Shown here piece after piece: positions 1 to 64,000 of a stretch of 64,000 bases of DNA. The notes under the pieces are model-generated. The model had not been told where the DNA came from. It did no database searches and worked only from the letters and a program-made list of their open reading frames with translations. How positions within the stretch are numbered: the first letter of the stretch is position 1; each line of letters begins with the position of its first letter. The position numbers were made by a program, and so were the translations under genes. Origin of the DNA: Marmoricola sp. URHB0036 (lineage in GTDB: Bacteria; Actinomycetota; Actinomycetes; Propionibacteriales; Nocardioidaceae); the NCBI RefSeq assembly GCF_000426045.1, contig NZ_AUEP01000005.1, forward strand, positions 310,001 to 374,000. Direction: 5' to 3'.

Positions 1-619
1 ACGGCGAACCGTGTCGCAAGACCACGTCGAGTATCGCACACGCCCCGGGACCGGGACGCGAATCGCCGGGCTCACCCCCAGGTTCCTCGACCGGGTCGAC
101 CAGGTCGACCGAGGCGATGGCGGCGCGGGCGTCGAAGCTGCGCAGCCCCTTCTTGGTCATCCGCTCGACCACGACCTCGTCGGTCGCGAGCAGCGCACGG
201 ACTGCGGCCGCCGCCTCCTCGGCTGAGACACCGTCGAGGGTGAGTCGCCACCAGGAGGCCTCGAGCCGGTCGGCCAGGGCACCGCCGGAGCTGGCGACGA
301 CCTCGAGCACGTCGAGACCCGGGGGCAGGGCCGCGTCGATGTCCTCGTGGGCACGGGCCGGGTCGAGCTCCTCGGCGAGCGCGATCTCGAGGTACTCGGC
401 CTCGCTGGCCGACCCGGTGGGGGCCGCACCGGCGTAGGAGATGCGCGGGTGCGGGTTGAACCCCGATGAGTAGGCCATCGGGATGCGAGCCCTGAAGACG
501 GCCCGCTCGAAGGCCCGGCTGAAGTCACGGTGGCTGGTGAACCGGAGCCGTCCCCGCTTGGCGTAGCGCAGCCGCAGGCGCTGGACGGGCGGCGGCTGTT
601 GCTGGGGCTGTTCACGCAC
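1..619 (-). CDS. Radical SAM-linked protein TIGR03936 (DUF2344), C-terminus cut by window edge
   Basis: This is the 206-residue N-terminal part of a minus-strand gene that runs off the left edge. Its reading frame is open throughout and encodes RYAKRGRLRFTSHRDF near residue 18 and SSGFNPHPRISYAG near residue 51, which are signatures of the TIGR03936/DUF2344 family. Members normally sit directly after a TIGR03960 B12-binding radical SAM gene and are presumed partners in RNA-related chemistry; the biochemical role is not established. Here the TIGR03960 gene is about 10 kb away (10597-12534). The GTG start at 619 has TAGGGT at 628-633, eight bases upstream, suggesting its own near-leaderless promoter, separate from the winged-helix gene upstream. 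The family call is firm; the function is inference. Confidence 0.85.
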   Translation of the reverse strand, partial: MREQPQQQPPPVQRLRLRYAKRGRLRFTSHRDFSRAFERAVFRARIPMAYSSGFNPHPRISYAGAAPTGSASEAEYLEIALAEELDPARAHEDIDAALPPGLDVLEVVASSGGALADRLEASWWRLTLDGVSAEEAAAAVRALLATDEVVVERMTKKGLRSFDARAAIASVDLVDPVEEPGGEPGDSRPGPGACAILDVVLRHGSP

Positions 620-627
620 GTCGCGTG

Positions 628-633
628 ACCCTA
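628..633 (-). promoter_or_regulatory. -10 hexamer (TAGGGT) for the TIGR03936 gene
   Basis: TAGGGT on the minus strand ends 8 nt before the GTG at 619. It fits TANNNT, and the 25-bp gap leaves little room for anything else. Confidence 0.4.
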
Positions 634-644
634 CCCGCGCCGAC

Positions 645-1814
645 TCAGGGAAGCAGGGCCGACTTCATCTGCCGCGAGGCGTAGACCGTGGAGACCTTCT
701 GCCCCTCCAGCCATTTGGTGAGCCGCTCGGCCTCGTCCTGGAGGGCCGCGAGCGCCTCCGCACCCGGGTCGCCACGGGGTACGACGACCACGGCCCCGTC
801 GGGGTCCTGGACCCAGCACCCCACGACCCGTCCGCACCACCACGCGGTGCTGCCACCGTTGCCGTTGGTGTCGAAGAGGAAGGGCCGGTCCTCGGGGTGG
901 AGGTAGAAGTCGCGCTGCTTCCAGCCCATCGTGGTCGGGTCGAGCACCGGCAGCAGCGCGGCCCACGGCTCGGGCTCGGGCACGTCGTCGACGTCGTCGG
1001 GCAGCAGGTAGCCGACCCCTTCGGCGAGCGAGACCTCCACCGCGTCGAGGTCCCGGAGCGCCTGCCGCACGGCGGCCTTGGTCGACCCGAGCCACCAGAC
1101 CAGGTCGGCCTCGGTGCCGGGCCCGAAGCGCTGCAGCCAGCGCCGGACGAGCTCGCGGTAGCCGGCCTCGGCCGGCGCCTTGGTGACGGCCTCGCCGAGC
1201 CACTCCTCGGTGAGCGTCCAGCGCGGTCTGGAGGTGCGCCAGTCGCCCTCGTTGTCGCCACGCAGCACCACGCCGGTGGCGCCGAGCGTGCTCAGCACGC
1301 GGGGCGCGATCGGCATGTGCCCTCCGTAGGACTTGCCCGGCGACATGTGCAACCGGCGAGACAGGGGCGGGATCTGCTCACGCAGCTCGGCGGTGGTCAA
1401 GGGGGTGTCGGCCAGCGCCTCGAGCACGGTGTTGAACATCCGGTTGATCCAGACGTCGCCGCGCTTGGCGATCCCGTTGGCCTCGATCTCCTTGGCGAGC
1501 CTGGTGCGCAGCACCTGGGCGACCCGATCGGAGGCACTGCCCCACACGTGCGGCAGCACGTCGCGGGGGAAGGTGAACAGGGTGCGTCGCATCGCGAGCT
1601 GCTTGACCACCGACCGGTCGGAGTAGAGCGCCCGGGCGATGTCCTCGCGGGTGGCGTCGCACCGGGTCGCCACCGACAGGTAGACGCTCGGGGCCTCGGT
1701 CGCGTGCAGGCAGGCGATCGACGCCACCGCCTCCTCGACCGTCTCGACCCGGACCGCGAGGGCGTGCCTGACACCCAGCCGCGCCCGCCGTTGCCCGTCG
1801 GAGATCTCGCGCAT
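645..1814 (-). CDS. Winged-helix DNA-binding domain protein (HTH_42 / DUF1006 type)
   Basis: This 389-residue soluble protein resembles the HTH_42 (YcaQ-like, formerly DUF1006) family. Features include the early LHATEAPSVYLSVATR, then MRRTLFTFPRD, and a C-terminal half with VLDPTTMGWKQRDFYL and FLFDTNGNGGSTAWW. YcaQ relatives bind DNA, and some act as glycosylases opening interstrand cross-links; whether this copy does so is not visible. The frame stays open to 2168, but that extension lies over the divergent transporter, so the ATG at 1814 (MREISDGQRR) was chosen. GACGAT lies six bases before it, fitting a leaderless start. It is divergent from the transporter at 1872 with a 57-bp gap. Confidence 0.8.
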   Translation of the reverse strand: MREISDGQRRARLGVRHALAVRVETVEEAVASIACLHATEAPSVYLSVATRCDATREDIARALYSDRSVVKQLAMRRTLFTFPRDVLPHVWGSASDRVAQVLRTRLAKEIEANGIAKRGDVWINRMFNTVLEALADTPLTTAELREQIPPLSRRLHMSPGKSYGGHMPIAPRVLSTLGATGVVLRGDNEGDWRTSRPRWTLTEEWLGEAVTKAPAEAGYRELVRRWLQRFGPGTEADLVWWLGSTKAAVRQALRDLDAVEVSLAEGVGYLLPDDVDDVPEPEPWAALLPVLDPTTMGWKQRDFYLHPEDRPFLFDTNGNGGSTAWWCGRVVGCWVQDPDGAVVVVPRGDPGAEALAALQDEAERLTKWLEGQKVSTVYASRQMKSALLP

Positions 1815-1871
1815 GGAGAGATCGTCGCACCCGCCGCCGACAGGCGAGACCGGCTCCGGCACGATGCTCGG

Positions 1872-3068
1872 GTGTCCGCACCGACCCGCCGCCGCCTCCA
1901 GCGCGGGCTGGTGATCCTCGGCATCGTGGTGCTGGCCTTCAACCTGCGCCCGGCCGCGGTCAGCGTCGGCCCGGTCCTCGGTGAGGTCAGCGCCGGGCTC
2001 GGCATGACGACCACCGAGACCGGCGTACTCACCTCGCTGCCGGTGCTGGCGTTCGCCGTCTTCGGCGCGCTGGCTCCACGCCTGGCGCGGATGATCGGCC
2101 TGCACCGGGTGACCCTGGTGGCGCTGCTGTGCGTGGTGGCCGGGCTGGGCGTGCGCTCCTCGGTGCACTCACCGTTTGTGTTCCTGCTGCTCTCCCTGCT
2201 CGCCCTGGCCGGGATGGCGACCGCCAACGTGCTGCTGCCCTCGCTGGTCAAGCTGCACTTCCCCCGCCACGTGGGGCTGATGACCTCCGTCTACTCCACC
2301 GCACTGGCGATCGGACTTACCTCGGCGTCCGTGCTCACCGTCCCGATCAGCGACGCGTACGACGGATGGCGCTCCGGCCTGTTCGTGTGGTCGCTGACCG
2401 CCGCGATCGCGGTGCTCCCGTGGCTGGGCCTGATCGGCCATGACCGACGGCCCGAGGAGGTGAAGGGCAACATCGGCCTGCTCGACGTGGCGCGTACCCG
2501 ACTCGGCTGGCTGATGGCGCTGTTCTTCGGACTCCAGTCGCTGCAGGCGTACTCGATCTTCGGCTGGTTCGCCGAGCTCTACCGCGACGCGGGGTTCTCG
2601 GCCCACACGGCCGGACTGCTGCTCGGCGTGATCACCGGGATCAGCATCCCGTTGTCCTTCCTGATCCCCTGGCTGGTCTCCCGGATGCACAACCAGACGC
2701 TGCTGATGTGCCTGGTGATGGGCTGCTACCCGATCGGCTACCTCGGCCTGATCTTCGCTCCGGCCTCGGGAGCGTGGGCCTGGGCCGTGCTGGTCGGCAT
2801 CGGTACGACGACCTTCCCGCTGATCCTGACCCTGATCGGACTGCGGGCCAGGACACCCGCCGGCACGGCAGCGCTGTCGGGGTTCGCCCAGTCGATCGGC
2901 TACCTCATCGCGGGCATCGGGCCGTTCGGGATCGGCCAGCTCAACGACCTCTCCGGCGGCTGGACGGTGCCGCTGATCGCGCTGCTGGTCGTGACGATCC
3001 CCCAGCTGCTGCTCGGCCTGGCGGTCTCGCGGCCGGCGTACGTCGAGGACGAGCTGGACGCAGGCTGA
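1872..3068 (+). CDS. MFS transporter, CynX/NimT-like
   Basis: This is a 398-residue protein with about 12 hydrophobic segments and no soluble domain. Residues 24-27 read NLRP in the context FNLRPAAVSVGPVLGEV, the hallmark first-helix motif of the CynX/NimT branch of the major facilitator superfamily (cyanate, 2-nitroimidazole or related anion transport). The substrate cannot be read from the sequence. GTG at 1872 is preferred: a long upstream frame is open but overlaps the divergent winged-helix gene, and hydrophobicity begins right after MSAPTRRRLQRG. The gene ends at a strong bidirectional hairpin (3070-3095), which it shares with the convergent ScyD-like gene. Confidence 0.85.
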   Translation: MSAPTRRRLQRGLVILGIVVLAFNLRPAAVSVGPVLGEVSAGLGMTTTETGVLTSLPVLAFAVFGALAPRLARMIGLHRVTLVALLCVVAGLGVRSSVHSPFVFLLLSLLALAGMATANVLLPSLVKLHFPRHVGLMTSVYSTALAIGLTSASVLTVPISDAYDGWRSGLFVWSLTAAIAVLPWLGLIGHDRRPEEVKGNIGLLDVARTRLGWLMALFFGLQSLQAYSIFGWFAELYRDAGFSAHTAGLLLGVITGISIPLSFLIPWLVSRMHNQTLLMCLVMGCYPIGYLGLIFAPASGAWAWAVLVGIGTTTFPLILTLIGLRARTPAGTAALSGFAQSIGYLIAGIGPFGIGQLNDLSGGWTVPLIALLVVTIPQLLLGLAVSRPAYVEDELDAG

Positions 3069-3069
3069 A

Positions 3070-3095
3070 GCCCCCAGGCCCGAGGACCTGGGGGC
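3070..3095. terminator. Bidirectional hairpin between convergent genes
   Basis: A perfect 9-bp stem, GCCCCCAGG paired with CCTGGGGGC, with an 8-nt loop. It sits immediately after the MFS stop and before the stop of the convergent ScyD-like gene. There is no T tract, as is common in actinobacteria. Confidence 0.75.
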
Positions 3096-3109
3096 GACGG
3101 TTCAGCCGG

Positions 3110-4186
3110 TCAGCGCGGGAAGCGGAGGACGTGCCCCGGACCCGTGGGGTTGCCCTGGTCGTCGGTCGGCGCGAGCTGACCCACGAAGAGCTTGTACTTC
3201 GTCGCCTCGACGGAAACGGGCTGGGCGAGCGACCGGACGGTCACCAGCTTGCCGTTGCGGATGGTCGAGATGCGGCCGCCGAAGAGCTCGGCGACGTACA
3301 CCTGGTTGTTCCACACCGCGAGGTTGGTGGCACCGTTGAACCCGCCGTGGATCCGGATCACCTTGCCGTGCCTGGTGATCTTGTAGACCGCGCCACGAGC
3401 GCCCAGGGCAGGACCCTCCGGACCGCCGGGCAGCACGGAGACCCACAGGTTGCCGTGGCTGTCGCGCTCGACGTCGGTGGGCACCGGCTCGAAGGCGTAG
3501 CGCACGCCGACCAGGCAGTCGGGGGCTCCCAACGCGTCGGCCTGGGCCTGCGTGAAGGTGATCGGCTGCCGCGGCAGCAGCGCCACCACGGAGATCCGGC
3601 CCGTCCTGCTGATGCGCAGGATGTCGTTTCCGGCCGCCTCGGCCACCGCCCAGGCGCCACCGGGCAGGGACGCGAGCTGGTAGGGGTGCGAGTCGACGAC
3701 GCCGGTGTAGCGCGCGGGCGGGCTTCCCGGCTCCGAGGTCAAGAAGTCCGCCGCGCACTGGTTGTAGTTCTTGATGATGCCGTAGTGCACGTTGCCGTCA
3801 GGGTTGTGGACGGCCTCGAAGCGGCGCACCTTGATGACCTGCGGCTTGCGCCCGGGACGGCGCACGACCACGCGACTGGTCTTGTCGGTGGTGACGCTGT
3901 AGGCGAGCTTCTTGCCGGACACGGCGACGCCCTCGGCTCCCCCACTGACGATGATCGACTTCTTGCCGCTCTTCAGACGGGTCACGGTGCCCTTGAAGCC
4001 GTCGGTCCACCAGACCGTGCCGCCGCGTACGGCGATCTGGAACGGCGCGAGCACGGACGAGTCGAGCGTGCGGGCTTCGGACGTGGGCTTGGCCGACGCC
4101 GGCGCCGCGGCTGATGCGGCCAGCGCCAGTGCGGCGGAAACGGCCGCGACGGTGGTGGTGATCAGGGTCCTGTTGCGCAGACTCAT
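3110..4186 (-). CDS. Secreted ScyD/ScyE-like beta-propeller protein
   Basis: This 358-residue protein has a clear Sec signal peptide: MSLRNR, a hydrophobic stretch to about residue 24, and a likely cleavage after ASA at residue 32. The mature part contains repeated propeller-type strands (GGTVWWTDG, GGAWAVAEAAGNDILRI, DSHGNLWVSVLPGG, NNQVYVAELFGGRIS). These resemble the ScyD/ScyE family, named for cyanobacterial scytonemin clusters but widespread in actinobacteria without scytonemin; an NHL/SMP-30-like fold is likely. Its ligand is unknown. The ATG at 4186 is chosen over an earlier in-frame start at 4210 because GGGGAGGACCC lies directly before it. It is convergent with the MFS gene and shares its terminator. 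Confidence 0.8.
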   Translation of the reverse strand: MSLRNRTLITTTVAAVSAALALAASAAAPASAKPTSEARTLDSSVLAPFQIAVRGGTVWWTDGFKGTVTRLKSGKKSIIVSGGAEGVAVSGKKLAYSVTTDKTSRVVVRRPGRKPQVIKVRRFEAVHNPDGNVHYGIIKNYNQCAADFLTSEPGSPPARYTGVVDSHPYQLASLPGGAWAVAEAAGNDILRISRTGRISVVALLPRQPITFTQAQADALGAPDCLVGVRYAFEPVPTDVERDSHGNLWVSVLPGGPEGPALGARGAVYKITRHGKVIRIHGGFNGATNLAVWNNQVYVAELFGGRISTIRNGKLVTVRSLAQPVSVEATKYKLFVGQLAPTDDQGNPTGPGHVLRFPR

Positions 4187-4325
4187 GGGTCCTCCCCGGG
4201 ATGTGAGCACCGCACCGGGCTGGCCCCGATGCGGCCCGGCAACTCCCCGTCGCCGGACGTCCTCGGGACGCTACCGACGGGCAACTATCCGGTCTCTACC
4301 CGTTCCGTAATGTCCGTGTCGCGGT

Positions 4326-5015
4326 CTAGGCCGTCCCGCCCGCGGTGTCCTGCCGGACCGCCGGCTGGCCGGGGCGTACCCAGCCGCTCTCGTAGGCGAG
4401 CACCACGAGCTGAGCGCGGGAGCGTCGTCCGAGCTTGGTGAACAGCCGGTTCATGTGGGTCTTCACCGTGGCCTCGGAGACGACCAGGGTCGCCGCGATC
4501 TCGGTGTTGCCGAGTCCCGTGGCCACGAGCGCCAGCACCTCTCGCTCCCGCTCGGTCAGGCAGACGAGCGCCTCCGGCACGCCTGCGACCGGTGCCGGGC
4601 CGCGCACGTGCTGCTCGATGAGCCGCTGGGTGAGCGCAGGGGACAGCAGCGCCTCGCCTGCGTGGACGGTCTCGATCCCGGAGACAAGACGGTCGGGGGC
4701 CGTGGCCTTCAGCAGGAAGCCCGCGGCACCGGCTCGCAGTGCGTCGTAGACGTAGGAATCCACGTCGTACGTCGTCAGCACCAGGACACGCGTCTCCAGG
4801 CGTCGAACCGCGATCTCGCGCGTGGCCGCGATGCCGTCCAGGACCGGCATCCTGACGTCCATCAGCACGACATCGGGTCGCAGGGACGTGACTGCCTCGA
4901 CCGCCTGGCGCCCGTCGGCGGCCTCCCCGATCACCTCGATCCCCCGCGCTTCCAGCACCATGCGCAGCCCCGATCGGATCAGGTCCTGGTCGTCGGCGAT
5001 CACGACACTGGTCAT
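4326..5015 (-). CDS. NarL/FixJ-type response regulator
   Basis: This is a 229-residue two-domain response regulator. The receiver domain (1-120) has acidic residues D8 and D9, the phospho-acceptor D53 in LMDVRMPVLDG and the conserved K in GFLLKA. The C-terminal LuxR-type HTH contains LTEREREVLALVATGLGNTE and ATVKTHMNRLFTKLG. It is the cognate regulator of the kinase encoded immediately upstream: the kinase stop and this start overlap by four bases (5012-5015), indicating translational coupling. Targets are unknown. A long earlier in-frame extension lies inside the kinase gene and was rejected. Confidence 0.92.
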   Translation of the reverse strand: MTSVVIADDQDLIRSGLRMVLEARGIEVIGEAADGRQAVEAVTSLRPDVVLMDVRMPVLDGIAATREIAVRRLETRVLVLTTYDVDSYVYDALRAGAAGFLLKATAPDRLVSGIETVHAGEALLSPALTQRLIEQHVRGPAPVAGVPEALVCLTEREREVLALVATGLGNTEIAATLVVSEATVKTHMNRLFTKLGRRSRAQLVVLAYESGWVRPGQPAVRQDTAGGTA

Positions 5016-6130
5016 GACTGTCGCTCCACAGGAAGCGTCGCGGCCAGCTCGAAGCACCCCTCAGAGGCGCCGTGCGTGAGCGTGCCACCCAGCAGCGAGA
5101 CCCGCTCGGCCAACCCGCGCAGACCGAGTCCCGACCCCATCGACGGCCGGGCGGGTCCCGTCGGGTTGGTGGCGCGGATGGCCACCCCTGCCCCGGTCGC
5201 GGTGATCTCCAGACTCGCTGTCCCCTGCCCGTAGCGCAGCGCGTTGGTCAGCGCCTCCTGAGCGATGCGGTAGGCCGAGACGTCGATCCCTGCGGGCAGT
5301 CGCACGAGCTCCTCGTCGATGACCAGCTCCACGTGCAGGCCCTCGGCACGGAACTCGCGGACCAGTCGCTCGAGGTCGGACACACCCGGCGCCGGGTTCA
5401 GACCGAGCTCGTCGGAGTCGTCGCGGATCACGTGCAGCAGCCGGCCCGTCTCGGCCAGCGCCCGACGACCTGTGTCGGCGACATCGCGCAGCACCACTTC
5501 GGCGCGCTCGGGATCGGTGCGCACAAGGTCCTGTGCTGCGGCAGTCTGCACCACCATCGCGCTCACCGAGTGCGCGATGACGTCGTGCAGCTCGCGGGCG
5601 ATGCGGTCGCGCTCAGCACGTACGGCCTCGCGAGTGACCAGCTCCTCACGTTCCTCGAGCAGTGCCTTCTGCGCGGCGAGCCGTCGCACCAACCGGCCGA
5701 AGACGTACGGCGGGACCAGCAGTGTCGCGACGAACACGACATCGGAGAAGTTGTGGTCCCGCGCATCCTCGAAGACGTAGTCGCTGAAGGTGACCAGGGC
5801 GATCACGGCCACGCCGACGAGGCCGCGGAGGTCGGCGACCCACCGCGCCAGCGTGTACACCGAGACGGCCCAGAACAGCAGGGGCACGGCGGGCTCGTCG
5901 AGCTGCGGACCGACGTACGGCATCACGAGGAGGACGCAGGGCGCCAACGTGCCCACGAGGAGGGGCGCGCTCCGCCTGAACGCGAGCAGCACGGCGGTCA
6001 CGAGCTCGATGGCGACTCCCCAGCCCCAGCGCTCGGGGCGCAGCATGGCCATCTCGACGCCGCCCAGCACGAAGATGCTGCCGGCGAGCACAACGTCGAA
6101 GCGTCCTGGCGGGATCGGCCTGCCCACCAC
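5012..6130 (-). CDS. Sensor histidine kinase, DesK/NarX type (HisKA_3)
   Basis: This 372-residue membrane kinase has four to six N-terminal hydrophobic segments (about 12-145) and a short coiled linker (148-175). The HisKA_3 dimerisation motif ERDRIARELHDVIAHSVSAM carries the phosphorylatable H182. An HATPase_c domain follows, with the N-box region RIAQEALTNALRYG and the glycine motif GSGLGLRGLAERV. It autophosphorylates and passes phosphate to the regulator encoded downstream. Two adjacent GTG codons could start translation; a TAACCT hexamer at 6134-6139 sits six bases before the second (6127), so leaderless initiation at 6127 is possible. The stimulus is not evident. Confidence 0.9.
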   Translation of the reverse strand: MVGRPIPPGRFDVVLAGSIFVLGGVEMAMLRPERWGWGVAIELVTAVLLAFRRSAPLLVGTLAPCVLLVMPYVGPQLDEPAVPLLFWAVSVYTLARWVADLRGLVGVAVIALVTFSDYVFEDARDHNFSDVVFVATLLVPPYVFGRLVRRLAAQKALLEEREELVTREAVRAERDRIARELHDVIAHSVSAMVVQTAAAQDLVRTDPERAEVVLRDVADTGRRALAETGRLLHVIRDDSDELGLNPAPGVSDLERLVREFRAEGLHVELVIDEELVRLPAGIDVSAYRIAQEALTNALRYGQGTASLEITATGAGVAIRATNPTGPARPSMGSGLGLRGLAERVSLLGGTLTHGASEGCFELAATLPVERQS

Positions 6131-6223
6131 CGCAGGTTACGGCGAGTGCAGCGCCATGTCCGTCAACCCGAGGGTGGAGATCGGACCCATCCGAGGGCTG
6201 ACGACCGTGGCGCCCGGAATTCC

Positions 6224-6229
6224 TAGCGT
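6224..6229 (+). promoter_or_regulatory. -10 hexamer (TAGCGT) before the 6270 gene
   Basis: TAGCGT sits within TCCTAGCGTCG, about 40 nt before the ATG at 6270. The same TCCTAGCGTCG string occurs before the DUF4242 gene (9650-9660), so these two RBS-bearing genes probably share a promoter type. Confidence 0.4.
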
Positions 6230-6269
6230 CGGAGCCACCCCAGCTACCTCGACCGCGGGAGGCAACGAC

Positions 6270-6944
6270 ATGAAGGACAGGACAATCGGACGGCTCGCCT
6301 GGGTGATGGCCTGGGTCGGCTTGGTCGCGGGTCAGTTCCACGCGATGGCGCGCCACAACACCGTCGATGGCAAGGAAGACCTGCAGATCTGGACGACCCG
6401 GGTGTGGTCGGACCCGGCACGGGAATTCTTCGGCCCGGCTCTCGACTGGGCGAACCCCGACGCGGTCTACCTCACCTACGGGAAGATCTGGCTCCCGGTC
6501 TTCGTGGCGTTCACGCTGTGCGCCTTCGTCGTACGGCGTCGCCGGCGCCCCGTCGGCTTCGAGAGGTGGGCCTGGAGGTTGGCGCTGAGTGGCTACGTGC
6601 TCGCCTGCGTGGGTGTCTTCTGCGACTACTGGACCCAGTGGAGCACCTACAACGCCTTCTTCGACGTGGCCTTCCTGATCACGTTGCCCGGGTTCGCGCT
6701 GACACTGCTCGGATCGACACTGCTGGGCGTGGTCCTGCTGCGCAGGGCCTTCGTGCCGCGCCTGACCGCATGGCTGCTGGCCCTGACGCTTCCCCTGGCC
6801 TTCGGCATCCTGCAGCTCACGTCAATGGGCAGTGCCGCCCTGCCGGTGATGTTCGCGTTCGGCATCGCCGGGAGGCGACTGGCCCGCGCATCGGAGACCG
6901 CCAGCACCACGTCGTCGGCGACCCGACCGGTGCACTCCGGTTGA
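6270..6944 (+). CDS. Integral membrane protein of unknown family
   Basis: This 224-residue protein is not recognised. It begins MKDRTIGRLAWVMAWVGLV and has about five hydrophobic segments (roughly 8-24, 70-90, 105-125, 132-158, 168-195). A hydrophilic loop containing VDGKEDLQIWTTRVWSDP lies between the first and second, and the tail is Ser/Thr-rich. A good ribosome-binding site (GGGAGG at 6257-6262) fixes the ATG at 6270. It is divergent from the two-component kinase across 139 bp and just precedes the large LuxR regulator, so it could be a target of either; this is inference from position only. Confidence 0.6.
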   Translation: MKDRTIGRLAWVMAWVGLVAGQFHAMARHNTVDGKEDLQIWTTRVWSDPAREFFGPALDWANPDAVYLTYGKIWLPVFVAFTLCAFVVRRRRRPVGFERWAWRLALSGYVLACVGVFCDYWTQWSTYNAFFDVAFLITLPGFALTLLGSTLLGVVLLRRAFVPRLTAWLLALTLPLAFGILQLTSMGSAALPVMFAFGIAGRRLARASETASTTSSATRPVHSG

Positions 6945-6989
6945 GGGCGGCCATGTACGCACCCCCCTGTCCCGGGTCAGACTGTCTGC

Positions 6990-9584
6990 ATGGAGCTGAG
7001 GGAGCGCCAGGGGCAGCTCTCCGCCTTGCAGCAGTACGCCCGGGAGGCCCGCGAGGGCCGCGGCCGTCTCGTGCTGGTGTCCGGTGAGGCGGGAGTCGGC
7101 AAGTCCGCCCTGGTGGAGGCATTCGTCGAGGAGTGCGCGTATGCCCGCGTGCTGACGGGCGCCTGCGACGGACAGTTCACGCCGCGGCCGCTGGGCCCGC
7201 TGCTCGACATCGCGGTCCAGGCGGGCGGCACGCTCGGTCGGCTGGTGGCCGAGGTGGCGCCGCGGGAGTCCCTGTTCGCGGCGGCCAGGGACGAGCTCGC
7301 TGACGGGCCGCTGACCATCGCGGTGGTCGAGGACGTGCACTGGGCCGACGAGGCCACCCTCGATCTGATCCGCTTCCTGGCGCGCCGGCTTCGGGACGCG
7401 CGCTGCCTGCTGTTGGTGACCTACCGCGACCAGGGCCTGCCGTTCAACGATCCCCTGCTGATCTCGCTGGGTGACCTGTCCTCGCTGCCGGGCACGCGCC
7501 GCATCGCCGTACCTCCCCTCACGCGGGCCGCCGTCGCCGAGCTCGCCGTCGACGGACCGGTCTCCGGCGACGAGCTCTACCGGCTCACCCGGGGCAACCC
7601 GTTCTACGTCGGTGAGGTGCTTCGCGGCGTTCCGGGCGAGGTGCCTCCCTCGGCCCGGGACGCGGTGCTGGCCAGATTGGCGCAGCTGCCTCCCGCCGGC
7701 CTGCGGTACGCCGAGGCGGCCTCCCTGCTCGGCACCCGGATCGACCCCGCGCTGCTCGTCGAGGTGGGCGGGGACGACCCCTCGGCCCTCGACGCGCTGG
7801 TCGTCACCGGGCTGCTGGTGAGTGACGGCACCGGGCTCCGCTTCCAGCACGAGCTGGCCCGGGTCGCGGTCGAGCAGGAGACCGCGGCCCACCGTCGTCA
7901 GCCCCTGCACCAGCGGATCCTGGCGGCCCTCGTCGAGCGTGGCGTCGCCGACGACGCCCGACTCGCCTACCACGCGGAGGGAGCAGCCGACGCCGCGGCA
8001 GTGCTCCGCTACGCGCCCGAGGCGGCTCGCCGTGCCGCTTCCCTCCGCTCCCACCGCGAGGCCGCCCTGCAGCTCGAGCGCGCCCTCCGGTTCGCCGACG
8101 ACGAACCCGTCACCGCCCGCGCCAGGCTGTACGACGCCCTCGCCCGCGAGATCTCCCTCCTCGATCGCTGGGACATCGCCGCCGAGCACGCCCAGCGTGC
8201 CCTCGCCCTCTGGGAGGAGGCCGACGACGCCGAGGCTCGCTCCGGCACCGAGTCGTTCCTGTGCCGGGTGATGTGGCGACTCAACCGCGGCCAGGAGGGT
8301 CTCGCCCTGGCCCAACAGGCCGTCCGCACCGTCGAGGGCCTCGGCGACACGCCCGCACTCGCCCGCGCCACCACCGATCTCGCCGCCCTGCTCTGCGAGG
8401 AGGTCCGCAACGAGGAGGTGCTGGCGGTTCTCGACCGCGCCGAGCGACTGGCGCGGAGCCTCGACCTGCCCGACGTGCTCAGTGATGCCCTCAACACCCG
8501 GGCCTGCGTGCTCGGGATGATGGAGGATCCCGGCTGGTTCGAGGTGATGCGCACCAGCATCGAGATGGCCCGCGACCACGGGTTGCACAGCCAGAGCGGG
8601 CGCGGCTACGCCAACATGCACGACCTGCTGGCCAAGGCACACCGGTTCCCGGAGGCGGTCAGCCTGTACCGCGAGGGGATGGCCTACTGCAACGACCACG
8701 ACATCGCCACCTACGGCAGCTGCCTGCTCGCCGGGCAGGCGGCGGTCGAGCTCGACCTGGGGCACTGGGACGACGCGGAGTCGATGAGCCGACAGGTCCT
8801 CGCCAAGCCCTACCTCTCCCCCGCCAACGCGATCCCTCCCCACAAGACCCTCGGGCAGCTGCTCGGCCGGCGGGGTGACCCGGCCGCCCTGGAGCACCTC
8901 GACGCGGCCGTCGGGTCGGCGACCGAGACCGGCGAGGCGGGATGGCTCGGGATCACGCTGCCCGAGCGCGCCGAGGTGCACTGGTTGCTCGGCGACTCCG
9001 CAGCGGCGTTGGCGGACTTCCAGGGCGCGTGGCCGGTCGTCGAGAAGATGAACGGCTGGCGGCGGGGTCTGGTGGCCGTCTGGCTGCGTCGTCTGGGCCA
9101 GCCGGTCGCCCTCGACATCGACGACCTGCCCGAACCGGCCCGGCTGTCTCTGCAGGGTGACCACGAGGCGGCCGCCCGAGCCTGGGAGTCGCTGCTCTGC
9201 CCGTGGGAGGCGGCCCTCGCGCGCTACGACGCCGGCACCGAGGAGTCCCTGCGCGAAGCGTTGGCCGGCTTCGAGACGCTCGGGGCCGACGCAGCGGCAC
9301 GCCTGTGCCGGCGAGGGCTGCGGCGGCTCGGCGTACGTTCCGTGCCGGTTGGTGCCCGGGCCACCACCCGCGAGCACCCCGCCGGGCTGACGCCTCGTGA
9401 GAGCGAGGTCCTCGAGCTCCTCGTGGAAGGGCTCCGCAACGACGAGATCGCCGGGCGGCTGGTCATCTCGGTCAAGACCGTCGACCACCACGTCTCGGCA
9501 GTGCTCGCCAAGCTCGGCGTCGGCTCGCGCAGCGCCGCGGCCAGCGAGGCCCGGCGCCTCGGGCTCGACGCCCTGCCCAGATAG
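6990..9584 (+). CDS. Large ATP-binding LuxR-family (LAL) transcriptional regulator
   Basis: This is an 864-residue LAL/STAND-type regulator. The N-terminal NTPase has Walker A GEAGVGKS (32-39) and a Walker B-like stretch AVVEDVHWAD near residue 110. A long helical TPR-like middle follows (about 330-760). The C-terminal LuxR HTH reads LTPRESEVLELLVEGLRNDE and TVDHHVSAVLAKLG. Such proteins integrate a ligand or partner signal with ATP binding and activate neighbouring promoters. It is followed by a DUF4242 gene and a secreted protein gene with a TAGCGT promoter, the most likely targets. CAGACT lies six bases before the ATG at 6990, suggesting a leaderless mRNA. Confidence 0.9.
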   Translation: MELRERQGQLSALQQYAREAREGRGRLVLVSGEAGVGKSALVEAFVEECAYARVLTGACDGQFTPRPLGPLLDIAVQAGGTLGRLVAEVAPRESLFAAARDELADGPLTIAVVEDVHWADEATLDLIRFLARRLRDARCLLLVTYRDQGLPFNDPLLISLGDLSSLPGTRRIAVPPLTRAAVAELAVDGPVSGDELYRLTRGNPFYVGEVLRGVPGEVPPSARDAVLARLAQLPPAGLRYAEAASLLGTRIDPALLVEVGGDDPSALDALVVTGLLVSDGTGLRFQHELARVAVEQETAAHRRQPLHQRILAALVERGVADDARLAYHAEGAADAAAVLRYAPEAARRAASLRSHREAALQLERALRFADDEPVTARARLYDALAREISLLDRWDIAAEHAQRALALWEEADDAEARSGTESFLCRVMWRLNRGQEGLALAQQAVRTVEGLGDTPALARATTDLAALLCEEVRNEEVLAVLDRAERLARSLDLPDVLSDALNTRACVLGMMEDPGWFEVMRTSIEMARDHGLHSQSGRGYANMHDLLAKAHRFPEAVSLYREGMAYCNDHDIATYGSCLLAGQAAVELDLGHWDDAESMSRQVLAKPYLSPANAIPPHKTLGQLLGRRGDPAALEHLDAAVGSATETGEAGWLGITLPERAEVHWLLGDSAAALADFQGAWPVVEKMNGWRRGLVAVWLRRLGQPVALDIDDLPEPARLSLQGDHEAAARAWESLLCPWEAALARYDAGTEESLREALAGFETLGADAAARLCRRGLRRLGVRSVPVGARATTREHPAGLTPRESEVLELLVEGLRNDEIAGRLVISVKTVDHHVSAVLAKLGVGSRSAAASEARRLGLDALPR

Positions 9585-9627
9585 AGCCGAGATAGGGAAC
9601 CGCCACCCACAACATGGGGAGTTCTCC

Positions 9628-9638
9628 GGATTCCCCCG
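9628..9638 (+). promoter_or_regulatory. 11-bp element shared with the second LAL locus
   Basis: GGATTCCCCCG, 14 bp upstream of the TAGCGT hexamer. Its exact reverse complement occurs at 42079-42089, between the second LAL gene and the SnoaL-like gene. It is a candidate activator site; two occurrences are weak evidence. Confidence 0.3.
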
Positions 9639-9652
9639 GGAGCGCGCACTCC

Positions 9653-9682
9653 TAGCGTCGTTGGTGTCCGAGAACACCAACG
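9653..9682 (+). promoter_or_regulatory. -10 TAGCGT followed by a 9-bp inverted repeat in the leader
   Basis: TAGCGT (9653-9658) is followed directly by CGTTGGTGT and ACACCAACG (9659-9682), perfect 9-bp arms around CCGAGA. The repeat abuts a strong ribosome-binding site (AAGGAGGAG) of the DUF4242 gene. It can be read as an operator over the transcription start or as a 5'-UTR hairpin. Confidence 0.5.
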
Positions 9683-9695
9683 AAGGAGGAGCGAC

Positions 9696-9947
9696 ATGCC
9701 GCTCTACATGGACGTCCACCGCCTCGATGGCGGAGTCAGCGTCGACGATGTCGCCAAGGCCCACATGGCCGACCTGCAGACGCAGGACAAGTACGGCGTC
9801 GACTACCAGCGCTACTGGGTCGACGAGCAGGAGGGGGCCATCTTCTGCCTGGTCGAGGCCCCGTCGGCCGACGCCGCGACCACCGTGCACCGGGAGGCGC
9901 ACGGGCTCGTCGCCGAGGAGATCTTCGAAGTCAAGGAGGGGTCGTGA
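9696..9947 (+). CDS. DUF4242 (SCO4226-like, possible nickel-binding) protein
   Basis: This is an 83-residue DUF4242 protein. Recognisable stretches are MPLYMDVHRLDGGVSVDDVA, KYGVDYQRYWVDEQEGAIFC and HREAHGLVAEEIFEV. The Streptomyces member SCO4226 forms a ferredoxin-like dimer that binds nickel; the histidines here (H8, and H in VHREAH) are compatible, but metal use is not proven. An AAGGAGGAG ribosome-binding site lies seven bases before the ATG at 9696. The stop overlaps the start of the next gene (TGATG), so the two are translationally coupled. It probably belongs to the regulon of the adjacent LAL regulator. Confidence 0.85.
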   Translation: MPLYMDVHRLDGGVSVDDVAKAHMADLQTQDKYGVDYQRYWVDEQEGAIFCLVEAPSADAATTVHREAHGLVAEEIFEVKEGS

Positions 9948-10492
9948 TGCGCGGACGACTGTTCGCCACGGCGCTGGCGGCCGGAGTCGCCCTCTCGGGG
10001 GTCCTGCTCGCTCCACCGGCCACGGCCGGCGTACGCCACGACGTGCACGCCGCTCGCGTCGCCACCCGGCACTTCCAGACGCCGGCCCCGGCGATCAAGC
10101 AGGGCTTCGGCCTGGTGCGGGACAAGAAGGGGATCGCCTGCATCGCCATGCCCGGCATGGGCGCGATGGGCGTGCACTACCTGCTCGGCTCGCGCCTCGA
10201 CGGCACCATCCAGCTGCGCCGGCCCGAGGCCCTGGTCTACCGCTTCGCCCGCAACGGGCACCTGCGCCTGGCCGCGCTGGAGTACCTCGTGCTGCGCGCG
10301 GACTGGGAGAAGGTCCACGGCGCCAACGCACCGCGGCCGAAGCTGTTCGGCCACACCTTCAACCGGACCCTCGCGGGCAATCGGTTCGGCCTTCCGGAGT
10401 ACTACTCCCTGCACGCCTGGGTGTGGAAGCACAACCCGATGGGTCAGTTCACGATGTGGAACCCGCGCGTCTACTGCCCGCCGGGGATCTGA
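9947..10492 (+). CDS. Secreted protein of unknown function
   Basis: This 181-residue protein has a typical signal peptide (MRGRLF, hydrophobic to about residue 22, AxA cleavage after residue 27). The mature part is basic and aromatic: ALVYRFARNGHLRLAALEY, HGANAPRPKLFGHTFNRTL and, near the end, EYYSLHAWVWKHNPMGQF. Cysteines occur only in GIACIAMPG and at the C-terminus (VYCPPGI), so one exported disulfide is possible. I do not recognise the family; the end resembles secreted actinobacterial proteins annotated only as hypothetical. Translation is coupled to DUF4242 through TGATG; a GTG three bases earlier (9944) is an alternative start. A hairpin element (10502-10588) follows. Confidence 0.75.
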   Translation: MRGRLFATALAAGVALSGVLLAPPATAGVRHDVHAARVATRHFQTPAPAIKQGFGLVRDKKGIACIAMPGMGAMGVHYLLGSRLDGTIQLRRPEALVYRFARNGHLRLAALEYLVLRADWEKVHGANAPRPKLFGHTFNRTLAGNRFGLPEYYSLHAWVWKHNPMGQFTMWNPRVYCPPGI

Positions 10493-10501
10493 GGGGGGTG
10501 C

Positions 10502-10588
10502 GGTTTCCCCGGACGTCCGGGGATTCTGTGGGCTGGCAGGCAGAACTTTGCCTGCCAGCCCGTGGTTTCCCCGGACGTCCGGGGATTC
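10502..10588. repeat. Palindrome-hairpin-palindrome intergenic element, copy A
   Basis: Two identical 25-bp copies (10502-10526 and 10564-10588) each hold an 18-bp perfect palindrome with core TCCCCGGACGTCCGGGGA. Between them is a 13-bp perfect stem with a 6-nt loop (10530-10561). The element fills the gap between the convergent secreted-protein and radical SAM genes. A second element with the same layout but different palindrome bases lies at 23865-23953. Confidence 0.85.
10530..10561. terminator. Strong central hairpin of element A
   Basis: GGGCTGGCAGGCA pairs with TGCCTGCCAGCCC around the loop GAACTT. It lies between two convergent genes, so it can stop transcription from both sides. Confidence 0.7.
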
Positions 10589-10596
10589 CCACGCCC

Positions 10597-12534
10597 TCAG
10601 ACGACCGACAGCGGCAGCAGCTGCTGCCCGGTGGGACCGATCTGGATGTCGGTGCCCATCTCGGGGCAGACGCCGCAGTCGTAGCAGGGGGTCCAGCGGC
10701 AGTCCTCGACGTCGATCGAGTCGGGGTCGAGGGCGTCCTCCCAGTCCTGCCAGAGCCAGTCCTTGTCGAGGCCGGAGTCGAGGTGGTCCCAGGGCAGCAC
10801 CTCGTCGTAGGTCCGCTCCCGTGTGGTGAACCACTCCAGCGTCACGCCGTGGGTCGGCAGCACGCGCTCGGCCGCAGCGATCCACCGGTCGTAGGAGAAG
10901 TGCTCGCTCCAGCCGTCGAAGCGGCCGCCGTCGCGCCACACCTGCTCGATGACCCGGCCGACCCGACGGTCGCCGCGCGAGAGGAGTCCCTCGATGATCC
11001 CGGGCTTGCCGTCGTGGTAGCGGAAGCCGATGGCGCGGCCGTAGCGACGGTCGGAGCGCACCTCCTCGCGGAGCTTGCGAAGCCGCTCGTCGGTCGTCTC
11101 CACGTCGAGCTGGGAGGCCCACTGGAACGGGGTGTGCGGCTTGGGCACGAACCCGCCGATCGAGACGGTGCACCGGATGTCGTTGTGCCCCGCGACCTTG
11201 CGTCCCTCGGCGATGACCTTCTTGGCCAGGTCGGCGATCGCCAGGACGTCCTCGTCGGTCTCGGTCGGCAGGCCGCACATGAAGTAGAGCTTCACCTGCC
11301 GCCAGCCGTGGGAGTACGCCGCGGAGACCGTGCGGATCAGGTCCTCCTCGGTGACCATCTTGTTGATCACCTTGCGCATCCGCTCCGAGCCGCCCTCGGG
11401 GGCGAACGTCAACCCAGAGCGACGGCCGTTGCGGGAGAACTCGTTGGCCAGGGTGATGTTGAAGGCGTCCACCCGCGTGCTCGGCAGCGACAACGAGACG
11501 TTGGTGCCCTCGTAGCGGTCGGCCAGCCCCTTGGCCACCTCGCCGATCTCGGAGTGGTCGGCGCTGGACAGCGAGAGCAGGCCGACCTCCTCGAAGCCTG
11601 ACTTGCGGATGCCGTTCTCGACCATGTCACCGATGGTCGAGATGGACCGCTCCCGCACCGGGCGGGTGATCATCCCGGCCTGGCAGAAGCGGCAGCCACG
11701 GGTGCAGCCGCGGAAGATCTCCACGCTGAACCGCTCGTGCACGGTCTCGGCGAGCGGCACCAGCGGGCTGCGCGGGTAGGGCCAGGCATCGAGGTCCATC
11801 AGGGTGTGCTTGCGCACGCGGTCGGGTACGCCGGGACGGTTGGGCGTCACTGCGAGCAGAGCACCGTCGTCGTCGTACGACACGTCGTAGAAGCGGGGCA
11901 CGTAGACGCCACCACTGGCGGCCAACCGCCACAGCAGCTCGTCGCGACCACCTGGCGAGCCCTCGCCCTTCCACTCCCGGACGACCTCGCTGATGGCGAG
12001 CACGATCTCCTCGCCGTCACCGAGGACGACGGCGTCGACGAAGTCCGCGATCGGCTCGGGGTTGAAGGCCGCGTGTCCACCCGCCAGCACGATCGGGTCG
12101 TCCGGGGTGCGGTCGACGGAGTGCATTGGGATACCCGCGAGGTCGAGCGCGTTCAGCATGTTGGTGTAGCCCAGCTCGGTGGAAAACGAGACGCCGAAGA
12201 CGTCGAAGTCTCGTACTGGACGGTGCCCATCCACCGTGAACTGGGGTATTCCGTGCTCTCGCATCACCGACTCCATGTCGGGCCACACGGAATACGTCCG
12301 TTCTGCGAGCAAACCCTCGCGCTCGTTGAGGATTTCATAGAGGATCTGCACACCCTGGTTCGGCAGGCCAACCTCGTACGCGTCGGGGTACATCAACACC
12401 CAACGGACGTCGGCCTCGTGCCACGACTTCTGGACGGAGTTGAGCTCCCCGCCGACGTATTGGATCGGCTTGCTCACTCCCCCGAGGTGGGGTTCGAGCG
12501 TGGCGAAGATCGACTCACCAGTTGAGACGGGCAT
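10597..12534 (-). CDS. B12-binding-type radical SAM protein, TIGR03960 family
   Basis: This 645-residue protein has an N-terminal B12-binding-like Rossmann domain (about 35-190, with MYPDAYEVGLPNQG and VVLGDGEE). The radical SAM core carries the [4Fe-4S] motif CTRGCRFC (C277, C281, C284). A C-terminal Cys-rich patch, CRWTPCYDCGVCPEMG, may bind a further metal cluster. These features match TIGR03960. In most genomes it is immediately followed by TIGR03936; the pair is presumed to act together, possibly on RNA, but the substrate is not established. Here the partner starts about 10 kb downstream at 619. ATG at 12534 is preferred over 12588 (AAAGG eight bases upstream). It is divergent from a histidine kinase gene. 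Confidence 0.88.
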   Translation of the reverse strand: MPVSTGESIFATLEPHLGGVSKPIQYVGGELNSVQKSWHEADVRWVLMYPDAYEVGLPNQGVQILYEILNEREGLLAERTYSVWPDMESVMREHGIPQFTVDGHRPVRDFDVFGVSFSTELGYTNMLNALDLAGIPMHSVDRTPDDPIVLAGGHAAFNPEPIADFVDAVVLGDGEEIVLAISEVVREWKGEGSPGGRDELLWRLAASGGVYVPRFYDVSYDDDGALLAVTPNRPGVPDRVRKHTLMDLDAWPYPRSPLVPLAETVHERFSVEIFRGCTRGCRFCQAGMITRPVRERSISTIGDMVENGIRKSGFEEVGLLSLSSADHSEIGEVAKGLADRYEGTNVSLSLPSTRVDAFNITLANEFSRNGRRSGLTFAPEGGSERMRKVINKMVTEEDLIRTVSAAYSHGWRQVKLYFMCGLPTETDEDVLAIADLAKKVIAEGRKVAGHNDIRCTVSIGGFVPKPHTPFQWASQLDVETTDERLRKLREEVRSDRRYGRAIGFRYHDGKPGIIEGLLSRGDRRVGRVIEQVWRDGGRFDGWSEHFSYDRWIAAAERVLPTHGVTLEWFTTRERTYDEVLPWDHLDSGLDKDWLWQDWEDALDPDSIDVEDCRWTPCYDCGVCPEMGTDIQIGPTGQQLLPLSVV

Positions 12535-12647
12535 GCATGAACCTTTCAGGTTTGGGGGAGACCCAGAGTACGTGTTTGCCCAGAACACCAGTGCTGCCCA
12601 GCATTGTCATGCCTGCTGCTCATGCCCGAGCGTCCAAGGGGGGTCGG

Positions 12648-14576
12648 GTGCGCGACATCGCCATGTCATGGCGTCCTTCCCGACGCCTCTCCACCCGAGC
12701 CATGTGGGTGCTGTGGCTGGTGTGCCTGGTGCTCACTCCCGTGGCGCTGATCCTGCAGGACCTCACCGCGCGGCAGGTCGACGGCGTCGGCTGGATCCGG
12801 GCCGGCGCACTGATCGTCTTCCTGTGGCTGATGCTGGCCTGGCTGTGGCCGGTCCGACCCCAGCGCAGCCGCGTCCTGGCGCTCACCCTGGTGCTCGCGG
12901 TCGTCACCTACGTCCTCACCACCTACCTCCTCGGCTTCGACTGGCTCGAGTCCTCTCGTATCGGCGCGGCGGCCGTGGTGCAGGCGGTGGTCACGCTCGT
13001 CTTCTACCGATGGCGCATCGGTGACGACAACCTCACCCCGCACCGGCCGAGCGACATCGTCGCGCTGTTCCTGGCCAGCGTGGTCGGGGTGCTCGCCGCA
13101 CTGCCGATCGGCCCGGCGCCCGGCATCTGGCTGACCAGCGACGGCTACGACATCTTCGCCTGGGGCACGCTCAGCACCGCCTACATGTTCGTCGGCAGCG
13201 CCTGCGTGATGCTGCTGGTCCAGCGCCGGCCGCGGAGCGAGGCGATCCCCACCCGGCTGTTCGACGTCTACGTGCAGCTGCTGGTGACGGCCGCGTCGCT
13301 GGGCGTCGTGTTCACCTTCAACGACCTGCCCCTGACCTGGATCGTGCTGCTCCCCGCCGTCTGGGCCGGCCTGACGATGGGTCCGTGGACCTCGGCGGCC
13401 TACAGCCTGACAGGCACCCTCGCGGTCGTCTTCGCCCAGACGGTCACCGTGATCAACGCACCGTCGGGCCAGTACGACCTCGACAACATCCTGGTGCTGG
13501 ACAGCCTGATGACGGCCTTCGTGTTCGTGGCGCTGCTGCTGTCGCTCGTCCGCGACCAGCGCGCCTACCTCGCCAACGAGGTCGTCCGTCGACGCCAGGA
13601 GGCGATGGACCAGGCCGGCCTGCTGGGCACCGTCTTCGAGTCGATCAACGAGGCCCTGGTGCTGATGGACACGCTGGGCGTCGTACAGCTCCACAACGCG
13701 GCGGCGGTGCAGATCCTGGGGCGGGACAAGCTCACCACCGAGCCCTCACGCTGGCTGCGCCGGCTGGCCGAGGCGCCCTCGTTCACCTACGGCTTCAACC
13801 GCGACGGGTCCGAGGACGGCCTGCGGATGCTCGCCGTCCAGCTGGCGCGGGTGACGTACGCCGGGTCGGACGGCGTCGTCGCCATCGTCCGCGACGTGAC
13901 CACCGAGCAGCGTCGCATCGAGGAGCTGGCCAGCTTCGCCGCGGTCGCGGCCCACGACCTGAAGAGCCCCCTCACGGCCGTCCAGGGATGGTTGGAGGTG
14001 GCCGAGGACGTGATGGCCACCGACCCGACGATGGCCGCCGAGGCGCTCGAGCGCGGCCGGCACGCCACCGACCGGATGTCGCAGGAGATCGAGGACTGGC
14101 TCACCTACAACGTCGCCCGGGAAGGCGTGCTGCAGCCCGAGCCCGTCGAGCTGCAGCCGGTGCTGGACGCGCTGGTCAAGAACTATCCGGACGTCGACTT
14201 CGTGATCCGCACCCCCGACTCGGTGATGGCCGACCGGACGCTGCTCCAGCACCTGCTGGTCAACCTGGTCAGCAACGCCGCGAAGTACACCCTTCCCGGC
14301 GAACGCCCGTCGGTCACCATCCGCAGCTTCTCCGGCGGGGACCGCGGTTGGGTCCGGCTCTACATCGTCGACGCCGGGATCGGCATCCCGGAGGGCGAGG
14401 AGGCGACCATCTTCGAACCGTTCCGTCGGGCCTCGACCGTCAAGGACAGCTACGAGGGCTCCGGCCTGGGTCTGGCGCTGTGCAAGCGCATCGTGCGCCG
14501 CCACGGCGGACTGATCAGCGCCCAGCGCAACGAGGGACCCGGCACCACGATCACAGTGACGCTCCCCCGGGCCTGA
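12648..14576 (+). CDS. Membrane histidine kinase, first of a paralogous pair
   Basis: This protein has about 642 residues. It contains eight or so hydrophobic segments (15-300) resembling a MASE1-type sensor, a PAS-like region (about 325-420), then HisKA with SFAAVAAHDLKSPLTAVQGW (H436). HATPase_c follows, with NLVSNAAKY and GIGIPEGEEATIFEPF plus the glycine box GSGLGLALCKR. It shares layout and motifs, including IEDWLTYNV after the H-box, with the kinase at 15822. No response regulator gene is adjacent. The open frame begins at 12522 but overlaps the divergent radical SAM gene. GTG 12648 is chosen because AAGGGGGG precedes it; ATG 12609 or 12663 are alternatives. Confidence 0.85.
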   Translation: MRDIAMSWRPSRRLSTRAMWVLWLVCLVLTPVALILQDLTARQVDGVGWIRAGALIVFLWLMLAWLWPVRPQRSRVLALTLVLAVVTYVLTTYLLGFDWLESSRIGAAAVVQAVVTLVFYRWRIGDDNLTPHRPSDIVALFLASVVGVLAALPIGPAPGIWLTSDGYDIFAWGTLSTAYMFVGSACVMLLVQRRPRSEAIPTRLFDVYVQLLVTAASLGVVFTFNDLPLTWIVLLPAVWAGLTMGPWTSAAYSLTGTLAVVFAQTVTVINAPSGQYDLDNILVLDSLMTAFVFVALLLSLVRDQRAYLANEVVRRRQEAMDQAGLLGTVFESINEALVLMDTLGVVQLHNAAAVQILGRDKLTTEPSRWLRRLAEAPSFTYGFNRDGSEDGLRMLAVQLARVTYAGSDGVVAIVRDVTTEQRRIEELASFAAVAAHDLKSPLTAVQGWLEVAEDVMATDPTMAAEALERGRHATDRMSQEIEDWLTYNVAREGVLQPEPVELQPVLDALVKNYPDVDFVIRTPDSVMADRTLLQHLLVNLVSNAAKYTLPGERPSVTIRSFSGGDRGWVRLYIVDAGIGIPEGEEATIFEPFRRASTVKDSYEGSGLGLALCKRIVRRHGGLISAQRNEGPGTTITVTLPRA

Positions 14577-14608
14577 CAGCGCCCGCCGGGCGTCCAGCCA
14601 CCGCTGCG

Positions 14609-14614
14609 TAGGCT
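14609..14614 (+). promoter_or_regulatory. -10 hexamer (TAGGCT) for the antiporter gene
   Basis: TAGGCT ends exactly six bases before the ATG at 14621 and there is no ribosome-binding site, so the mRNA is probably leaderless. Confidence 0.5.
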
Positions 14615-14620
14615 GCGCGC

Positions 14621-15721
14621 ATGAGCGCCGACCCCCACCCGCGACGGCTCAGCTGGACCCGGGTGGTGCCGCCGGTGTCGTTGCTGGCGCTGGTCCTGGT
14701 GTGGGGGCGACACCCCGGCGTGGTCGGCCTCAGCGTCGTGGCCGTCGTACTCGCGGCCGCGGTCCTCGCCGCGGTCCACCACGCGGAGGTGGTGGCCCAC
14801 CGCGTCGGCGAACCCTACGGCTCCCTCGTGCTCGCGGTGGCCGTCACGGTCATCGAGGTCGCGCTGATCCTCACCCTGATGGTCAGCGGCGGCAAGGACA
14901 CCTCGGTGCTGGCCCGCGACACGGTCTTCGCGGCCGTGATGATCACCTGCAACGGCATCGTCGGCCTGTGCCTGCTCACCGGCGCCATCCGGTTCGGCAC
15001 CACCCACTTCAACGCCGAGGGCACCGGCGCGGCCCTGGCCACGGTGGTGACCCTGGCCACCACCTGCCTGGTGCTGCCGGACTTCACCACGACCACGCCC
15101 GGTCCCGAGTTCTCGGGCAGCCAGCTGGCGTTCGTGGCCGTGGCGTCGCTGACCCTGTACGTGATGTTCGTGGTCACCCAGACGGTCAGGCATCGCGACT
15201 TCTTCCTCCCCGTGACCTCCGGCGGAGACCTGCTGGCGGAGGACGAGCACGCCGCGCGCCCTTCGGACCGACGCGCCCTGACCAGTCTCGGACTGCTGCT
15301 CGTCTCGCTCGTGGCCGTGGTCGGGCTGGCCAAGGTCGAGTCCTCGCCCATCGAGGACGCGGTGGCCTCGCTCGGGCTCCCCCAGGCGGTCGTCGGGGTC
15401 ATCATCGCCCTGCTGGTGCTGCTGCCGGAGTCGATCGCCGCGTTCAACGCCGCCCGACGGGGACGCACCCAGATCAGCCTCAACCTGGCCTTGGGGTCCG
15501 CCATGGCGAGCATCGGCCTGACCATTCCGACGATCGCCGTGGCCTCCATCTGGCTCGACGGGCCGCTGCGGCTGGGGCTGGACCCGACGCACATCGTGCT
15601 GCTGGCGCTGACCTCGGTGGTGAGCGTGCTGACGGTGGTCCCGGGCCGGGCCACCCGGCTCCAGGGCGGCGTGCACCTGGTGGTGCTGGCGGCCTTCCTG
15701 GTGCTCACGCTGCAGCCCTGA
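14621..15721 (+). CDS. chaA: Calcium/proton antiporter, ChaA family
   Basis: This 366-residue protein has about 11 hydrophobic segments. The two cation-exchanger alpha repeats are visible: GEPYGSLVLAVAVTVIEVAL near residue 67, with the essential-type glutamate, and LLPESIAAFNAARRGRTQIS followed by NLALGSAMASIGLTIP near residues 265-305. It should exchange Ca2+ (or Na+/K+) for protons across the membrane. It lies between two related histidine kinase genes on the same strand, 44 bp after the first and 100 bp before the second, suggesting that cation or envelope stress is sensed there; that link is inference. The frame starts at ATG 14621 with TAGGCT six bases before. Confidence 0.9.
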   Translation: MSADPHPRRLSWTRVVPPVSLLALVLVWGRHPGVVGLSVVAVVLAAAVLAAVHHAEVVAHRVGEPYGSLVLAVAVTVIEVALILTLMVSGGKDTSVLARDTVFAAVMITCNGIVGLCLLTGAIRFGTTHFNAEGTGAALATVVTLATTCLVLPDFTTTTPGPEFSGSQLAFVAVASLTLYVMFVVTQTVRHRDFFLPVTSGGDLLAEDEHAARPSDRRALTSLGLLLVSLVAVVGLAKVESSPIEDAVASLGLPQAVVGVIIALLVLLPESIAAFNAARRGRTQISLNLALGSAMASIGLTIPTIAVASIWLDGPLRLGLDPTHIVLLALTSVVSVLTVVPGRATRLQGGVHLVVLAAFLVLTLQP

Positions 15722-15793
15722 GAGCCCTTTTTCGACCATTTTGCGCAGTGTCGTAAATAGCCGCAATGTCCAGACGCTGAGGCTGCCGCTCCG

Positions 15794-15799
15794 TACACT
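15794..15799 (+). promoter_or_regulatory. -10 hexamer (TACACT) before the second kinase
   Basis: TACACT lies 22 nt before the ATG at 15822, downstream of a locally AT-richer patch (15722-15770) that includes a TTTTT run after the antiporter stop. Confidence 0.4.
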
Positions 15800-15821
15800 G
15801 ACTGTCAGGGAAAAGGGACAA

Positions 15822-17843
15822 ATGCGACGTGTAGCCGAGACACCAGTGCACGCGCCCTCGCACACCGGTGCCGGCGCGTTCACACCCATGTCCTGGGCAC
15901 AGGCCGCGCCGTACGTCACCTTCGCCGCGGTCTGCTACCTCGCAGCGCCGTACCTCGGCCTGAGCAGCTTCACCGTCGACCACCGCATCGCGGAGGTCTG
16001 GCCCCCCGGCGGTGTGGGCTTCGTGCTGCTCACCACGGTCTGGTGGGCCGGGCGGCGGGTGATCGCGCTGACCCTCGGAGCCATGGCGCTGGTCTTCTTC
16101 GTCTCGGCAGCGCTGATGTGGCACGACCTGCCACCGGCCCTGTGGATGGCGCTGGTCGGGGCCGGCCAGCCGTTCCTGATGGCCTGGCTCTACCGCCGCC
16201 GCCTGAACCACGCCGGGTGGGCGCCGGAGAACCAGCACGACGTCGCGGCACTCCTGTTCGCTGCCGTCAGCTCCTCGCTGCTGCTGGCCCTCGTGGGCGG
16301 CTTCCCGACCCTGAACCCCAACGACCTGCCCACCGCGTTCCTGTGGTGGTGGGTGCTGCGCAACACGGTGTTCTGCTTCGTCGGGGGCGTGACCTTCATG
16401 GTCATGTTCTACGGACCCCGGCACGGCGCCCTGCCGCCCACGTCCTGGCTCAACCGCGTCGGTCTGGTGGTCACGACGTTCGTCTGCGTCTTCGGCAGCT
16501 ACCACGACCCCTCCCTCCCCCTGTCGTGGCTGGTGATCATCCCCAGCGTGTGGGGCGGGCTCACCCTGACCGTCCGGGGCACCGGCTACCTGTGCATCAC
16601 CCTCGCTCTCGCCTCGGCGTCGATGTCCTACTTCCCCCAGAACCAGTTCGGGTACGACGGCGCCTTCCCGGCGTCGTCGATCATGGACCTGCTCGTGATC
16701 GCCTGCACCTCCTTCTTCCTGCTCCTGACGCTGATGCGGGAGCAGCGGGCGGCACTGATCGCCGAGCTCGACCGCAAGGGGGTCGAGTCGGAGAACCAGC
16801 GCCGGATGCTGGAGACCGTGTTCGACTCCATGAGCGACGGCGTCGTCATCGTCGACAACGCCCGGGTCTCGATGTACAACGCCGCCGCCCGGCAGCTGCT
16901 CGGCCGGCCGGTACCGGCCGGCACCCCGGTCTCGTGGGCGGCCGACTTCGGGCTGGCGGCCGCCGACGGCGGTCGGCTCAGCGACACGGTGCTCCACGAC
17001 GCCCTCTGGGTCGAGGCCGGCGACCCTGCGAAGACCCTCCAGGTGCTCGTCGAGAACGACGGCTCCTCACGCACCCTCGACATCACCGCCCAGGCGATCG
17101 GCTCGACCGACGAGCGTTCGACCATGGTGCTGCTGCACGACGCGACCGCCCAGCGCGCGCGCATGCGCGAGCTCAGCAACTTCGCCGGGATGGTGGCCCA
17201 CGACCTGCGTGGGCCCCTGACCGTGCTCGACGGCTGGCTCGAGGTCGTGGAGGACGGCGACCCGGTTACCGACGGCGAGCTGGTCGACGACGCCGTCCGC
17301 AAGGCCCGGGAGTCCAGCCGCCGCATGCGCCAGGTGATCGAGGACTGGCTGAACTACACGGTCGTCCAGAACGGACAGCTGCGTCCGGAGCCGGTGAAGC
17401 TGTTCGGCGTCGCGAGCGAGCTCGTCGACGGTCGCCGCGCCAGCTGGGCCGACGACCTCGAGCCTCAGTTCGACCTCGACCTCGAGCACAGCGTGCTCGC
17501 CGATCCCGGTCTGCTGCGCCAGCTCCTGGACAACCTGGTCGGCAACGCCATCAAGTACACCGCCCCCGACCAGCAGCCGTGGGTGCGGATCAGCTCCCGG
17601 CCTGACGACGAGTCGGGCTGGGTCCGCGTCGAGGTCACCGACCGCGGCATCGGGATCCCCGAGGGTGAGGAAGAGCTGATCTTCGAGGAGTTCCACCGCG
17701 GTCCGCAGGAGGGTCGTTCGGCGGGGACCGGACTCGGTCTCGCGCTGACCCGCCGCATCGTCGCGCTGCACGGCGGACACATGCTGGCGCGTAGCAACCC
17801 CGAAGGCGGCTCGACGTTCCTGTTCACCCTGCCCGAGGCATGA
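15822..17843 (+). CDS. MASE1-domain membrane histidine kinase, second of the pair
   Basis: This is a 673-residue kinase. The N-terminal multi-pass sensor (about 28-305) contains AEVWPPGGVGFVLL (57-70), the tryptophan-proline signature typical of MASE1. A PAS-like segment (325-440) follows, then the H-box SNFAGMVAHDLRGPLTVLDG (H460), then HATPase_c with NLVGNAIKYTAPD, GIGIPEGEEELIFEEF and GTGLGLALTRR. It is paralogous to the protein at 12648 and likewise lacks an adjacent response regulator. ATG 15822 is preceded by AAAAGGGA; the frame extends upstream to 15741 without a better start. Its 3' end nearly abuts the convergent rodA (stop at 17850). Confidence 0.88.
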   Translation: MRRVAETPVHAPSHTGAGAFTPMSWAQAAPYVTFAAVCYLAAPYLGLSSFTVDHRIAEVWPPGGVGFVLLTTVWWAGRRVIALTLGAMALVFFVSAALMWHDLPPALWMALVGAGQPFLMAWLYRRRLNHAGWAPENQHDVAALLFAAVSSSLLLALVGGFPTLNPNDLPTAFLWWWVLRNTVFCFVGGVTFMVMFYGPRHGALPPTSWLNRVGLVVTTFVCVFGSYHDPSLPLSWLVIIPSVWGGLTLTVRGTGYLCITLALASASMSYFPQNQFGYDGAFPASSIMDLLVIACTSFFLLLTLMREQRAALIAELDRKGVESENQRRMLETVFDSMSDGVVIVDNARVSMYNAAARQLLGRPVPAGTPVSWAADFGLAAADGGRLSDTVLHDALWVEAGDPAKTLQVLVENDGSSRTLDITAQAIGSTDERSTMVLLHDATAQRARMRELSNFAGMVAHDLRGPLTVLDGWLEVVEDGDPVTDGELVDDAVRKARESSRRMRQVIEDWLNYTVVQNGQLRPEPVKLFGVASELVDGRRASWADDLEPQFDLDLEHSVLADPGLLRQLLDNLVGNAIKYTAPDQQPWVRISSRPDDESGWVRVEVTDRGIGIPEGEEELIFEEFHRGPQEGRSAGTGLGLALTRRIVALHGGHMLARSNPEGGSTFLFTLPEA

Positions 17844-17849
17844 GCGCGG

Positions 17850-19034
17850 CTACCTCGAGCGAGGCCTGACCGCGCGCGAGACCATGCTGCCGCGCATGGC
17901 GATGTTCTGGAGCAGGCCGACGGCCATCATCGAGGCGAACATGGAGGACCCGCCGTACGACACGAGCGGGAGGGGTACGCCGGTGACCGGCATGATGCCC
18001 AGGCACATGCCGATGTTCTGGAAGGTCTGGAAGGCGAACCAGCAGGCGATGCCCGCGGCCGCGACCCGGCCGAACATGTCATCGGCGTGCATCGAGATGT
18101 GCAGCGCCCGCCAGAGGAGTACGGCGAACAGCAGGATCAGCACGCCGGCACCGATCAGCCCGAGCTCCTCGCCGGCGACGGTGAAGATGAAGTCGGTGTG
18201 CTGCTCGGGGACGAACCGCGAGCGGGTCTGGGAGCCGTCGAACAGCCCCTGCCCGAACAGGCCGCCGTTGCCGATCGCGATCCGCGCCTGCGTGGTGTTG
18301 TAGCCGGCGCCGCGCGGGTCGAGGGCCGGATCGGTGAAGGCCATGAACCGGTTGATCTGGTACTGCTTGAGCACCCCCGCCATGATCGCCATGGTCGCCA
18401 CCGCGCTTCCGACGACGAACAGCGAGACCAGCCAGCGACGCGGGACGCCCGCGACCGCGAGCACGCCGAACACGGTGGCGGTGAGCACCAGCATCGTGCC
18501 GAGGTCGGGCTGCAGGATGATCAGCAGCGCCGGGATGCCGGCGATGACGCCCATCAGCGCGACGTCGACCGCCCCCACCCGTCGCTGGCGGGAGTTCTCG
18601 ACGCGCTCGGCGATGATCATTGCCATCCCGATGACCACGGCGAGCTTGGCGAACTCGGCCGGCTGGATGGAGAGTCCGCCGAGCATCAGCCAGGAGCGCG
18701 AGCCGTTGATCGTCGTACCCATGACGAGGACCAGCAGCAGCCCGATGACGGAGCCGACGTAGACGAGCGGCGTCACGATGCGCACCCAGCGGTGGTCGGT
18801 CGCCATCACTGCCGCCGCGAGCACCAGGCCGATCATGATGTTGACCAGGTGCTTGTGCAGGTAGGCAGTCGAGTCGCCGTGGGTGAGGATCTCGTTGCTC
18901 GAGGTGGCCGACCAGACGAGCAGGGTGCCGATGCCCAGGATCAGGCCGGCGGCGCCGAACAGCACCCAGTCGAGGCGCGGGACGGTGACCCGGCTGCGGG
19001 CGATCGAGAGGCCGCGGATCGGCAGGACCGTCAT
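17850..19034 (-). CDS. rodA: Rod-shape SEDS glycosyltransferase RodA
   Basis: This 394-residue SEDS-family membrane protein has about ten hydrophobic segments. It polymerises lipid II glycan strands in the elongation complex together with PBP2. Family motifs include NGSRSWLMLGGLSIQPAEFAK, LQPDLGT, GNGGLFGQGLFDGSQT, FVPEQHTDFIFTVAGEELGL and, near the end, PLVSYGGSSM. ATG 19034 overlaps the stop of mrdA by one base (TGATG), so synthesis of the polymerase and its transpeptidase is coupled. It closes the mreB-mreC-mreD-mrdA-rodA operon. RodA rather than FtsW is supported by the mre context. Confidence 0.95.
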   Translation of the reverse strand: MTVLPIRGLSIARSRVTVPRLDWVLFGAAGLILGIGTLLVWSATSSNEILTHGDSTAYLHKHLVNIMIGLVLAAAVMATDHRWVRIVTPLVYVGSVIGLLLVLVMGTTINGSRSWLMLGGLSIQPAEFAKLAVVIGMAMIIAERVENSRQRRVGAVDVALMGVIAGIPALLIILQPDLGTMLVLTATVFGVLAVAGVPRRWLVSLFVVGSAVATMAIMAGVLKQYQINRFMAFTDPALDPRGAGYNTTQARIAIGNGGLFGQGLFDGSQTRSRFVPEQHTDFIFTVAGEELGLIGAGVLILLFAVLLWRALHISMHADDMFGRVAAAGIACWFAFQTFQNIGMCLGIMPVTGVPLPLVSYGGSSMFASMMAVGLLQNIAMRGSMVSRAVRPRSR

Positions 19035-21169
19035 CAGTCGTCGTCCTTCCGGGAGGGGGGCAGGATCGAGCCGTCGCGGGCGAAGGTCGGAAGTCCGGAC
19101 GGCGGGACGGTGCCGGGGATGGCGGCCTTCTTCGGGTTCACCTTCTCGCCGTTGATCCCGTAGAGGTGCTCCCAGATCTTGCGCACGGCCGGGCCCGACG
19201 TACCGGAGCCCGTGCCGCCCTGGGTGATCATCATGATCACGACGTAGTCCTTGGTGTACGTCGCGACCCACGAGGTCGTCTGCTTGCCGTAGACCTCGGC
19301 CGAGCCGGTCTTGCCGCGGATCTGCACCTTGTCGAGCGGGAAGCCGCCGAACTTCCACGCCAGGGTGCCCTCCTTGGGAGTCCCCTTGAGCGCGTTGTCG
19401 ACGTACTGCAGCGCGGACTTCTTGGAGTCGATGCGGCGGGAGACCTGCGGCTTGATCTTCTTGATCAGCTTGCCGTCGGGGCTGACGATCGCCTTGGCCA
19501 CCAGCGGCTCCATCAGCTTGCCCCCGTTGGACAGCGCGGAGTAGGCGCGGGCGAGCTGGAGCGGGGTGACCATCGTGTCGCCCTGACCGATGACGAAGTT
19601 GACTGCGTCGCCCTCGTGGTACTTGAAGCCCTCGAGGCAGAACTCGTGGGCGAAGACGTGCAGGAAGTCGCGCTGACCGGTCGTGTTCTTGCGGTCGACC
19701 TTGCAGTAGTAGCCCTTCATCGCCTTCCAGTAGGCGAGCTTCCACTTGCGGTCGGCGATGCGACCGCTGGCGGCGCCGGAGACGTCACCGCCCGGGTCGG
19801 AGCCGAAGCCGAAGTCCTTGGCCTGCGCGACGAGCGGGTCCTTGGCCTTCACGTTGTCGGGGTCGGTGCCGTACTTCGACCAGAAGTGCAGGCCGACGCG
19901 GTAGAAGAAGGTGTCGCAGGAGAGCTCCAGCGCCTTGGCGAAGGTGATGTTGCCGTAGGCCGCGGACTCGTAGTTCTTGAACCAGCGGTTGCCGACCTGG
20001 AGCCCGGAGGAGCAGTTCAGCTCGGTGTTCTCCGACATGCCGTTGTTGAGCGCGCCGACGGTCATGATCGGCTTCCACGTCGACCCGGGTGCGAACTGGC
20101 CCTGGGTGGCGCGGGAGAGCAGCGGGTCGCCGGCAGCGTCGCTGTAGAGCTTCTTCAGCTCCTTGGTGCTGATGCCGCCGGACCAGACCTCGGGGTCGTA
20201 CGTCGGCTGGCTGGCCATCGCGACGATCCGGCCGGTCTTGGGGTCCATCACGACCGCGGCGCCGCTGTCGGCGGCGTAGTGACGATGGGTCACCGGGTCC
20301 ATCGTCCCGCGGGCGGTCATCATCGCCTGGTGGAGCTGCTTCTCCACGTAGGACTGGACGTCCGCGTCGATCGAGGTCACCAGGGTGTCCCCCGGCGTCG
20401 ACTTGATCTCGCCGGAGTCGCCGAGCACCCGGCCCATGGAGTCGACCGCGACCTTCTTGTAGCCGGGCTTGCCACGCAACCACTCGTCGTAGGACTTCTC
20501 GACGCCAGCGCGGCCGACCACCGAGGCGCCGTTGACGGAGTCGTCTTCGTTCTTCTTGGCCTCGTCGAGCTCGCCCTCCGTGATCGGGCTGAGGTAGCCG
20601 AGCACGTGGGCACCGTTGACGTCGAAGGGCGAGGGATAGGCGCGCACGCTCTCCTGCTGCGCCAGCACCCCGGGGTAGTCCTCGGACTGCTCGAGCAGCT
20701 TCACCGCCACCTTCTGCGGGACGTCTCGCGCCACCGGCACCGGCTGGTAGGGCGAGCCGTTCCAGCAGGTGCCCTTCTTCGAGTCCGGCTGGCCGCAGAG
20801 CAGGGTGCGGGCGGTGATCTTCGCGTAGGGCACCTTCACCACGCGCGCCAGCTCCTTCAGCGTCGCCTCGCGCTTGGCCTCGGGGAGCTTGCTGACGAGG
20901 GTGCGGTCGATGCTGACCACCCAGCTGCTGCGGTTGGCGACGAGCGGGCGACCCATGTCGTCGACGATCAGCCCACGGGCCGGCTGTACGACGACGTCGC
21001 GCACCGACTGCTCGGCGGCAGCGGCGCGGTAGCCCTCGCCCGTGAGCACCTGCATGTACCAGAGCCGGGCGAACAGAGTGAGGAACAGGGCGAGCACCAT
21101 GGCCTGGACGACGAACAGCCGCAGACGGCTCTTCTCCGAGGCGTTGGGCCGGATGAGAACGGCGGCCAT
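19034..21169 (-). CDS. mrdA: Penicillin-binding protein 2 (elongation transpeptidase)
   Basis: This 711-residue class B PBP has a single N-terminal membrane anchor (about 17-35) and a PBP dimerisation/pedestal region (60-260). The transpeptidase domain carries SxxK at 363-366 (STWK), SxD at 417-419 (SCD) and KTG at 620-622. It cross-links peptidoglycan during lateral growth with RodA. Six cysteines outside the catalytic centre (for example C125, C135, C489, C511) are more than usual and may form extracellular disulfides. The start is the ATG of MAAVLIRPNASEKSR, a few bases after mreD. It belongs to the mre operon. Confidence 0.95.
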   Translation of the reverse strand: MAAVLIRPNASEKSRLRLFVVQAMVLALFLTLFARLWYMQVLTGEGYRAAAAEQSVRDVVVQPARGLIVDDMGRPLVANRSSWVVSIDRTLVSKLPEAKREATLKELARVVKVPYAKITARTLLCGQPDSKKGTCWNGSPYQPVPVARDVPQKVAVKLLEQSEDYPGVLAQQESVRAYPSPFDVNGAHVLGYLSPITEGELDEAKKNEDDSVNGASVVGRAGVEKSYDEWLRGKPGYKKVAVDSMGRVLGDSGEIKSTPGDTLVTSIDADVQSYVEKQLHQAMMTARGTMDPVTHRHYAADSGAAVVMDPKTGRIVAMASQPTYDPEVWSGGISTKELKKLYSDAAGDPLLSRATQGQFAPGSTWKPIMTVGALNNGMSENTELNCSSGLQVGNRWFKNYESAAYGNITFAKALELSCDTFFYRVGLHFWSKYGTDPDNVKAKDPLVAQAKDFGFGSDPGGDVSGAASGRIADRKWKLAYWKAMKGYYCKVDRKNTTGQRDFLHVFAHEFCLEGFKYHEGDAVNFVIGQGDTMVTPLQLARAYSALSNGGKLMEPLVAKAIVSPDGKLIKKIKPQVSRRIDSKKSALQYVDNALKGTPKEGTLAWKFGGFPLDKVQIRGKTGSAEVYGKQTTSWVATYTKDYVVIMMITQGGTGSGTSGPAVRKIWEHLYGINGEKVNPKKAAIPGTVPPSGLPTFARDGSILPPSRKDDD

Positions 21170-21183
21170 CTCAGGCGGTCACC

Positions 21184-21696
21184 TCAGTAGGCCAGTTCAG
21201 CCGGTCGGGTCCGCTCGAACAGCGCCATCAGTCCCGGCAGCAGGAGCGGCGTCATCACCACGTCCCAGAGCAGGGCGATGCAGATGACCTGCATCATCTC
21301 CCCCGTCGGCAGGGCGTGGTCACCGAGCACGATGCCGGTGAGTGCGAACACCGAGGTGGCCACGAACGAGCAGACGGCCACCGTGGCCAACCCGGCCAGC
21401 GGACTGCGTCGCGCGTCGGTGCGCACCCGTCCGGCGAGCACGGCGATCAGCACGAAGGCGAGCGCCCAGCGGCCGGCCACGTGGTCGGCCGGCGGAGCGA
21501 GGTCGAGCAGCAGGCCGGCGAAGAAGCCGACAGTTGCTCCGAAGGCAGGACCGCGGGCGATGGCGGCAGCCACCACCACGATCAGGGCGAGGTTGGGAAC
21601 CACTCCGTTGACCGAGAAGAGGCTGAATACCGCTGTCTGCAGGGTCACGGCGAGTACGACGAGAAGGGCCACGAGACCGGTGCGCGAGACGTTCAC
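21184..21696 (-). CDS. mreD: Rod shape-determining protein MreD
   Basis: This 170-residue protein has about five hydrophobic segments and little else, which is typical of MreD, the small membrane partner of MreC. VNGVVPNLALIVVVAAAIARG and GFFAGLLLDLAPP fit the family. The GTG at 21696 overlaps the mreC stop by four bases (GTGA), making translation coupled. A much longer open frame to 21900 lies within mreC and was rejected. MreD has low conservation, so the call rests on topology and operon position. Confidence 0.9.
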   Translation of the reverse strand: MNVSRTGLVALLVVLAVTLQTAVFSLFSVNGVVPNLALIVVVAAAIARGPAFGATVGFFAGLLLDLAPPADHVAGRWALAFVLIAVLAGRVRTDARRSPLAGLATVAVCSFVATSVFALTGIVLGDHALPTGEMMQVICIALLWDVVMTPLLLPGLMALFERTRPAELAY

Positions 21697-22658
21697 CTGG
21701 TCTCCCCCTGACCATTGATCACGAGTCGGTCTCCCTGGGTCTTGCGGGGTACGACGACCCCGACGACATCGAGCGAGGTGAAGTCGACGAACGGGTCGAT
21801 GACGGCGTGCTTGGCGAGCTCGCGCGGCGTGGAGTACACCGACTCGACCTTGCCGATCGGGATGCCCGCGACGTACGGCACGCCGTTCTGGCTGCCCCAC
21901 GTCACCACCACGTCACCCTCGGCCGGCGTCACCGAGTGGTCGACGAGGTCGAGCCCGAGCCGGCTGCGCTCGCTGGTGACGCCGCGGCCACGCAGGAAGC
22001 CGATCTCGTTGTTGGAGCCGAGGCGTCCGCCGACGACCGAGTCGGTGTCGACGATGAGCAGCACGTCGGCCGTCGAGCGGGTCACGCTGATCACCCGGCC
22101 GACGAGGCCGTCGTTGTTGAGCACCGTCATGTCCTTGTGGATGCCTGAGGAGGTGCCGGCGTCGATGGTGACGGTGCGCGAGAAGGACTGCATCGGCCCC
22201 ATGCCGACCACGCGGGCCGCGACCAGGGCGTAGCCGGTCTGGTTGGCGGTGGTGGTCAGCCCGTCGAGCTCGGCCAGCCGGTTGCGGTCGAGCGGTGCCT
22301 GCTCGACCTGCGAGCGCAGCTTGGAGTTCTGCGCCGCGAGCTTGGCCACGTCGTCACGCAGGCGGTCGTTGGAGCTGAAGTAGGCGAAGGTCTCGCGCAA
22401 GGGTCGGACGGCGTTGGCGGTGCCCGACTCGACCGGGCCGATGACGTTGCCCACGAGCGAGCGCGCGGGGTCGACGGGTGAGGAGTCACCGCTCGCAGCG
22501 TCGATCGTGATCACCCCGAGGGACGCAGCCACGAGCACCCCGATGACCACCTTCGAGGAGCGTCCGCGGTCACGGCCGAAGCCGCCGCGGCCGCCGTCAT
22601 CGGTGACGGGGCGACCCAGCGAGGGCCCCTTGACGTTGCGGAGTCGTTGGTTGGCCAC
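21693..22658 (-). CDS. mreC: Rod shape-determining protein MreC
   Basis: This 321-residue protein has a short basic N-terminus rich in Gly/Arg, one membrane segment (about 34-55), a coiled-coil region (85-125, with LRDDVAKLAAQNSKLRSQVE) and a beta-rich periplasmic-side domain. That domain includes DGLVGRVISVTRSTADVLLI and VVTWGSQNGVPYVAGIPIGKV, typical of MreC. It links MreB filaments to the extracellular synthases. The start is GTG at 22658, three bases after the mreB stop, and the end overlaps mreD by four bases. Confidence 0.94.
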   Translation of the reverse strand: MANQRLRNVKGPSLGRPVTDDGGRGGFGRDRGRSSKVVIGVLVAASLGVITIDAASGDSSPVDPARSLVGNVIGPVESGTANAVRPLRETFAYFSSNDRLRDDVAKLAAQNSKLRSQVEQAPLDRNRLAELDGLTTTANQTGYALVAARVVGMGPMQSFSRTVTIDAGTSSGIHKDMTVLNNDGLVGRVISVTRSTADVLLIVDTDSVVGGRLGSNNEIGFLRGRGVTSERSRLGLDLVDHSVTPAEGDVVVTWGSQNGVPYVAGIPIGKVESVYSTPRELAKHAVIDPFVDFTSLDVVGVVVPRKTQGDRLVINGQGETR

Positions 22659-22661
22659 CGG

Positions 22662-23687
22662 CTACCGCCTGTGGTCCGCGACGAGCACCTGCTGCAGCGC
22701 CTCGAACTCCTCGACGCACTTGCCGGCGCCCAGGGCGACCGACGTCAGCGGGTCGGAGGCGATGTGGACCGGCATGCCGGTCTCGTGGCGGATGCGCTCG
22801 TCGAGGCCGAGGAGCAACGCTCCTCCGCCGGTGAGCACGATGCCGCGGTCCATGATGTCGCCGGCCAGCTCGGGTGGCGTCTGGTCGAGGGTGGTGCGTA
22901 CGGCGTCGACGATCGCGTGCAGCTGCTCCTCGATCGCCCGCCGGATCTCGGGGCTGGAGACGGTGACGGTGCGCGGCAGGCCGGAGACCATGTCGCGACC
23001 GCGGACCTCGGCCTGGCGCTCCTGGGGCAGCGGGAAGGCGGAACCGAGGGTCATCTTGATCTCCTCGGCGGTGCGCTCCCCCAGCATCAGGGAGTGCTCC
23101 TTCTTCATCCACGCCACGATGGCCTGGTCGAGCTCGTCGCCGGCGGTGCGCACCGAGAGGGTCGTGACCAGGCCACCGAGCGAGATCACGGCGACCTCGG
23201 TGGTGCCGCCACCGATGTCGACGACCATGTTGCCGGTGGCCTCGTGGACCGGCAGCCCGGCACCGATGGCCGCGGCCATCGGCTCCTCGATGATGTAGAC
23301 CCGGCGGCCACCGGCCTGGTAGCCGGCCTCCTTGACCGCCCGCTGCTCCACGGCGGTCACGCCGCTCGGCACGCAGATGATCATCCGGGGCTTGGCGAAG
23401 TAGCGGCGCCGGTGCACCTGCTGGATGAAGTGACGCAACATGTGTTCGGTCGCGTCGAGGTCCGCGATGACGCCGTCCTTGAGGGGACGGATCGCGGTGA
23501 TGCCGTCCGGCGTACGACCGATCATGCGTTTGGCCTCGTGGCCGACGGCCAGGATCTCGTGGGTCTGCTCGTTCATGGCGACCACGGAGGGCTCGTCGAC
23601 GAGCACGCCCTTGCCACGCACGTAGACCAGTGTGTTCGCCGTACCTAGATCCACCGCCATGTCGCGGCCGATGAGACTGTTGGCCAT
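22662..23687 (-). CDS. mreB: Rod shape-determining actin homologue MreB
   Basis: This 341-residue actin-fold ATPase forms membrane-associated filaments that position wall elongation. Nucleotide-binding motifs are visible: MAVDLGTANTLVYVRGKG (phosphate 1), MVVDIGGGTTEVAVISLGG (phosphate 2) and GIVLTGGGALLLGLDER (adenosine). ATG 23687 is preferred over the longer frame to 23744; GAGGCGAACCGG precedes it and the protein then begins MANSLIGRDMAV like other MreB proteins. It is the first gene of the elongation operon. The 273 bp upstream, to ndk, hold its promoter and repeat element B. Confidence 0.96.
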   Translation of the reverse strand: MANSLIGRDMAVDLGTANTLVYVRGKGVLVDEPSVVAMNEQTHEILAVGHEAKRMIGRTPDGITAIRPLKDGVIADLDATEHMLRHFIQQVHRRRYFAKPRMIICVPSGVTAVEQRAVKEAGYQAGGRRVYIIEEPMAAAIGAGLPVHEATGNMVVDIGGGTTEVAVISLGGLVTTLSVRTAGDELDQAIVAWMKKEHSLMLGERTAEEIKMTLGSAFPLPQERQAEVRGRDMVSGLPRTVTVSSPEIRRAIEEQLHAIVDAVRTTLDQTPPELAGDIMDRGIVLTGGGALLLGLDERIRHETGMPVHIASDPLTSVALGAGKCVEEFEALQQVLVADHRR

Positions 23688-23864
23688 CCGGTTCGCCTCG
23701 CAGGGTGCATCGATGGGGGAAGAGGTACGACACATGCGCCTCACCTGTCACAGCAGACTAGGAGCGAAACGTCCAGTTCCCGCGACGACACGCGGCGCAG
23801 CCAGGGCTGCGGTTTGCGCCGGGAGACCTCCGGCTACCCCGGGCGATGGACGAGCGGTGGCGGC

Positions 23865-23953
23865 GGTTTGGCCGGGCGCCCGGCCGTTCTGGCAGTGGAG
23901 GGGTGAAATTTCGCCCCACCAGTGACAGTTTGGCCGGGCGCCCGGCCAAACTG
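23865..23953. repeat. Palindrome-hairpin-palindrome intergenic element, copy B
   Basis: The left palindrome GGCCGGGCGCCCGGCC (23870-23885) is flanked by GGTTT and GTTCTG. The right one is a perfect 28-bp palindrome (23926-23953) with the same 16-bp core. Between them is an imperfect hairpin (23893-23924, two mismatches and one G-U in 16 pairs). It lies eight bases beyond the ndk stop. Relative to copy A, the left palindrome differs by compensated base pairs. Confidence 0.85.
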
Positions 23954-23960
23954 CACCCGC

Positions 23961-24371
23961 TCAGCTGAGCTCGGGGAACCAGAGCTTGATCTCCCGGGCG
24001 GCGGACTCCTCGCCGTCAGAGCCGTGCACGAGGTTCTCGCGGTTGGACAGTGAGAGGTCGCCGCGGATGGTGCCGGGAGCGGCCTTGCGCCCGTCGGTGG
24101 CGCCGTTGATCGCGCGCACGACCTCGATGGCCTCGTCGCCCTCGAGCACGGCGGCCACGAGCGGCCCGCTGGTCACGAAGTCGCGCAGGGGCGGGTAGAA
24201 GTCGCGGTCCACGTGCTCGGCATAGTGCGCGTCGGCCTGGGCGGCGTCGATGTGTCGCAGCTCGAGGGCGACCACATCCAGCCCCTTGGACTCGAAGCGG
24301 GACAAGATGGTGCCGACCAGCCCCCGTCGTACGGCATCGGGCTTGAAGAGGACCAGGGTGCGCTGCGCCAT
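23961..24371 (-). CDS. ndk: Nucleoside diphosphate kinase
   Basis: This is a 136-residue enzyme of usual length that transfers the gamma-phosphate between nucleoside tri- and diphosphates through a phosphohistidine. The active-site motif NLVHGSD carries H116; TLVLFKPDAVRRGLVG at the N-terminus and GPLVAAVLEGDEA are family signatures. The start is ATG 24371, with TAGGGT (24379-24384) seven bases upstream and no ribosome-binding site, so it is probably leaderless despite lying 14 bp after the MFS gene. Repeat element B follows the stop and may act as its terminator. Confidence 0.97.
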   Translation of the reverse strand: MAQRTLVLFKPDAVRRGLVGTILSRFESKGLDVVALELRHIDAAQADAHYAEHVDRDFYPPLRDFVTSGPLVAAVLEGDEAIEVVRAINGATDGRKAAPGTIRGDLSLSNRENLVHGSDGEESAAREIKLWFPELS

Positions 24372-24378
24372 GGCGCAC

Positions 24379-24384
24379 ACCCTA
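24379..24384 (-). promoter_or_regulatory. -10 hexamer (TAGGGT) for ndk
   Basis: TAGGGT with a 7-nt gap to the ATG at 24371, in the 14-bp space after the MFS stop. This fits a leaderless transcript. Confidence 0.5.
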
Positions 24385-24385
24385 G

Positions 24386-25915
24386 TCAGGCCGGGACGAC
24401 CGCGACCGTGGGGGCGGGCTCCTCGGACTGCGGCTCGGTGGGCACCCGGCCGGGCAGGAACTTCAGCGCACCGACCGCACCGAGCAGGCACAGCGTCCCG
24501 ATCACCATGCAGGACACGCTCAGCCCCGACATGAAGGCGTCCTGCATGGCGACGACCAGGCGCGGGTCGCCACCGCTGATCGCGAGCGCGGCACCGACCG
24601 AGTCCTGTGCCTGCGCGAGTGCCGCCCCGGGCAGGCGGGCGAAGGCCCCGTCCGCGAGGTGGTCGGCGTAGAGCGAGGCGAACAGCGACCCCACGACCGC
24701 GACACCGAGCGTGCCGCCGAGCTCACGGGTGGCGTCGTTGACCGCCGAGCCGACGCCGGCGCGGGCCGGTGGCAGCACCAGCAGGATTGACTCGGTCGCG
24801 GGGGTCGAGATCAGTCCCATGCCGAGCCCCATCAGCACCATCTGGGGCACGATCACTCCGGCGTACGACGCGTCGACCGAGACCGTCGAGATCCACCAGA
24901 ACGCCGTACCGAAGAAGACGAGACCCGTCGTGACGACCGCCTTGGTGCCGATGCGCGGCGCCAGCACGGCGCCGACGACGGAGGCCACGGCGATGCTCAG
25001 GGCCACCGGCAGGATGCGGGCGCCGGTGGAGAGGGTGCCGTAGCCGCGCACGAACTGGAAGTACTGCGTGATCAGGAAGATGAAGCCGAACAGCGCGAAG
25101 AAGGTGATGGTCACCGCACCACTGGCCGCACTGAACCGCGGGTCGCGGAACAGGCTGACGTCCAGCATCGGGTGCGACGTACGACGCTCGCGGACCACGA
25201 ACGCCACCAGGGCGAGGGCACTCACCGCGAACCCGGCGAGCGTGGCCGCCGAGCTCCAGCCGTGCTCGGGAGCCTCGATGATCGTCCAGGTCAGCGTCCC
25301 GAGCATCACCACCGAGACGGCCAGTCCGGGCAGGTCGAGCCTCGGCACACCGGGATCGCGGGACTCGGGCACCAGGAAGTAGGCCGCGACCGCCGTCACG
25401 AGGGCCAGCGGGACCAGCGCCCAGAAGACGCTGCCCCAGGCGAAGTGCTCGAGCAGCAGCCCCCCGACGACCGGTCCGGCGGCGACGCCGATGCCGACGA
25501 CGGCACCCCAGACGCCCAGGGCGGCGGCGCGCTCGCGGCGCTCGGGGAAGGTGTTGCTGATGATCGACAGGGTGGTCGGGAAGATCAGGGCCGCGAAGGC
25601 GCCCATGCCGAAGCGCGCCGCCACCAGCGCACCGGCATCGGTGACGATCGCACCGGCCGCACTCGCGGCCGCGAAGCCGAGCAGCCCGATGATCAGGGCG
25701 GGCCGGCGACCGAACTTGTCCGAGAGGCTGCCCGCGGCCAGCACCAGCCCGGCGAAGGCGAGGTTGTAGCCGTCGACGATCCACTGCAGCTGCCGGGTGC
25801 CGGCATCGAGCCTGTCGGAGATCGTCGGGAGGGCCACGTTGACGATCGTGGTGTCGAGGTTGATCGCGAGCACGGCGGCGCAGACCGTGACCAGGATGGC
25901 GAGCTTGCCCTTCAT
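24386..25915 (-). CDS. MFS drug-efflux transporter, DHA2 (14-TM) family
   Basis: This 509-residue protein has about 14 hydrophobic segments. It begins with INLDTTIVNVALPTI and contains WIVDGYNLAFAGLVLAAGSL followed by DKFGRRPALIIGL, the motif C/A region of DHA2 (EmrB/QacA-like) exporters. It probably exports hydrophobic or cationic toxic compounds by proton antiport. It is divergent from a TetR-type regulator at 26005. The space between holds an inverted repeat (25934-25987) that covers this gene's promoter region, so repression by that regulator with induction by a substrate is the likely control. The substrate is unknown. Confidence 0.92.
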   Translation of the reverse strand: MKGKLAILVTVCAAVLAINLDTTIVNVALPTISDRLDAGTRQLQWIVDGYNLAFAGLVLAAGSLSDKFGRRPALIIGLLGFAAASAAGAIVTDAGALVAARFGMGAFAALIFPTTLSIISNTFPERRERAAALGVWGAVVGIGVAAGPVVGGLLLEHFAWGSVFWALVPLALVTAVAAYFLVPESRDPGVPRLDLPGLAVSVVMLGTLTWTIIEAPEHGWSSAATLAGFAVSALALVAFVVRERRTSHPMLDVSLFRDPRFSAASGAVTITFFALFGFIFLITQYFQFVRGYGTLSTGARILPVALSIAVASVVGAVLAPRIGTKAVVTTGLVFFGTAFWWISTVSVDASYAGVIVPQMVLMGLGMGLISTPATESILLVLPPARAGVGSAVNDATRELGGTLGVAVVGSLFASLYADHLADGAFARLPGAALAQAQDSVGAALAISGGDPRLVVAMQDAFMSGLSVSCMVIGTLCLLGAVGALKFLPGRVPTEPQSEEPAPTVAVVPA

Positions 25916-25933
25916 GCGGGTCTCCAGCGGTGC

Positions 25934-25987
25934 GATGTGGACAGTGACAACATGAGCGTGACATCGAATGTGGCCACTGTCAACATC
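25934..25987. promoter_or_regulatory. Inverted repeat, likely TetR operator for efflux gene and regulator
   Basis: A 20-bp arm at 25934-25953 (GATGTGGACAGTGACAACAT) matches the reverse complement of 25968-25987 at 17 of 20 positions. It lies centrally between the divergent MFS (start 25915) and TetR (start 26005) genes. Confidence 0.7.
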
Positions 25988-25991
25988 GGGC

Positions 25992-25997
25992 TAGACT
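25992..25997 (+). promoter_or_regulatory. -10 hexamer (TAGACT) for the TetR gene
   Basis: TAGACT ends seven bases before the GTG at 26005; leaderless architecture. The operator arm abuts it upstream, so binding would block transcription. Confidence 0.55.
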
Positions 25998-26004
25998 GCC
26001 GCCC

Positions 26005-26607
26005 GTGACCAGCTACCACCACGGCAACCTCCGGGAGAGCCTGGTCGAGACCGGCATCGAGCTGGCTCGTGCTCAGGGCCCCGACGGCGTCGTGCTGCGC
26101 GAGGTCGCGCGGCGGGCCGGCGTCTCCCACAACGCGGCCTACCGGCACTTCGCCGACCGTGAGGCACTGCTCTCCGAGATCGCCCGGCACGGGATGCGGG
26201 AGCTGCACGCGGCCATGCAGCGTGAGATCGACACCGCCGACGCCGAGGACCACCCCGACGAGCGGACCCGGGCTGCGGCCCGGCTGCGGGCGACCGGCCG
26301 GGCGTACGTCGACTTCGCCGTCGCCGAGCCGGGGCTGTTCGACGTCGCCTTCTCGGCCATCCCCGACGAGGACGGGCTCGACGCCGACACCGACCCCTAC
26401 GACCTGCTCACCCACGTGCTTGACGACGCCGTGGTCGCCGGTGCCGTCTCCGCCGACCTCCGACCGGGCGCCGAGGTGATCTGCTGGGCGGCCGTGCACG
26501 GGTTCGCGACCCTGCACGTCCACGGGCCCCGGGCCTCGGCACCTGTCGAGGAGCGCAACGCCACCCTCGAGGTCATGCTCGACCACATCGCCCGCGGCCT
26601 GGCCTGA
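26005..26607 (+). CDS. TetR/AcrR-family repressor of the efflux gene
   Basis: This 200-residue regulator has an N-terminal HTH: EVARRAGVSHNAAYRHFADREALLSEIA (about 31-58), in which SHNAAYRHF is the recognition helix. The ligand-binding C-terminal domain includes YVDFAVAEPGLFDVAF, typical of the TetR_C_25-like group that often begins YHHGNLRESL as here. It probably represses itself and the divergent DHA2 transporter through the inverted repeat at 25934-25987. The start is GTG at 26005 with TAGACT seven bases upstream. The effector is unknown. Confidence 0.9.
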   Translation: MTSYHHGNLRESLVETGIELARAQGPDGVVLREVARRAGVSHNAAYRHFADREALLSEIARHGMRELHAAMQREIDTADAEDHPDERTRAAARLRATGRAYVDFAVAEPGLFDVAFSAIPDEDGLDADTDPYDLLTHVLDDAVVAGAVSADLRPGAEVICWAAVHGFATLHVHGPRASAPVEERNATLEVMLDHIARGLA

Positions 26608-26610
26608 CCG

Positions 26611-26976
26611 TCAGGATCCGACCTGGCCCGGCTTTCCGGGGTACTCCCCCGTCGCCTCCCACTCCGCCCGCTCGACCTCTATCTTGCGACCGAGGACGTA
26701 GGCCGTCGCCCACAGCGCCAGGAAGATCGCTCCCACGAAGAACATCGTGGGCGCGACGAAGCCGACCGCGACCGCCGCCACCTGCACCGCCCAGCCGAGC
26801 CAGTAGGCCCAGGCGAACCGGAGCAGGCCGGCCGCGAGCAGGCAGGCCACGGTCAGGCCCAGCCCGATCCAGAGCCCGGTCGTGCCCACGTCCTCGACCG
26901 AGGTCAGTACCGGTGTGCTGAGGCCGAACGCGATCGCCTCCAGCAGCAGGATCGCCGCGCACAGCCGCCGCTGCAT
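26611..26976 (-). CDS. DUF4233 membrane protein
   Basis: This 121-residue protein has four hydrophobic segments (about 6-24, 34-52, 55-72, 76-95) and a short charged tail (EVERAEWEATGEYPGK). It matches DUF4233, a small actinobacterial family nearly always encoded directly after folC. The role is unknown. Its ATG at 26976 overlaps the folC stop by one base (TGATG), so it is translationally coupled to folylpolyglutamate synthase. It is convergent with the TetR gene, the stops lying three bases apart. Confidence 0.88.
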   Translation of the reverse strand: MQRRLCAAILLLEAIAFGLSTPVLTSVEDVGTTGLWIGLGLTVACLLAAGLLRFAWAYWLGWAVQVAAVAVGFVAPTMFFVGAIFLALWATAYVLGRKIEVERAEWEATGEYPGKPGQVGS

Positions 26977-28361
26977 CAGCTGTGCTCCCGTCGCGAGCGC
27001 AGCATCGCTCGGGCCTCACCCACGGTGACGACCGACCCGGTGACGAGTACGCCCCCGGACCCGATCGCCTCCCCGAAGACACCCCCGGCCTCGGCGAGCG
27101 CGGCCGCCTGGTCGATGGCGTCGGCGAGCGAGGTCGTCTCGCTGACACGGTCCTGACCGAAGATGCCGCGCGCGACCTCGGCCAGCTCGGAGGCCGGCAT
27201 CGAGCGGTCGCTCGAGTTCTGCGTGCAGACCACGTGCGCGAGCGCCGGTTCGAACTCCGCGAGCAGTCCCTCGTAGTCCTTGTCCGACATCACCGCGAGC
27301 ACTCCGATCAGCGGCGAGAAGGTGAAGGAGTCCTCAAGTGCGGCGACGGTGGCGGCGGCGCCGTGCGGGTTGTGGGCCGCGTCGAGCACGATCGTCGGCG
27401 AGCGCCGGATGATCTCCAGACGTCCCGGCGACGTCACCTCGGCGAAGGCCGCGAGCACCACCTCGGCATCGAGCGCGTCGTCGCCGCCGACGAACGCCTC
27501 GACCGCCGCCAGGGCCAGCGCCGCGTTCTGTGCCTGGTGGGCTCCGTAGAGCGGGACGAAGACGTCCTCGTAGCTCCCGCGCAGGCCCTGCAGTCCGATG
27601 ACCTGACCACCGACGGCCGGCACCCGGCTGGTGACGCCGAAGTCCTCACCCTCCCGGACCAGGGTCGCGCCGACCTCGGCGCAGCGCTCGACGATGAGAG
27701 CCATCACCTCCTCGGTCTGGACGGCGGTGACGACGGTGGCGCCGGGCTTGATGATGCCGACCTTCTCCAGGGCGATGGCGGCGGGCGTCTCGCCGAGGTA
27801 CTTCGCGTGGTCGACGGCGATCGGGGTCAGCACCGCCACCTTGGCGTCGATCACGTTCGTCGCGTCCCAGGTCCCACCCATGCCGACCTCGACGACGGCC
27901 GCGTCGACCGGCGCATCCGCGAAGGCGGCGTACGCCATCCCGACGACGGCCTCGAAGAAGGACAACGGGTGGTCGTACTCGTCGTCGACGAGGTGGGTGT
28001 ACGGCGCCACGTCGTTGAAGGCGCGGACGAAGGCCTCCTCGCTCATCGGCTCCCCGTCGAGGCTGATGCGCTCGGTCATCGACTCCAGGTGGGGGCTGGT
28101 GAAGCGGCCCACCCGCAGGCCGAGCGCACCGATGATCGTCTCGATCATCCGGGCCGTCGAGGTCTTGCCGTTGGTGCCGGTGAGGTGGATCGACGGATAG
28201 GTGCGCTGTGGGTCGCCCAGCAGCTCCATGAACGCCTCGATGCGGTCGAGGGTCGGGTCGAGCCTGGTCTCGGGCCACCGGCTCAGCAGCGCGTCCTCGA
28301 CCTCGGCGTACGTCTCGGCCAGGCGCCCTGGCCCGGCGGGGCTGTCGGGGGTCTGGGTCAC
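26976..28361 (-). CDS. folC: Bifunctional folylpolyglutamate/dihydrofolate synthase
   Basis: This 461-residue Mur-ligase-type ATPase adds glutamate to folates (and to dihydropteroate in bifunctional forms). The P-loop TGTNGKTST spans residues 61-69. [26 protein letters not shown] and the later [11 protein letters not shown] and [13 protein letters not shown] are standard FolC landmarks. The GTG at 28361 has TAGACT (28368-28373) six bases upstream and no Shine-Dalgarno, so it is probably leaderless. It is divergent from valS across 68 bp, a conserved actinobacterial arrangement, and followed by DUF4233 in the same transcript. Confidence 0.95.
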
Positions 28362-28367
28362 TGGGCG

Positions 28368-28373
28368 AGTCTA
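28368..28373 (-). promoter_or_regulatory. -10 hexamer (TAGACT) for folC
   Basis: Minus-strand TAGACT with a 6-nt gap to the GTG at 28361. Confidence 0.55.
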
Positions 28374-28416
28374 GTGGCGTGCGGGAACTCGTTTTCGGCA
28401 GGAGGAGATGGCTCCG

Positions 28417-28422
28417 TAGGAT
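28417..28422 (+). promoter_or_regulatory. -10 hexamer (TAGGAT) for valS
   Basis: TAGGAT with a 7-nt gap to the ATG at 28430. It supports 28430 rather than 28379 as the translation start. Confidence 0.5.
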
Positions 28423-28429
28423 TCGGCAC

Positions 28430-31045
28430 ATGACTGACGCCCCCCACACCGACCTGTCCGAAGAGACGACCGCAGCTCCTGCGGCCGTCGTACCGGACAA
28501 GGCCGCGCTCGAGGGGCTGGAGGCCAAGTGGTCGGCGCAGTGGAAGGCCGACGACACCTACGCCTTCGACCGCACGAAGTCGCGCTCGCAGGTCTACTCG
28601 ATCGACACCCCACCGCCCACGGTGTCCGGTTCGCTGCACGTCGGGCACGTCTTCTCCTACACCCACACCGACCTGGTCGCCCGCTTCCAGCGGATGCGCG
28701 GCAAGGAGGTGTTCTACCCGATGGGCTGGGACGACAACGGGTTGCCGACCGAACGCCGTGTGCAGAACTACTTCGGCGTGCGCTGCGACCCCTCCCTGCC
28801 GTACGACGAGGACTTCACCCCGCCGGCCAAGCCCGACCCGAAGCGCCAGGTGCCGATCAGCCGACCCAACTTCATCGAGCTGTGCGAGCGGCTGGTGGTC
28901 GAGGACGAGCAGGTCTTCGAGGAGCTGTGGCGCACCCTCGGCCTCTCGGTCGACTGGTCGCAGCACTACACGACCATCGGGCCCAAGGCACAGAAGGTCA
29001 GCCAGCGCGCGTTCCTGCGCAACCTCGCGCGTGGGGAGGCCTACCTCCAGGAGGCGCCGACCCTGTGGGACGTCACCTTCCAGACCGCGGTCGCCCAGGC
29101 CGAGCTCGAGGCGCGGGAGTACGCCGGGCACTACCACCGGGTGCACTTCCACGGTGCCGACGGCCCGGTGCCGATCGAGACCACCCGGCCCGAGCTGATC
29201 CCCTCGGTGGTGGCCCTGATCGCCCATCCCGACGACGAGCGCTACCAGGCGCTGTTCGGCTCCACGGTCACCTCACCGGTCTTCGGTGTGGAGATCCCGG
29301 TGCTCGCGCACGAGGCGGCCGAGCCCGACAAGGGCGCCGGCATCGCGATGTGCTGCACCTTCGGCGACCTCACCGACGTCACCTGGTGGCGCGAGCTCCA
29401 GCTGCCGGTGCGCACGCTGATCGGTCGCGACGGTCGGATGTCGCGCGAGACCCCCGAGTGGCTCTCGAGCGCGCCCGCCGCGGCGGCGTACGAGGAGCTC
29501 AAGGGGAAGACGGCCTTCAGCGCCCGTGAGGCGATGGTGGCGATGCTGCGGGAGAGCGGTGATCTCGAGGGCGAGCCGACGCCGACCCAGCGGATGGCGA
29601 ACTTCTACGAGAAGGGCGACAAGCCGCTGGAGATCGTCGCCACCCGCCAGTGGTACATCACCAACGGCGGCCGCGACCCCCACCTGCGCGCCGAGATGAT
29701 CGCGCGCGGCGCCGAGATGCAGTGGATCCCCACCCACATGAGGCACCGCTACGACAACTGGGTGGGTGGGCTGAACGGCGACTGGCTGATCTCCCGGCAG
29801 CGGTTCTTCGGCATTCCCTTCCCCGTCTGGTACGCCCTCGACGACGAGGGCGAACCCGACTACCAGCACCCACTGCTCCCCCGCGAGGGCGAGCTGCCCA
29901 TCGACCCGTCGACCCAGGCGCCCTCCGGCTACACCGAGGACCAGCGCGGCAAGGCGGGCGGCTTCATCGGCGACCCCGACGTGATGGACACCTGGGCCAC
30001 CTCGTCACTGACGCCGCAGATCGCCGGAGGCTGGGAGGAGGACGAGGACCTCTTCGAGCGGGTCTTCCCGATGGACCTGTGCACCCACGCGCACGACATC
30101 ATCCGCACCTGGCTGTTCTCCCGGGTGGTGCGGGCGCACTTCGAGAACCACGACGCGCCCTGGAGCCACGTGCTCATCTCGGGGTTCATCGTCGACCCCG
30201 ACCGCAAGAAGATGTCGAAGTCCAAGGGCAACGCCATCGTGCCCACCCAGATCCTGGACCAGTACGGCGCCGACGCCGTGCGCTGGCGGGCCGCCATGGC
30301 ACGGCCCGGCCTGGACTCCCCGTTCGACGAGTCCCAGATGAAGGTCGGGCGCCGGCTCGCGATGAAGGTCCTCAACGTCTCGAAGTTCGTGCTCGGCAGC
30401 GTCGGCGCCAGCCGCATCGAGCCCTCGGCCGTCACCGAGCCGGTCGACCGGGCCCTGCTCGGCAAGCTGGCCCGCACGATCGCCGAGGCGACCCGGGCCT
30501 TCGAGGCCTACGACTACACCTCGGCCCTCGAGGCGAGCGAGCGGTTCTTCTGGGACTTCTGCGACGACTACGTCGAGCTGGTCAAGGAGCGGGCGTACGG
30601 CGAGGCCGCCGACGCCGAGACCGAGTCCGCCCGGGCTGCCCTCGCGACGGCCCTGCACGTCCAGCTGCGGCTGTTCGCGCCGTTCCTGCCCTACGCGACC
30701 GAGGAGGTCTGGTCGTGGTGGCAGTCCGGGTCGATCCACCGACAGTCCTGGCCGACCGGCTCGGAGCTCGGCGACACCGCGACCAGCGACCCCGACGCCC
30801 TGGAGGCCGTCGCCGCCGTCCTGGCAGGCGTCCGCGGCGCCAAGTCGACCGCGAAGGTCGGCATGCGGACTCCGGTCGAGCTGGCCACCATCACCGGTCC
30901 GACTGCTGCTCTCGAGGCGGTGCGCAGCGCCGAGCGCGACCTGCGTGCCGTCGGTTCGATCACCGGTGAGCTGCGGCTGGTCGCGGCCGAGGACAGCGAC
31001 ATCGTCGTGGAGGCAGTCCTGGGAGAGCCACCGCCCAAGCGCTGA
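28430..31045 (+). CDS. valS: Valyl-tRNA synthetase
   Basis: This 871-residue class I aminoacyl-tRNA synthetase charges tRNA-Val. The HIGH-type motif is HVGH (70-73, within [14 protein letters not shown]) and the KMSKS loop is [11 protein letters not shown]. The editing (CP1) domain lies between, with [20 protein letters not shown]. The C-terminal anticodon-binding region is present, while the long terminal coiled coil of some ValS proteins is reduced. ATG 28430 ([12 protein letters not shown]) is chosen over GTG 28379 because TAGGAT lies seven bases before it. No T-box leader fits in the 68-bp divergent gap with folC. Confidence 0.96.
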
Positions 31046-31051
31046 GCCGGC

Positions 31052-31900
31052 TCAGTGGCGGTGGTGGCCGTAGCCGCCGTGACCCCGGTCGCCGCGGTCG
31101 CCGTTGCCCCCGTGGTTGCCGTAGCCCCCGTGGTCGCCGCGGTTGCCGGGCCCGCCGTGGTCACCGCGGGTGCCGTGGTCACCGCGGGTGCCGTTGTCAC
31201 CGTGGTGGCCGTAGCCGCCGTGGTGCCCGTGGTCGCTGTGCTGGTTGTCTGCTGTGGCCTGCACTCCGCGGACCTCGCCCGAGCCGCCCCGGACCCCGTG
31301 CTGCGAGGAGTGCTGCGGGGAGGGGTGCGACGAGTGGTGCCCGGAGCCCCAGGAGTGGTGCGGGGTGCTGCCACCGCCGACGAGCCCGTTGGTGCCGCCC
31401 GTGTGCCCGTGCCCACCACCGTGGGACCCGGTGCCGGGCGTGGTCGGCGTGGGGGTGGCGGGAGTCGACGGAGTGGACGGAGCAGAGGGCGCCGACGGAG
31501 TGGCGACGTGGACGGGGGCCTTCGGCGTGGACAGGTGCACCGGCTGCGCGGCGGCGGCGTGGTGCTTGACGTGTCCGGTGTGGTGCGGCTGGGCGTGGGT
31601 CGGTGTGGTCACGACCACGCTGGCGGCGAGCGGCGTCACCGGTCGCGACTGGATCGACTGGCTCTCGGTCGGGGCCGGCACCTCGGCGGCGGCGCTCGCC
31701 GGCGCCTTGGCCGGGTCGTGACGCAGCGCGTGGCCGAGCACGATGTCGGGGACGACGGCGCTGATCAGGGGACGCGGCGCGCCGGAGTCGACGAAGACCC
31801 GCACGACCTGGTCGCGCAGTCCGTTGGCCATCACCACGCTGGCGAATGCGAGTACCAGCAAGAAGGCCGCAAGGGGCCTCCGGTGCTCCGCGTTCAACAT
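31052..31900 (-). CDS. Membrane-anchored His/Gly-rich low-complexity protein
   Basis: This is a 282-residue protein of no recognised family. It has one N-terminal hydrophobic segment (about 9-26, a signal anchor or signal peptide) and an ordinary stretch to about residue 80. A Pro/Thr/Ser/Ala-rich linker (about 110-155) follows, then a long Gly/His/Asp tail with units such as GDHGTRG, GDHGGYGNHGG and GDRGHGGYGHH. The tail is encoded by imperfect tandem DNA repeats. Such a tail could bind metal ions or act as a flexible exported region; neither is shown. GGGGGAAATCA precedes the ATG at 31900. It is convergent with valS and lies 169 bp after clpX. Confidence 0.7.
   Translation of the reverse strand: MLNAEHRRPLAAFLLVLAFASVVMANGLRDQVVRVFVDSGAPRPLISAVVPDIVLGHALRHDPAKAPASAAAEVPAPTESQSIQSRPVTPLAASVVVTTPTHAQPHHTGHVKHHAAAAQPVHLSTPKAPVHVATPSAPSAPSTPSTPATPTPTTPGTGSHGGGHGHTGGTNGLVGGGSTPHHSWGSGHHSSHPSPQHSSQHGVRGGSGEVRGVQATADNQHSDHGHHGGYGHHGDNGTRGDHGTRGDHGGPGNRGDHGGYGNHGGNGDRGDRGHGGYGHHRH
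31055..31230. repeat. Imperfect tandem repeats inside the His/Gly-rich gene
   Basis: Nine-base and fifteen-base units built on CCGTGGT(C/T)(A/G)CC recur, for example GTGGTCACCGCGGGTGCC twice in a row (about 31158-31193). All are in frame and encode Gly/Asp/His. Confidence 0.7.
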
Positions 31901-31981
31901 TGATTTCCCCCACCAGAATCGGCCCCACGATGGCCGAAAGTCCGATGTCAGCATACGGACATTTCGCCCGATTTGCCGGGG

Positions 31982-32064
31982 TGGTCTACTTACGGGCCCT
32001 ACTGGTCTACTCAGACCGCCCAGGGGCCCAGTTCAGCGTGGTCAGCGTGGCAGAGGTGGTCTAC
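31982..32064. promoter_or_regulatory. Three TGGTCTAC repeats between clpX and the His/Gly-rich gene
   Basis: Copies lie at 31982-31989, 32003-32010 and 32057-32064; the first two are 21 bp apart. They sit upstream of the His/Gly-rich gene and just beyond the clpX stop. Otherwise this 169-bp gap shows no clear hairpin. Confidence 0.35.
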
Positions 32065-32069
32065 GTGAC

Positions 32070-33353
32070 CTACGCCGACTTCTTCTTCTTGGGCTCGTCC
32101 TCGCGCGGCACGAGGGTCGGGTTGACGTTGTCGGAGACGACCTCGCCGGTGACCACGACCTTGCCGATGTCCTCACGGGAGGGCACGTCGTACATCACGT
32201 TGAGGAGGACCTCCTCGATGATCGCCCGCAGTCCGCGGGCGCCGGTCCCCCGCTCCATGGCCTTGTCGGCGATGGCCTCGACGGCGTCGTCGGTGAACTC
32301 GAGCTCGACCCCGTCGAGCTCGAAGAGCTTCTGGTACTGCTTGATCAGGGCGTTGCGGGGCTCGGTGAGGATCTGCACCAGGGCAGCCTGGTCGAGCTTG
32401 TTCACGCTCGCGATCAGGGGCAGCCGGCCGATGAACTCGGGGATCAGACCGAACTTCACCAGGTCCTCGGGGCGGACCTGGGCGAACATCTCGTCCGACT
32501 CGGTCTCCTTGGTCAGGCGCATCTCCGCGGTGAAGCCGAGCGTCTTCTTGCCCACGCGCTGCTCGACGATGTGCTCGAGCCCGGCGAACGCACCACCCAC
32601 CACGAAGAGGATGTTGGTGGTGTCGATCTGGATGAACTCCTGGTGGGGGTGCTTGCGTCCCCCCTGGGGCGGCACCGAAGCGGTCGTCCCTTCCAGGATC
32701 TTGAGCAGGGCCTGCTGCACGCCCTCGCCGGAGACGTCGCGCGTGATCGAGGGGTTCTCGGCCTTGCGGGCCACCTTGTCGATCTCGTCGATGTAGATGA
32801 TCCCGGTCTCGGCCTTCTTCACGTCGTAGTCGGCGGCCTGGATCAGCTTGAGCAGGATGTTCTCGACGTCCTCCCCGACGTAGCCGGCCTCGGTCAGCGC
32901 GGTGGCGTCGGCGATGGCGAACGGGACGTTGAGCATCCGGGCGAGGGTCTGGGCGAGGTAGGTCTTGCCACAGCCCGTCGGCCCGATGACCAGGATGTTG
33001 GACTTCGCGACTTCGACGGCGTCGTCCTTGGCGTGCTTGGCGCCGGTCGAGGTGACGCCGCTCTGCACGCGCTTGTAGTGGTTGTAGACGGCGACGGCGA
33101 GCGACTTCTTGGCCGTCTCCTGGCCGATCACGTAGGAGTTGAGGAACTCGAAGATCTCCCGAGGCTTGGGCAGCTCGTCGAGGCCCACCTCGGTGGTCTC
33201 GTTGAGCTCTTCCTCGATGATCTCGTTGCACAGGTCGATGCACTCGTCACAGATGTAGACGCCTGGCCCCGCGATCAACTTCTTGACCTGCTTCTGGCTC
33301 TTGCCGCAGAAGGAACACTTCAGCAGGTCGCCGCCATCACCGATCCGTGCCAT
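32070..33353 (-). CDS. clpX: ATP-dependent Clp protease unfoldase ClpX
   Basis: This is a 427-residue AAA+ unfoldase. The N-terminal zinc-binding domain has C13, C16, C35 and C38 ([16 protein letters not shown]). Walker A GPTGCGKT spans 124-131 and Walker B is IIYIDEIDK; the pore loop GYVGEDVE and a ClpP-docking IGF-type loop region ([11 protein letters not shown]) follow. It unfolds tagged substrates and feeds the ClpP1/ClpP2 chamber encoded just upstream. A 113-bp gap separates it from clpP2, so it may have its own promoter; GAGGGACGG precedes the ATG. The tail [12 protein letters not shown] is unusually basic. Confidence 0.97.
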
Positions 33354-33466
33354 CCGTCCCTCAATCTTTCAGGTCGGATCCGAGTCCGACTCGCTGCTCA
33401 TGACCAGTTTCAAAACCGTACTCCGAGATCGCTCTCCATGGGGGAGGACACGACGACCGGAGTAGG

Positions 33467-34072
33467 TCAGCCCACGGTTGCTGCCTTCCGCGACTCGAGG
33501 ATGGAGTCGATCAGGCCGTACTCCACCGCCGCCTGGGAGGTCAGGATCTTGTCGCGCTCGATGTCGAGGTTGACCTCCTCCGGGGTCTTGCCGGAGTGGT
33601 CGGCGATCAGCTTCTCGAGCAGCTCACGCATCCGGAGGATCTCGTTGGCCTGGATCTCGATGTCGGAGGACTGGCCGTAGGTCCCCTCGGTGTAGGGCTG
33701 GTGGATCAGGATGCGGCTGTTGGGCAGGGCCAGCCGCTTGCCCGGCGCCCCGGCGGCGAGCAGCACGGCCGCGGCCGAGGCCGCCTGCCCCAGGCACACC
33801 GTCTGCACGTCGGGCTGGATGAACTGCATCGTGTCGTAGATGGCCGTCATCGCCGTGAACGAGCCGCCCGGTGAGTTGATGTAGATCTGGATGTCGCGCG
33901 AGGGGTCCATCGACTCCAGGCACAAGAGCTGGGCCATCACCGCGTTGGCGATGTCGTCGCTGATCGGCGTGCCGAGGAAGATGATGCGGTCCTCGAACAG
34001 CTTGGCGTAGGGGTCGATGCGGCGGATGCCGTAGGAGGTGCGCTCTTCCCACTGCGGGATGTAGTAGTTCAT
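33467..34072 (-). CDS. clpP2: ClpP2 protease subunit
   Basis: This is a 201-residue serine peptidase of the ClpP family. S99 in GQAASAAA, H124 in LIHQPY and a later Asp (in LDIERDK) form the triad. It starts [20 protein letters not shown]; this aromatic N-terminus is characteristic of actinobacterial ClpP2. The ATG at 34072 was chosen and an upstream extension to 34144 rejected because it runs into clpP1. With ClpP1 it forms the mixed two-ring protease fed by ClpX or ClpC. It lies 31 bp after clpP1, in one operon. Confidence 0.96.
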
Positions 34073-34103
34073 CTGTTGGCTCGATTCTCGATGCGGGGAG
34101 GAG

Positions 34104-34748
34104 TCACTTGCTGCGGGCCGGGCGACCCGAGTCGGCCGCCTCACGGGCGCTGGTGATCACGTGGTCGATGAAGCCGTAGTCCTTGGCCTGGGTCGCGGTG
34201 AACCACCGGTCGCGGTCGGCGTCGGTCTCGACCTGCTCGATGGGCTGTCCGGTGTGCTCGCTGATCAGCTCGAAGAGCACCTTCTTGATGTGCAGCGACT
34301 GCTGGGCCTGGATCTTGATGTCGGAGGCCGAGCCGCCCATCCCGCCCGACGGCTGGTGCATCATGATCCGCGCGTGGGGCAGGGCGTAGCGCTTGCCCTT
34401 CGCGCCGGCGCAGAGGAGGAACTGGCCCATCGAGGCCGCCAGGCCCATGCCGACGGTGGCCACGTCGTTGGTGATGTAGTTCATCGTGTCGTAGATCGCC
34501 ATGCCGGCGTCCACGGACCCACCCGGGCTGTTGATGTGCAGGAAGATGTCGGCCTCGGGGTCCTCGGCACTGAGCAGGAGGAGCTGGGCGCAGATCGCGT
34601 TGGCGTTCTGGTCGCGCACCTCCGAGCCGAGGAAGACGATGCGCTCACGGAGCAGGCGCTGGTAGATGTGGTCGTCGAGGCCGTAGCCGGCCTGCCCGCC
34701 GTTCATCTGCGGAAGGGTCGGGTCCGCGGGGATGGAGTTGTCAGTCAC
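34104..34748 (-). CDS. clpP1: ClpP1 protease subunit
   Basis: This is a 214-residue ClpP-family peptidase. The catalytic S106 is in GLAASMGQF and H131 in IMMHQP, with [16 protein letters not shown] following. The GTG at 34748 has TAGGGT seven bases upstream (34756-34761), a leaderless layout; an internal ATG at 34706 is the alternative start. It is first gene of clpP1-clpP2. A match to the ClgR operator core lies at 34803-34813, about 60 bp before the predicted transcription start, consistent with activation by ClgR as known in other actinobacteria. Confidence 0.95.
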
Positions 34749-34755
34749 GGGTCCG

Positions 34756-34761
34756 ACCCTA
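34756..34761 (-). promoter_or_regulatory. -10 hexamer (TAGGGT) for clpP1P2
   Basis: Minus-strand TAGGGT with a 7-nt gap to the GTG at 34748. Confidence 0.5.
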
Positions 34762-34802
34762 GACGGCGCCCCCGACTTGTTCACGGGTAAACCCCCCGTG
34801 TT

Positions 34803-34813
34803 CGCCCACAGCG
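34803..34813. promoter_or_regulatory. Candidate ClgR operator upstream of clpP1P2
   Basis: CGCCCACAGCG fits CGCYNANRGCG, the core of the corynebacterial ClgR consensus as I remember it. Its centre is about 60 bp upstream of the inferred start of clpP1 transcription, a normal activator position. Confidence 0.5.
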
Positions 34814-34840
34814 GATTCAGCAGCGGACCCGGCAACAGCT

Positions 34841-35317
34841 TCAGGAGCGGTCCGGTTGACGCACGCCTGCCTCGACGGTCTCCCGGATCCGCTCGAGGGT
34901 GGTGCGGATGCCCTCGGCGAGCTCGACGTCGTGCCCCTGAGCCCCACCGATGACGGGTCCGAGGAGCGCCGTACCGATCGTGAACCTCGGCAGCACCCGG
35001 CGCCCGGTCACCGAGGTGCCGACGGCCGTCGGCTCGAGCTCGTAGACCCAGGTGGCGCCACTCTCCCGGGTCTTCCAGGCCACCGCGTGCGCGGGTTCCC
35101 AGCGCACCACCCTGGAGGTGGTCGGCCAGACGACGGCCTTGCGCCGGTTGATGCCGACGATGGTGGCGCCCACGCCGGGCTTGCCGACCACGAACGCCTT
35201 GCGCAGCTCGGGACTGAACTCCGGCATCCGGCCCAGGTCCGAGACCACCTGCCACACCGCTTCGGGAGTCGCCTGGATCTCGACGGTGCTGGAGATCGTG
35301 CTCGGGGTCTGGGTCAT
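34841..35317 (-). CDS. SRPBCC-family protein (polyketide cyclase/START-like fold)
   Basis: This is a 158-residue single-domain protein. [20 protein letters not shown] at the start, [20 protein letters not shown] and [18 protein letters not shown] are typical of the SRPBCC hydrophobic-pocket fold. It could bind or carry a small lipid-like ligand; the ligand is not deducible. The ATG at 35317 overlaps the stop of the lipase-like gene by four bases (35314-35317), so the two are coupled and probably act on the same pathway. Longer frames upstream lie inside the hydrolase. Confidence 0.85.
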
Positions 35318-36570
35318 GCGTTCGCGGCCTCCTGCTGCGTGGGCGGGTCGGAGCGGTCGCCCGGGTCGCTGGCGAGCCATCCCCGTAGCGCAGCGTAGAT
35401 GTCGTCGTGGTTGAGCAGGTCGAAGTGGTCGGCCAGTGGGACGTGCAACGTCTCGGCCCCCGGGAACATCTCCTCGCCCCGCCGGGGCCGGCCCAGCGCC
35501 GAGGCGTAGGGCACCAGGTAGTCGCCGATCGTGCCCGCCGTGACCGAGTGCGGTGAGCGGGTCAGGGTCGCGGCGACGAGCCGGTAGCGGGCGTTGGGCA
35601 GATTCTGTACGTCGCTGGCCAGTCCGTGTCGGAGGTCGAGGATGCCGACCGACCGGTACTCCAGGATGCGACCGAACGGAGCCGCCTCGGGGAAGCGACC
35701 CAGGGCCGAGACTCCCCTGTTCACGACGCGCTCGAGAGGTGCGCCGAGGTGAGGGGTGCCCAGACACACGACGTCGGTCACCAGGTCGGTCCACGGCGTG
35801 GTCGAGTCGGTGGCCACGGCACAGGCCGCGCGCAGGATCAGTCCACCCATCGAGTGGCCGACGAGCGCGATCCGGCGTACCTCCACCGGCCAGGCCTGGA
35901 CGACACGGTCGAGCAGCGCGGCCAACGCGACACCGTTCTCGGCGATCGGCAGTCCGGTGTTGACCCTCAGGAAGACCGGCGTCCAGCCTTCGGCGGCGAG
36001 CCGCTCGCCGTAGCTGACCTTCTCGGGGCGCTCTCGGCGCGCCTCGGTCCTCGGCCGGGCGGCGCGGTTCCAGTAGGCCTCGTTCTCGCTCAGCCCGTGC
36101 ACGAACACCACCAGCCGCTCGCTGGCACGGGGGTACGCCGCGGCGAGCCCCTCCCGATCGAGGGCGACGTCGCGGCCTCCGACGCGGACGCCCATGTCGA
36201 AGTGGAAGTTGGAGCCCTCCTCGCGCAACCGGTCGCCGATCAGGCCGGTGACCGCGGCCCGCACGAAGCGCCCACGAGGGGTCGCCTCCATCTCGGTGCC
36301 GAGCCCCGCCCGACTCGCGGCGCGCAGGCTGGTCGAGCCGGCCCGGAAGCCGACGCGGATGGAGCCGTAGACGGCCTTGGCGATGCCGTCGTGCAGACGG
36401 TGCCCGACCGTGGGGCCGCCGCCGTTGAGCCTGTCGTTGATCCCGTGGACCCGGCCGGCCACGGCACCGTGCACCTCGCGCACGGTCCCGACGACCAGGT
36501 CCTCCACGTAGTCGGCCGCCAGCGCGGCGGCGTCCAGGGTGCTCGCGTCGTCCCGTCTCACAGTGAACAA
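35314..36570 (-). CDS. Alpha/beta-hydrolase, lipase-like
   Basis: This 418-residue protein has an N-terminal region of about 150 residues of unknown fold, then an alpha/beta-hydrolase domain. The oxyanion-type motif is [14 protein letters not shown] (154-167), the nucleophile S240 is in [10 protein letters not shown], and a catalytic-type His is near the end ([14 protein letters not shown]). It is likely a lipase or esterase and lacks an obvious signal peptide. The start is uncertain: TTG 36570 and GTG 36561 both fall at a perfect 9-bp-arm palindrome (36561-36580), suggesting a repressor site right at the start. It is coupled to the downstream SRPBCC gene. Confidence 0.82.
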
Positions 36571-36580
36571 GTGTTCACTG
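36561..36580. promoter_or_regulatory. Palindromic operator at the hydrolase start
   Basis: CAGTGAACA-AG-TGTTCACTG: perfect 9-bp arms with a 2-bp centre, the shape of a TetR-family operator. It covers both candidate start codons of the lipase-like gene. No TetR gene is next to it. Confidence 0.65.
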
Positions 36581-36589
36581 AACTCGGGT

Positions 36590-36606
36590 GCGGGTCAACG
36601 ACCCGC
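36590..36606. terminator. Hairpin after tig
   Basis: GCGGGTC-AAC-GACCCGC, a 7-bp perfect stem ending seven bases beyond the tig stop. It separates tig from the downstream hydrolase transcript. Confidence 0.55.
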
Positions 36607-36612
36607 GCCGTC

Positions 36613-38058
36613 TCAGGACTGCGTGGCGCTGGTCTCCTCGGCGTCCTCGTCGGCGCTGTCGACCGGCTCGGTGGCCGCCTCGACCACGTCGGCCGCCGTC
36701 GGCGCCGCCTCGGCGTCGGCATCGGGGTCGCCGATGCTCCCGTCGGGACGCAGGTTCTTCAGGTCCACGGTGTTGCCGGACTCGTCGGTGACGGTCGCAC
36801 CCTCGACGATGCGCGCCAGCGCCTTGCCGCGCACGACCTCGGCGACCATCTCGGGGATGTGGTTGTGCTCGACCATGTGCTTGATGAACTCGTCGGGGTT
36901 CTGGCCGGACTGCTGGGCACGCCGCATCAGGTGGGCGCTCAGCTCGTCCTGCTCGACCCCGATCTCCTCGGCCTTCGCGATCTCGTCGAGCAGGAACTGC
37001 GAGGCCATGGCGTCACGGACCCGCTTCTCGAGCTCGGCCTCGAACTCGTCGACGGTCTGCTTCTCGTTGTCGAGGTACTGCTCCATCGTCATGCCGGCGT
37101 ACACCAGCTGCTGCTCGATCTCCTGGCGACGCCCGGCGAGCTCCTCGGCCACGACGCTCTCGGGCAGCGGGATCTCGGCAGCGTCGAGCAGCTGCTCGAG
37201 GACGGCGTCACGCGCGGCGGCCGCCTGCTCGAGACGCTTGCCGCGCTCGAGGCGAGTGGCGACGTCGTCGCGCAGCTCGGCGACGGTGTCGAACTCCGAG
37301 GCGGTCTGGGCGAAGTCGTCGTCGAGCTCGGGCAGCTCCTGCTCCTTGACGGCCGACAGCTTGACGTTGACCTCGACCTCCTCGCCGGACAGGTCGCCAC
37401 CGAGGAGCGAGGACGTGAAGGTCTTCTCCTCGCCGGCGCTCAGCCCGCGGAGCGCCTCGTCGATGCCGTCGAGCATCTCGCCGGACCCGAGCTTGTAGGA
37501 GTAGCCGCTGACCTCGCCACCCTCGACCGCCTCGCCGTCGCGCGTGGCCTTGAGGTCGATGGTGGTGACGTCGCCGTCCTGGGCGGGACGGTCGACGTCC
37601 TTGAGGGTCGCGAAGCGCTCGCGCAGCGACTCGACCTGCTCGTCGACGTCGTCGTCGGAGACGGTCACGTCGTCGACCTGCACGCTGATGGCGTCGTACG
37701 ACGGGACCTCGATCGTGGGGCGTACGTCGACCTCGGCGGTGAACTCGAACAGCGAGTTGTCCTCGAGCTTGGTGACGTCGATCTCGGGCTGGGCCAGCGG
37801 CTGCAGGTCGTTCTCCTGCAGGGCCTGGACGTAGAGCTTGGGGAGGGCGTCGTTGATCGCCTCGTCGAGGACGGCACCGCGACCGACCTGGCGGTCGATC
37901 ACCGGCGGCGGGACCTTGCCCTTGCGGAAGCCGGGGATGTTGATCTGCTTGGCGATGGCCTGGTACGCCGCGTCGAGGCTCGGCTTGAGCTCCTCGAAGG
38001 GCACCTCGACGGTGATCTTGGCCCTGGTGGGGCTCAGCGTCTCGACGGCGCTCTTCAC
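36613..38058 (-). CDS. tig: Trigger factor
   Basis: This 481-residue ribosome-associated chaperone has three visible parts. The N-terminal ribosome-binding domain has the signature NIPGFRKGKVPPPVID (about 40-55). The PPIase (FKBP-type) domain lies at about 155-240 (AQDGDVTTIDLKATRDGEAV, YSYKLGSGEMLDGID). A long helical C-terminal chaperone domain follows, then an acidic Ala/Glu/Asp tail of about 40 residues, longer than in many trigger factors. The GTG at 38058 (VKSAVETLSPTRAKI) has GGAGAAACC before it; the open frame to 38163 runs into a tRNA gene and is not real. It lies upstream of clpP1P2X as in most bacteria, here separated by two other genes. Confidence 0.96.
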   Translation of the reverse strand: MKSAVETLSPTRAKITVEVPFEELKPSLDAAYQAIAKQINIPGFRKGKVPPPVIDRQVGRGAVLDEAINDALPKLYVQALQENDLQPLAQPEIDVTKLEDNSLFEFTAEVDVRPTIEVPSYDAISVQVDDVTVSDDDVDEQVESLRERFATLKDVDRPAQDGDVTTIDLKATRDGEAVEGGEVSGYSYKLGSGEMLDGIDEALRGLSAGEEKTFTSSLLGGDLSGEEVEVNVKLSAVKEQELPELDDDFAQTASEFDTVAELRDDVATRLERGKRLEQAAAARDAVLEQLLDAAEIPLPESVVAEELAGRRQEIEQQLVYAGMTMEQYLDNEKQTVDEFEAELEKRVRDAMASQFLLDEIAKAEEIGVEQDELSAHLMRRAQQSGQNPDEFIKHMVEHNHIPEMVAEVVRGKALARIVEGATVTDESGNTVDLKNLRPDGSIGDPDADAEAAPTAADVVEAATEPVDSADEDAEETSATQS

Positions 38059-38104
38059 AGGGTTTCTCCTTGGTAGTTCGGTGATCGTTCGGGTCTGCAC
38101 ACAG

Positions 38105-38177
38105 TCGGGGCGACAGGACTCGAACCTGCGGTCTCCTGCTCCCAAAGCAGGCGCGCTAGCCACTACGCTACGCCCCG
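38105..38177 (-). tRNA. tRNA-Pro (TGG anticodon)
   Basis: A 73-nt cloverleaf without encoded CCA. The acceptor stem CGGGGCG pairs with CGCCCCG, with discriminator A at 38105. The anticodon arm CCTGC-TTTGGGA-GCAGG has TGG at 38142-38144, and the T arm carries GGTTCGAGTCC. It lies 46 bp upstream of tig on the same strand. Confidence 0.95.
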
Positions 38178-38215
38178 CCAGAAGGCCCCAATTGGCGCTG
38201 CCAGGGGCTTCTGAG

Positions 38216-38286
38216 AGCGGATGACGGGAATCGAACCCGCGTCATCAGTTTGGAAGACTGAGGCTCTACCATTGAGCTACATCCGC
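38216..38286 (-). tRNA. tRNA-Gly (TCC anticodon)
   Basis: A 71-nt cloverleaf without encoded CCA. The acceptor GCGGATG pairs with CATCCGC, with discriminator T. The anticodon arm TCAGT-CTTCCAA-ACTGA has TCC at 38252-38254, and the T loop is GGTTCGATTCC. It lies 38 bp upstream of tRNA-Pro, probably on the same precursor. Confidence 0.95.
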
Positions 38287-38362
38287 GCACGCTCCTCGAT
38301 GCGTTTTCCAGCGAGGGCGGGGACCATCGTGCCACAGCGGACCCCGCGGTCACGAACCGGCG

Positions 38363-39457
38363 TCAGGAAGCCGATCTGCCGTGCAGGCGCCGGTGCACCA
38401 CCACCAGAGCGCGGTCGTCGTTGGTCTGCTCCATGGAGTCGATGAGCAGCTTGGCGCCGCCGTCGAAACCGCTCTGCACCAGCCGCTCCCCCAGCCCCGC
38501 GAGCTTGTCCATGCCCAGCGAGATGTCGCGCTGCGCCGTCTCCACCAGCCCGTCGGTGAACAGCAGCAGCCCGTCCCCGGGGTTCAGCCGTCCGCCGATG
38601 GGCTCGAAGTCGGCGTTCTCGAGCAGCCCGAGGGCCGGCCCGTCGGAGTTGAGCACCGACCAGCGACCCGAGCCGGCGTGCAGCCAGACGGCGGGCGGGT
38701 GACCCGCCTTGCGGAGCTCGAAGGCACCGGAGACCAGGTCGAGGTGCAGGTGGATCGCCGTGGCGAAGCCCTCACCCCAGTCCTGGCCCATCAGGTAGTC
38801 GTTGGCCGCCGGCAGGAACTGCTCGCCGGGGAGGGCCGAGACGATCCCGTTGAAGGCACCGGACAGGAACAGTGATCGGGACCCGGCCTCGACCCCCTTG
38901 CCCGAGACGTCGACGACCACGAGCTCGAACTTGTCGTCGGAGGACCGTCTGGCCACGATGAAGTCGCCGGCGAACGAGGTGCCCCCCGCGGACTTCACCA
39001 CCGACTCGACCAGCCACTCGCGCGGCAGCTCCGGCAGGTTGCCCTGCTTGGAGATGCGGTCGCGCAGGTCCACGAACATCGATTCGCCCAACGGGCCCGA
39101 GACGCCGAGCCTGCTGCGGCGGAACGAGGTCGCCATGATCAGCAGGGCGATGGCGAAGGTCACGACCGCGCGGCCGATGGCGCGCAGGCTGACCGTCGGC
39201 TGGTCGACCAGGAGCACGCAGAAGCACGCGCACACGAACACGATGAACCACGGCAGCGACCGCGGGCCGAGCCAGAGGCTGCCGATGAACATCGGCAGCA
39301 GGAGCACCGTCGAGGGGATGTACTCGGGGTAGACGATCCCGCCGAGCGTGCTGGAGAGCGTGAGCAGCACCAGGAACACCAGGGCTGGACGGTCCGAGAC
39401 CGACATCTCCCGACGGATGCGCAGGGAGAACCCGCGCCACGGCGCACGGTTCGGCAA
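38363..39457 (-). CDS. PP2C-type protein phosphatase (SpoIIE/RsbU-like), membrane
   Basis: This 364-residue protein has four hydrophobic segments (about 25-110) and a SpoIIE/PP2C phosphatase domain (about 150-355). Metal-binding motifs include GGTSFAGDFIVARR, VVVDVSGKGVEAG, LRKAGHPPAVWLHAG and GDGLLLFTDGLVE. Relatives dephosphorylate anti-anti-sigma factors, so a role in a sigma-factor partner-switching pathway is plausible; no such partner gene is nearby. The start is TTG at 39457 with GGAGAA seven bases upstream. It is encoded 36 bp downstream of the Nei-type glycosylase gene. Confidence 0.88.
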   Translation of the reverse strand: MPNRAPWRGFSLRIRREMSVSDRPALVFLVLLTLSSTLGGIVYPEYIPSTVLLLPMFIGSLWLGPRSLPWFIVFVCACFCVLLVDQPTVSLRAIGRAVVTFAIALLIMATSFRRSRLGVSGPLGESMFVDLRDRISKQGNLPELPREWLVESVVKSAGGTSFAGDFIVARRSSDDKFELVVVDVSGKGVEAGSRSLFLSGAFNGIVSALPGEQFLPAANDYLMGQDWGEGFATAIHLHLDLVSGAFELRKAGHPPAVWLHAGSGRWSVLNSDGPALGLLENADFEPIGGRLNPGDGLLLFTDGLVETAQRDISLGMDKLAGLGERLVQSGFDGGAKLLIDSMEQTNDDRALVVVHRRLHGRSAS

Positions 39458-39493
39458 GGTGTTCTCCCCTGGGGTGTCCGAAATGTGGAATGC

Positions 39494-40324
39494 CTAGCGT
39501 ACGGCCCGGGACCGGAACGCGGGCTGACATTGCGGACACCAGAAGAGATTTCGTCCCGCGAGCTCGGCGGTCCTGATCCGGGACCCGCAGACCAGGCACG
39601 GCTGACCCGTACGCCGGTAGACGTAGACCTCCCCACCGTGGTCGTCGACCCGCGGCGGGCGACCCATCGCCTCCGGGGTGTGCTGCGTGTGCACGGTGTC
39701 GATCCGCCCGGTGCGCACCCCCTCCTGCATCAGCGCGACCAGGTCGTCCCAGATGGAGCCGAACTGGCCGACGCGCAGGGTGCTGCCGGGGCGGAGCGGG
39801 TGCATCCGGTGCCGGAACAGGACCTCGGCGCGGTAGACGTTGCCGACTCCGGCGATCACTGCCTGGTCCAGGAGGAGGTCGCCGATCGGTCGGTGGCTGC
39901 GCTTGATCCGCGCCCAGGCCCGGGTCGGGTCGGCGTCGGGGCGCAGCGGGTCCGGCCCCAGCGAGGCGATCACGTGGTCGTGGCGGTCGCGCCCGATCAG
40001 GTCGCACTGGATGGCGCCCCGCAGGTCGGCGTACGTCGCCTCGTCCTGCAGCCGCAGCCTGACCTGGCCCACCGGCTCGGGTGCCGGCCCCGGGTGCAGG
40101 TCGAACGTGCCGATCAGGCCCAGGTGGATGTGGATGAACCGGTCACCGGGAAACTCGACGAACAGGTGCTTGCCGGCCGAGTCGGCGCCGACCAGGGTCT
40201 CCCCGTCGAGCAGCGCGGCGTCCGCGGCGAACCGGCCTTGCGGACTGCTGACCCGGACCCGGTGGCCGGTGAACGCGGCGTCCAGGTCGTCGGCGAGCCG
40301 GCGGAGGGTGTGCCCCTCAGGCAT
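39494..40324 (-). CDS. nei2: Fpg/Nei-family DNA glycosylase (Nei2-like)
   Basis: This is a 276-residue base-excision repair enzyme. It begins MPEGHTLRRLADDL; after Met removal the N-terminal Pro2 with Glu3 is the catalytic pair for glycosylase and AP-lyase chemistry. The helix-two-turn-helix GVGNVYRAEVLFR and a C-terminal zinc finger (CLVCG and CPQCQ) are intact. It removes oxidised pyrimidines or purines; MPEGHTL is typical of the actinobacterial Nei branch. ATG 40324 overlaps the 3' end of rpiB by eight bases, indicating one operon; a longer frame to 40417 lies within rpiB. Confidence 0.92.
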   Translation of the reverse strand: MPEGHTLRRLADDLDAAFTGHRVRVSSPQGRFAADAALLDGETLVGADSAGKHLFVEFPGDRFIHIHLGLIGTFDLHPGPAPEPVGQVRLRLQDEATYADLRGAIQCDLIGRDRHDHVIASLGPDPLRPDADPTRAWARIKRSHRPIGDLLLDQAVIAGVGNVYRAEVLFRHRMHPLRPGSTLRVGQFGSIWDDLVALMQEGVRTGRIDTVHTQHTPEAMGRPPRVDDHGGEVYVYRRTGQPCLVCGSRIRTAELAGRNLFWCPQCQPAFRSRAVR

Positions 40325-40808
40325 CGTCGCGGATCGCGGAGTCCGGCAGCGGCGGGAGCTCGCCGGTCGACTCGTAGTCCGCCAACATGCCGATGCGGCG
40401 CGCGTGCCGCTCCTCACCGGTGAAGTCCGTGCGCAGGAAGATCCCGATGAATCGCGTCATCTCCGCGACGGTGTGCATCCGGCCGCCGATCGAGATCACG
40501 TTGGCGTCGTTGTGCTGGCGGGCCAGTGCCGCGGTCTCGTCGCTCCAGGCCAGCGCTGCCCGGACACCCTTCACCTTGTTGGCCGCGATCTGCTCGCCGT
40601 TGCCGGAGCCACCGATCACCACGCCGAGACTGCCCTCGTCCCCGACGACCCCTTCGGCTGCCCGGAGGCAGAACACCGGGTAGTCGTCCTGGGCGTCGTA
40701 CACGAACGGGCCGTGGTCGACCGGCTCATGGCCCTGCTCGCGCAGCCACCCGACCAGGTGGTCCTTCAGCTCGAGGCCGGCATGGTCGGATCCCAGGTGG
40801 ACTCGCAT
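40317..40808 (-). CDS. rpiB: Ribose-5-phosphate isomerase B
   Basis: This 163-residue RpiB/LacAB-family isomerase interconverts ribose 5-phosphate and ribulose 5-phosphate in the non-oxidative pentose phosphate pathway. Motifs are HLGSDHAGLELKDHL (4-18), VVIGGSGNGEQIAANKVKG (63-81) and VISIGGRMHT. As in mycobacterial RpiB, the usual catalytic Cys of enterobacterial enzymes is absent and a Glu (E72 in GNGEQ) is the probable base. ATG 40808 was chosen because the longer frame upstream has no family similarity. It is followed by the overlapping Nei2 gene. Confidence 0.95.
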   Translation of the reverse strand: MRVHLGSDHAGLELKDHLVGWLREQGHEPVDHGPFVYDAQDDYPVFCLRAAEGVVGDEGSLGVVIGGSGNGEQIAANKVKGVRAALAWSDETAALARQHNDANVISIGGRMHTVAEMTRFIGIFLRTDFTGEERHARRIGMLADYESTGELPPLPDSAIRDDA

Positions 40809-40846
40809 GAAACCGATCCTTGCAGACCCACGACCACGCGGGCGCG

Positions 40847-41557
40847 TCAGTCCGTGCCGCGCTGCGGGGTGGCCGTGCCGTGCATCCGACGGGCGTACCT
40901 TCGGAAGGCCCACCGGCCGAGGACGGGGAGGATCGGCCGCAACGGTGCCGGCAGCTTGGCGACCTCCAGCGCGATGGCCTCCGGGTCGCCTTCGTAGAGC
41001 ATCATCCCGAAGCCCGTCAGCAGCATGCCCTTGGGAATCGACTCCATCCCGCGCTCGGTGAACTCCTCCCACTCCCCCGGCGTGATGTGCCGGGCCATGA
41101 GCGGCAGCACCCGCGACTCCTCGGCGTCGAGGTGCTCGCAGAGTGCCGCGCCGAGCCCGGCGAGGTGGTCGGCCAGCCGCGTGCCGTCGTCGACCGACGC
41201 TGATGCGCGCCACACCGAGACCAGCGGCGGGCAGCCGTCCAGGAGCCGGTGGACGCTCTCGTGCTGGTCCTCCATCAGCTGCACGAGTGGTGCGAGCTCG
41301 TCCGGTACTCGTTCCACGAGCCGGTCCCAGAGAAGCTCGTCCTCGATCGAGTGGTGGTGCTCGACGAGGCCGGTCCACAGGTCCACGTGTGCGGCCACCT
41401 CCTCGGCGCGGCGGACGTCACCGACCCGGACGCGACGTACGGCGGGAACGGCCAGCCGTAGCTCGCGGCGGAAGCTGGTGTGGGCGACGACCATCATCCG
41501 CACGTCGGTGAGCCCTGGACCGAACAGCAGGCTCGGCGCCGTCGTCTCGGCGCTCAC
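40847..41557 (-). CDS. Hemerythrin HHE domain protein
   Basis: This 236-residue protein has a four-helix hemerythrin-like domain. Iron-ligand-type residues are present in HTSFRRELR, LVEHHHSIEDELLW, EDQHESVHRLLD and LCEHLDAEESRVLPLM. A C-terminal extension of about 80 residues follows (GEWEEFTERGMESIPKGM). Di-iron binding with oxygen, NO or redox sensing is likely. Its GTG at 41557 overlaps the stop of the upstream SnoaL-like gene by four bases. It is probably controlled by the LAL regulator divergently encoded from 42125. Confidence 0.85.
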   Translation of the reverse strand: MSAETTAPSLLFGPGLTDVRMMVVAHTSFRRELRLAVPAVRRVRVGDVRRAEEVAAHVDLWTGLVEHHHSIEDELLWDRLVERVPDELAPLVQLMEDQHESVHRLLDGCPPLVSVWRASASVDDGTRLADHLAGLGAALCEHLDAEESRVLPLMARHITPGEWEEFTERGMESIPKGMLLTGFGMMLYEGDPEAIALEVAKLPAPLRPILPVLGRWAFRRYARRMHGTATPQRGTD

Positions 41558-42009
41558 CGGGAACCACCCAGGCGGTCGGCCAGCGCCTGGTGCGCGACCT
41601 GGCCGTAGTACTCGTACATGTCCGCGATCAGGCCGTCGCGGAAGGTGACGCGGATGGCCAGGAGGTTCTCGTAGCTCCCGCCGCCGACGAGGTCCGCCAC
41701 CATCCGCTCCTCGACGATCGCGACGTCGGGGTCGGCGGTCTGGTGGAAGCGCACGTCGTGGACCTCGATGCAGGTCGCCGCGGCGCCGAACCCACCGAAC
41801 AGGGCACGGAACTGGTCGCGACCCTCGACGGTCGGCGGGATCCCCGCGACCGGGTAGGCCACCGAGTAGCGCGGTTCCGCGGTCCAGTGGGCGAGGAACT
41901 CCTCGATGTCGCCGGCGTACAACGCAACGGCGGCGGCGCGCCAGGTCGCCTCGTTGCGGGCGCGGGCCATGGTCAGGTCGGGAGTGGCGGTGCTGGTCGT
42001 GGTGGTCAT
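41554..42009 (-). CDS. SnoaL-like / NTF2-fold protein
   Basis: This 151-residue protein has a nuclear transport factor 2-like fold signature. It starts with a Thr-rich segment (MTTTTSTATPDLTMARARN), followed by ATWRAAAVALYAGDIEEFLA, GIPPTVEGRDQFRALFGGF and, at the end, FRDGLIADMYEYYGQV. Such proteins serve as small-molecule isomerases, cyclases or binding proteins; the substrate is not evident. ATG 42009 has GGAGGACGAC directly upstream. It is translationally coupled to the hemerythrin gene and divergent from a large LuxR regulator gene 115 bp away. Confidence 0.82.
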   Translation of the reverse strand: MTTTTSTATPDLTMARARNEATWRAAAVALYAGDIEEFLAHWTAEPRYSVAYPVAGIPPTVEGRDQFRALFGGFGAAATCIEVHDVRFHQTADPDVAIVEERMVADLVGGGSYENLLAIRVTFRDGLIADMYEYYGQVAHQALADRLGGSR

Positions 42010-42078
42010 GTCGTCCTCCGTGGTCGATCGGGCGGGCTTGTCGGGTACGACGCTGCCCGCTGCTCCGGCTCCGAACAT

Positions 42079-42089
42079 CGGGGGAATCC
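42079..42089 (-). promoter_or_regulatory. 11-bp element shared with the first LAL locus
   Basis: On the minus strand GGATTCCCCCG, identical to 9628-9638 before the DUF4242 gene. It lies in the divergent region between the SnoaL-like and LAL genes. Confidence 0.3.
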
Positions 42090-42124
42090 CTGTCCCTGGA
42101 ACCTCCGGGTGCGATGCTCGCGAG

Positions 42125-44794
42125 GTGGACCTGGTGGGTCGGGAGCGTGAGACGGCGGAGCTCATCGCTGCGCTGGACGCCATCGCTTCGGGCGAACGCA
42201 GGCTGCTGCTGGTCCGCGGCGAGGCCGGCATCGGCAAGACCCGCCTCTTGGAGGACCTGGTCCGGAGGGCAACCGCGCGGCGGTTCGAGGTGCTGACCGG
42301 CCGGGCCACCGAGCTCGAGTCGGACATCCCGCTGGCGGTGTTCCGCGAGGCGCTGCCCGACCTCGTCCCGATCAGGGCGGAGGACCCGGAGGCGCGCTGG
42401 CAGCTGTTCCGCGGCGTGGCCGAGTCGTTGTCGGGCGCGGGTCCGCTCGCACTGGTGCTGGACGACGCGCACTGGGCCGATCCACTCTCGCGGGAGCTCC
42501 TGGAGTCACTGGTCCGACGTCCGCCCCGCGGCCCTCATCTGCTGGTGGTGGCCATGCGTCCCGGCCCCCTGGCGGACGCCGTGCTGGGCGCGGCGCGCTC
42601 TGCCGCTCGCTCGCCGACCGTGCTCGAGCTCGCTCCCCTGGATCGCACCGCGTCCGACCGGTTGATCGGCCCCGACCGCCCGGCCGAGGACCGCGCGAGG
42701 ATCTTCGAGAGCTCGGGCGGGAACCCCCTGTTGTTGCAGGAGCTGGCCAGGAGCGACGCCGCCGCTGTACCGAGTGGCATCCTCGCGGCGGTCTCCCTCG
42801 AGCTGGCGCCCCTGGGGGACGACGCGCTCGCGCTGGTCCGCGCGGGGTCCGTGCTCGGCGACCCGTTCGACTCCGACCTCGCTGCCGTCACGGCCGAGCT
42901 CACGCCGTCGTCCGGCGCGGTAGCGGTCGACGAGCTCCTGGCTCGTGGGCTGGCGCGTCCGGCCGGGACCAAGCAGCTCACCTTCCGGCACCCGGTGATC
43001 CGCACCGCGGTCTACGAGAGCCAGCCGGTCGTCGTACGCCTGCGACTGCATGCGCAGGCCGCGACGGCGCTGGCCGCGCTGGGCGCACCGGTGCCGAGCC
43101 GGGCCCGCCACCTCGCTCACGTCGCCGAGCCAGGCGACGTGGACAGCGCGGCCGAGCTGCGCGACGCGGCGCGGATGGTGCGCCGGCAGGCGCCGTCGAT
43201 CGCGGCGGACTGGATGCTCGCCGCGAAGCGTGCGGCGCCACCTGCCGAGCTGTCGTCGTTCTCGGACCTCGCCGAGGTCCTCGTCCAGTCGGGTCGCCTC
43301 GCCGAGGCGCTGGCCGTCGCCGACGAGGGACTGCTCTTCGGCCAGGGTTCCGCGGAGCACCGCGTCCGGCTCGTGCTGTCCGCCGCGTCGGTGGAACGGC
43401 TCCTCGGCCGGCACGAGGGTGCGCGTCGTCGGCTGGTGCGGGCCATCGACGAGCCGTCGCTCTCCGAGCGGCTGACCGCTGAGGTCGCGGCTGCCCTGGC
43501 CCTGTCGGCCTACGAACGTGGCGAGTACGACGAGGTGGGGTCGTGGGCCGAGGCCGCTCGAGCCGGCGACGGACTGGTCGGGGCGGCTGCGCGATCGATG
43601 GTGGCGCTCGGTCATCTCTTCAGCGGGCGGCTCGACGAGGCCGAGTCGGAGTCGACCGCAGCCGTGGCGATGGTGCGGGACGCGACCGACGACGAGCTGG
43701 CGGTGCACGCCGAGCTGCTGATCGCGACCGCGTGGTCGTTGGTCGCCGTCGAGCATCTCGACGACGCACTGCTCGTGAGCAGGCGCGCCTCCGGCGCTGC
43801 GCTGCGGGCGGGCAACGGCGCCGCGGCCGTGCCGCTCCTGCTCGCCGAGGTGCTCACCCTCGGGCTGCTCGGGCGCACCGAGGAGGCGGCCGAGGTCTCC
43901 GACCGCGCCGAGGTGGAGGCGCGGCTGACGCGGAACGACCAGTCGGTGCAATGGGCACTCTGGATGCGGGCCTGGGTGCTGCTCGAGCACGGCGACCTCG
44001 ACACAGCGCTGCGCGGAGCCGAGGAGAGCGTCGCGCTGGCGCGCCGCCTGGACCAGTCGGCTCTCGTCACCATCGGCAACGCCGTGCTCGGCTCGGCCCT
44101 GCTGGCAGACGGCCGACCGGAGCTGGCGGAGCCCCTCATCGCGGCGTACGACGTCGAGCCGGGCTGGGTCTGCCGGTGGGCCACACAGCTGGTCGAGGCC
44201 CGGATCGCCCTCGGCGACCTCGAGGGCGCGGGGGAGGCGGCGGACCGGGCAGCCACCCTCGCCGACGGCACCGGGCTCGCCGGCGCCGTCGCAGCGGCAG
44301 AGCGCGCTCGTGCGGTGGTGCTGGCTGCGCGCGGGGAGGCCGCCGAGTCCGCGGAGCTGGCGATCGCCTCGGCAGAGCGGGCCGACTCCATCGGCGCCGA
44401 GCTCGACGCCGCGACGGCCCATCTGCTCGCGGGTCGGGCGCTCGCCGCCATCGACAAGGAAGCAGCAGTCACGCACCTCACGCAGGCGCACCGGTTGGCG
44501 CAGCGGCGTGGCTCCCGTCGTACGGCGGACGCGGCCACCCGCGAGCTGCGCCGGCTCGGTCGGCGGGTCGGTGTGGGCGGAGCGCGCTCGTCCAGCCGCC
44601 TCGGGGTGGACGCCCTCAGCAACCGCGAACGGGAGATCGCCGAGCTGGTGGCCCGGGGGCTGACCAACCGCGAGATCGCCGCCCGGCTGTTCCTGAGCGA
44701 GAAGACCGTGGAGTCACATCTCTCGAAGGCCTTCGGGAAGCTCGGGGTCTCCTCGCGCGCGGCACTCGCAGCGCAGGTGACATCCGCGACCTGA
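42125..44794 (+). CDS. Large ATP-binding LuxR-family (LAL) regulator, second copy
   Basis: This is an 889-residue LAL regulator. Walker A GEAGIGKT spans 32-39 and Walker B is LALVLDDAHWAD. A helical repeat-rich middle is rich in Ala/Glu/Arg. The C-terminal LuxR HTH reads LSNREREIAELVARGLTNRE with KTVESHLSKAFGKLGVSSRA. The start is probably GTG 42125 (VDLVGRERETAEL); a much longer upstream frame overlaps the divergent SnoaL gene and was rejected. It likely controls the divergent SnoaL-hemerythrin pair. Its layout resembles the LAL protein at 6990, but the sequences diverge outside the motifs, so recent duplication is unlikely. It is convergent with metG, six bases apart. Confidence 0.9.
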   Translation: MDLVGRERETAELIAALDAIASGERRLLLVRGEAGIGKTRLLEDLVRRATARRFEVLTGRATELESDIPLAVFREALPDLVPIRAEDPEARWQLFRGVAESLSGAGPLALVLDDAHWADPLSRELLESLVRRPPRGPHLLVVAMRPGPLADAVLGAARSAARSPTVLELAPLDRTASDRLIGPDRPAEDRARIFESSGGNPLLLQELARSDAAAVPSGILAAVSLELAPLGDDALALVRAGSVLGDPFDSDLAAVTAELTPSSGAVAVDELLARGLARPAGTKQLTFRHPVIRTAVYESQPVVVRLRLHAQAATALAALGAPVPSRARHLAHVAEPGDVDSAAELRDAARMVRRQAPSIAADWMLAAKRAAPPAELSSFSDLAEVLVQSGRLAEALAVADEGLLFGQGSAEHRVRLVLSAASVERLLGRHEGARRRLVRAIDEPSLSERLTAEVAAALALSAYERGEYDEVGSWAEAARAGDGLVGAAARSMVALGHLFSGRLDEAESESTAAVAMVRDATDDELAVHAELLIATAWSLVAVEHLDDALLVSRRASGAALRAGNGAAAVPLLLAEVLTLGLLGRTEEAAEVSDRAEVEARLTRNDQSVQWALWMRAWVLLEHGDLDTALRGAEESVALARRLDQSALVTIGNAVLGSALLADGRPELAEPLIAAYDVEPGWVCRWATQLVEARIALGDLEGAGEAADRAATLADGTGLAGAVAAAERARAVVLAARGEAAESAELAIASAERADSIGAELDAATAHLLAGRALAAIDKEAAVTHLTQAHRLAQRRGSRRTADAATRELRRLGRRVGVGGARSSSRLGVDALSNREREIAELVARGLTNREIAARLFLSEKTVESHLSKAFGKLGVSSRAALAAQVTSAT

Positions 44795-44800
44795 GTGCGT

Positions 44801-46594
44801 CTAGGAGGTCAGCCGGGCGAGCTCCTCGTCGACGACCGCGGGGTCGAGCTTGGTGAACACCGGGACAGGCTTGGAGACAGGGGTGCCGACCTTGATCGGG
44901 CTGCGTTCCCAGCGGGCGGCGCCCGTGTAGTCGCCGGTGATGACCGGGTAGCCGGCTCCGCCGTCGAGGTCGTCGGCCTCCTCGAGCCGCGGCATCGGCT
45001 GCACCTCGCCGCTGCCCCCGAGCACCGCGTCGACCGCGTTGGCCGAGAACGGCAGGAACGGCGACAGGATCCGGTTGAGGTCGGCCACGCACTGCGCGAC
45101 GACGTGCAGGATCGTGCCCAGCCGCTCGCGCTCGTCGTCGCCCTTGAGCTTCCAGGGCTCGTTGTCGGAGACGTACTTGTTCACCTCGGCGACCGCGCGC
45201 ATGGCCTCGCCGATGGCGCCCTTCTGCCGGTGGCGGCCGATCAGGTCACCCACGACGCCGTACGCCGCGTCCACGTGGTCGAGCAGCGCCTGGTCCTCGG
45301 CGCCGAGCTCGCCGGCGGCCGGGATCTCCCCGAAGCTCTTGGCGATCATGTTCGCGGTGCGGTTGACCAGGTTGCCCCAGCCGGCGACCAGCTCGTCGTT
45401 GGTGCGGCGTACGAACTCGCTCCAGGTGAAGTCGGAGTCCTGGTTCTCGGGTCCGGCGGCCGCCACGAAGTAGCGGAACGCGTCGGGCTGGTAGCGGCTG
45501 AGCAGGTCGCGGACGTAGATCACCACGCGCTGTGAGGAGGAGAACTTCTTGCCCTCCATGGTCAGGAACTCCGAGGACACCACTTCGGTCGGCAGGTTCA
45601 GCTCGCCGTACTCCCCCGGCTTGCCGCCCTTGTCGCCCTTGCCGGAGTACGCCAGCAGCTCGGCCGGCCAGATCTGGCTGTGGAAGGTGATGTTGTCCTT
45701 GCCCATGAAGTAGTAGGACAACGACTCGGGGTCGTTCCACCACTCACGCCAGCGGTCCTCATCTCCTGTACGACGGGCCCACTCGATGCTCGCGGAGAGG
45801 TAGCCGATCACCGCGTCGAACCACACGTAGAGCCGCTTGGTCGGGTTGTCCCGCCAGCCGTCGAGGGGCACCGGGATGCCCCAGTCGATGTCGCGGGTCA
45901 TCGCGCGCGGGCGGATGTCCTCGAGGATGTTCTGGCTGAACCGGATCACGTTGGGCCGCCACAGCCCGGTGGCCTCGCGCTCGTCGAGCCACACCTTGAG
46001 CGCGTCGGCCAGCGCGGGCAGGTCGAGGAAGAAGTGCTGGGTCTCGACGAACTCCGGCACCTCGCCGTTGATGCGCGAGCGCGGGTTGATCAGGTCGGCC
46101 GGGTCGAGCTGGTTGCCGCAGTTGTCGCACTGGTCGCCGCGCGCGCTCGGGTAGTCGCAGATCGGGCAGGTGCCCTCGATGTAGCGGTCGGGCAGGGTGC
46201 GGCCGGTCGACGGGCTGATCGCGCCGTACGTCGTCTGCTCGATGAAGTAGCCGTTGTCGTAGACACCGGTGAACAGCTCCTGCACGACGGCGGTGTGGTT
46301 GCGGGTCGTCGTACGGGTGTAGAGGTCGTAGGAGATGCCGAGGGCGACGAGGTCCTCGGCGATGATCCGGTGGTTCTGGTCCGCGAGCTCCTGCGGCGTG
46401 ACCCCGGCCTCGTCGGCGGCGATCAGGATCGGGGTGCCGTGCTCGTCGGTGCCCGAGACCATCAGCACGTCGTGGCCCGCCATCCGCATGTAGCGGCTGA
46501 ACACGTCGGAGGGCACGCCGAAACCGGCCACGTGGCCGATGTGGCGCGGGCCGTTGGCATACGGCCAGGCGACGGCGGACAGCACTTTGCTCAT
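44801..46594 (-). CDS. metG: Methionyl-tRNA synthetase
   Basis: This 597-residue class I synthetase charges tRNA-Met. The HIGH motif is HIGH at 18-21 ([11 protein letters not shown]). A zinc knuckle with CPICDYP and CDNCG is intact, and the KMSKS position reads KFSSSQ, a variant seen in actinobacterial MetRS. The C-terminal tRNA-binding EMAP domain of longer MetRS enzymes is absent. ATG 46594 is preferred; the frame to 46690 adds residues with no family resemblance ([15 protein letters not shown]). It is divergent from GPP34. Confidence 0.96.
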
Positions 46595-46700
46595 TCGGGG
46601 TCCCCGCGGAAGCGTGACACACGCGAGCGCAGCGAGCCGCTCTCTCGGTTTCGTGGGGTGAAGTTCATGCGGGAATCCTAGGGGCGGCACGGAAGCCGTT

Positions 46701-46706
46701 TAGTCT
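46701..46706 (+). promoter_or_regulatory. -10 hexamer (TAGTCT) for the GPP34 gene
   Basis: TAGTCT with a 6-nt gap to the GTG at 46713 and no ribosome-binding site; leaderless layout. Confidence 0.55.
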
Positions 46707-46712
46707 CGACCC

Positions 46713-47396
46713 GTGGCCACTCTGATCGCCGAGGACCTGTTGCTCCTGCTGCTCGACGACGAGTCGGGCAAGCTCACCAACACCACGTTCCTGGACGCCG
46801 GCCTCGGTGGGGCGCTGCTCGTCGAGCTCGCCCTCGGGGAACAGGTGGACGTGGTCAAGGGCAGCGGACTGTGGGCGCGGGCCAAGGTGCACCCGACCCC
46901 GGCACCGGCGCCGACACACCCGGTGCTGGCGGAGGCACTGGCGATGGTCGCCGAGAAGGAGCGCACCGCCCAGGACCTCGTCGGACGCCTGGGCAAGGGG
47001 CGCCGCGAGCCGCTGCTCGAGGGTCTCGAGGCAGCGGGGATCCTCGCGCGTCGGGACGACCGGGTCATGGGTCTGTTCCGGCGTCGACGCTGGCCCACGC
47101 GTGACGGGGCGCACGAGGCCGACCTGCGCCGGCGCCTCGGTGACGCACTGGTCCGTGGCGCCTCGCCGGAGGAACGAACAGCGGCACTGATCGCGGTGCT
47201 CTCCGCGATGGACCTCGCCCACAAGGTCGTCGACCCCGACGGACTCCCCCGGCGTCAGCTCAAGGCGCGCGCCAAGGAGATCGCCGACGGTGACTGGGCC
47301 GCCAAGGCGGTGAAGGACGCGATCACGGCCGCCCAGGCCGCGATGACGGCCGCGGTCGTCGCCGCCACGGCCAGCACGGCCGCGACGTCAGGCTGA
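46713..47396 (+). CDS. GPP34-family phosphoinositide-binding-like protein
   Basis: This 227-residue protein resembles the bacterial branch of GPP34 (Golgi phosphoprotein 3). Recognisable segments are LIAEDLLLLLLDDESGKL at the start, DAGLGGALLVELAL (28-41), AQDLVGRLGKGRREPLLEGL and RRRRWPTRDGAHEADLR. An Ala/Thr-rich tail follows. The eukaryotic protein binds PI4P; the bacterial function is not settled, perhaps membrane lipid association. The GTG start at 46713 has TAGTCT six bases before it. It is convergent with the TIGR03086 gene, with five bases between the stops. Confidence 0.85.
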   Translation: MATLIAEDLLLLLLDDESGKLTNTTFLDAGLGGALLVELALGEQVDVVKGSGLWARAKVHPTPAPAPTHPVLAEALAMVAEKERTAQDLVGRLGKGRREPLLEGLEAAGILARRDDRVMGLFRRRRWPTRDGAHEADLRRRLGDALVRGASPEERTAALIAVLSAMDLAHKVVDPDGLPRRQLKARAKEIADGDWAAKAVKDAITAAQAAMTAAVVAATASTAATSG

Positions 47397-47401
47397 AACA
47401 G

Positions 47402-47935
47402 TCAGGCTGAGACCGTGCGGCCGGCGAAGGCCGCGATCGCGTCGTAGGCGTCCCCGCCCTCGGGAGCCGGCTGCTCCGGACCGAAGGTCTCGCCGCGCAT
47501 CTCTGCACGCAGGTTGGCGCGCATGAACTCCAGCCCGTGCCCGGCGACCTCGGGATCCAGGTCGCTGGTCGACCGGCCCAGGGCGTGTGCCAGGTCCCAC
47601 GTATGGACGGCGAACTCCGCCGTCATCCAGGCGGGATCCATGCTCCCGGCGTCCTTCTGGCCCACGACCTGCATCAGGTCGTCCGCGGCCGAGCGGAACG
47701 CCGGCGCCCAGCCCTTCTCGAAGTGCTGGGGGGCGGCCGACCAGTCGGGCTGCTCGCCACGCGCCATGACGGTGAACTTCCCCGGTGCCGCGACGATGTG
47801 GTCGGCGAGGTCGCCGAGCGTCCAGTCGGCGCACGGTGTCCGTGCGTCCAGCTGGACGGCACTGACGTGGCCCAGCAGGTCACCCAGCTGGTCGAGGGAG
47901 CGGGCTAGAACCGAGAGCGTTGCTTCGCCTGACAT
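47402..47935 (-). CDS. TIGR03086-family (maleylpyruvate isomerase/DinB-like) protein
   Basis: This 177-residue protein is of the TIGR03086 metal-binding family (mycothiol maleylpyruvate isomerase N-terminal fold). Key parts are CADWTLGDLADHIVA with one putative metal His, AEFAVHTWDLAHALGR with a second, and HGLEFMRANLRAEMRG. Members are thought to be mycothiol-linked DinB-like enzymes; the substrate is unknown. The start was set at ATG 47935 rather than GTG 47944 because TAGCGT (47943-47948) lies seven bases upstream and would overlap the longer version. It lies just downstream of an Rv2466c-like gene on the same strand. Confidence 0.85.
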   Translation of the reverse strand: MSGEATLSVLARSLDQLGDLLGHVSAVQLDARTPCADWTLGDLADHIVAAPGKFTVMARGEQPDWSAAPQHFEKGWAPAFRSAADDLMQVVGQKDAGSMDPAWMTAEFAVHTWDLAHALGRSTSDLDPEVAGHGLEFMRANLRAEMRGETFGPEQPAPEGGDAYDAIAAFAGRTVSA

Positions 47936-47942
47936 GTCGGGC

Positions 47943-47948
47943 ACGCTA
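47943..47948 (-). promoter_or_regulatory. -10 hexamer (TAGCGT) for the TIGR03086 gene
   Basis: Minus-strand TAGCGT with a 7-nt gap to ATG 47935. It decides this start over GTG 47944. Confidence 0.5.
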
Positions 47949-47962
47949 CGCCCGCGAGGGGT

Positions 47963-48568
47963 TCAGCTGAAGTCGAGATCGCCGGTGCGGGTGCGCTTGA
48001 TCTCGAAGAACTGCGGGTACGACGCCAGGGTCACACAGGCGTCCCACAGCTCGCCGGCCTGCTCGCCACGGGGGGCCTTGGTGATCACCGGGCCGAAGAA
48101 GGCAACACCGTTGACGTGGATGGTCGGGGTGCCGACGTCGAGACCGACGGCGTCCATGCCCTCGTGGTGGGAGGCGATGACGGCCTCGTCGTACTGCTCG
48201 TCGTCCATGGCGTCGGCCAGCTCCACGGCCAGGCCGGCCTCCTCGAGAGCACTCTCGACCAGGGACCGGTCGACCTCCTGCTTCTCGTTGTGGATGCGGG
48301 TGCCGAGGGCGGTGTACAGCGGGGCGAGGGCCTCGGCGCCGTACTTCTGCTCGGCGGCGATGCAGACCCGGACCGGGCCCCAGGCCTTCTCGAGCCCCTT
48401 GCGGTAGTCCTCGGAGACGTCCTTGTCCTGGTTCAGGTAGGCCAGGCTCATCACGTGCCAGTGCACCTCGATGTCGCGGACCTTCTCCACCTCGAGGATC
48501 CACCGGGAGGTGATCCAGGCGAAGGGACAGCGCGGGTCGAACCAGAAGTCAGCATGGGGAGTGGTCAT
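47963..48568 (-). CDS. DsbA-fold oxidoreductase, Rv2466c-like (mycothiol-linked)
   Basis: This 201-residue thioredoxin/DsbA-fold protein closely follows the Rv2466c pattern: [20 protein letters not shown] at the start and [19 protein letters not shown] with the cis-Pro. Rv2466c of Mycobacterium tuberculosis is a mycothiol-dependent reductase with a CPWC active site. Here the second cysteine is alanine (C14-P-F-A17), so it would work by a monothiol mechanism, as in other family members with CPFA. It is followed by a TIGR03086 gene, also linked to mycothiol. It is divergent from pepN. Start ATG 48568. Confidence 0.88.
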
Positions 48569-48676
48569 ACCAACCCAAACCTCGACGGTGGGTCAGATCA
48601 TTCCCGTTGCCGGAAACAACAGTCGTGTGGTCCCTCGACCGTCCGACACGAGTGGGCCATCGCTTCGCCTGGATGA

Positions 48677-48682
48677 CATGAT
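48677..48682 (+). promoter_or_regulatory. -10-like hexamer (CATGAT) for pepN
   Basis: CATGAT with a 7-nt gap to ATG 48690. It favours 48690 over the ATGs at 48678 and 48681. Confidence 0.35.
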
Positions 48683-48689
48683 GCCGGAC

Positions 48690-51239
48690 ATGCCCGGAAC
48701 CAACCTGACCCGCGACGAGGCGCAGACCCGCGCCCGGTTGCTCGGTGTCGACTCCTACACCGTGGAGCTCGACCTGACGACCAGCGAGACCACCTTCGAC
48801 TCCACGACGACGATCGCGTTCACGTGCACCCAACCCGGTGCCGAGACGTTCGCGGACCTCGTCGGCGCCACCATCCACGAGCTGACCCTCAACGGGCGGA
48901 GGCTCGACCCGGCAGAGGTGTACGCCGACAACCGGATCAGGCTGACCGACCTCCAGGACGTCAACGAGCTCGTCGTACGCGCCGCATGCCCCTACTCGCG
49001 CACCGGCGAGGGCCTGCACCGCTTCGTCGACCCGGCCGACGACCGCGTCTACACCTACACCCAGTTCGAGGTGCCTGACGCCCGCCGGGTCTACGCGACG
49101 TTCGAGCAGCCGGACCTGAAGAGCGTCTTCCACTTCCACGTCACCGCGCCCGAGGGCTGGGCCGTGGTCTCCAACGCCCCCACTCCCGAGCCCCGACCGC
49201 TCGGCGACGGCAAGGCGCTGTGGGAGTTCCCCGCCACCGAGCGGATGTCGACCTACATCACCGCGCTGATCGCCGGTGAGTACCACGCCGAGTTCGCGAC
49301 CTACCGCGGCAAGCACGGCGAGATCCCGTTGGGGCACTACTGCCGGCAGTCGCTCGTCGAGCACATGGACACCGACGAGCTGGTCAAGATGACCTGCCAG
49401 GGCTTCGAGTTCTTCGAGGACGCGTTCGGCTACCCCTACCCGTTCCACAAGTACGACCAGCTCTACGTGCCGGAGTACAACATGGGCGCGATGGAGAACG
49501 CCGGTGCGGTGACGCTCCGCGACGAGTACCTCCCGCGCAGCCGCCAGGACGCCGCGTTCTACGAGTTCCGCTGCTCGGTGATCCTGCACGAGATGGCGCA
49601 CATGTGGTTCGGCGATCTGGTCACGATGAAGTGGTGGGACGACCTCTGGCTCAACGAGTCCTTCGCCGAGTGGGCCTGCTACCACGCCGCCGTCGAGGCC
49701 ACCGAGTTCGACGAGTCCTGGACCGGCTTCACCAACGCCCGCAAGAACTGGGCCCTGCGCCAGGACCAGCTGCCCAGCACCCACCCGATCGCCGCGGACA
49801 ACTACGACCTCCAGGCTGTCGAGGTCAACTTCGACGGCATCACCTACGCCAAGGGCGCCTCGGTGCTCAAGCAGCTCGTCGCGTGGGTGGGCCTCGACAA
49901 CTTCCTGGTCGGCCTGCGCGCCTACTTCGGCAAGCACGCCTTCGGCAACTCCGAGTTCAGCGACCTGCTCAGTGCGCTCGAGAAGTCCTCGGGCCGTGAG
50001 CTCGACTCCTGGGCCAAGGAGTGGCTGCAGACCAGCGGCGTCAACACGCTCACCCCGCAGTTCGAGATCGGTGAGGACGGCAGCTACACCTCGTTCTCGG
50101 TGCTCCAGACCGCTGTCGTCGAGCACCCGACGCTGCGCCGGCACCGGATCGGCATCGGCCTCTACGACGACGTCAACGGTCGCCTGGTCCGTCGTACCAA
50201 TGTGGAGGTGGACGTCGAGGGCGAGAGCACCGCGATCGAGGAGCTGGTCGGCGTACGCCAGCCCGACCTGCTGCTGCTCAACGACGGCGACCTCACCTAC
50301 GCCAAGATCCGCCTCGACGAGCGGTCCCTCGCAACCCTGGTCGGCGGACTCTCCCGCCTCGACGACTCTCTCGCCCGCGCGCTGTGCTGGGGAGCCGCCT
50401 GGGACATGACCCGCGACGCGGAGATGCGCGCCACCGACTTCGTGGCCCTGGTGCTCGGCAACATCGCGGTGGAGACGGACGCCTTCGGCTCCTCGCGGAT
50501 CCCCGGGTACGCCGCCCAGGCCGCCAACAACTTCTCCGACCCGGCCACCCGGGCCGAGCTGCGCGCAGCCTGGGAACAGGGCGTCCGCCGGTTGCTCGAC
50601 GAGGCCGAGCCGGGCAGCGACCACCAGCTCACCTTCACCCGCTCGTTCGCCTCGGCGGCCCACACCGGGGAGGCGCTCGACGACCTCGAGGGGCTGCTCG
50701 ACGGCTCGCTCGTGATCGAGGGACTCAGCATCGACACCGACCTGCGCTGGACCCTGCTCAGCGGGCTGGCCCGCGCCGGCCGGGCCGACGACGAGCGCAT
50801 CGCCGAGGAGCTGCGCCGCGACAACACCATCTCCGGCCAGGAGCGGGCTGCGGCAGCACGCGCCGCCCGACCGACGGCCGAGGCCAAGGCGGAGGCTTGG
50901 GAGATCGCGGTCGTCCGCGACGACGTACCCAACGAGACGCAGCGCAGCGTGGTGCTGTCCTTCATGCAGCACGGGCAGGACGAGCTGCTCGCGCCGTACG
51001 TGGAGAAGTACCTCGAGGTGGCGGAGACGCTGTGGGAGCGCAAGGGCACCCAGCGGGCCTCGACCGCGCTCGAGTTCCTCTTCCCGCGCCCGCTCGCCTC
51101 CCGCGAGCTCCTCGACCGGGTCTCCACCTGGCTCCAGGACTCAGCGGCCAACCCCGCCGCGAAGCGCTACGTGCACGAGGGTGCCGCTGACGTGGAGCGC
51201 TACCTGGCCGGACAGGCGAAGGACGCGGGCGAGCGCTGA
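48690..51239 (+). CDS. pepN: Aminopeptidase N
   Basis: This is an 849-residue M1-family zinc metallopeptidase. The substrate-binding GAMEN motif is at 266-270, the zinc site HEMAH at 300-304 with the third ligand E323 in NESFAEW, and a C-terminal ERAP1-like helical domain follows. It removes N-terminal residues from peptides in the cytoplasm, finishing peptides made by proteases such as Clp. The protein begins MPGTNLTRDEAQTRARLL, the usual actinobacterial start. The frame is open much earlier (48471) but overlaps the divergent oxidoreductase gene; CATGAT lies seven bases before 48690. Confidence 0.95.
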   Translation: MPGTNLTRDEAQTRARLLGVDSYTVELDLTTSETTFDSTTTIAFTCTQPGAETFADLVGATIHELTLNGRRLDPAEVYADNRIRLTDLQDVNELVVRAACPYSRTGEGLHRFVDPADDRVYTYTQFEVPDARRVYATFEQPDLKSVFHFHVTAPEGWAVVSNAPTPEPRPLGDGKALWEFPATERMSTYITALIAGEYHAEFATYRGKHGEIPLGHYCRQSLVEHMDTDELVKMTCQGFEFFEDAFGYPYPFHKYDQLYVPEYNMGAMENAGAVTLRDEYLPRSRQDAAFYEFRCSVILHEMAHMWFGDLVTMKWWDDLWLNESFAEWACYHAAVEATEFDESWTGFTNARKNWALRQDQLPSTHPIAADNYDLQAVEVNFDGITYAKGASVLKQLVAWVGLDNFLVGLRAYFGKHAFGNSEFSDLLSALEKSSGRELDSWAKEWLQTSGVNTLTPQFEIGEDGSYTSFSVLQTAVVEHPTLRRHRIGIGLYDDVNGRLVRRTNVEVDVEGESTAIEELVGVRQPDLLLLNDGDLTYAKIRLDERSLATLVGGLSRLDDSLARALCWGAAWDMTRDAEMRATDFVALVLGNIAVETDAFGSSRIPGYAAQAANNFSDPATRAELRAAWEQGVRRLLDEAEPGSDHQLTFTRSFASAAHTGEALDDLEGLLDGSLVIEGLSIDTDLRWTLLSGLARAGRADDERIAEELRRDNTISGQERAAAARAARPTAEAKAEAWEIAVVRDDVPNETQRSVVLSFMQHGQDELLAPYVEKYLEVAETLWERKGTQRASTALEFLFPRPLASRELLDRVSTWLQDSAANPAAKRYVHEGAADVERYLAGQAKDAGER

Positions 51240-51243
51240 GGGG

Positions 51244-51627
51244 TCAGCGCTGCTCGTGCAGCGACAGCGGCTGACGGGCGGCCTCGGCGAGCTGGCCGAC
51301 GCCGTGCTTGATCCCGCCGACGAGGTCGCCGCCGGAGAAGGCCGACTCCATGCCGGCCACGGCCAGGCGGACGGCGTCGTCACTGAGCGAGCGGCGTACG
51401 ACGGAGCCGGTGACCACCTCGAGCTGGCGGGCCGTGGGGTCGACCATGATCAGCACGCTGCGAGCGGGCGCGGCGAGCGACGCGTGCAGTCGGTGGGCGA
51501 AGGCGCGCGACTCGGCGCTGGCCGGACCGACGTAGACGGAGAACTCGAAGCGGCACGCTGTCTCGGCCGCGCGGATGGCGCGGTCGATCTCGGCCTCCTG
51601 GGAGGCGGAGAAGTCACCAACGGCCAC
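51244..51627 (-). CDS. DUF5130 / TPM-domain-like protein
   Basis: This 127-residue protein is of the DUF5130 family, related to TPM domains. SASQEAEIDRAIRAAETACR, FEFSVYVGPA, RSVLIMVDPTARQLEVVTG and DDAVRLAVAGMESAFSGGDL are characteristic. It has no signal peptide. Function is unknown. It overlaps the 3' end of the upstream membrane protein gene by 14 bases, so they are co-translated. It is convergent with pepN, four bases apart. Confidence 0.85.
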   Translation of the reverse strand: MAVGDFSASQEAEIDRAIRAAETACRFEFSVYVGPASAESRAFAHRLHASLAAPARSVLIMVDPTARQLEVVTGSVVRRSLSDDAVRLAVAGMESAFSGGDLVGGIKHGVGQLAEAARQPLSLHEQR

Positions 51628-51994
51628 TGATGCCTCCTGCGCCCTGCGAGCTCTGCTCGATCTGGTCGGGGGTCACGTCGTCGGCACCCTTGACGCCCTT
51701 GGTCGGGCCGCCGAACCACTCGGTGTCCCCGCGCCACGACTGGCCGGGCTCGTAACCCTTGTCGCTGGCGAGCGACGGCAGCACCACCAGCAAGGTGATC
51801 ACCGCGGCACAGCCGAGCGGCAGGATCAGCAGCACCATCAGGAATCCGAGTGGCGAGACGTCCGGCGGCTGTTCCCAGGCGGCCGGCGTGTCGGCCGCGG
51901 CCGGCGAGACGAGTGCGCCCAGCACGAACCAGGCCGCTCCGAGCAGCAGGAGGACCGGGCGGAGGCGGCGACGGGCCGAGTCGTGAGTCAACAC
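51614..51994 (-). CDS. Small membrane protein of unknown function
   Basis: This 126-residue protein has a signal-like first hydrophobic segment (about 14-33, ending SPAAADTP), a second membrane segment (about 49-72) and a hydrophilic tail with SWRGDTEWFGGPTKGVKGAD. It resembles actinobacterial hypothetical proteins encoded upstream of DUF5130; I assign no function. The GTG at 51994 is six bases after a TATCCT hexamer, a leaderless layout. The 3' end overlaps DUF5130 by 14 bases. It is divergent from the MscS channel gene. Confidence 0.75.
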   Translation of the reverse strand: MLTHDSARRRLRPVLLLLGAAWFVLGALVSPAAADTPAAWEQPPDVSPLGFLMVLLILPLGCAAVITLLVVLPSLASDKGYEPGQSWRGDTEWFGGPTKGVKGADDVTPDQIEQSSQGAGGISGRW

Positions 51995-52042
51995 ACACGC
52001 AGGATAGCGATTCGCGGCTTGGTCAGCGTCGCCCGGCCCTCG

Positions 52043-52048
52043 TAGCCT
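52043..52048 (+). promoter_or_regulatory. -10 hexamer (TAGCCT) for the MscS gene
   Basis: TAGCCT with a 7-nt gap to ATG 52056; leaderless layout. Confidence 0.55.
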
Positions 52049-52055
52049 CCCTCAC

Positions 52056-53060
52056 ATGCTTTCGCTGACTTCTGTCCACTCGGCACCGACGCAGGCGTTC
52101 CTCGACATGCCTGCCACCTGCCGGACCAGTGACAGTGACAGCTGGACGTGTGCGGCTGTCTATCACTGGACCGGCAACGAGACGCTCGCCCACGGAGCAA
52201 CGTGGCTGATCGGCAAGCCACTGGCCATCCTCGTCATCCTGCTCGTGGCCGTCGTGGTGCGGTGGCTCGCCTCCAAGGCGATCGACCGCGTCGTACGCCG
52301 CGCCGAGAACGCCTCCCTGGGCGCCGGGCGGGTCGGTCACAACCGGCGTGCCGCGCGAGCCAGGAGCCTGGGCTCGTTGCTGAAGAGCATCACCACGACG
52401 GTCGTCTTCGGCATCGCTGCGGTGATGATCCTCGACGAGCTCGGCATGAACGTCGCCCCGATCCTCGCCAGTGCCGGGGTCCTCGGCCTGGCCATCGGCT
52501 TCGGCGCGCAGAACCTCGTCAAGGACTTCCTGTCCGGCGTGATGATGATGGTCGAGGACCAGTACGGCGTCGGCGACGAGGTCGACCTCGGCGAGGCGAT
52601 CGGCACGGTGGAGCACGTCGCCCTTCGCGTCACGCGCGTCCGCGACGTCAACGGCACCGTCTGGTACGTGCGCAACGGCGAGATCCTCCGCGTCGGCAAC
52701 TCCAGCCAGAACTGGGCCCGCACGGTGCTCGACGTCAACGTCAGCTACGACCAGGACCTGCGCAAGGTCCGCGAGGTGCTGCAGGACGTCGCCCACGGTC
52801 TCTGGGACGACGAGGACTACAAGGACGTCATCCTCGAGGAGCCCGAGGTCTGGGGCGTGCAGGCGCTCAACCCCGACTGGGTGACGGTCCGCGTCACGCT
52901 GAAGACCGCGCCCCTGAAGCAGTGGGGCGTCGCCCGCGAGATGCGCGAGCGCATCAAGGCGCGCTTCGACCACGAGGGCATCTCGATGCAGGTGCCGCAG
53001 CGGCTCTTCTGGCAGCAGGGTCCTGGGCAGGTCATCACCCCCGACGGCGCACCTGAGTAG
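52056..53060 (+). CDS. Small-conductance mechanosensitive channel (MscS family)
   Basis: This 334-residue channel has an N-terminal extracellular-side stretch with two cysteines (C22, C32), three hydrophobic segments (about 52-72, 108-128, 132-165) and the cytoplasmic vestibule. The pore helix and gate region reads SAGVLGLAIGFGAQNLVKDF followed by LSGVMMMVEDQYGVGDEV, the classic MscS signature. It opens under membrane tension to release solutes in hypo-osmotic shock. ATG 52056 has TAGCCT seven bases before it. The stop lies within a short inverted repeat (53053-53070). Confidence 0.93.
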   Translation: MLSLTSVHSAPTQAFLDMPATCRTSDSDSWTCAAVYHWTGNETLAHGATWLIGKPLAILVILLVAVVVRWLASKAIDRVVRRAENASLGAGRVGHNRRAARARSLGSLLKSITTTVVFGIAAVMILDELGMNVAPILASAGVLGLAIGFGAQNLVKDFLSGVMMMVEDQYGVGDEVDLGEAIGTVEHVALRVTRVRDVNGTVWYVRNGEILRVGNSSQNWARTVLDVNVSYDQDLRKVREVLQDVAHGLWDDEDYKDVILEEPEVWGVQALNPDWVTVRVTLKTAPLKQWGVAREMRERIKARFDHEGISMQVPQRLFWQQGPGQVITPDGAPE

Positions 53061-53070
53061 CACTACTCAG
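53053..53070. repeat. Short inverted repeat over the MscS stop codon
   Basis: CTGAGTAG-CA-CTACTCAG, perfect 8-bp arms including the TAG stop. The short loop makes it a weak terminator at best; an operator for the next gene is possible. Confidence 0.4.
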
Positions 53071-53128
53071 CACACCTGAGTCCGGTCGCCGACGCGCGGG
53101 GCCGGTGCCAGGGACGACGATCGTCGAC

Positions 53129-55570
53129 ATGAGCAAACTGGTCGACCCCACCCTGTGCCCCGACTGCCGGGCACTGCTGGATCCAGCAGCGACCTGCACC
53201 TCCTGCGGGCTCGAGGTCACCGGGCCCCTCGCCGCCGAGCTCTGGCAGCGCATGGTCGCCGCCGACCGGGTCGTCGAGCAGCTGCGTGCGCTCTCGGGAC
53301 GGGTCGCCACACCCGCACTGCCCTCCGCACCGGCCGCGACCCTGGGCAACGACCTCCCCGCGTTCCCCCGGAGCGACACCGGACCGGCGCGCAGGAGACT
53401 GCTGCCCTCCGCGTCCGTCCCGGTCGTGCTCCTCTCCCTCGGGGCGCTGTGCCTGCTCGTGGCCGCGACCGTCTTCGTGGCCGTGGCGTGGAGCGTCCTC
53501 GGGCTGACCGGACGAACCCTGGTCCTGCTCGGCGTCACCGGCCTGCTCGCGATGGCCGCGGTCGCGGTCAGCCGCCGGGGCCTGCGCGGAGCGGCCGAGG
53601 CCCTGTGGCTGGTCGTCTTCGGGATGCTCACCGTCGACCTGCTCGGGGCTCAGTCCGCCGGCCTGGCCGGACTCGACGCGCTCGACTGGCGCGGCACCGG
53701 CGCCCTGGTCGGGCTGACCCTCTTCGTGACCGGGCTGGCGGTCGGGCTCTGGGCCGAGCGCCAGCCGGTCGGTCGGGTGTACGGCGCCGAGGCCGTCGCC
53801 GCTCTCGGGGTTCTGGTGCTCTGCGCGACCAACGCCTGGTGCGCCGAGATCCCGGCCGTCGGGTGCACCGTGGCGATCCCGCTGCTCGCGGTGCTGTTCG
53901 TGGCCCTGCGGCGCTTGCTGCCCGTGACGGCGTACGGCGTCGGCGGGATCGGTGTGCTCAGCTGGGTGGTGCTCCTGCTCGTCGGCTTGGACCGAGCCCT
54001 CGAGCAGGTCGGTCTCGGAGCATGGTGGTCCGACCTGCGCGGCTGGCCGCTCCTGGCCGCCACCCTCTTCGCGGCCGTCGTCGTGCACGCCAGGTCGGTG
54101 CCCGCGGCCGCACGTCCGGTCGCCGCCGGGCTGGCCCTGCTCCCGCTCGTGCTCCTGGCCGAGGCTCCTGCGACCCCTGGCACCCAGACCCGGGACCTCG
54201 CGGTCGCCGGATTCGTCGTGCTGGTCCTCGGCCTGGTCGCCTTCGCAGCGCCGCGCGCCTGGGCGCTCGGGGCAACGGTCCTGGCCGGACTGGGGGTGCT
54301 GGGCCTCGGGGTCGTACTGGCGATCGCGCCCTGGGACGCGCTCGACGGGTCCGGCACCGGGATCGCCCCCTGGACCTACGCTGTGGTCGGTCTCTGCGTC
54401 GCCGCGACGCTGGCACTCCTTCTCCGGCAGGTCCGCGACCAGGACCGGAACCTGGCCACGCGGTGCGTCACTGCTGTGGCACCCGCGGTGCTCGCGCTGG
54501 GTGCGCTCGACGTGGCCCTCCTCAGCGAGTCGCCCCTGTGGGCCGGTGTGCTCGCCGGCGTCCTCGCGACAACGGTTGCCGGCGGAGCCGCCTGGTGGGT
54601 GCGCGAGCACTCGGTGGCCAGCTGGGTCGGCAGTGCCACGACGGCATACCTCGCGATCGTCACCGTCCGCACCGCTTCCGCCGACGATCTCCTGCTCGCC
54701 CTGACGCTCTCCGTGCTGGTCCTCGGCCTGCTGACCGCCTACGCCCTGCGCGAGACGGCGGGTGGCACCGTGTCGGCGGCCGTCACCGGAGGCCTGGCCG
54801 CGCTCCTCGGGGCGTGGGCCCTGGTGGCGTGGGGGGCACAGCTGGGCTCGGACCACGACGCGATCGCCATCGCGCTCGCCCTGTACGCCGCACTCGTGGG
54901 CGTCCTCGCCGCCCCGATCACCCGCAGCAGCACCTCGCGCATCACCTTCGAGGTCTCGGCGCTCGTGGTCGGCGGCGCCGCGGCCACCTACCCGGCCGAC
55001 GCCCGGACGAGCGCCATGGCGCTCACCATCGTCGGCAGCGCGATCTGCCTGGTGGCGGTCGCTCGGCGCGATCGCGAGCTGTTCAGCTGGCTCGGCGCAG
55101 TGGTCCTCGGGCTCGCAACGGTCATGCGGGTGGCCCTGGAGGTGCAGGCTCCCGAGCTGTACACGCTCCCGGCGGCGGTCGTGCTCGTGGTGGCAGGCGC
55201 GTGGCGGCTGCGCACCGACGAGGCCGCGAACAGCTTCGCCGCCCTCGGCAGCGGGCTGACGCTCGCCCTGCTGCCCAGCCTCCTGCTCGCACTCGACGAG
55301 CCGGTCTCGGTGCGTGGCGCGCTCGTCGCGGCCGCGGGCATCCTGGTGCTCACGGCAGGCATCCAGCAGCGGCTCGCGGCGCCGTTCGTGCTGGGCGCGG
55401 TGACCACCGGGCTGCTCGCCCTGCGCCACCTCGAGCCGTACGCCGACGCCGTGCCGCGCTGGATCTCCCTCGGCGCCGTCGGCCTGGCCCTGCTGCTCGT
55501 CGGCATCACCTGGGAGGCCCGGCGCCGCAACCTGGAGACGGCAGGCCGCTACCTGGCCGACCTGCGCTGA
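53129..55570 (+). CDS. SCO7613-type large polytopic membrane protein with N-terminal zinc ribbon
   Basis: This 813-residue protein has a short zinc-ribbon-like N-terminus (CPDCRALLDPAATCTSCG, about 11-28), a hydrophilic linker, and then more than twenty hydrophobic segments from about residue 98 to the end. This resembles actinobacterial membrane proteins with the SCO7613 C-terminal domain. Function is unknown; no catalytic residues stand out. Composition is heavily Ala/Leu/Val. The start is set at ATG 53129 because GACGAT lies seven bases upstream (53116-53121); the frame is open to 53105. It is followed by the haemoglobin gene after 23 bases. Confidence 0.8.
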   Translation: MSKLVDPTLCPDCRALLDPAATCTSCGLEVTGPLAAELWQRMVAADRVVEQLRALSGRVATPALPSAPAATLGNDLPAFPRSDTGPARRRLLPSASVPVVLLSLGALCLLVAATVFVAVAWSVLGLTGRTLVLLGVTGLLAMAAVAVSRRGLRGAAEALWLVVFGMLTVDLLGAQSAGLAGLDALDWRGTGALVGLTLFVTGLAVGLWAERQPVGRVYGAEAVAALGVLVLCATNAWCAEIPAVGCTVAIPLLAVLFVALRRLLPVTAYGVGGIGVLSWVVLLLVGLDRALEQVGLGAWWSDLRGWPLLAATLFAAVVVHARSVPAAARPVAAGLALLPLVLLAEAPATPGTQTRDLAVAGFVVLVLGLVAFAAPRAWALGATVLAGLGVLGLGVVLAIAPWDALDGSGTGIAPWTYAVVGLCVAATLALLLRQVRDQDRNLATRCVTAVAPAVLALGALDVALLSESPLWAGVLAGVLATTVAGGAAWWVREHSVASWVGSATTAYLAIVTVRTASADDLLLALTLSVLVLGLLTAYALRETAGGTVSAAVTGGLAALLGAWALVAWGAQLGSDHDAIAIALALYAALVGVLAAPITRSSTSRITFEVSALVVGGAAATYPADARTSAMALTIVGSAICLVAVARRDRELFSWLGAVVLGLATVMRVALEVQAPELYTLPAAVVLVVAGAWRLRTDEAANSFAALGSGLTLALLPSLLLALDEPVSVRGALVAAAGILVLTAGIQQRLAAPFVLGAVTTGLLALRHLEPYADAVPRWISLGAVGLALLLVGITWEARRRNLETAGRYLADLR

Positions 55571-55593
55571 CGGCCTCTCGGCACAATGGCCAC

Positions 55594-56025
55594 ATGAGCA
55601 CCCCGGCAGACTCGCCCGCCACGTTCTACGACGCGATCGGCGGCAGCCCGACGATCCGCGGGATCGTCAAGCGCTTCTACGAGGGCGTCGCCACTGACGA
55701 GGTGCTGCGGCCGCTGTACCCCGAGGAAGACCTCGGCCCGGCGGAGAACCGGTTCGCCATGTTCCTGGAGCAGTACTGGGGCGGTCCCACGACGTACTCC
55801 GACCAGCGCGGGCACCCCCGTCTCCGGATGCGGCATGCCCCGTTCGCCGTCACGACTACGGCCCGCGACCACTGGCTGCACCACTTCCGGGCGGCCCTCG
55901 ACGAGGCCGACCTGACGCCGGAGCAGGACCAGCAGTTCTGGGAGTACGTCACCCACGCCGCCCAGTTCATGGTGAACACCCTCGACGGCCCGGATCCTGC
56001 CGCGGGACGCACTCAGCTCGGCTGA
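55594..56025 (+). CDS. glbO: Truncated haemoglobin, group II (GlbO-like)
   Basis: This 143-residue group II truncated globin contains TFYDAIGGSPTIRGIVKRFY at the N-terminus and YWGGPTTYSDQRGHPRLRMR. The proximal haem His is H81 in MRHAPFAV, and the distal-pocket Trp of group II is W95 in RDHWLHHF. It binds oxygen or NO and may support respiration or detoxify peroxide/NO. CACAAT six bases upstream of the ATG suggests a leaderless start. Its last 13 bases overlap the 3' end of the convergent thioesterase gene (56013-56025). Confidence 0.94.
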   Translation: MSTPADSPATFYDAIGGSPTIRGIVKRFYEGVATDEVLRPLYPEEDLGPAENRFAMFLEQYWGGPTTYSDQRGHPRLRMRHAPFAVTTTARDHWLHHFRAALDEADLTPEQDQQFWEYVTHAAQFMVNTLDGPDPAAGRTQLG

Positions 56026-56825
56026 CCGAGCTCCTGCAGCAGCCGCGCGCGCTGGGCGTCAGCCATGTCGGTGGGCCGCTGCGTCTCCATGTCGAAGATG
56101 ACCATCACGACGGCGGCCTTGGCCAGCACCCGCTCGCCGTCGAGCACCTCGGCCTGGATGGTGAACGACCGCGTCCCGACGTGACCGATCCAGGAGCGCA
56201 CGGCGTACGGCTCGCGCCGGTGTGCCAGCGGCTCGAGGTAGGTCACGTCGGTGCGCGCGACCACGTGGTGGCTCCAGCGCTGGCCGCGGGTGTGCAGCCC
56301 CATCAGGAACGTGATGCGCGCTTCCTGGAGGAACTCGAAGAACGCCACGTCGCGGGCGAGTCCGTGCTCGTCGACGTCTGCGCGCCGCACGGTGAGGGGG
56401 TAGACGTCCCCTCCCTGGGGGGCACTGTCGGCGAGCGGGCGCCACTCGTGGTCGGGCGCCTTGAGCCCCTCGAGGACCTCGAGCTCGGAGGCCGAGGGCC
56501 GGACGGCGAGCTCGGTAGAGACCCGGGCGTGCACGACCCGCTCACCGTCGGGTGAGCCCGGTGCGTCGTACACCTCGTGGGCCAGGGCCAGAGTCTGGTC
56601 GCCCACGTCGGTGACCCAGGAGTCGACCAGCACCGGACGCCGGCGGAAGACCAGCGGCGCGGCGAACTCCACCCGGTGTCGCGTCACCGGCGCCCGGCCC
56701 GTGGGACTGTCGGGAAACAGCCGCTCACGGGCCTCGGCGACGTAGTCGAGGTAGGTGACGTTGTTGACGTGGCCGAGCAGGTCCATGTCGGCCCAGCGCA
56801 TGGGGCACTCGTAGGTGTGCGGCAC
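56013..56825 (-). CDS. Double hot-dog acyl-CoA thioesterase
   Basis: This 270-residue protein has two hot-dog domains. The first (1-125) has RWADMDLLGHVNNVTYLDYV, the catalytic-type Asp and the HVNN motif. The second (about 140-270) has VRRADVDEHGLARDVAFFEF. It probably hydrolyses acyl-CoA thioesters, chain length unknown. GTG 56825 is preferred over ATG 56846 because the family motif begins soon after (VPHTYECPMRWADMD) and a CACGAT hexamer lies six bases upstream of it. It is convergent with glbO with a 13-base overlap. Confidence 0.88.
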   Translation of the reverse strand: MPHTYECPMRWADMDLLGHVNNVTYLDYVAEARERLFPDSPTGRAPVTRHRVEFAAPLVFRRRPVLVDSWVTDVGDQTLALAHEVYDAPGSPDGERVVHARVSTELAVRPSASELEVLEGLKAPDHEWRPLADSAPQGGDVYPLTVRRADVDEHGLARDVAFFEFLQEARITFLMGLHTRGQRWSHHVVARTDVTYLEPLAHRREPYAVRSWIGHVGTRSFTIQAEVLDGERVLAKAAVVMVIFDMETQRPTDMADAQRARLLQELGQPS

Positions 56826-56845
56826 GCGCCGATCGTGCCAGAGCA

Positions 56846-56861
56846 AGCCCCGCGCGGGGCT
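56846..56861. terminator. Palindrome at the end of the 59-residue gene
   Basis: AGCCCCGCGCGGGGCT can form a 6-bp GC stem with a 4-nt loop. It touches the stop codon of the small membrane protein gene and precedes the thioesterase start. Confidence 0.4.
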
Positions 56862-57040
56862 CAGTGCCCGAGGACGAGGTGGCCGTAGTACTGGAAGACA
56901 CCCTCGTGGCGACGCACCCTGGTCGAGTGGTTCTGCACGAAGAAGGTCGCGAGCGAACCGATGGCCAGGGCGAGGGAGATGGCGGCCACGGCGAAGAAGA
57001 CGGTCACGAACGGAGTCACGTTCGGAAGGTCGAAGGTCAT
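56861..57040 (-). CDS. 59-residue single-pass membrane protein
   Basis: A short complete gene that falls below usual ORF cut-offs: MTFDLPNVTPFVTVFFAVAA, one long hydrophobic segment (about 10-34), then a basic tail RVRRHEGVFQYYGHLVLGH. AAAGGACATCTC lies directly before the ATG at 57040. The divergent promoter region carries two palindromes that look like operators for the TetR regulator encoded at 57152, so it is probably the regulator's target. No family is recognised; small size and topology suggest a regulatory or stress membrane peptide. Coding support comes from the ribosome-binding site, operator and third-position GC, not homology. Confidence 0.65.
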   Translation of the reverse strand: MTFDLPNVTPFVTVFFAVAAISLALAIGSLATFFVQNHSTRVRRHEGVFQYYGHLVLGH

Positions 57041-57061
57041 GAGATGTCCTTTCCTAGGTCT

Positions 57062-57088
57062 CTACATCTGTAGAATCTACAAGTGTAG
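57062..57088. promoter_or_regulatory. Tandem palindromic operator for the TetR regulator
   Basis: CTACATCTGTAG (57062-57073) and CTACAAGTGTAG (57077-57088) are two 5-bp-arm palindromes repeated at a 15-bp interval, between the divergent small membrane protein and TetR genes. The region also holds TAGATT/TACACT-type -10 elements for the minus gene, so binding would block it. Confidence 0.75.
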
Positions 57089-57151
57089 AACCACCCGTTC
57101 AAGGGGCCCGGTAGTGTCCTGCGTCACCTGCGATCCACAGGGAGGAGCGGC

Positions 57152-57769
57152 ATGACCATCCCGGAGATACCTTTCACGCCCCGGCAGGTGCAGCTGCTCT
57201 CCGCAGCGGCGCGGGTGGTCGCGCGGAGCGGTCTGCGCGGCCTGACCCACCGGGCGGTGGATGCTGAGGCGGGCCTGCCCGAGGGCAGCTGTTCGGCGTA
57301 CATGCGCACGCGGGTCGCACTGCTCACCCGTCTCGCGGAGTACGTCACCTCGCAGTTCGCGCACGACATCTCCGACCTCACCCAGCGGATCGAGCAGCAC
57401 GCACGAGTCGACGGCTATGTCGTGCGCGAGACCCTCGCCATGCTGCGCTCCTGGCTCGACGACCCCGAGCTGCTGCTGGTGCGGATGGAGCTGACCATCG
57501 AGGGCGCGCGCCAGCCGGAGGTGGCCGACATCCTCCAGGTGCAGTGGGTCCAGCTGGTGCAGATCGTGGAGCACGCCATGGAGGCCACCGGCAAGGAGCA
57601 CAACCCGGCCCGCGCCCGGACGCTGCTCGCCGCGATCGACGGCGTGCTGCTGCGCGCCGTGCGCGAGGACCCCGCGGATCGGGCGCGTTTCCTGGGCGAG
57701 AGCCTCGAGCTGCTGATGACCTCCTTGGTGGGGAAGAGCACAGAGTCAACTCACCAGTCCCTGTCCTAG
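57152..57769 (+). CDS. TetR-family transcriptional regulator
   Basis: This is a 205-residue TetR-type protein. The N-terminal HTH spans about 11-58 (AARVVARSGLRGLTHRAVDA, EAGLPEGSCSAYMRTRVALL); the recognition helix is unusual, with SCSAYMRTR in place of the common YYHF pattern. The C-terminal helical ligand domain is 70-195. A GGAGG ribosome-binding site precedes ATG 57152. It is divergent from the 59-residue membrane protein gene with a two-palindrome operator between them, so autoregulation and control of that gene are likely. A thiolase gene follows on the same strand after 57 bases, so a fatty-acid-related ligand is conceivable. Confidence 0.88.
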   Translation: MTIPEIPFTPRQVQLLSAAARVVARSGLRGLTHRAVDAEAGLPEGSCSAYMRTRVALLTRLAEYVTSQFAHDISDLTQRIEQHARVDGYVVRETLAMLRSWLDDPELLLVRMELTIEGARQPEVADILQVQWVQLVQIVEHAMEATGKEHNPARARTLLAAIDGVLLRAVREDPADRARFLGESLELLMTSLVGKSTESTHQSLS

Positions 57770-57826
57770 GGTGGTCGATGCCCCGCGACGCCTGCGCGTC
57801 GCACACCCACACGAGCAGGAGACCAC

Positions 57827-59044
57827 ATGCCCGAGGCAGTGATCGTTTCTGCGGCCCGCTCCCCCATCGGCCGCGCCAACAAGGGTTCGCTCAAGGACTT
57901 CCGACCCGACGACCTCAGCGCGCTGATCATCAAGGCGGCGCTGGACAAGGTGCCGGAGCTCGACCCGACCACGATCAACGACCTCATGCTCGGTTGCGGA
58001 CTCCCCGGCGGCGAGGCCGGCAACAACATGGGCCGCGTGGTCGCCACGCTGCTCGGGTACGACGAGATCCCGGGCACCACGATCACCCGCTACTGCTCCT
58101 CCTCGGTGCAGACCTCGCGGATGGCCTTCCACGCGATCAAGGCCGGCGAGGGCGACGCTTTCATCTCCGCCGGCGTCGAGACCGTCTCCCGCTTCGCCAA
58201 GGGCACCTCGGACCACATCCCCGACACCCGCAACCCGAAGTTCGACGAGGCCAACGCGCGCACCGACGAGTACGCCCAGGGCGGCCAGGACTGGCACGAC
58301 CCCCGCGACGACGGGAAGCTCCCGGACATCTACATCGCCATGGGCCAGACGGCCGAGAACGTCGCGCGGATGCGCGGCCTCGACCGCAAGGAGCTCGACG
58401 AGTTCGGCGTCCGCAGCCAGAACCTCGCCGAGAAGGCGATCAACGACGGCTTCTGGGCCAACGAGATCACCCCGGTCGCCGGCCCCGACGGCACCATGGT
58501 CAGCAGCGACGACGGCCCGCGCGCCGGCGTCACCTACGACGCGATCTCCCAGCTCAAGCCGGTCTTCCGGCCGGACGGCGTCGTCACCGCCGGCAACTGC
58601 TGCCCGCTCAACGACGGCGCTGCGGCGGTCATCGTCATGTCCGACACCCGGGCCAAGGAGCTCGGCATCACGCCGCTGGCGCGCATCGTCTCCACCGGAG
58701 TCACCGGCCTCTCCCCCGAGATCATGGGCCTCGGACCGGTCGAGGCGACCAGGCAGGCGCTGAAGAACGCCGACATGACGATCGACGACATCGACCTGGT
58801 CGAGATCAACGAGGCCTTCGCGGCCCAGGTGGTCCCGTCGTACCAGGACCTCGGCATCGACTTCGACCGCCTCAACATCAACGGCGGCTCGATCGCGGTG
58901 GGTCACCCGTTCGGCATGACCGGCGCCCGGCTGCAGAACACGATGCTGAACTCGCTGAAGTGGCACGACAAGTCCACCGGCCTGATCACCATGTGCGTCG
59001 GTGGTGGCCAGGGCATGGCGATGATCCTGGAGCGGCTCAGCTGA
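57827..59044 (+). CDS. Acetyl-CoA C-acyltransferase (thiolase)
   Basis: This is a 405-residue thiolase. Catalytic C90 is in ITRYCSSSVQTSRM; GHPFGMTGAR and MCVGGGQGMAM hold the active-site His and the second Cys. It cleaves 3-ketoacyl-CoA in beta-oxidation or condenses acetyl-CoA in the reverse direction. The absence of an adjacent FadB-type gene leaves the chain length open. CAGGAGACC lies directly upstream of ATG 57827. It ends at a strong 17-bp hairpin shared with the convergent YceI gene. It may be cotranscribed with the upstream TetR regulator gene. Confidence 0.94.
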   Translation: MPEAVIVSAARSPIGRANKGSLKDFRPDDLSALIIKAALDKVPELDPTTINDLMLGCGLPGGEAGNNMGRVVATLLGYDEIPGTTITRYCSSSVQTSRMAFHAIKAGEGDAFISAGVETVSRFAKGTSDHIPDTRNPKFDEANARTDEYAQGGQDWHDPRDDGKLPDIYIAMGQTAENVARMRGLDRKELDEFGVRSQNLAEKAINDGFWANEITPVAGPDGTMVSSDDGPRAGVTYDAISQLKPVFRPDGVVTAGNCCPLNDGAAAVIVMSDTRAKELGITPLARIVSTGVTGLSPEIMGLGPVEATRQALKNADMTIDDIDLVEINEAFAAQVVPSYQDLGIDFDRLNINGGSIAVGHPFGMTGARLQNTMLNSLKWHDKSTGLITMCVGGGQGMAMILERLS

Positions 59045-59061
59045 GCTGCCCCTGAACATGC

Positions 59062-59100
59062 CGAGAGGGCGCATCCGGGTATTCCGGATGCGCCCTCTCG
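59062..59100. terminator. Strong bidirectional hairpin
   Basis: A perfect 17-bp stem (59062-59078 with 59084-59100, starting CGAGAGGGCGCATCCGG) and a 5-nt loop, between the convergent thiolase and YceI genes. Confidence 0.85.
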
Positions 59101-59126
59101 TCGTACTGCTGGTGCTGCTGCAGGGG

Positions 59127-59678
59127 TCAGGCCTGCTCGCGCACGGCCTCCACGGCGAGGTGGATGTTCACCTTGTCGCCGACGAGGACGCGGCCGCCGT
59201 CGAGCGGGACGTTGAAGTCCACGCCGAAGTCCTTGCGGTTGATGACGCCGTTGGCCTCGAAGCCGAGACGCTGGCCGCCCCACGGGTCCTGGCCGATGCC
59301 GAGGAACTCGACCTCGAGCTCGACCGGCTTGGTGACGCCCTTGATGGTCAGGTCGCCGACGGCGGTGGTGCCGTCGAAGGAGGTGGTGGTGAAGGTCATC
59401 TGGCCGAACTTCTCCACGTCGAAGAAGTCAGCGGAGCGCAGGTGGCCGTCGCGCTGCTCGTCGCGGGTGTTCACCGAGTTCAGGTCGATGGTCGCGGTCG
59501 CGCGGGTGCCCTCGAGCGAGTCGCCGGTGGTCAGGGAGCCCTCGAACTTCTCGAACTGGCCCCGGACCTTGCTCATCAGGTGCCGCACGGTGAAACCGAC
59601 CTCGGAGTGGCTCGGGTCGATGGTCCACGAACCCGCGGTGATGTCGGTGTCGAAGGTGCTGTCAACGGTGATCGTCAT
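59127..59678 (-). CDS. YceI-family lipid-binding protein
   Basis: This 183-residue YceI-like lipocalin-fold protein contains WTIDPSHSEVGFTVRHLMSK (21-40), KFEGSLTTGDSLEGT, SADFFDVEKFGQMTF and INRKDFGVDFNVPLDGG. Members bind isoprenoid or other lipids. There is no signal peptide (it starts MTITVDSTFDTDITAG), so it is cytoplasmic, as usual for actinobacterial copies. GAGGACTGATCTGC precedes the ATG. It is divergent from a MarR gene with an inverted repeat between them, suggesting repression by that regulator. Confidence 0.92.
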   Translation of the reverse strand: MTITVDSTFDTDITAGSWTIDPSHSEVGFTVRHLMSKVRGQFEKFEGSLTTGDSLEGTRATATIDLNSVNTRDEQRDGHLRSADFFDVEKFGQMTFTTTSFDGTTAVGDLTIKGVTKPVELEVEFLGIGQDPWGGQRLGFEANGVINRKDFGVDFNVPLDGGRVLVGDKVNIHLAVEAVREQA

Positions 59679-59749
59679 GCAGATCAGTCCTCACGTACTG
59701 GCGCGGTGCGCGTCTCGCACCTGCGGTAGTACAGGCTTCAACTACCCGG

Positions 59750-59760
59750 ATTGAGGCAAT
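59750..59760. promoter_or_regulatory. Inverted repeat, possible MarR site
   Basis: ATTG-AGG-CAAT lies in the 133-bp divergent region between yceI-like and marR-like genes, in a locally AT-richer patch. Confidence 0.4.
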
Positions 59761-59799
59761 ATTCCCGCGGGACGGGACAATTTCGAATCCGTCGGGACC

Positions 59800-59805
59800 T
59801 ACACT
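59800..59805 (+). promoter_or_regulatory. -10 hexamer (TACACT) for the MarR gene
   Basis: TACACT with a 6-nt gap to ATG 59812; leaderless layout. Confidence 0.5.
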
Positions 59806-59811
59806 CCCGCC

Positions 59812-60303
59812 ATGGCATCTCGGAACGACGTTCACTGGCTGACCAGTGATCAACAGAAGGCATGGCGGGCCTACATCATGGGCACCGAGCTGCTGAACCA
59901 TCAGCTCGACCGTGAGCTGCGCGAGGAGCACGACATCTCCTTCAGCGAGTACGAGATCCTCGTGCGTCTCTCCGAGGCCGAGGACGGCCGGATGCGGATG
60001 GCGATCCTCGCCGACGCCATGTCCCACTCGCGCAGTCGGGTGACCCACACCATCGCCCGGATGGAACGCGCCGACCTGGTGGTGCGTGAGGCATCCCGGG
60101 CCGACGGACGCGGGGTCGAGGCGGTGATGACCGAGGAGGGCCGACGGGTGCTGATCGCCGCGGCTCCGACGCACGTCCGCGGCGTGCGCGAGCACCTGGT
60201 CGACCTGGCCTCCAAGCAGGACTTCGCCGCCCTCGGGCGCATCTTCGACGAGGTCAGCGACCGTCTGCTGCGCGCCAAGCCCGACGAGGCCGACATCCGC
60301 TGA
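59812..60303 (+). CDS. MarR-family regulator
   Basis: This is a 163-residue MarR-type winged-helix dimeric regulator. The DNA-binding part reads DISFSEYEILVRLSEAED, MRMAILADAMSHSRSRVTHT (recognition helix) and RMERADLVVREASRADGRGV (wing). It probably controls the divergent YceI gene and itself; the signal is unknown, though many YceI/MarR pairs respond to oxidants or lipids. ATG 59812 has TACACT six bases upstream. It is convergent with ettA, 19 bases between the stops. Confidence 0.9.
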   Translation: MASRNDVHWLTSDQQKAWRAYIMGTELLNHQLDRELREEHDISFSEYEILVRLSEAEDGRMRMAILADAMSHSRSRVTHTIARMERADLVVREASRADGRGVEAVMTEEGRRVLIAAAPTHVRGVREHLVDLASKQDFAALGRIFDEVSDRLLRAKPDEADIR

Positions 60304-60322
60304 CCCCGCGCTGGGCTCGACC

Positions 60323-62005
<1,683 letters not shown>

Positions 62006-62050
62006 GGTCCAGCCAGCCTAGGCGCCCACCCCCGCCGGCGCCGAAACGGG

Positions 62051-62521
62051 TCAGGCCGCGGTCGGGTCCGTGCGCACCTCCCCTGCCGAGTCGAGCTGGG
62101 GACCGTCGGGCTCGTAGGCGTGCACCATCTCGCGGACCGCCTCGTTCTCCCGCGGGTCGCGGCCCGAGCGGGCCGTCTTGACGAAGCTGCTGGTCCCCCG
62201 GTTGAGGTCATGGCCCACGAAGGTGGCATCGATGATCCAGCTCACGGAGCTGGACTTGTCCTCGCGCTCCCACACGTCCACGCGCACACGACCGTGGACC
62301 ACCACGGCGTCGCCGCGCTGGAGGCTCTCCTTGACGTTGCGGGCCAGCCCGCGCCAGCAGTTGACTGTGAACCACGAGGTCTGGCCGTCGACCCAGCTGC
62401 CGTTGCGGAGGTAGCGCGGGGTCGACCCCACGCGGAAGGACGCGCACTGGGTCTCCCCGACGTCGCGGAGGTCCACGTCTCCCCCGACCCAGCCCTGCAG
62501 TGTCACGTACGACTCGTTCAT
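62051..62521 (-). CDS. Single-stranded DNA-binding protein paralogue lacking the acidic tip
   Basis: This 156-residue OB-fold SSB contains SYVTLQGWVGGDVDLRD (4-20), SWFTVNCWRGLARNVKESLQ (49-68) and VVVHGRVRVDVWEREDKSS. It binds ssDNA as a homotetramer. The C-terminus ends EVRTDPTAA without the acidic DDDIPF-type tip that recruits other proteins, and the tail is short; it is therefore more like the auxiliary SsbB of actinobacteria than the replicative SSB. ATG 62521 has AAGGACGG upstream. A pair of direct repeats (62601-62640) lies in its promoter region. Confidence 0.88.
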   Translation of the reverse strand: MNESYVTLQGWVGGDVDLRDVGETQCASFRVGSTPRYLRNGSWVDGQTSWFTVNCWRGLARNVKESLQRGDAVVVHGRVRVDVWEREDKSSSVSWIIDATFVGHDLNRGTSSFVKTARSGRDPRENEAVREMVHAYEPDGPQLDSAGEVRTDPTAA

Positions 62522-62600
62522 GTCTCTGTCCGTCCTTCCTGGTCCGCTCATGTGCGAACCAGTCCAGCCGCGGGCGTCGTACGACGGAAGCAGCTGTTGC

Positions 62601-62640
62601 CGGGCTGTGGACCGAGGCCAGGAGCACACGGGCTGTGGAC
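62601..62640. repeat. Two direct CGGGCTGTGGAC repeats before the ssb paralogue
   Basis: Copies at 62601-62612 and 62629-62640, start-to-start 28 bp, in the 128-bp gap between the GTPase stop and the ssb start. TGTGGA is part of a DnaA-box-like sequence, so a replication-linked regulator is possible. Confidence 0.5.
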
Positions 62641-62649
62641 GCGAACGGG

Positions 62650-64000
62650 TCACGACCGCGCCGTACGCAAGCCCTCCCAGGTCGCGCGACAGGCCGCCAG
62701 CTCGGCGGCTACCGGCTCGACGACTAGTTCCTCGCAGACCACGGACACGGCTTCGCGCAGGGCCTTGTCGGCCCGCCGCGCCCGCGACCGCGCGCCCACC
62801 GCGATCAGCACTCGGGAGAGCAGGGCCAGGACGACGCCGGCCACCACGCCGCCGACGAGCAGCAGCGTCGGCACCGGGAAGCCGGCGTAGTCCGGCGTGC
62901 CCGGCTGCGGCATCTGGAGGTAGGACATGCCCGCGAGCACTCCGAGCCAGACGGCTCCGAGCAGGGCAGCGCCGAGCAGGATCCACTGGACGCCACGCAC
63001 CGCCCGGCACCAGCCCGGGGTGCCGGAGACCCCGAGCTCGGTGGTGGTGACGGCCCGGTCCAGACGGTCCTCGAGGTCCTCGAACCGTGAGGTCGAGGCA
63101 GTCCGGATCGACCTGACCCACGGTTGGGCGAGACCCTTCGACACCTCGTCGCACATCGAGCGCACGCTCGTCTCGACGCGCGCCTTCTGCACGTAGTCGG
63201 CAGCGGGCATCGAGGACCGTGCGGCTGCGATGACGTCCCTGCCGCTGGTACCCCGGTCGAGGTGGAGCCGACGAAGCGGGTCGGGGCGCAGCCGGGAGAT
63301 CCAGGCCGTCAGCGGCCAGCCGGTCGCGCGGCGGGCGCGGAGGGTGGTGGCGCGCTGCACGGCGTCGACGACGATCGGCACCCCGGCGGAGTCCGCCAGC
63401 GCGTCCACGAGCTCGCGCCGGTCCTTGGCGGTGAGCTCGCGCGGCTGGCTGTCCCCGTTCTGGACCGACAGCGCGGCCGCGGCGTCCGCGATGTCGCCGG
63501 CGAGGCGGGTGCGGGTCGCCGCCTTGTCGGCCACGCGCTTGCCGATGACGCGGCGCAGCTCGTCGATGCCCTCGCCGGTGCGGGCCGAGGTGGCGAGGAG
63601 GGGTACGTCGCCGAGCCCGTCGTCCGCGAGCAGGCGGCGCACGTCGGCGAGCATCTGCTCTCGGCCGTCGGGCGTGACCTCGTCGATGTGGTTGAGCACG
63701 ACCAGCATGACCTCGCGGTGGCTGGCGAGCGGCGCGAGGAAGCGTTGGTGGACGGCGAGGTCGGCGTACTTCTGCGGATCGAGCACCCACACCATCAGGT
63801 CGGTCAGCCCGACCAGCCGCTCGACCTCGAGGTGGTGCGCGACCTCGGTGGAGTCGTGGTCGGGCAGGTCGAGCAGCACCAGTCCGTCGAGCCCGGTGTG
63901 CTGGTGGCCGCGGTCGAGCGTGGAGTCGCGGACGACGCGGTGGCGCGGCGGGATCTCGAGCCACTCGAGCAGCTCGGCGGCCGGGTCCTCGCCCCAGACG
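62650..64000 (-). CDS. YfjP/dynamin-like GTPase with C-terminal membrane segments, N-terminus cut by window edge
   Basis: The visible part (450 codons) is the C-terminal portion of a large GTPase; the P-loop lies beyond the right edge. It includes the G3-type region VLLDLPDHDSTE, then LVVLNHIDEVTPDG with NHID as the G4 motif (NKxD-like), and LLATSARTGEGIDELR (G5-like). A long helical region follows, then two hydrophobic segments (near 62960-62830) and a basic/acidic helical tail. Such proteins usually come as an adjacent pair in actinobacteria, with the second dynamin-like gene probably just outside. A membrane-remodelling or ribosome-linked role is inference. The frame is open to base 64000. 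Confidence 0.85.
   Translation of the reverse strand, partial: VWGEDPAAELLEWLEIPPRHRVVRDSTLDRGHQHTGLDGLVLLDLPDHDSTEVAHHLEVERLVGLTDLMVWVLDPQKYADLAVHQRFLAPLASHREVMLVVLNHIDEVTPDGREQMLADVRRLLADDGLGDVPLLATSARTGEGIDELRRVIGKRVADKAATRTRLAGDIADAAAALSVQNGDSQPRELTAKDRRELVDALADSAGVPIVVDAVQRATTLRARRATGWPLTAWISRLRPDPLRRLHLDRGTSGRDVIAAARSSMPAADYVQKARVETSVRSMCDEVSKGLAQPWVRSIRTASTSRFEDLEDRLDRAVTTTELGVSGTPGWCRAVRGVQWILLGAALLGAVWLGVLAGMSYLQMPQPGTPDYAGFPVPTLLLVGGVVAGVVLALLSRVLIAVGARSRARRADKALREAVSVVCEELVVEPVAAELAACRATWEGLRTARS

Follow-up and report, generated by a model that had tools for sequence, protein, structure and literature searches.

Introduction

The systems closest to the one described here are the REPINs and their RAYT genes. 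In P. fluorescens, GI REPINs are inverted doublets of a conserved 16-bp end, with 71 bp between the 16-mers, compared with 62 bp in the elements studied here (PMC3116915), and each REPIN subfamily is described as adjoining its own RAYT. The RAYT gene is reported to occur in one or a few copies, to lie beside the repeats and often to be inherited in place (PMC8049555). The enzyme associated with REPs is RAYT, a Y1 transposase. Many REPs are located downstream of coding regions, and a large REP class is listed without an assigned driver (PMC3733652). The same source describes TIRYTs, in which long terminal inverted repeats enclose a RAYT gene, and CGTC-tagged REPs of 20-40 bp, for which it gives five phyla, Actinobacteria not being among those given (PMC3733652). 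RepRanger counts REP-like sequences in three Actinomycetota species, and its account of these palindromes names neither Nocardioides nor a linked gene (PMC12306157).

Two groups of proteins are also relevant. AbiEi proteins bind 23-bp inverted repeats, and of the two described as tested neither bound the site of the other (PMC7319586). MTES_1575 is described as a Vsr-fold REase within a large fusion protein (PMC3710099).

Here we study two palindromic elements in a window of 64,000 nucleotides, the whole stretch analysed, from Marmoricola sp. URHB0036. Both are members of large families of short repeats that are dispersed in soil actinobacteria. Matching repeats bracket a nuclease-like gene that has been little studied, which suggests an unrecognised kind of selfish DNA that uses another protein than the one known for such repeats. 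The two elements are probably gene-less copies of this selfish (or domesticated) two-part repeat system, made up of a repeat unit and a bracketed nuclease gene.

Results

Two elements with a common layout

Each element consists of a palindrome, a hairpin and a second copy of the palindrome (Table 1), the layout that a sequence-only reading of the window had described. In both, the starts of the palindromes are 62 bp apart. The same reading had aligned 27-bp segments around the left palindromes; these differ at exactly seven positions (6, 7, 12, 15, 20, 21 and 22), which pair as it claimed. Its statement that both elements directly follow a stop codon is correct, for element 2 on one side only. 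Element 1 is flanked by two convergent stop codons, while element 2 has the stop codon of a gene that we take from its sequence to be ndk-like on one side, and on the other the start of a gene that is presumably mreB-like, at 178 nt. Gene coordinates in the window are from a simple gene caller.

Table 1. Features of the two elements and the genes around them; positions are counted from the first nucleotide of the window.
Feature	Position	Strand	Remarks
Subfamily A palindrome, left copy	10503..10526	+	core CCCCGGACGTCCGGGG; one side degenerate, GTTT...ATTC
Element 1 central hairpin	10530..10561 (approx.)	+	13-bp stem
Subfamily A palindrome, right copy	10565..10588	+	62 bp from left copy
Subfamily B palindrome, left copy	23866..23889	+	core GGCCGGGCGCCCGGCC
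Element 2 central hairpin	23893..23924 (approx.)	+	
Subfamily B palindrome, right copy	23928..23951	+	perfect 24-bp palindrome GTTT...AAAC
Gene 5' of element 1	9947..10492	+	stop codon 10 nt before element; context only
Convergent gene beyond element 1	10597..12534	-	stop codon 8 nt after element; context only
Presumed ndk-like gene	23961..24371	-	stop codon 9 nt from element 2; context only
Presumed mreB-like gene	22662..23687	-	start on the opposite side of element 2, facing it; context only

The folding of each whole element is 9.3 to 13.0 standard deviations below its shuffles, and it is strong on both strands. The only Rfam matches above the gathering threshold in the window are two tRNAs.

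Repeat families in the genome

In the source genome, a box pattern with one mismatch allowed has 89 matches per strand, compared with 0 in the reversed control, far more than chance would give. This excludes the outcome that only two copies exist, by which the sequence-only reading was prepared to call the shared layout a coincidence, and its idea of a structured, multi-copy, mobile-looking repeat is borne out. Element 1 is one copy of subfamily A of this dispersed repeat and element 2 one of subfamily B.

The repeat unit is about 95 nt long and contains a 24-bp palindrome and a hairpin, to which subfamilies A and C add a tail ending near TTTGTCC. Units are found singly or as doublets, palindrome-hairpin-palindrome, that fold into one long hairpin; 46 of the 77 palindromes belong to doublets. 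This set of 77 omits two palindromes that have no hairpin (L061 at 2509 and L063 at 2512, 0-based starts). With the exception of one that overlaps a called gene, the palindromes are extragenic. Further, 50 of the 77 ends lie at most 25 nt past a stop codon, with a mode of 8-10 nt, while this is the case for 7.9% of random intergenic positions.

In general there is a clear likeness to REPINs, in which inverted doublets of a conserved palindromic end likewise fold into a single hairpin and are dispersed outside genes, with several repeat subfamilies per genome. However, the units studied here measure about 95 nt and have a 24-bp palindrome; lone units are common and have their own tail, and no GTAG tag is apparent by eye in the consensus. 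The CGTC-tagged REPs are likewise short palindromic repeats, and the tails here, with TGTC or CGTC at their end, resemble them only loosely.

Genome G008 has a different palindrome, with 34 pattern matches and, in the stretches fetched, 27 exact copies of one centre. When orthologous elements are compared between the source genome (G000) and G008 they have few neighbours in common, by a rough estimate about what the sampled fraction would give.

A gene between inverted repeat units

One gene of about 316 codons is bracketed by inverted pairs of repeat units. It lies outside the window and is not visible from within it. In the source genome the gene lies between subfamily A boxes at C17:26526-27470 and between subfamily B boxes at C4:198778-199716; for subfamily C, no gene-bearing copy was found in what was searched. 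The palindrome particular to G008 brackets the homologue in G008. As in REPIN-RAYT systems, the gene is thus flanked by copies of its own repeat subfamily, is present in one or a few copies and is often inherited in place, though the gene differs. TIRYTs, as described, also have a single gene between long inverted repeats that form a moderately abundant genomic family as well; the enzyme here is unrelated, with no Y1 domain found. A gene in G008 that we take to be protease-like (L064) lies between two boxes 1.2 kb apart and was rejected as a further case, since these boxes are not an inverted end pair.

Within the genus, inverted repeats flank the gene (E<=1e-6) at 24 of 30 homologue loci; beyond it, in further genera and families and in one further class, they do so at 11 of 14. 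Shuffles give 0 of 440. The 14 loci exclude the source-genome copies L287 and L295. At this threshold 6 of the 30 and 3 of the 14 loci fail; the incomplete locus L235 has no repeat pair with the gene placed correctly. Among 80 named loci, four have a homologue at 1e-15, two of which were testable and both repeat-paired, the other two being at a stretch edge.

As a control, 413 genes of two sister species were surveyed. Nine of them have a strong end pair (E<1e-10), and all nine encode homologues: six in the family and three in a divergent branch, whose profile alignment to the family has a probability of 97.3. The nine represent about five independent loci, because four loci were seen in both sister species. 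The association of the repeats with the nuclease-like gene is well supported.

Across the phylum the end sequences of different copies are unrelated, yet the pairing around the gene recurs. The two ends of one copy have an identity of 0.71-0.94 (14 loci from five groups of orthologues, leaving out the orthologous pairs L233/L245 and L237/L238), while the same end compared between species has 0.49-0.75, except for 0.91 and 0.89 in one sister-pair group. The two ends of a gene-bearing copy evolve matched.

The protein

The protein is a fusion of two parts, an AbiEi-like DNA-binding region and a predicted PD-(D/E)XK (Vsr-type) nuclease domain. For the N-terminal region, which resembles the type IV AbiEi antitoxins, all 26 proteins have a PADLOC AbiEi match at E<=0.1 and 23 of the 26 a Pfam AbiEi_4 match at E<=1; the first member is below the AbiEi_4 cut-off. 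Here, unlike in these antitoxins, a nuclease-like domain is fused on. In the three gene-bearing copies that were read, the gene caller finds no second gene inside the repeats, where an AbiEii nucleotidyltransferase toxin might be expected.

In the core family the nuclease domain has no convincing Pfam match. Of seven related proteins that were scanned, two score above the curated cut-offs for REase_MTES_1575 or DUF559, and their group aligns to the family with probability 99.9. E204, D237, E248, D250, G251 and K254 are invariant in all 26 proteins. A difference from the Vsr-type, REase_MTES_1575 and DUF559 nucleases, besides the large fusion protein described for MTES_1575, is the bracketing repeat family, which we did not find reported for them in the literature searched.

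The protein alignment (A3) leaves out L233 (split), L234 to L238 (distant) and L239. The last is the subfamily A copy of the source genome, for which too short a start was chosen; the protein has 317 aa. A PDB sequence search with the 26 proteins gave 0 matches, and the bracketed gene does not match known transposase families, though inverted repeats are present. When plasmids were searched with the nuclease, 7 of 72,556 records matched at 28-32% identity, one of them annotated as AbiEi family antitoxin. PADLOC also gives weak matches to a Zorya HNH model in 6 of the 26 proteins.

Presence and absence between species

Presence or absence differs between species. At 22 orthologous loci beside the gene-bearing copy of subfamily B, the gene is at the site only in G000. 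In G009, an 87-bp element directly follows a stop codon and is absent from the sister species G002; this polymorphism, the only one between sister species, could be a loss. No clear target-site duplication is seen at this one clean presence/absence site: there is at most a possible 3-bp TGA, inseparable from the element sequence. G009 also has four large insertions relative to G002, and by eye no palindromic ends were seen on them.

Discussion

Other explanations

The alternative that survives best is that an unrelated transposase moves the repeats, which would then be MITEs, or that they have spread by recombination and gene conversion, the AbiEi-nuclease gene being a passenger or a host gene whose product binds or processes them. 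We consider this unlikely, though several observations fit it. We know of no strand-joining activity in a lone PD-(D/E)XK nuclease, and a gene-bearing copy is missing for subfamily C. Further, the gene is often inherited in place: 18 of 30 gene loci have a flanking gene in common with another species. Against it, strong matched end pairs occur only at homologues in the control survey, and the pairing recurs across the phylum with unrelated end sequences. The Y1 transposase family surveyed, PF01797, gives no match in any of the 24 genomes of the genus, while the control was positive in 5 of 14 named genomes. This sets the system apart from REPIN-RAYT and leads us to reject a RAYT/Y1 transposase as driver.

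It is less probable still, and in our view quite doubtful, that the elements terminate RNA in both directions or stabilise 3' ends, and that their structure is selected for this. Their position after stop codons and the strong folds on both strands would suit such a role. The sequence-only reading had also taken the compensated changes as the pattern to be expected under selection of structure rather than sequence. Over all 53 aligned elements there are indeed 215 double-changed cells, against 107.6 in shuffles. However, subfamily A alone (20 elements) has 2 against 12.0 in shuffles and subfamily B alone (23 elements) 9 against 12.3, so the excess exists between subfamilies only. The two copies in the window come from different subfamilies, and their apparent compensated changes are therefore founder differences. 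Pairing as such is genuine (83-85% of cells, at most 58% when slid), and the covariation score of subfamily B, 0.086, is above the slid versions (0.039-0.067) and below the shuffle mean (0.098). The most conserved part is the palindrome sequence; in subfamily A 7 of 10 palindrome pairs are invariant, and therefore there is little power to detect covariation there. Because the excess of double changes is only between subfamilies, we reject RNA structure under selection as the main cause.

Nor do the elements look like terminators. In 9900-24500 there are 3 terminator-like sites (GC hairpin plus T tract) against 3.2 expected, and none is at either element; this lack of a U-tract signal speaks against the terminator or attenuator option of the sequence-only reading. 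Such a role would also leave the bracketed gene, the tail and the species-specific palindromes unexplained. Termination or stabilisation of transcripts could be a secondary use of the elements.

Very improbable is the view that the gene serves as a type IV (AbiE) antitoxin or in defence, with the palindromes as operators and dispersed regulatory sites: AbiEi is described as autoregulating via inverted repeats (PMC7319586), and both the model matches and the one plasmid annotation agree with it, but the fused nuclease-like domain, the lack of a second called gene in the three gene-bearing copies read and the location of most dispersed ends just past stop codons do not.

A possible mechanism and its meaning

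By analogy, the two-part repeat system is best read as working like REPIN-RAYT, with an unrelated nuclease replacing the Y1 transposase. The first part would be the unit itself and the second the gene between two inverted units. The AbiEi-like region may recognise its own palindrome, as dsDNA or as a hairpin, and the nuclease domain would cut there. Host repair or replication would then place copies of the unit at new sites; a contribution of the host has to be assumed, since nucleases of this type, acting alone, are not known to join strands. Copies would survive mainly within short spacers just past stop codons. We infer the binding and the cutting, and that the AbiEi-nuclease protein drives the spread. 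Among the three options of the sequence-only reading, that of protein-binding sites comes closest.

In the literature, searched mostly without subscription journals, we found no description of a nuclease gene with such repeats on both sides. What we observe is that matching repeats bracket a predicted nuclease, not a Y1 transposase, in several actinobacterial families. We lean slightly towards the wider view that Actinomycetota in general harbour intragenomic replicators whose palindromic repeat families are recognised and multiplied not by a transposase but by their own PD-(D/E)XK (Vsr-type) nuclease, which has an AbiEi-like binding region. If true, these replicators would parallel REPIN-RAYT by convergence, nuclease and palindrome would co-evolve separately in each species, and the class could explain some "AbiEi antitoxin" genes that have no toxin partner.

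Several palindrome subfamilies occur in one genome, and the two that bracket their own gene provide test pairs for protein-DNA co-evolution. If the nuclease drives the repeats, cutting and host repair alone would suffice for copying repeat families, and some genes labelled as antitoxins would need a new name.

The repeat family and its subfamilies

Both window elements have the layout of palindrome, hairpin and second palindrome that the sequence-only reading described, with palindrome starts 62 bp apart, and the seven differences between them, as well as the pairing of these, match its statement. When an element is folded as a whole, a single long hairpin results, which lies 9.3 to 13.0 standard deviations below those of its shuffles. 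The suggestion of a multi-copy repeat also holds: in the own genome (G000; 4.83 Mb, 22 contigs) the palindrome pattern, here called the box, is found 89 times per strand with one mismatch allowed and its reversed control 0 times, and DNA searches with the two elements give 49 and 50 matches, both strands counted.

Three subfamilies are present in this genome (see table). The alignment holds 53 elements, the two window elements included, over 64 gap-free columns; 47 stretches were fetched, and the genome has further places of this kind. Among the 77 palindromes that have a hairpin, 46 form part of doublets (palindrome-hairpin-palindrome) and the other 31 stand singly. Single units of A and C have a conserved tail (TTTGTCC; TTCGTCC in G008, another genome of the genus), which fades out beyond roughly 95 nt. 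In several units of subfamily C the central hairpin is badly paired (fetched loci L029:2396, L035:2662, L036:1305 and 4860, L057-L062).

Features of the repeat family, its relatives and the window
Feature	Location	Strand	Remark
Subfamily A	window 10502-10588		core CCCCGGACGTCCGGGG; includes the 10502 element
Subfamily B	window 23865-23953		core GGCCGGGCGCCCGGCC; includes the 23865 element
Subfamily C			core CCCCGGGCGCCCGGGG
tRNA genes (two)	window 38105-38177, 38216-38286	-	sole Rfam matches in the window at gathering threshold
GATTACCCGGACGTCCGGGTAATC-type palindromes	L070:2551, L072:989, L090:1786 (G008); ends of L240, L241, L242
Divergent-branch gene (G002/G009)	L263:8000-8809	-	bracketed by strong inverted palindromic repeats
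Divergent-branch gene (G002/G009)	L272:9525-10490	-	bracketed likewise
Divergent-branch gene (G002/G009)	L280:970-1779	+	bracketed likewise

Compensated base changes

The compensated changes had been read as a sign that structure, not sequence, is selected. Within subfamilies A and B this is not supported: there are 2 double changes against 12.0 in shuffles for A, where the test has little power because 7 of the 10 palindrome pairs never vary, and 9 against 12.3 for B. The excess over all 53 elements (215 cells against 107.6 in shuffles) comes from the few differences that separate the subfamilies. Pairing as such is evident (83-85% of cells; at most 58% when slid), and the covariation score of subfamily B lies above the slid versions and below the shuffle mean. 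The results speak more for a conserved palindromic DNA sequence, swapped wholesale between subfamilies, than for selection on structure with free sequence.

Position relative to genes

As first noticed for the two window elements, the repeats mostly lie after stop codons: 50 of the 77 palindrome outer ends are at most 25 nt past the stop of a gene that runs toward the palindrome, whereas for random intergenic positions of these loci the figure is 7.9%. Among stop-facing ends, 23 of 59 are 8 to 10 nt from the stop, although single distances may be off since genes were called by a simple codon-score caller. Copies may survive in short spacers after stop codons.

At L054:2303-2551 (+) a gene, presumably for a small membrane protein to judge from its sequence, ends within an element, so that its last codons were replaced by insertion. 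What is apparently the same gene by eye (protein ending HMIHM) has element types that differ by species at its 3' end in G008 (L066) and in the sister species G002 and G009 (L265/L286), and this end is a possible insertion hot spot. At L026, L089, L262 and L280 (G000, G008, G002, G009) an element lies at the 3' end of another gene, again by eye, with three different palindromes.

A gene bracketed by inverted units

In G000 (for subfamilies A and B), G008 and a named Nocardioides metagenome genome, two single units in facing orientation, some 1.2 kb from each other, have one gene between them. The proteins are 46-58% identical to the first one. Their N-terminal part matches Pfam AbiEi_4 in 23 of 26 proteins (E<=1) and PADLOC AbiEi in all 26 (E<=0.1); no convincing Pfam match was found for the C-terminal part. 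Two among seven related proteins score above curated cut-offs when scanned (L238 for REase_MTES_1575 and DUF559, L235 for DUF559), and the group of these two aligns with the family over 283 columns, at 99.9% probability. All 26 proteins share E204, D237, E248, D250, G251 and K254, a set consistent with the PD-(D/E)XK site of a predicted Vsr-type nuclease domain. A homologue is found at 1e-20 in 22 of 24 genus genomes, and at 1e-40 in 8 of 296 genomes of the phylum search, own genome included. No gene-bearing copy of subfamily C was found in the own genome as searched; its driver may have been lost, or may belong to a divergent nuclease branch.

Inverted repeats run from flank to flank at E<=1e-6 in 24 of 30 genus loci (all except L223, L230, L233, L235, L238 and L246) and, outside the genus, in 11 of 14 loci of different genera, different families and one further class (all except L298, L299 and L301); shuffled flanks give 0 of 440. 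L233 is a split gene, and a repeat pair is present in its outer flanks. In G237, a genome of another genus, the end sequence of the homologue has 65 genome matches, both strands and the query included.

As a control set, 413 called genes of 600-1500 bp were taken from 40 windows of G002 and G009. A repeat pair at E<1e-4 brackets 15 of them, a rate that is not genome-wide because the windows were picked for holding palindromes or homologues. The nine below 1e-10, about five independent loci since four are seen in both sister species, are six genes of the nuclease family and three of the divergent branch. By profile alignment this branch reaches 97.3% probability to the family and 98.4% to the DUF559-like group; its three genes have no Pfam match above cut-off.

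Variation between species

The box matches in 6 of 24 genus genomes (58 boxes in G000, 34 in G008, 1 to 3 in each of four others). The commonest form in G008 is GTTTCCCCGGTCGACCGGGGAAAC, with 27 exact copies in the fetched stretches, and the 80 loci listed from the named-genome scan are all from Nocardioides, Pimelobacter or Marmoricola. The layout is thus constant while the palindrome changes by species. G002, G009 and G008 also have a second homologue, orthologous among them, and it is bracketed by palindromes of a second family, the GATTACCCGGACGTCCGGGTAATC type.

G002 and G009 are about 91-95% identical across syntenic windows and, read by eye, have many elements at corresponding places. 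An 87-bp palindrome-plus-hairpin element that immediately follows a stop codon of G009 is absent from G002, which may reflect either a gain or a loss. At L276:9748-10203 in G009 three palindromes repeat in tandem about every 227 bp, a locally amplified array; at the G002 site there are two, repeating every 62 bp.

Two convergent genes flank the gene-bearing copy of subfamily B in G000. At this site in G013, the genome that matches best by the neighbouring protein, the two stop codons are three bases apart and no element is present, and in G000 element sequence stands in place of one neighbour's last codons. Among 22 orthologous loci read at this site the nuclease gene is in G000 only; some others have unrelated hairpins (G014, G006), and in G008 the spacer is occupied by a gene-less unit of the G008 type. 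The gene does not always move: at 18 of 30 gene loci, one of the flanking genes is also found beside a gene locus in a different species. In 14 loci, forming five groups that share flanking genes, the two ends of a copy are 0.71-0.94 identical; the same end compared between species gives 0.49-0.75, except for 0.91 and 0.89 in one of the two groups of the sister pair. By these identities, the two ends of one copy change together.

Relation to known systems and a possible mechanism

No report of the nuclease-repeat pairing was found in the literature searched, which excluded ISfinder and most subscription journals. In its accessible text, a 2013 survey of palindromic repeats does not list Actinobacteria as a phylum with tagged families, describes one large class without a dedicated transposase, and mentions REP-like families that lack a tag, with M. 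tuberculosis as one of the examples (PMC3733652). RepRanger, as far as its accessible text goes, counted REP-like sequences in three Actinomycetota species (PMC12306157).

REPINs and RAYTs, in the accessible accounts, combine 16-bp cores that are conserved, doublets in inverted orientation, several repeat subfamilies, and a gene that in many cases stays at its inherited site next to the repeats; the present repeats and gene share this life style (PMC8049555, PMC3116915). A difference is that a search of 24 genomes of the genus for the Y1 family of RAYT-type transposases gave no match. The AbiEi-like region is a good candidate for the reader of the palindrome because AbiEi antitoxins bind 23-bp inverted repeats, and two tested ones failed to bind each other's, according to the accessible text (PMC7319586). 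A REPIN-like life style without Y1, together with this candidate reader, leads us to propose a bind-cut-copy cycle: the AbiEi-nuclease protein would bind its own palindrome and then cut it, and host repair or replication would multiply the unit after cutting. The hairpins of the elements may secondarily have come to take part in transcript ending.
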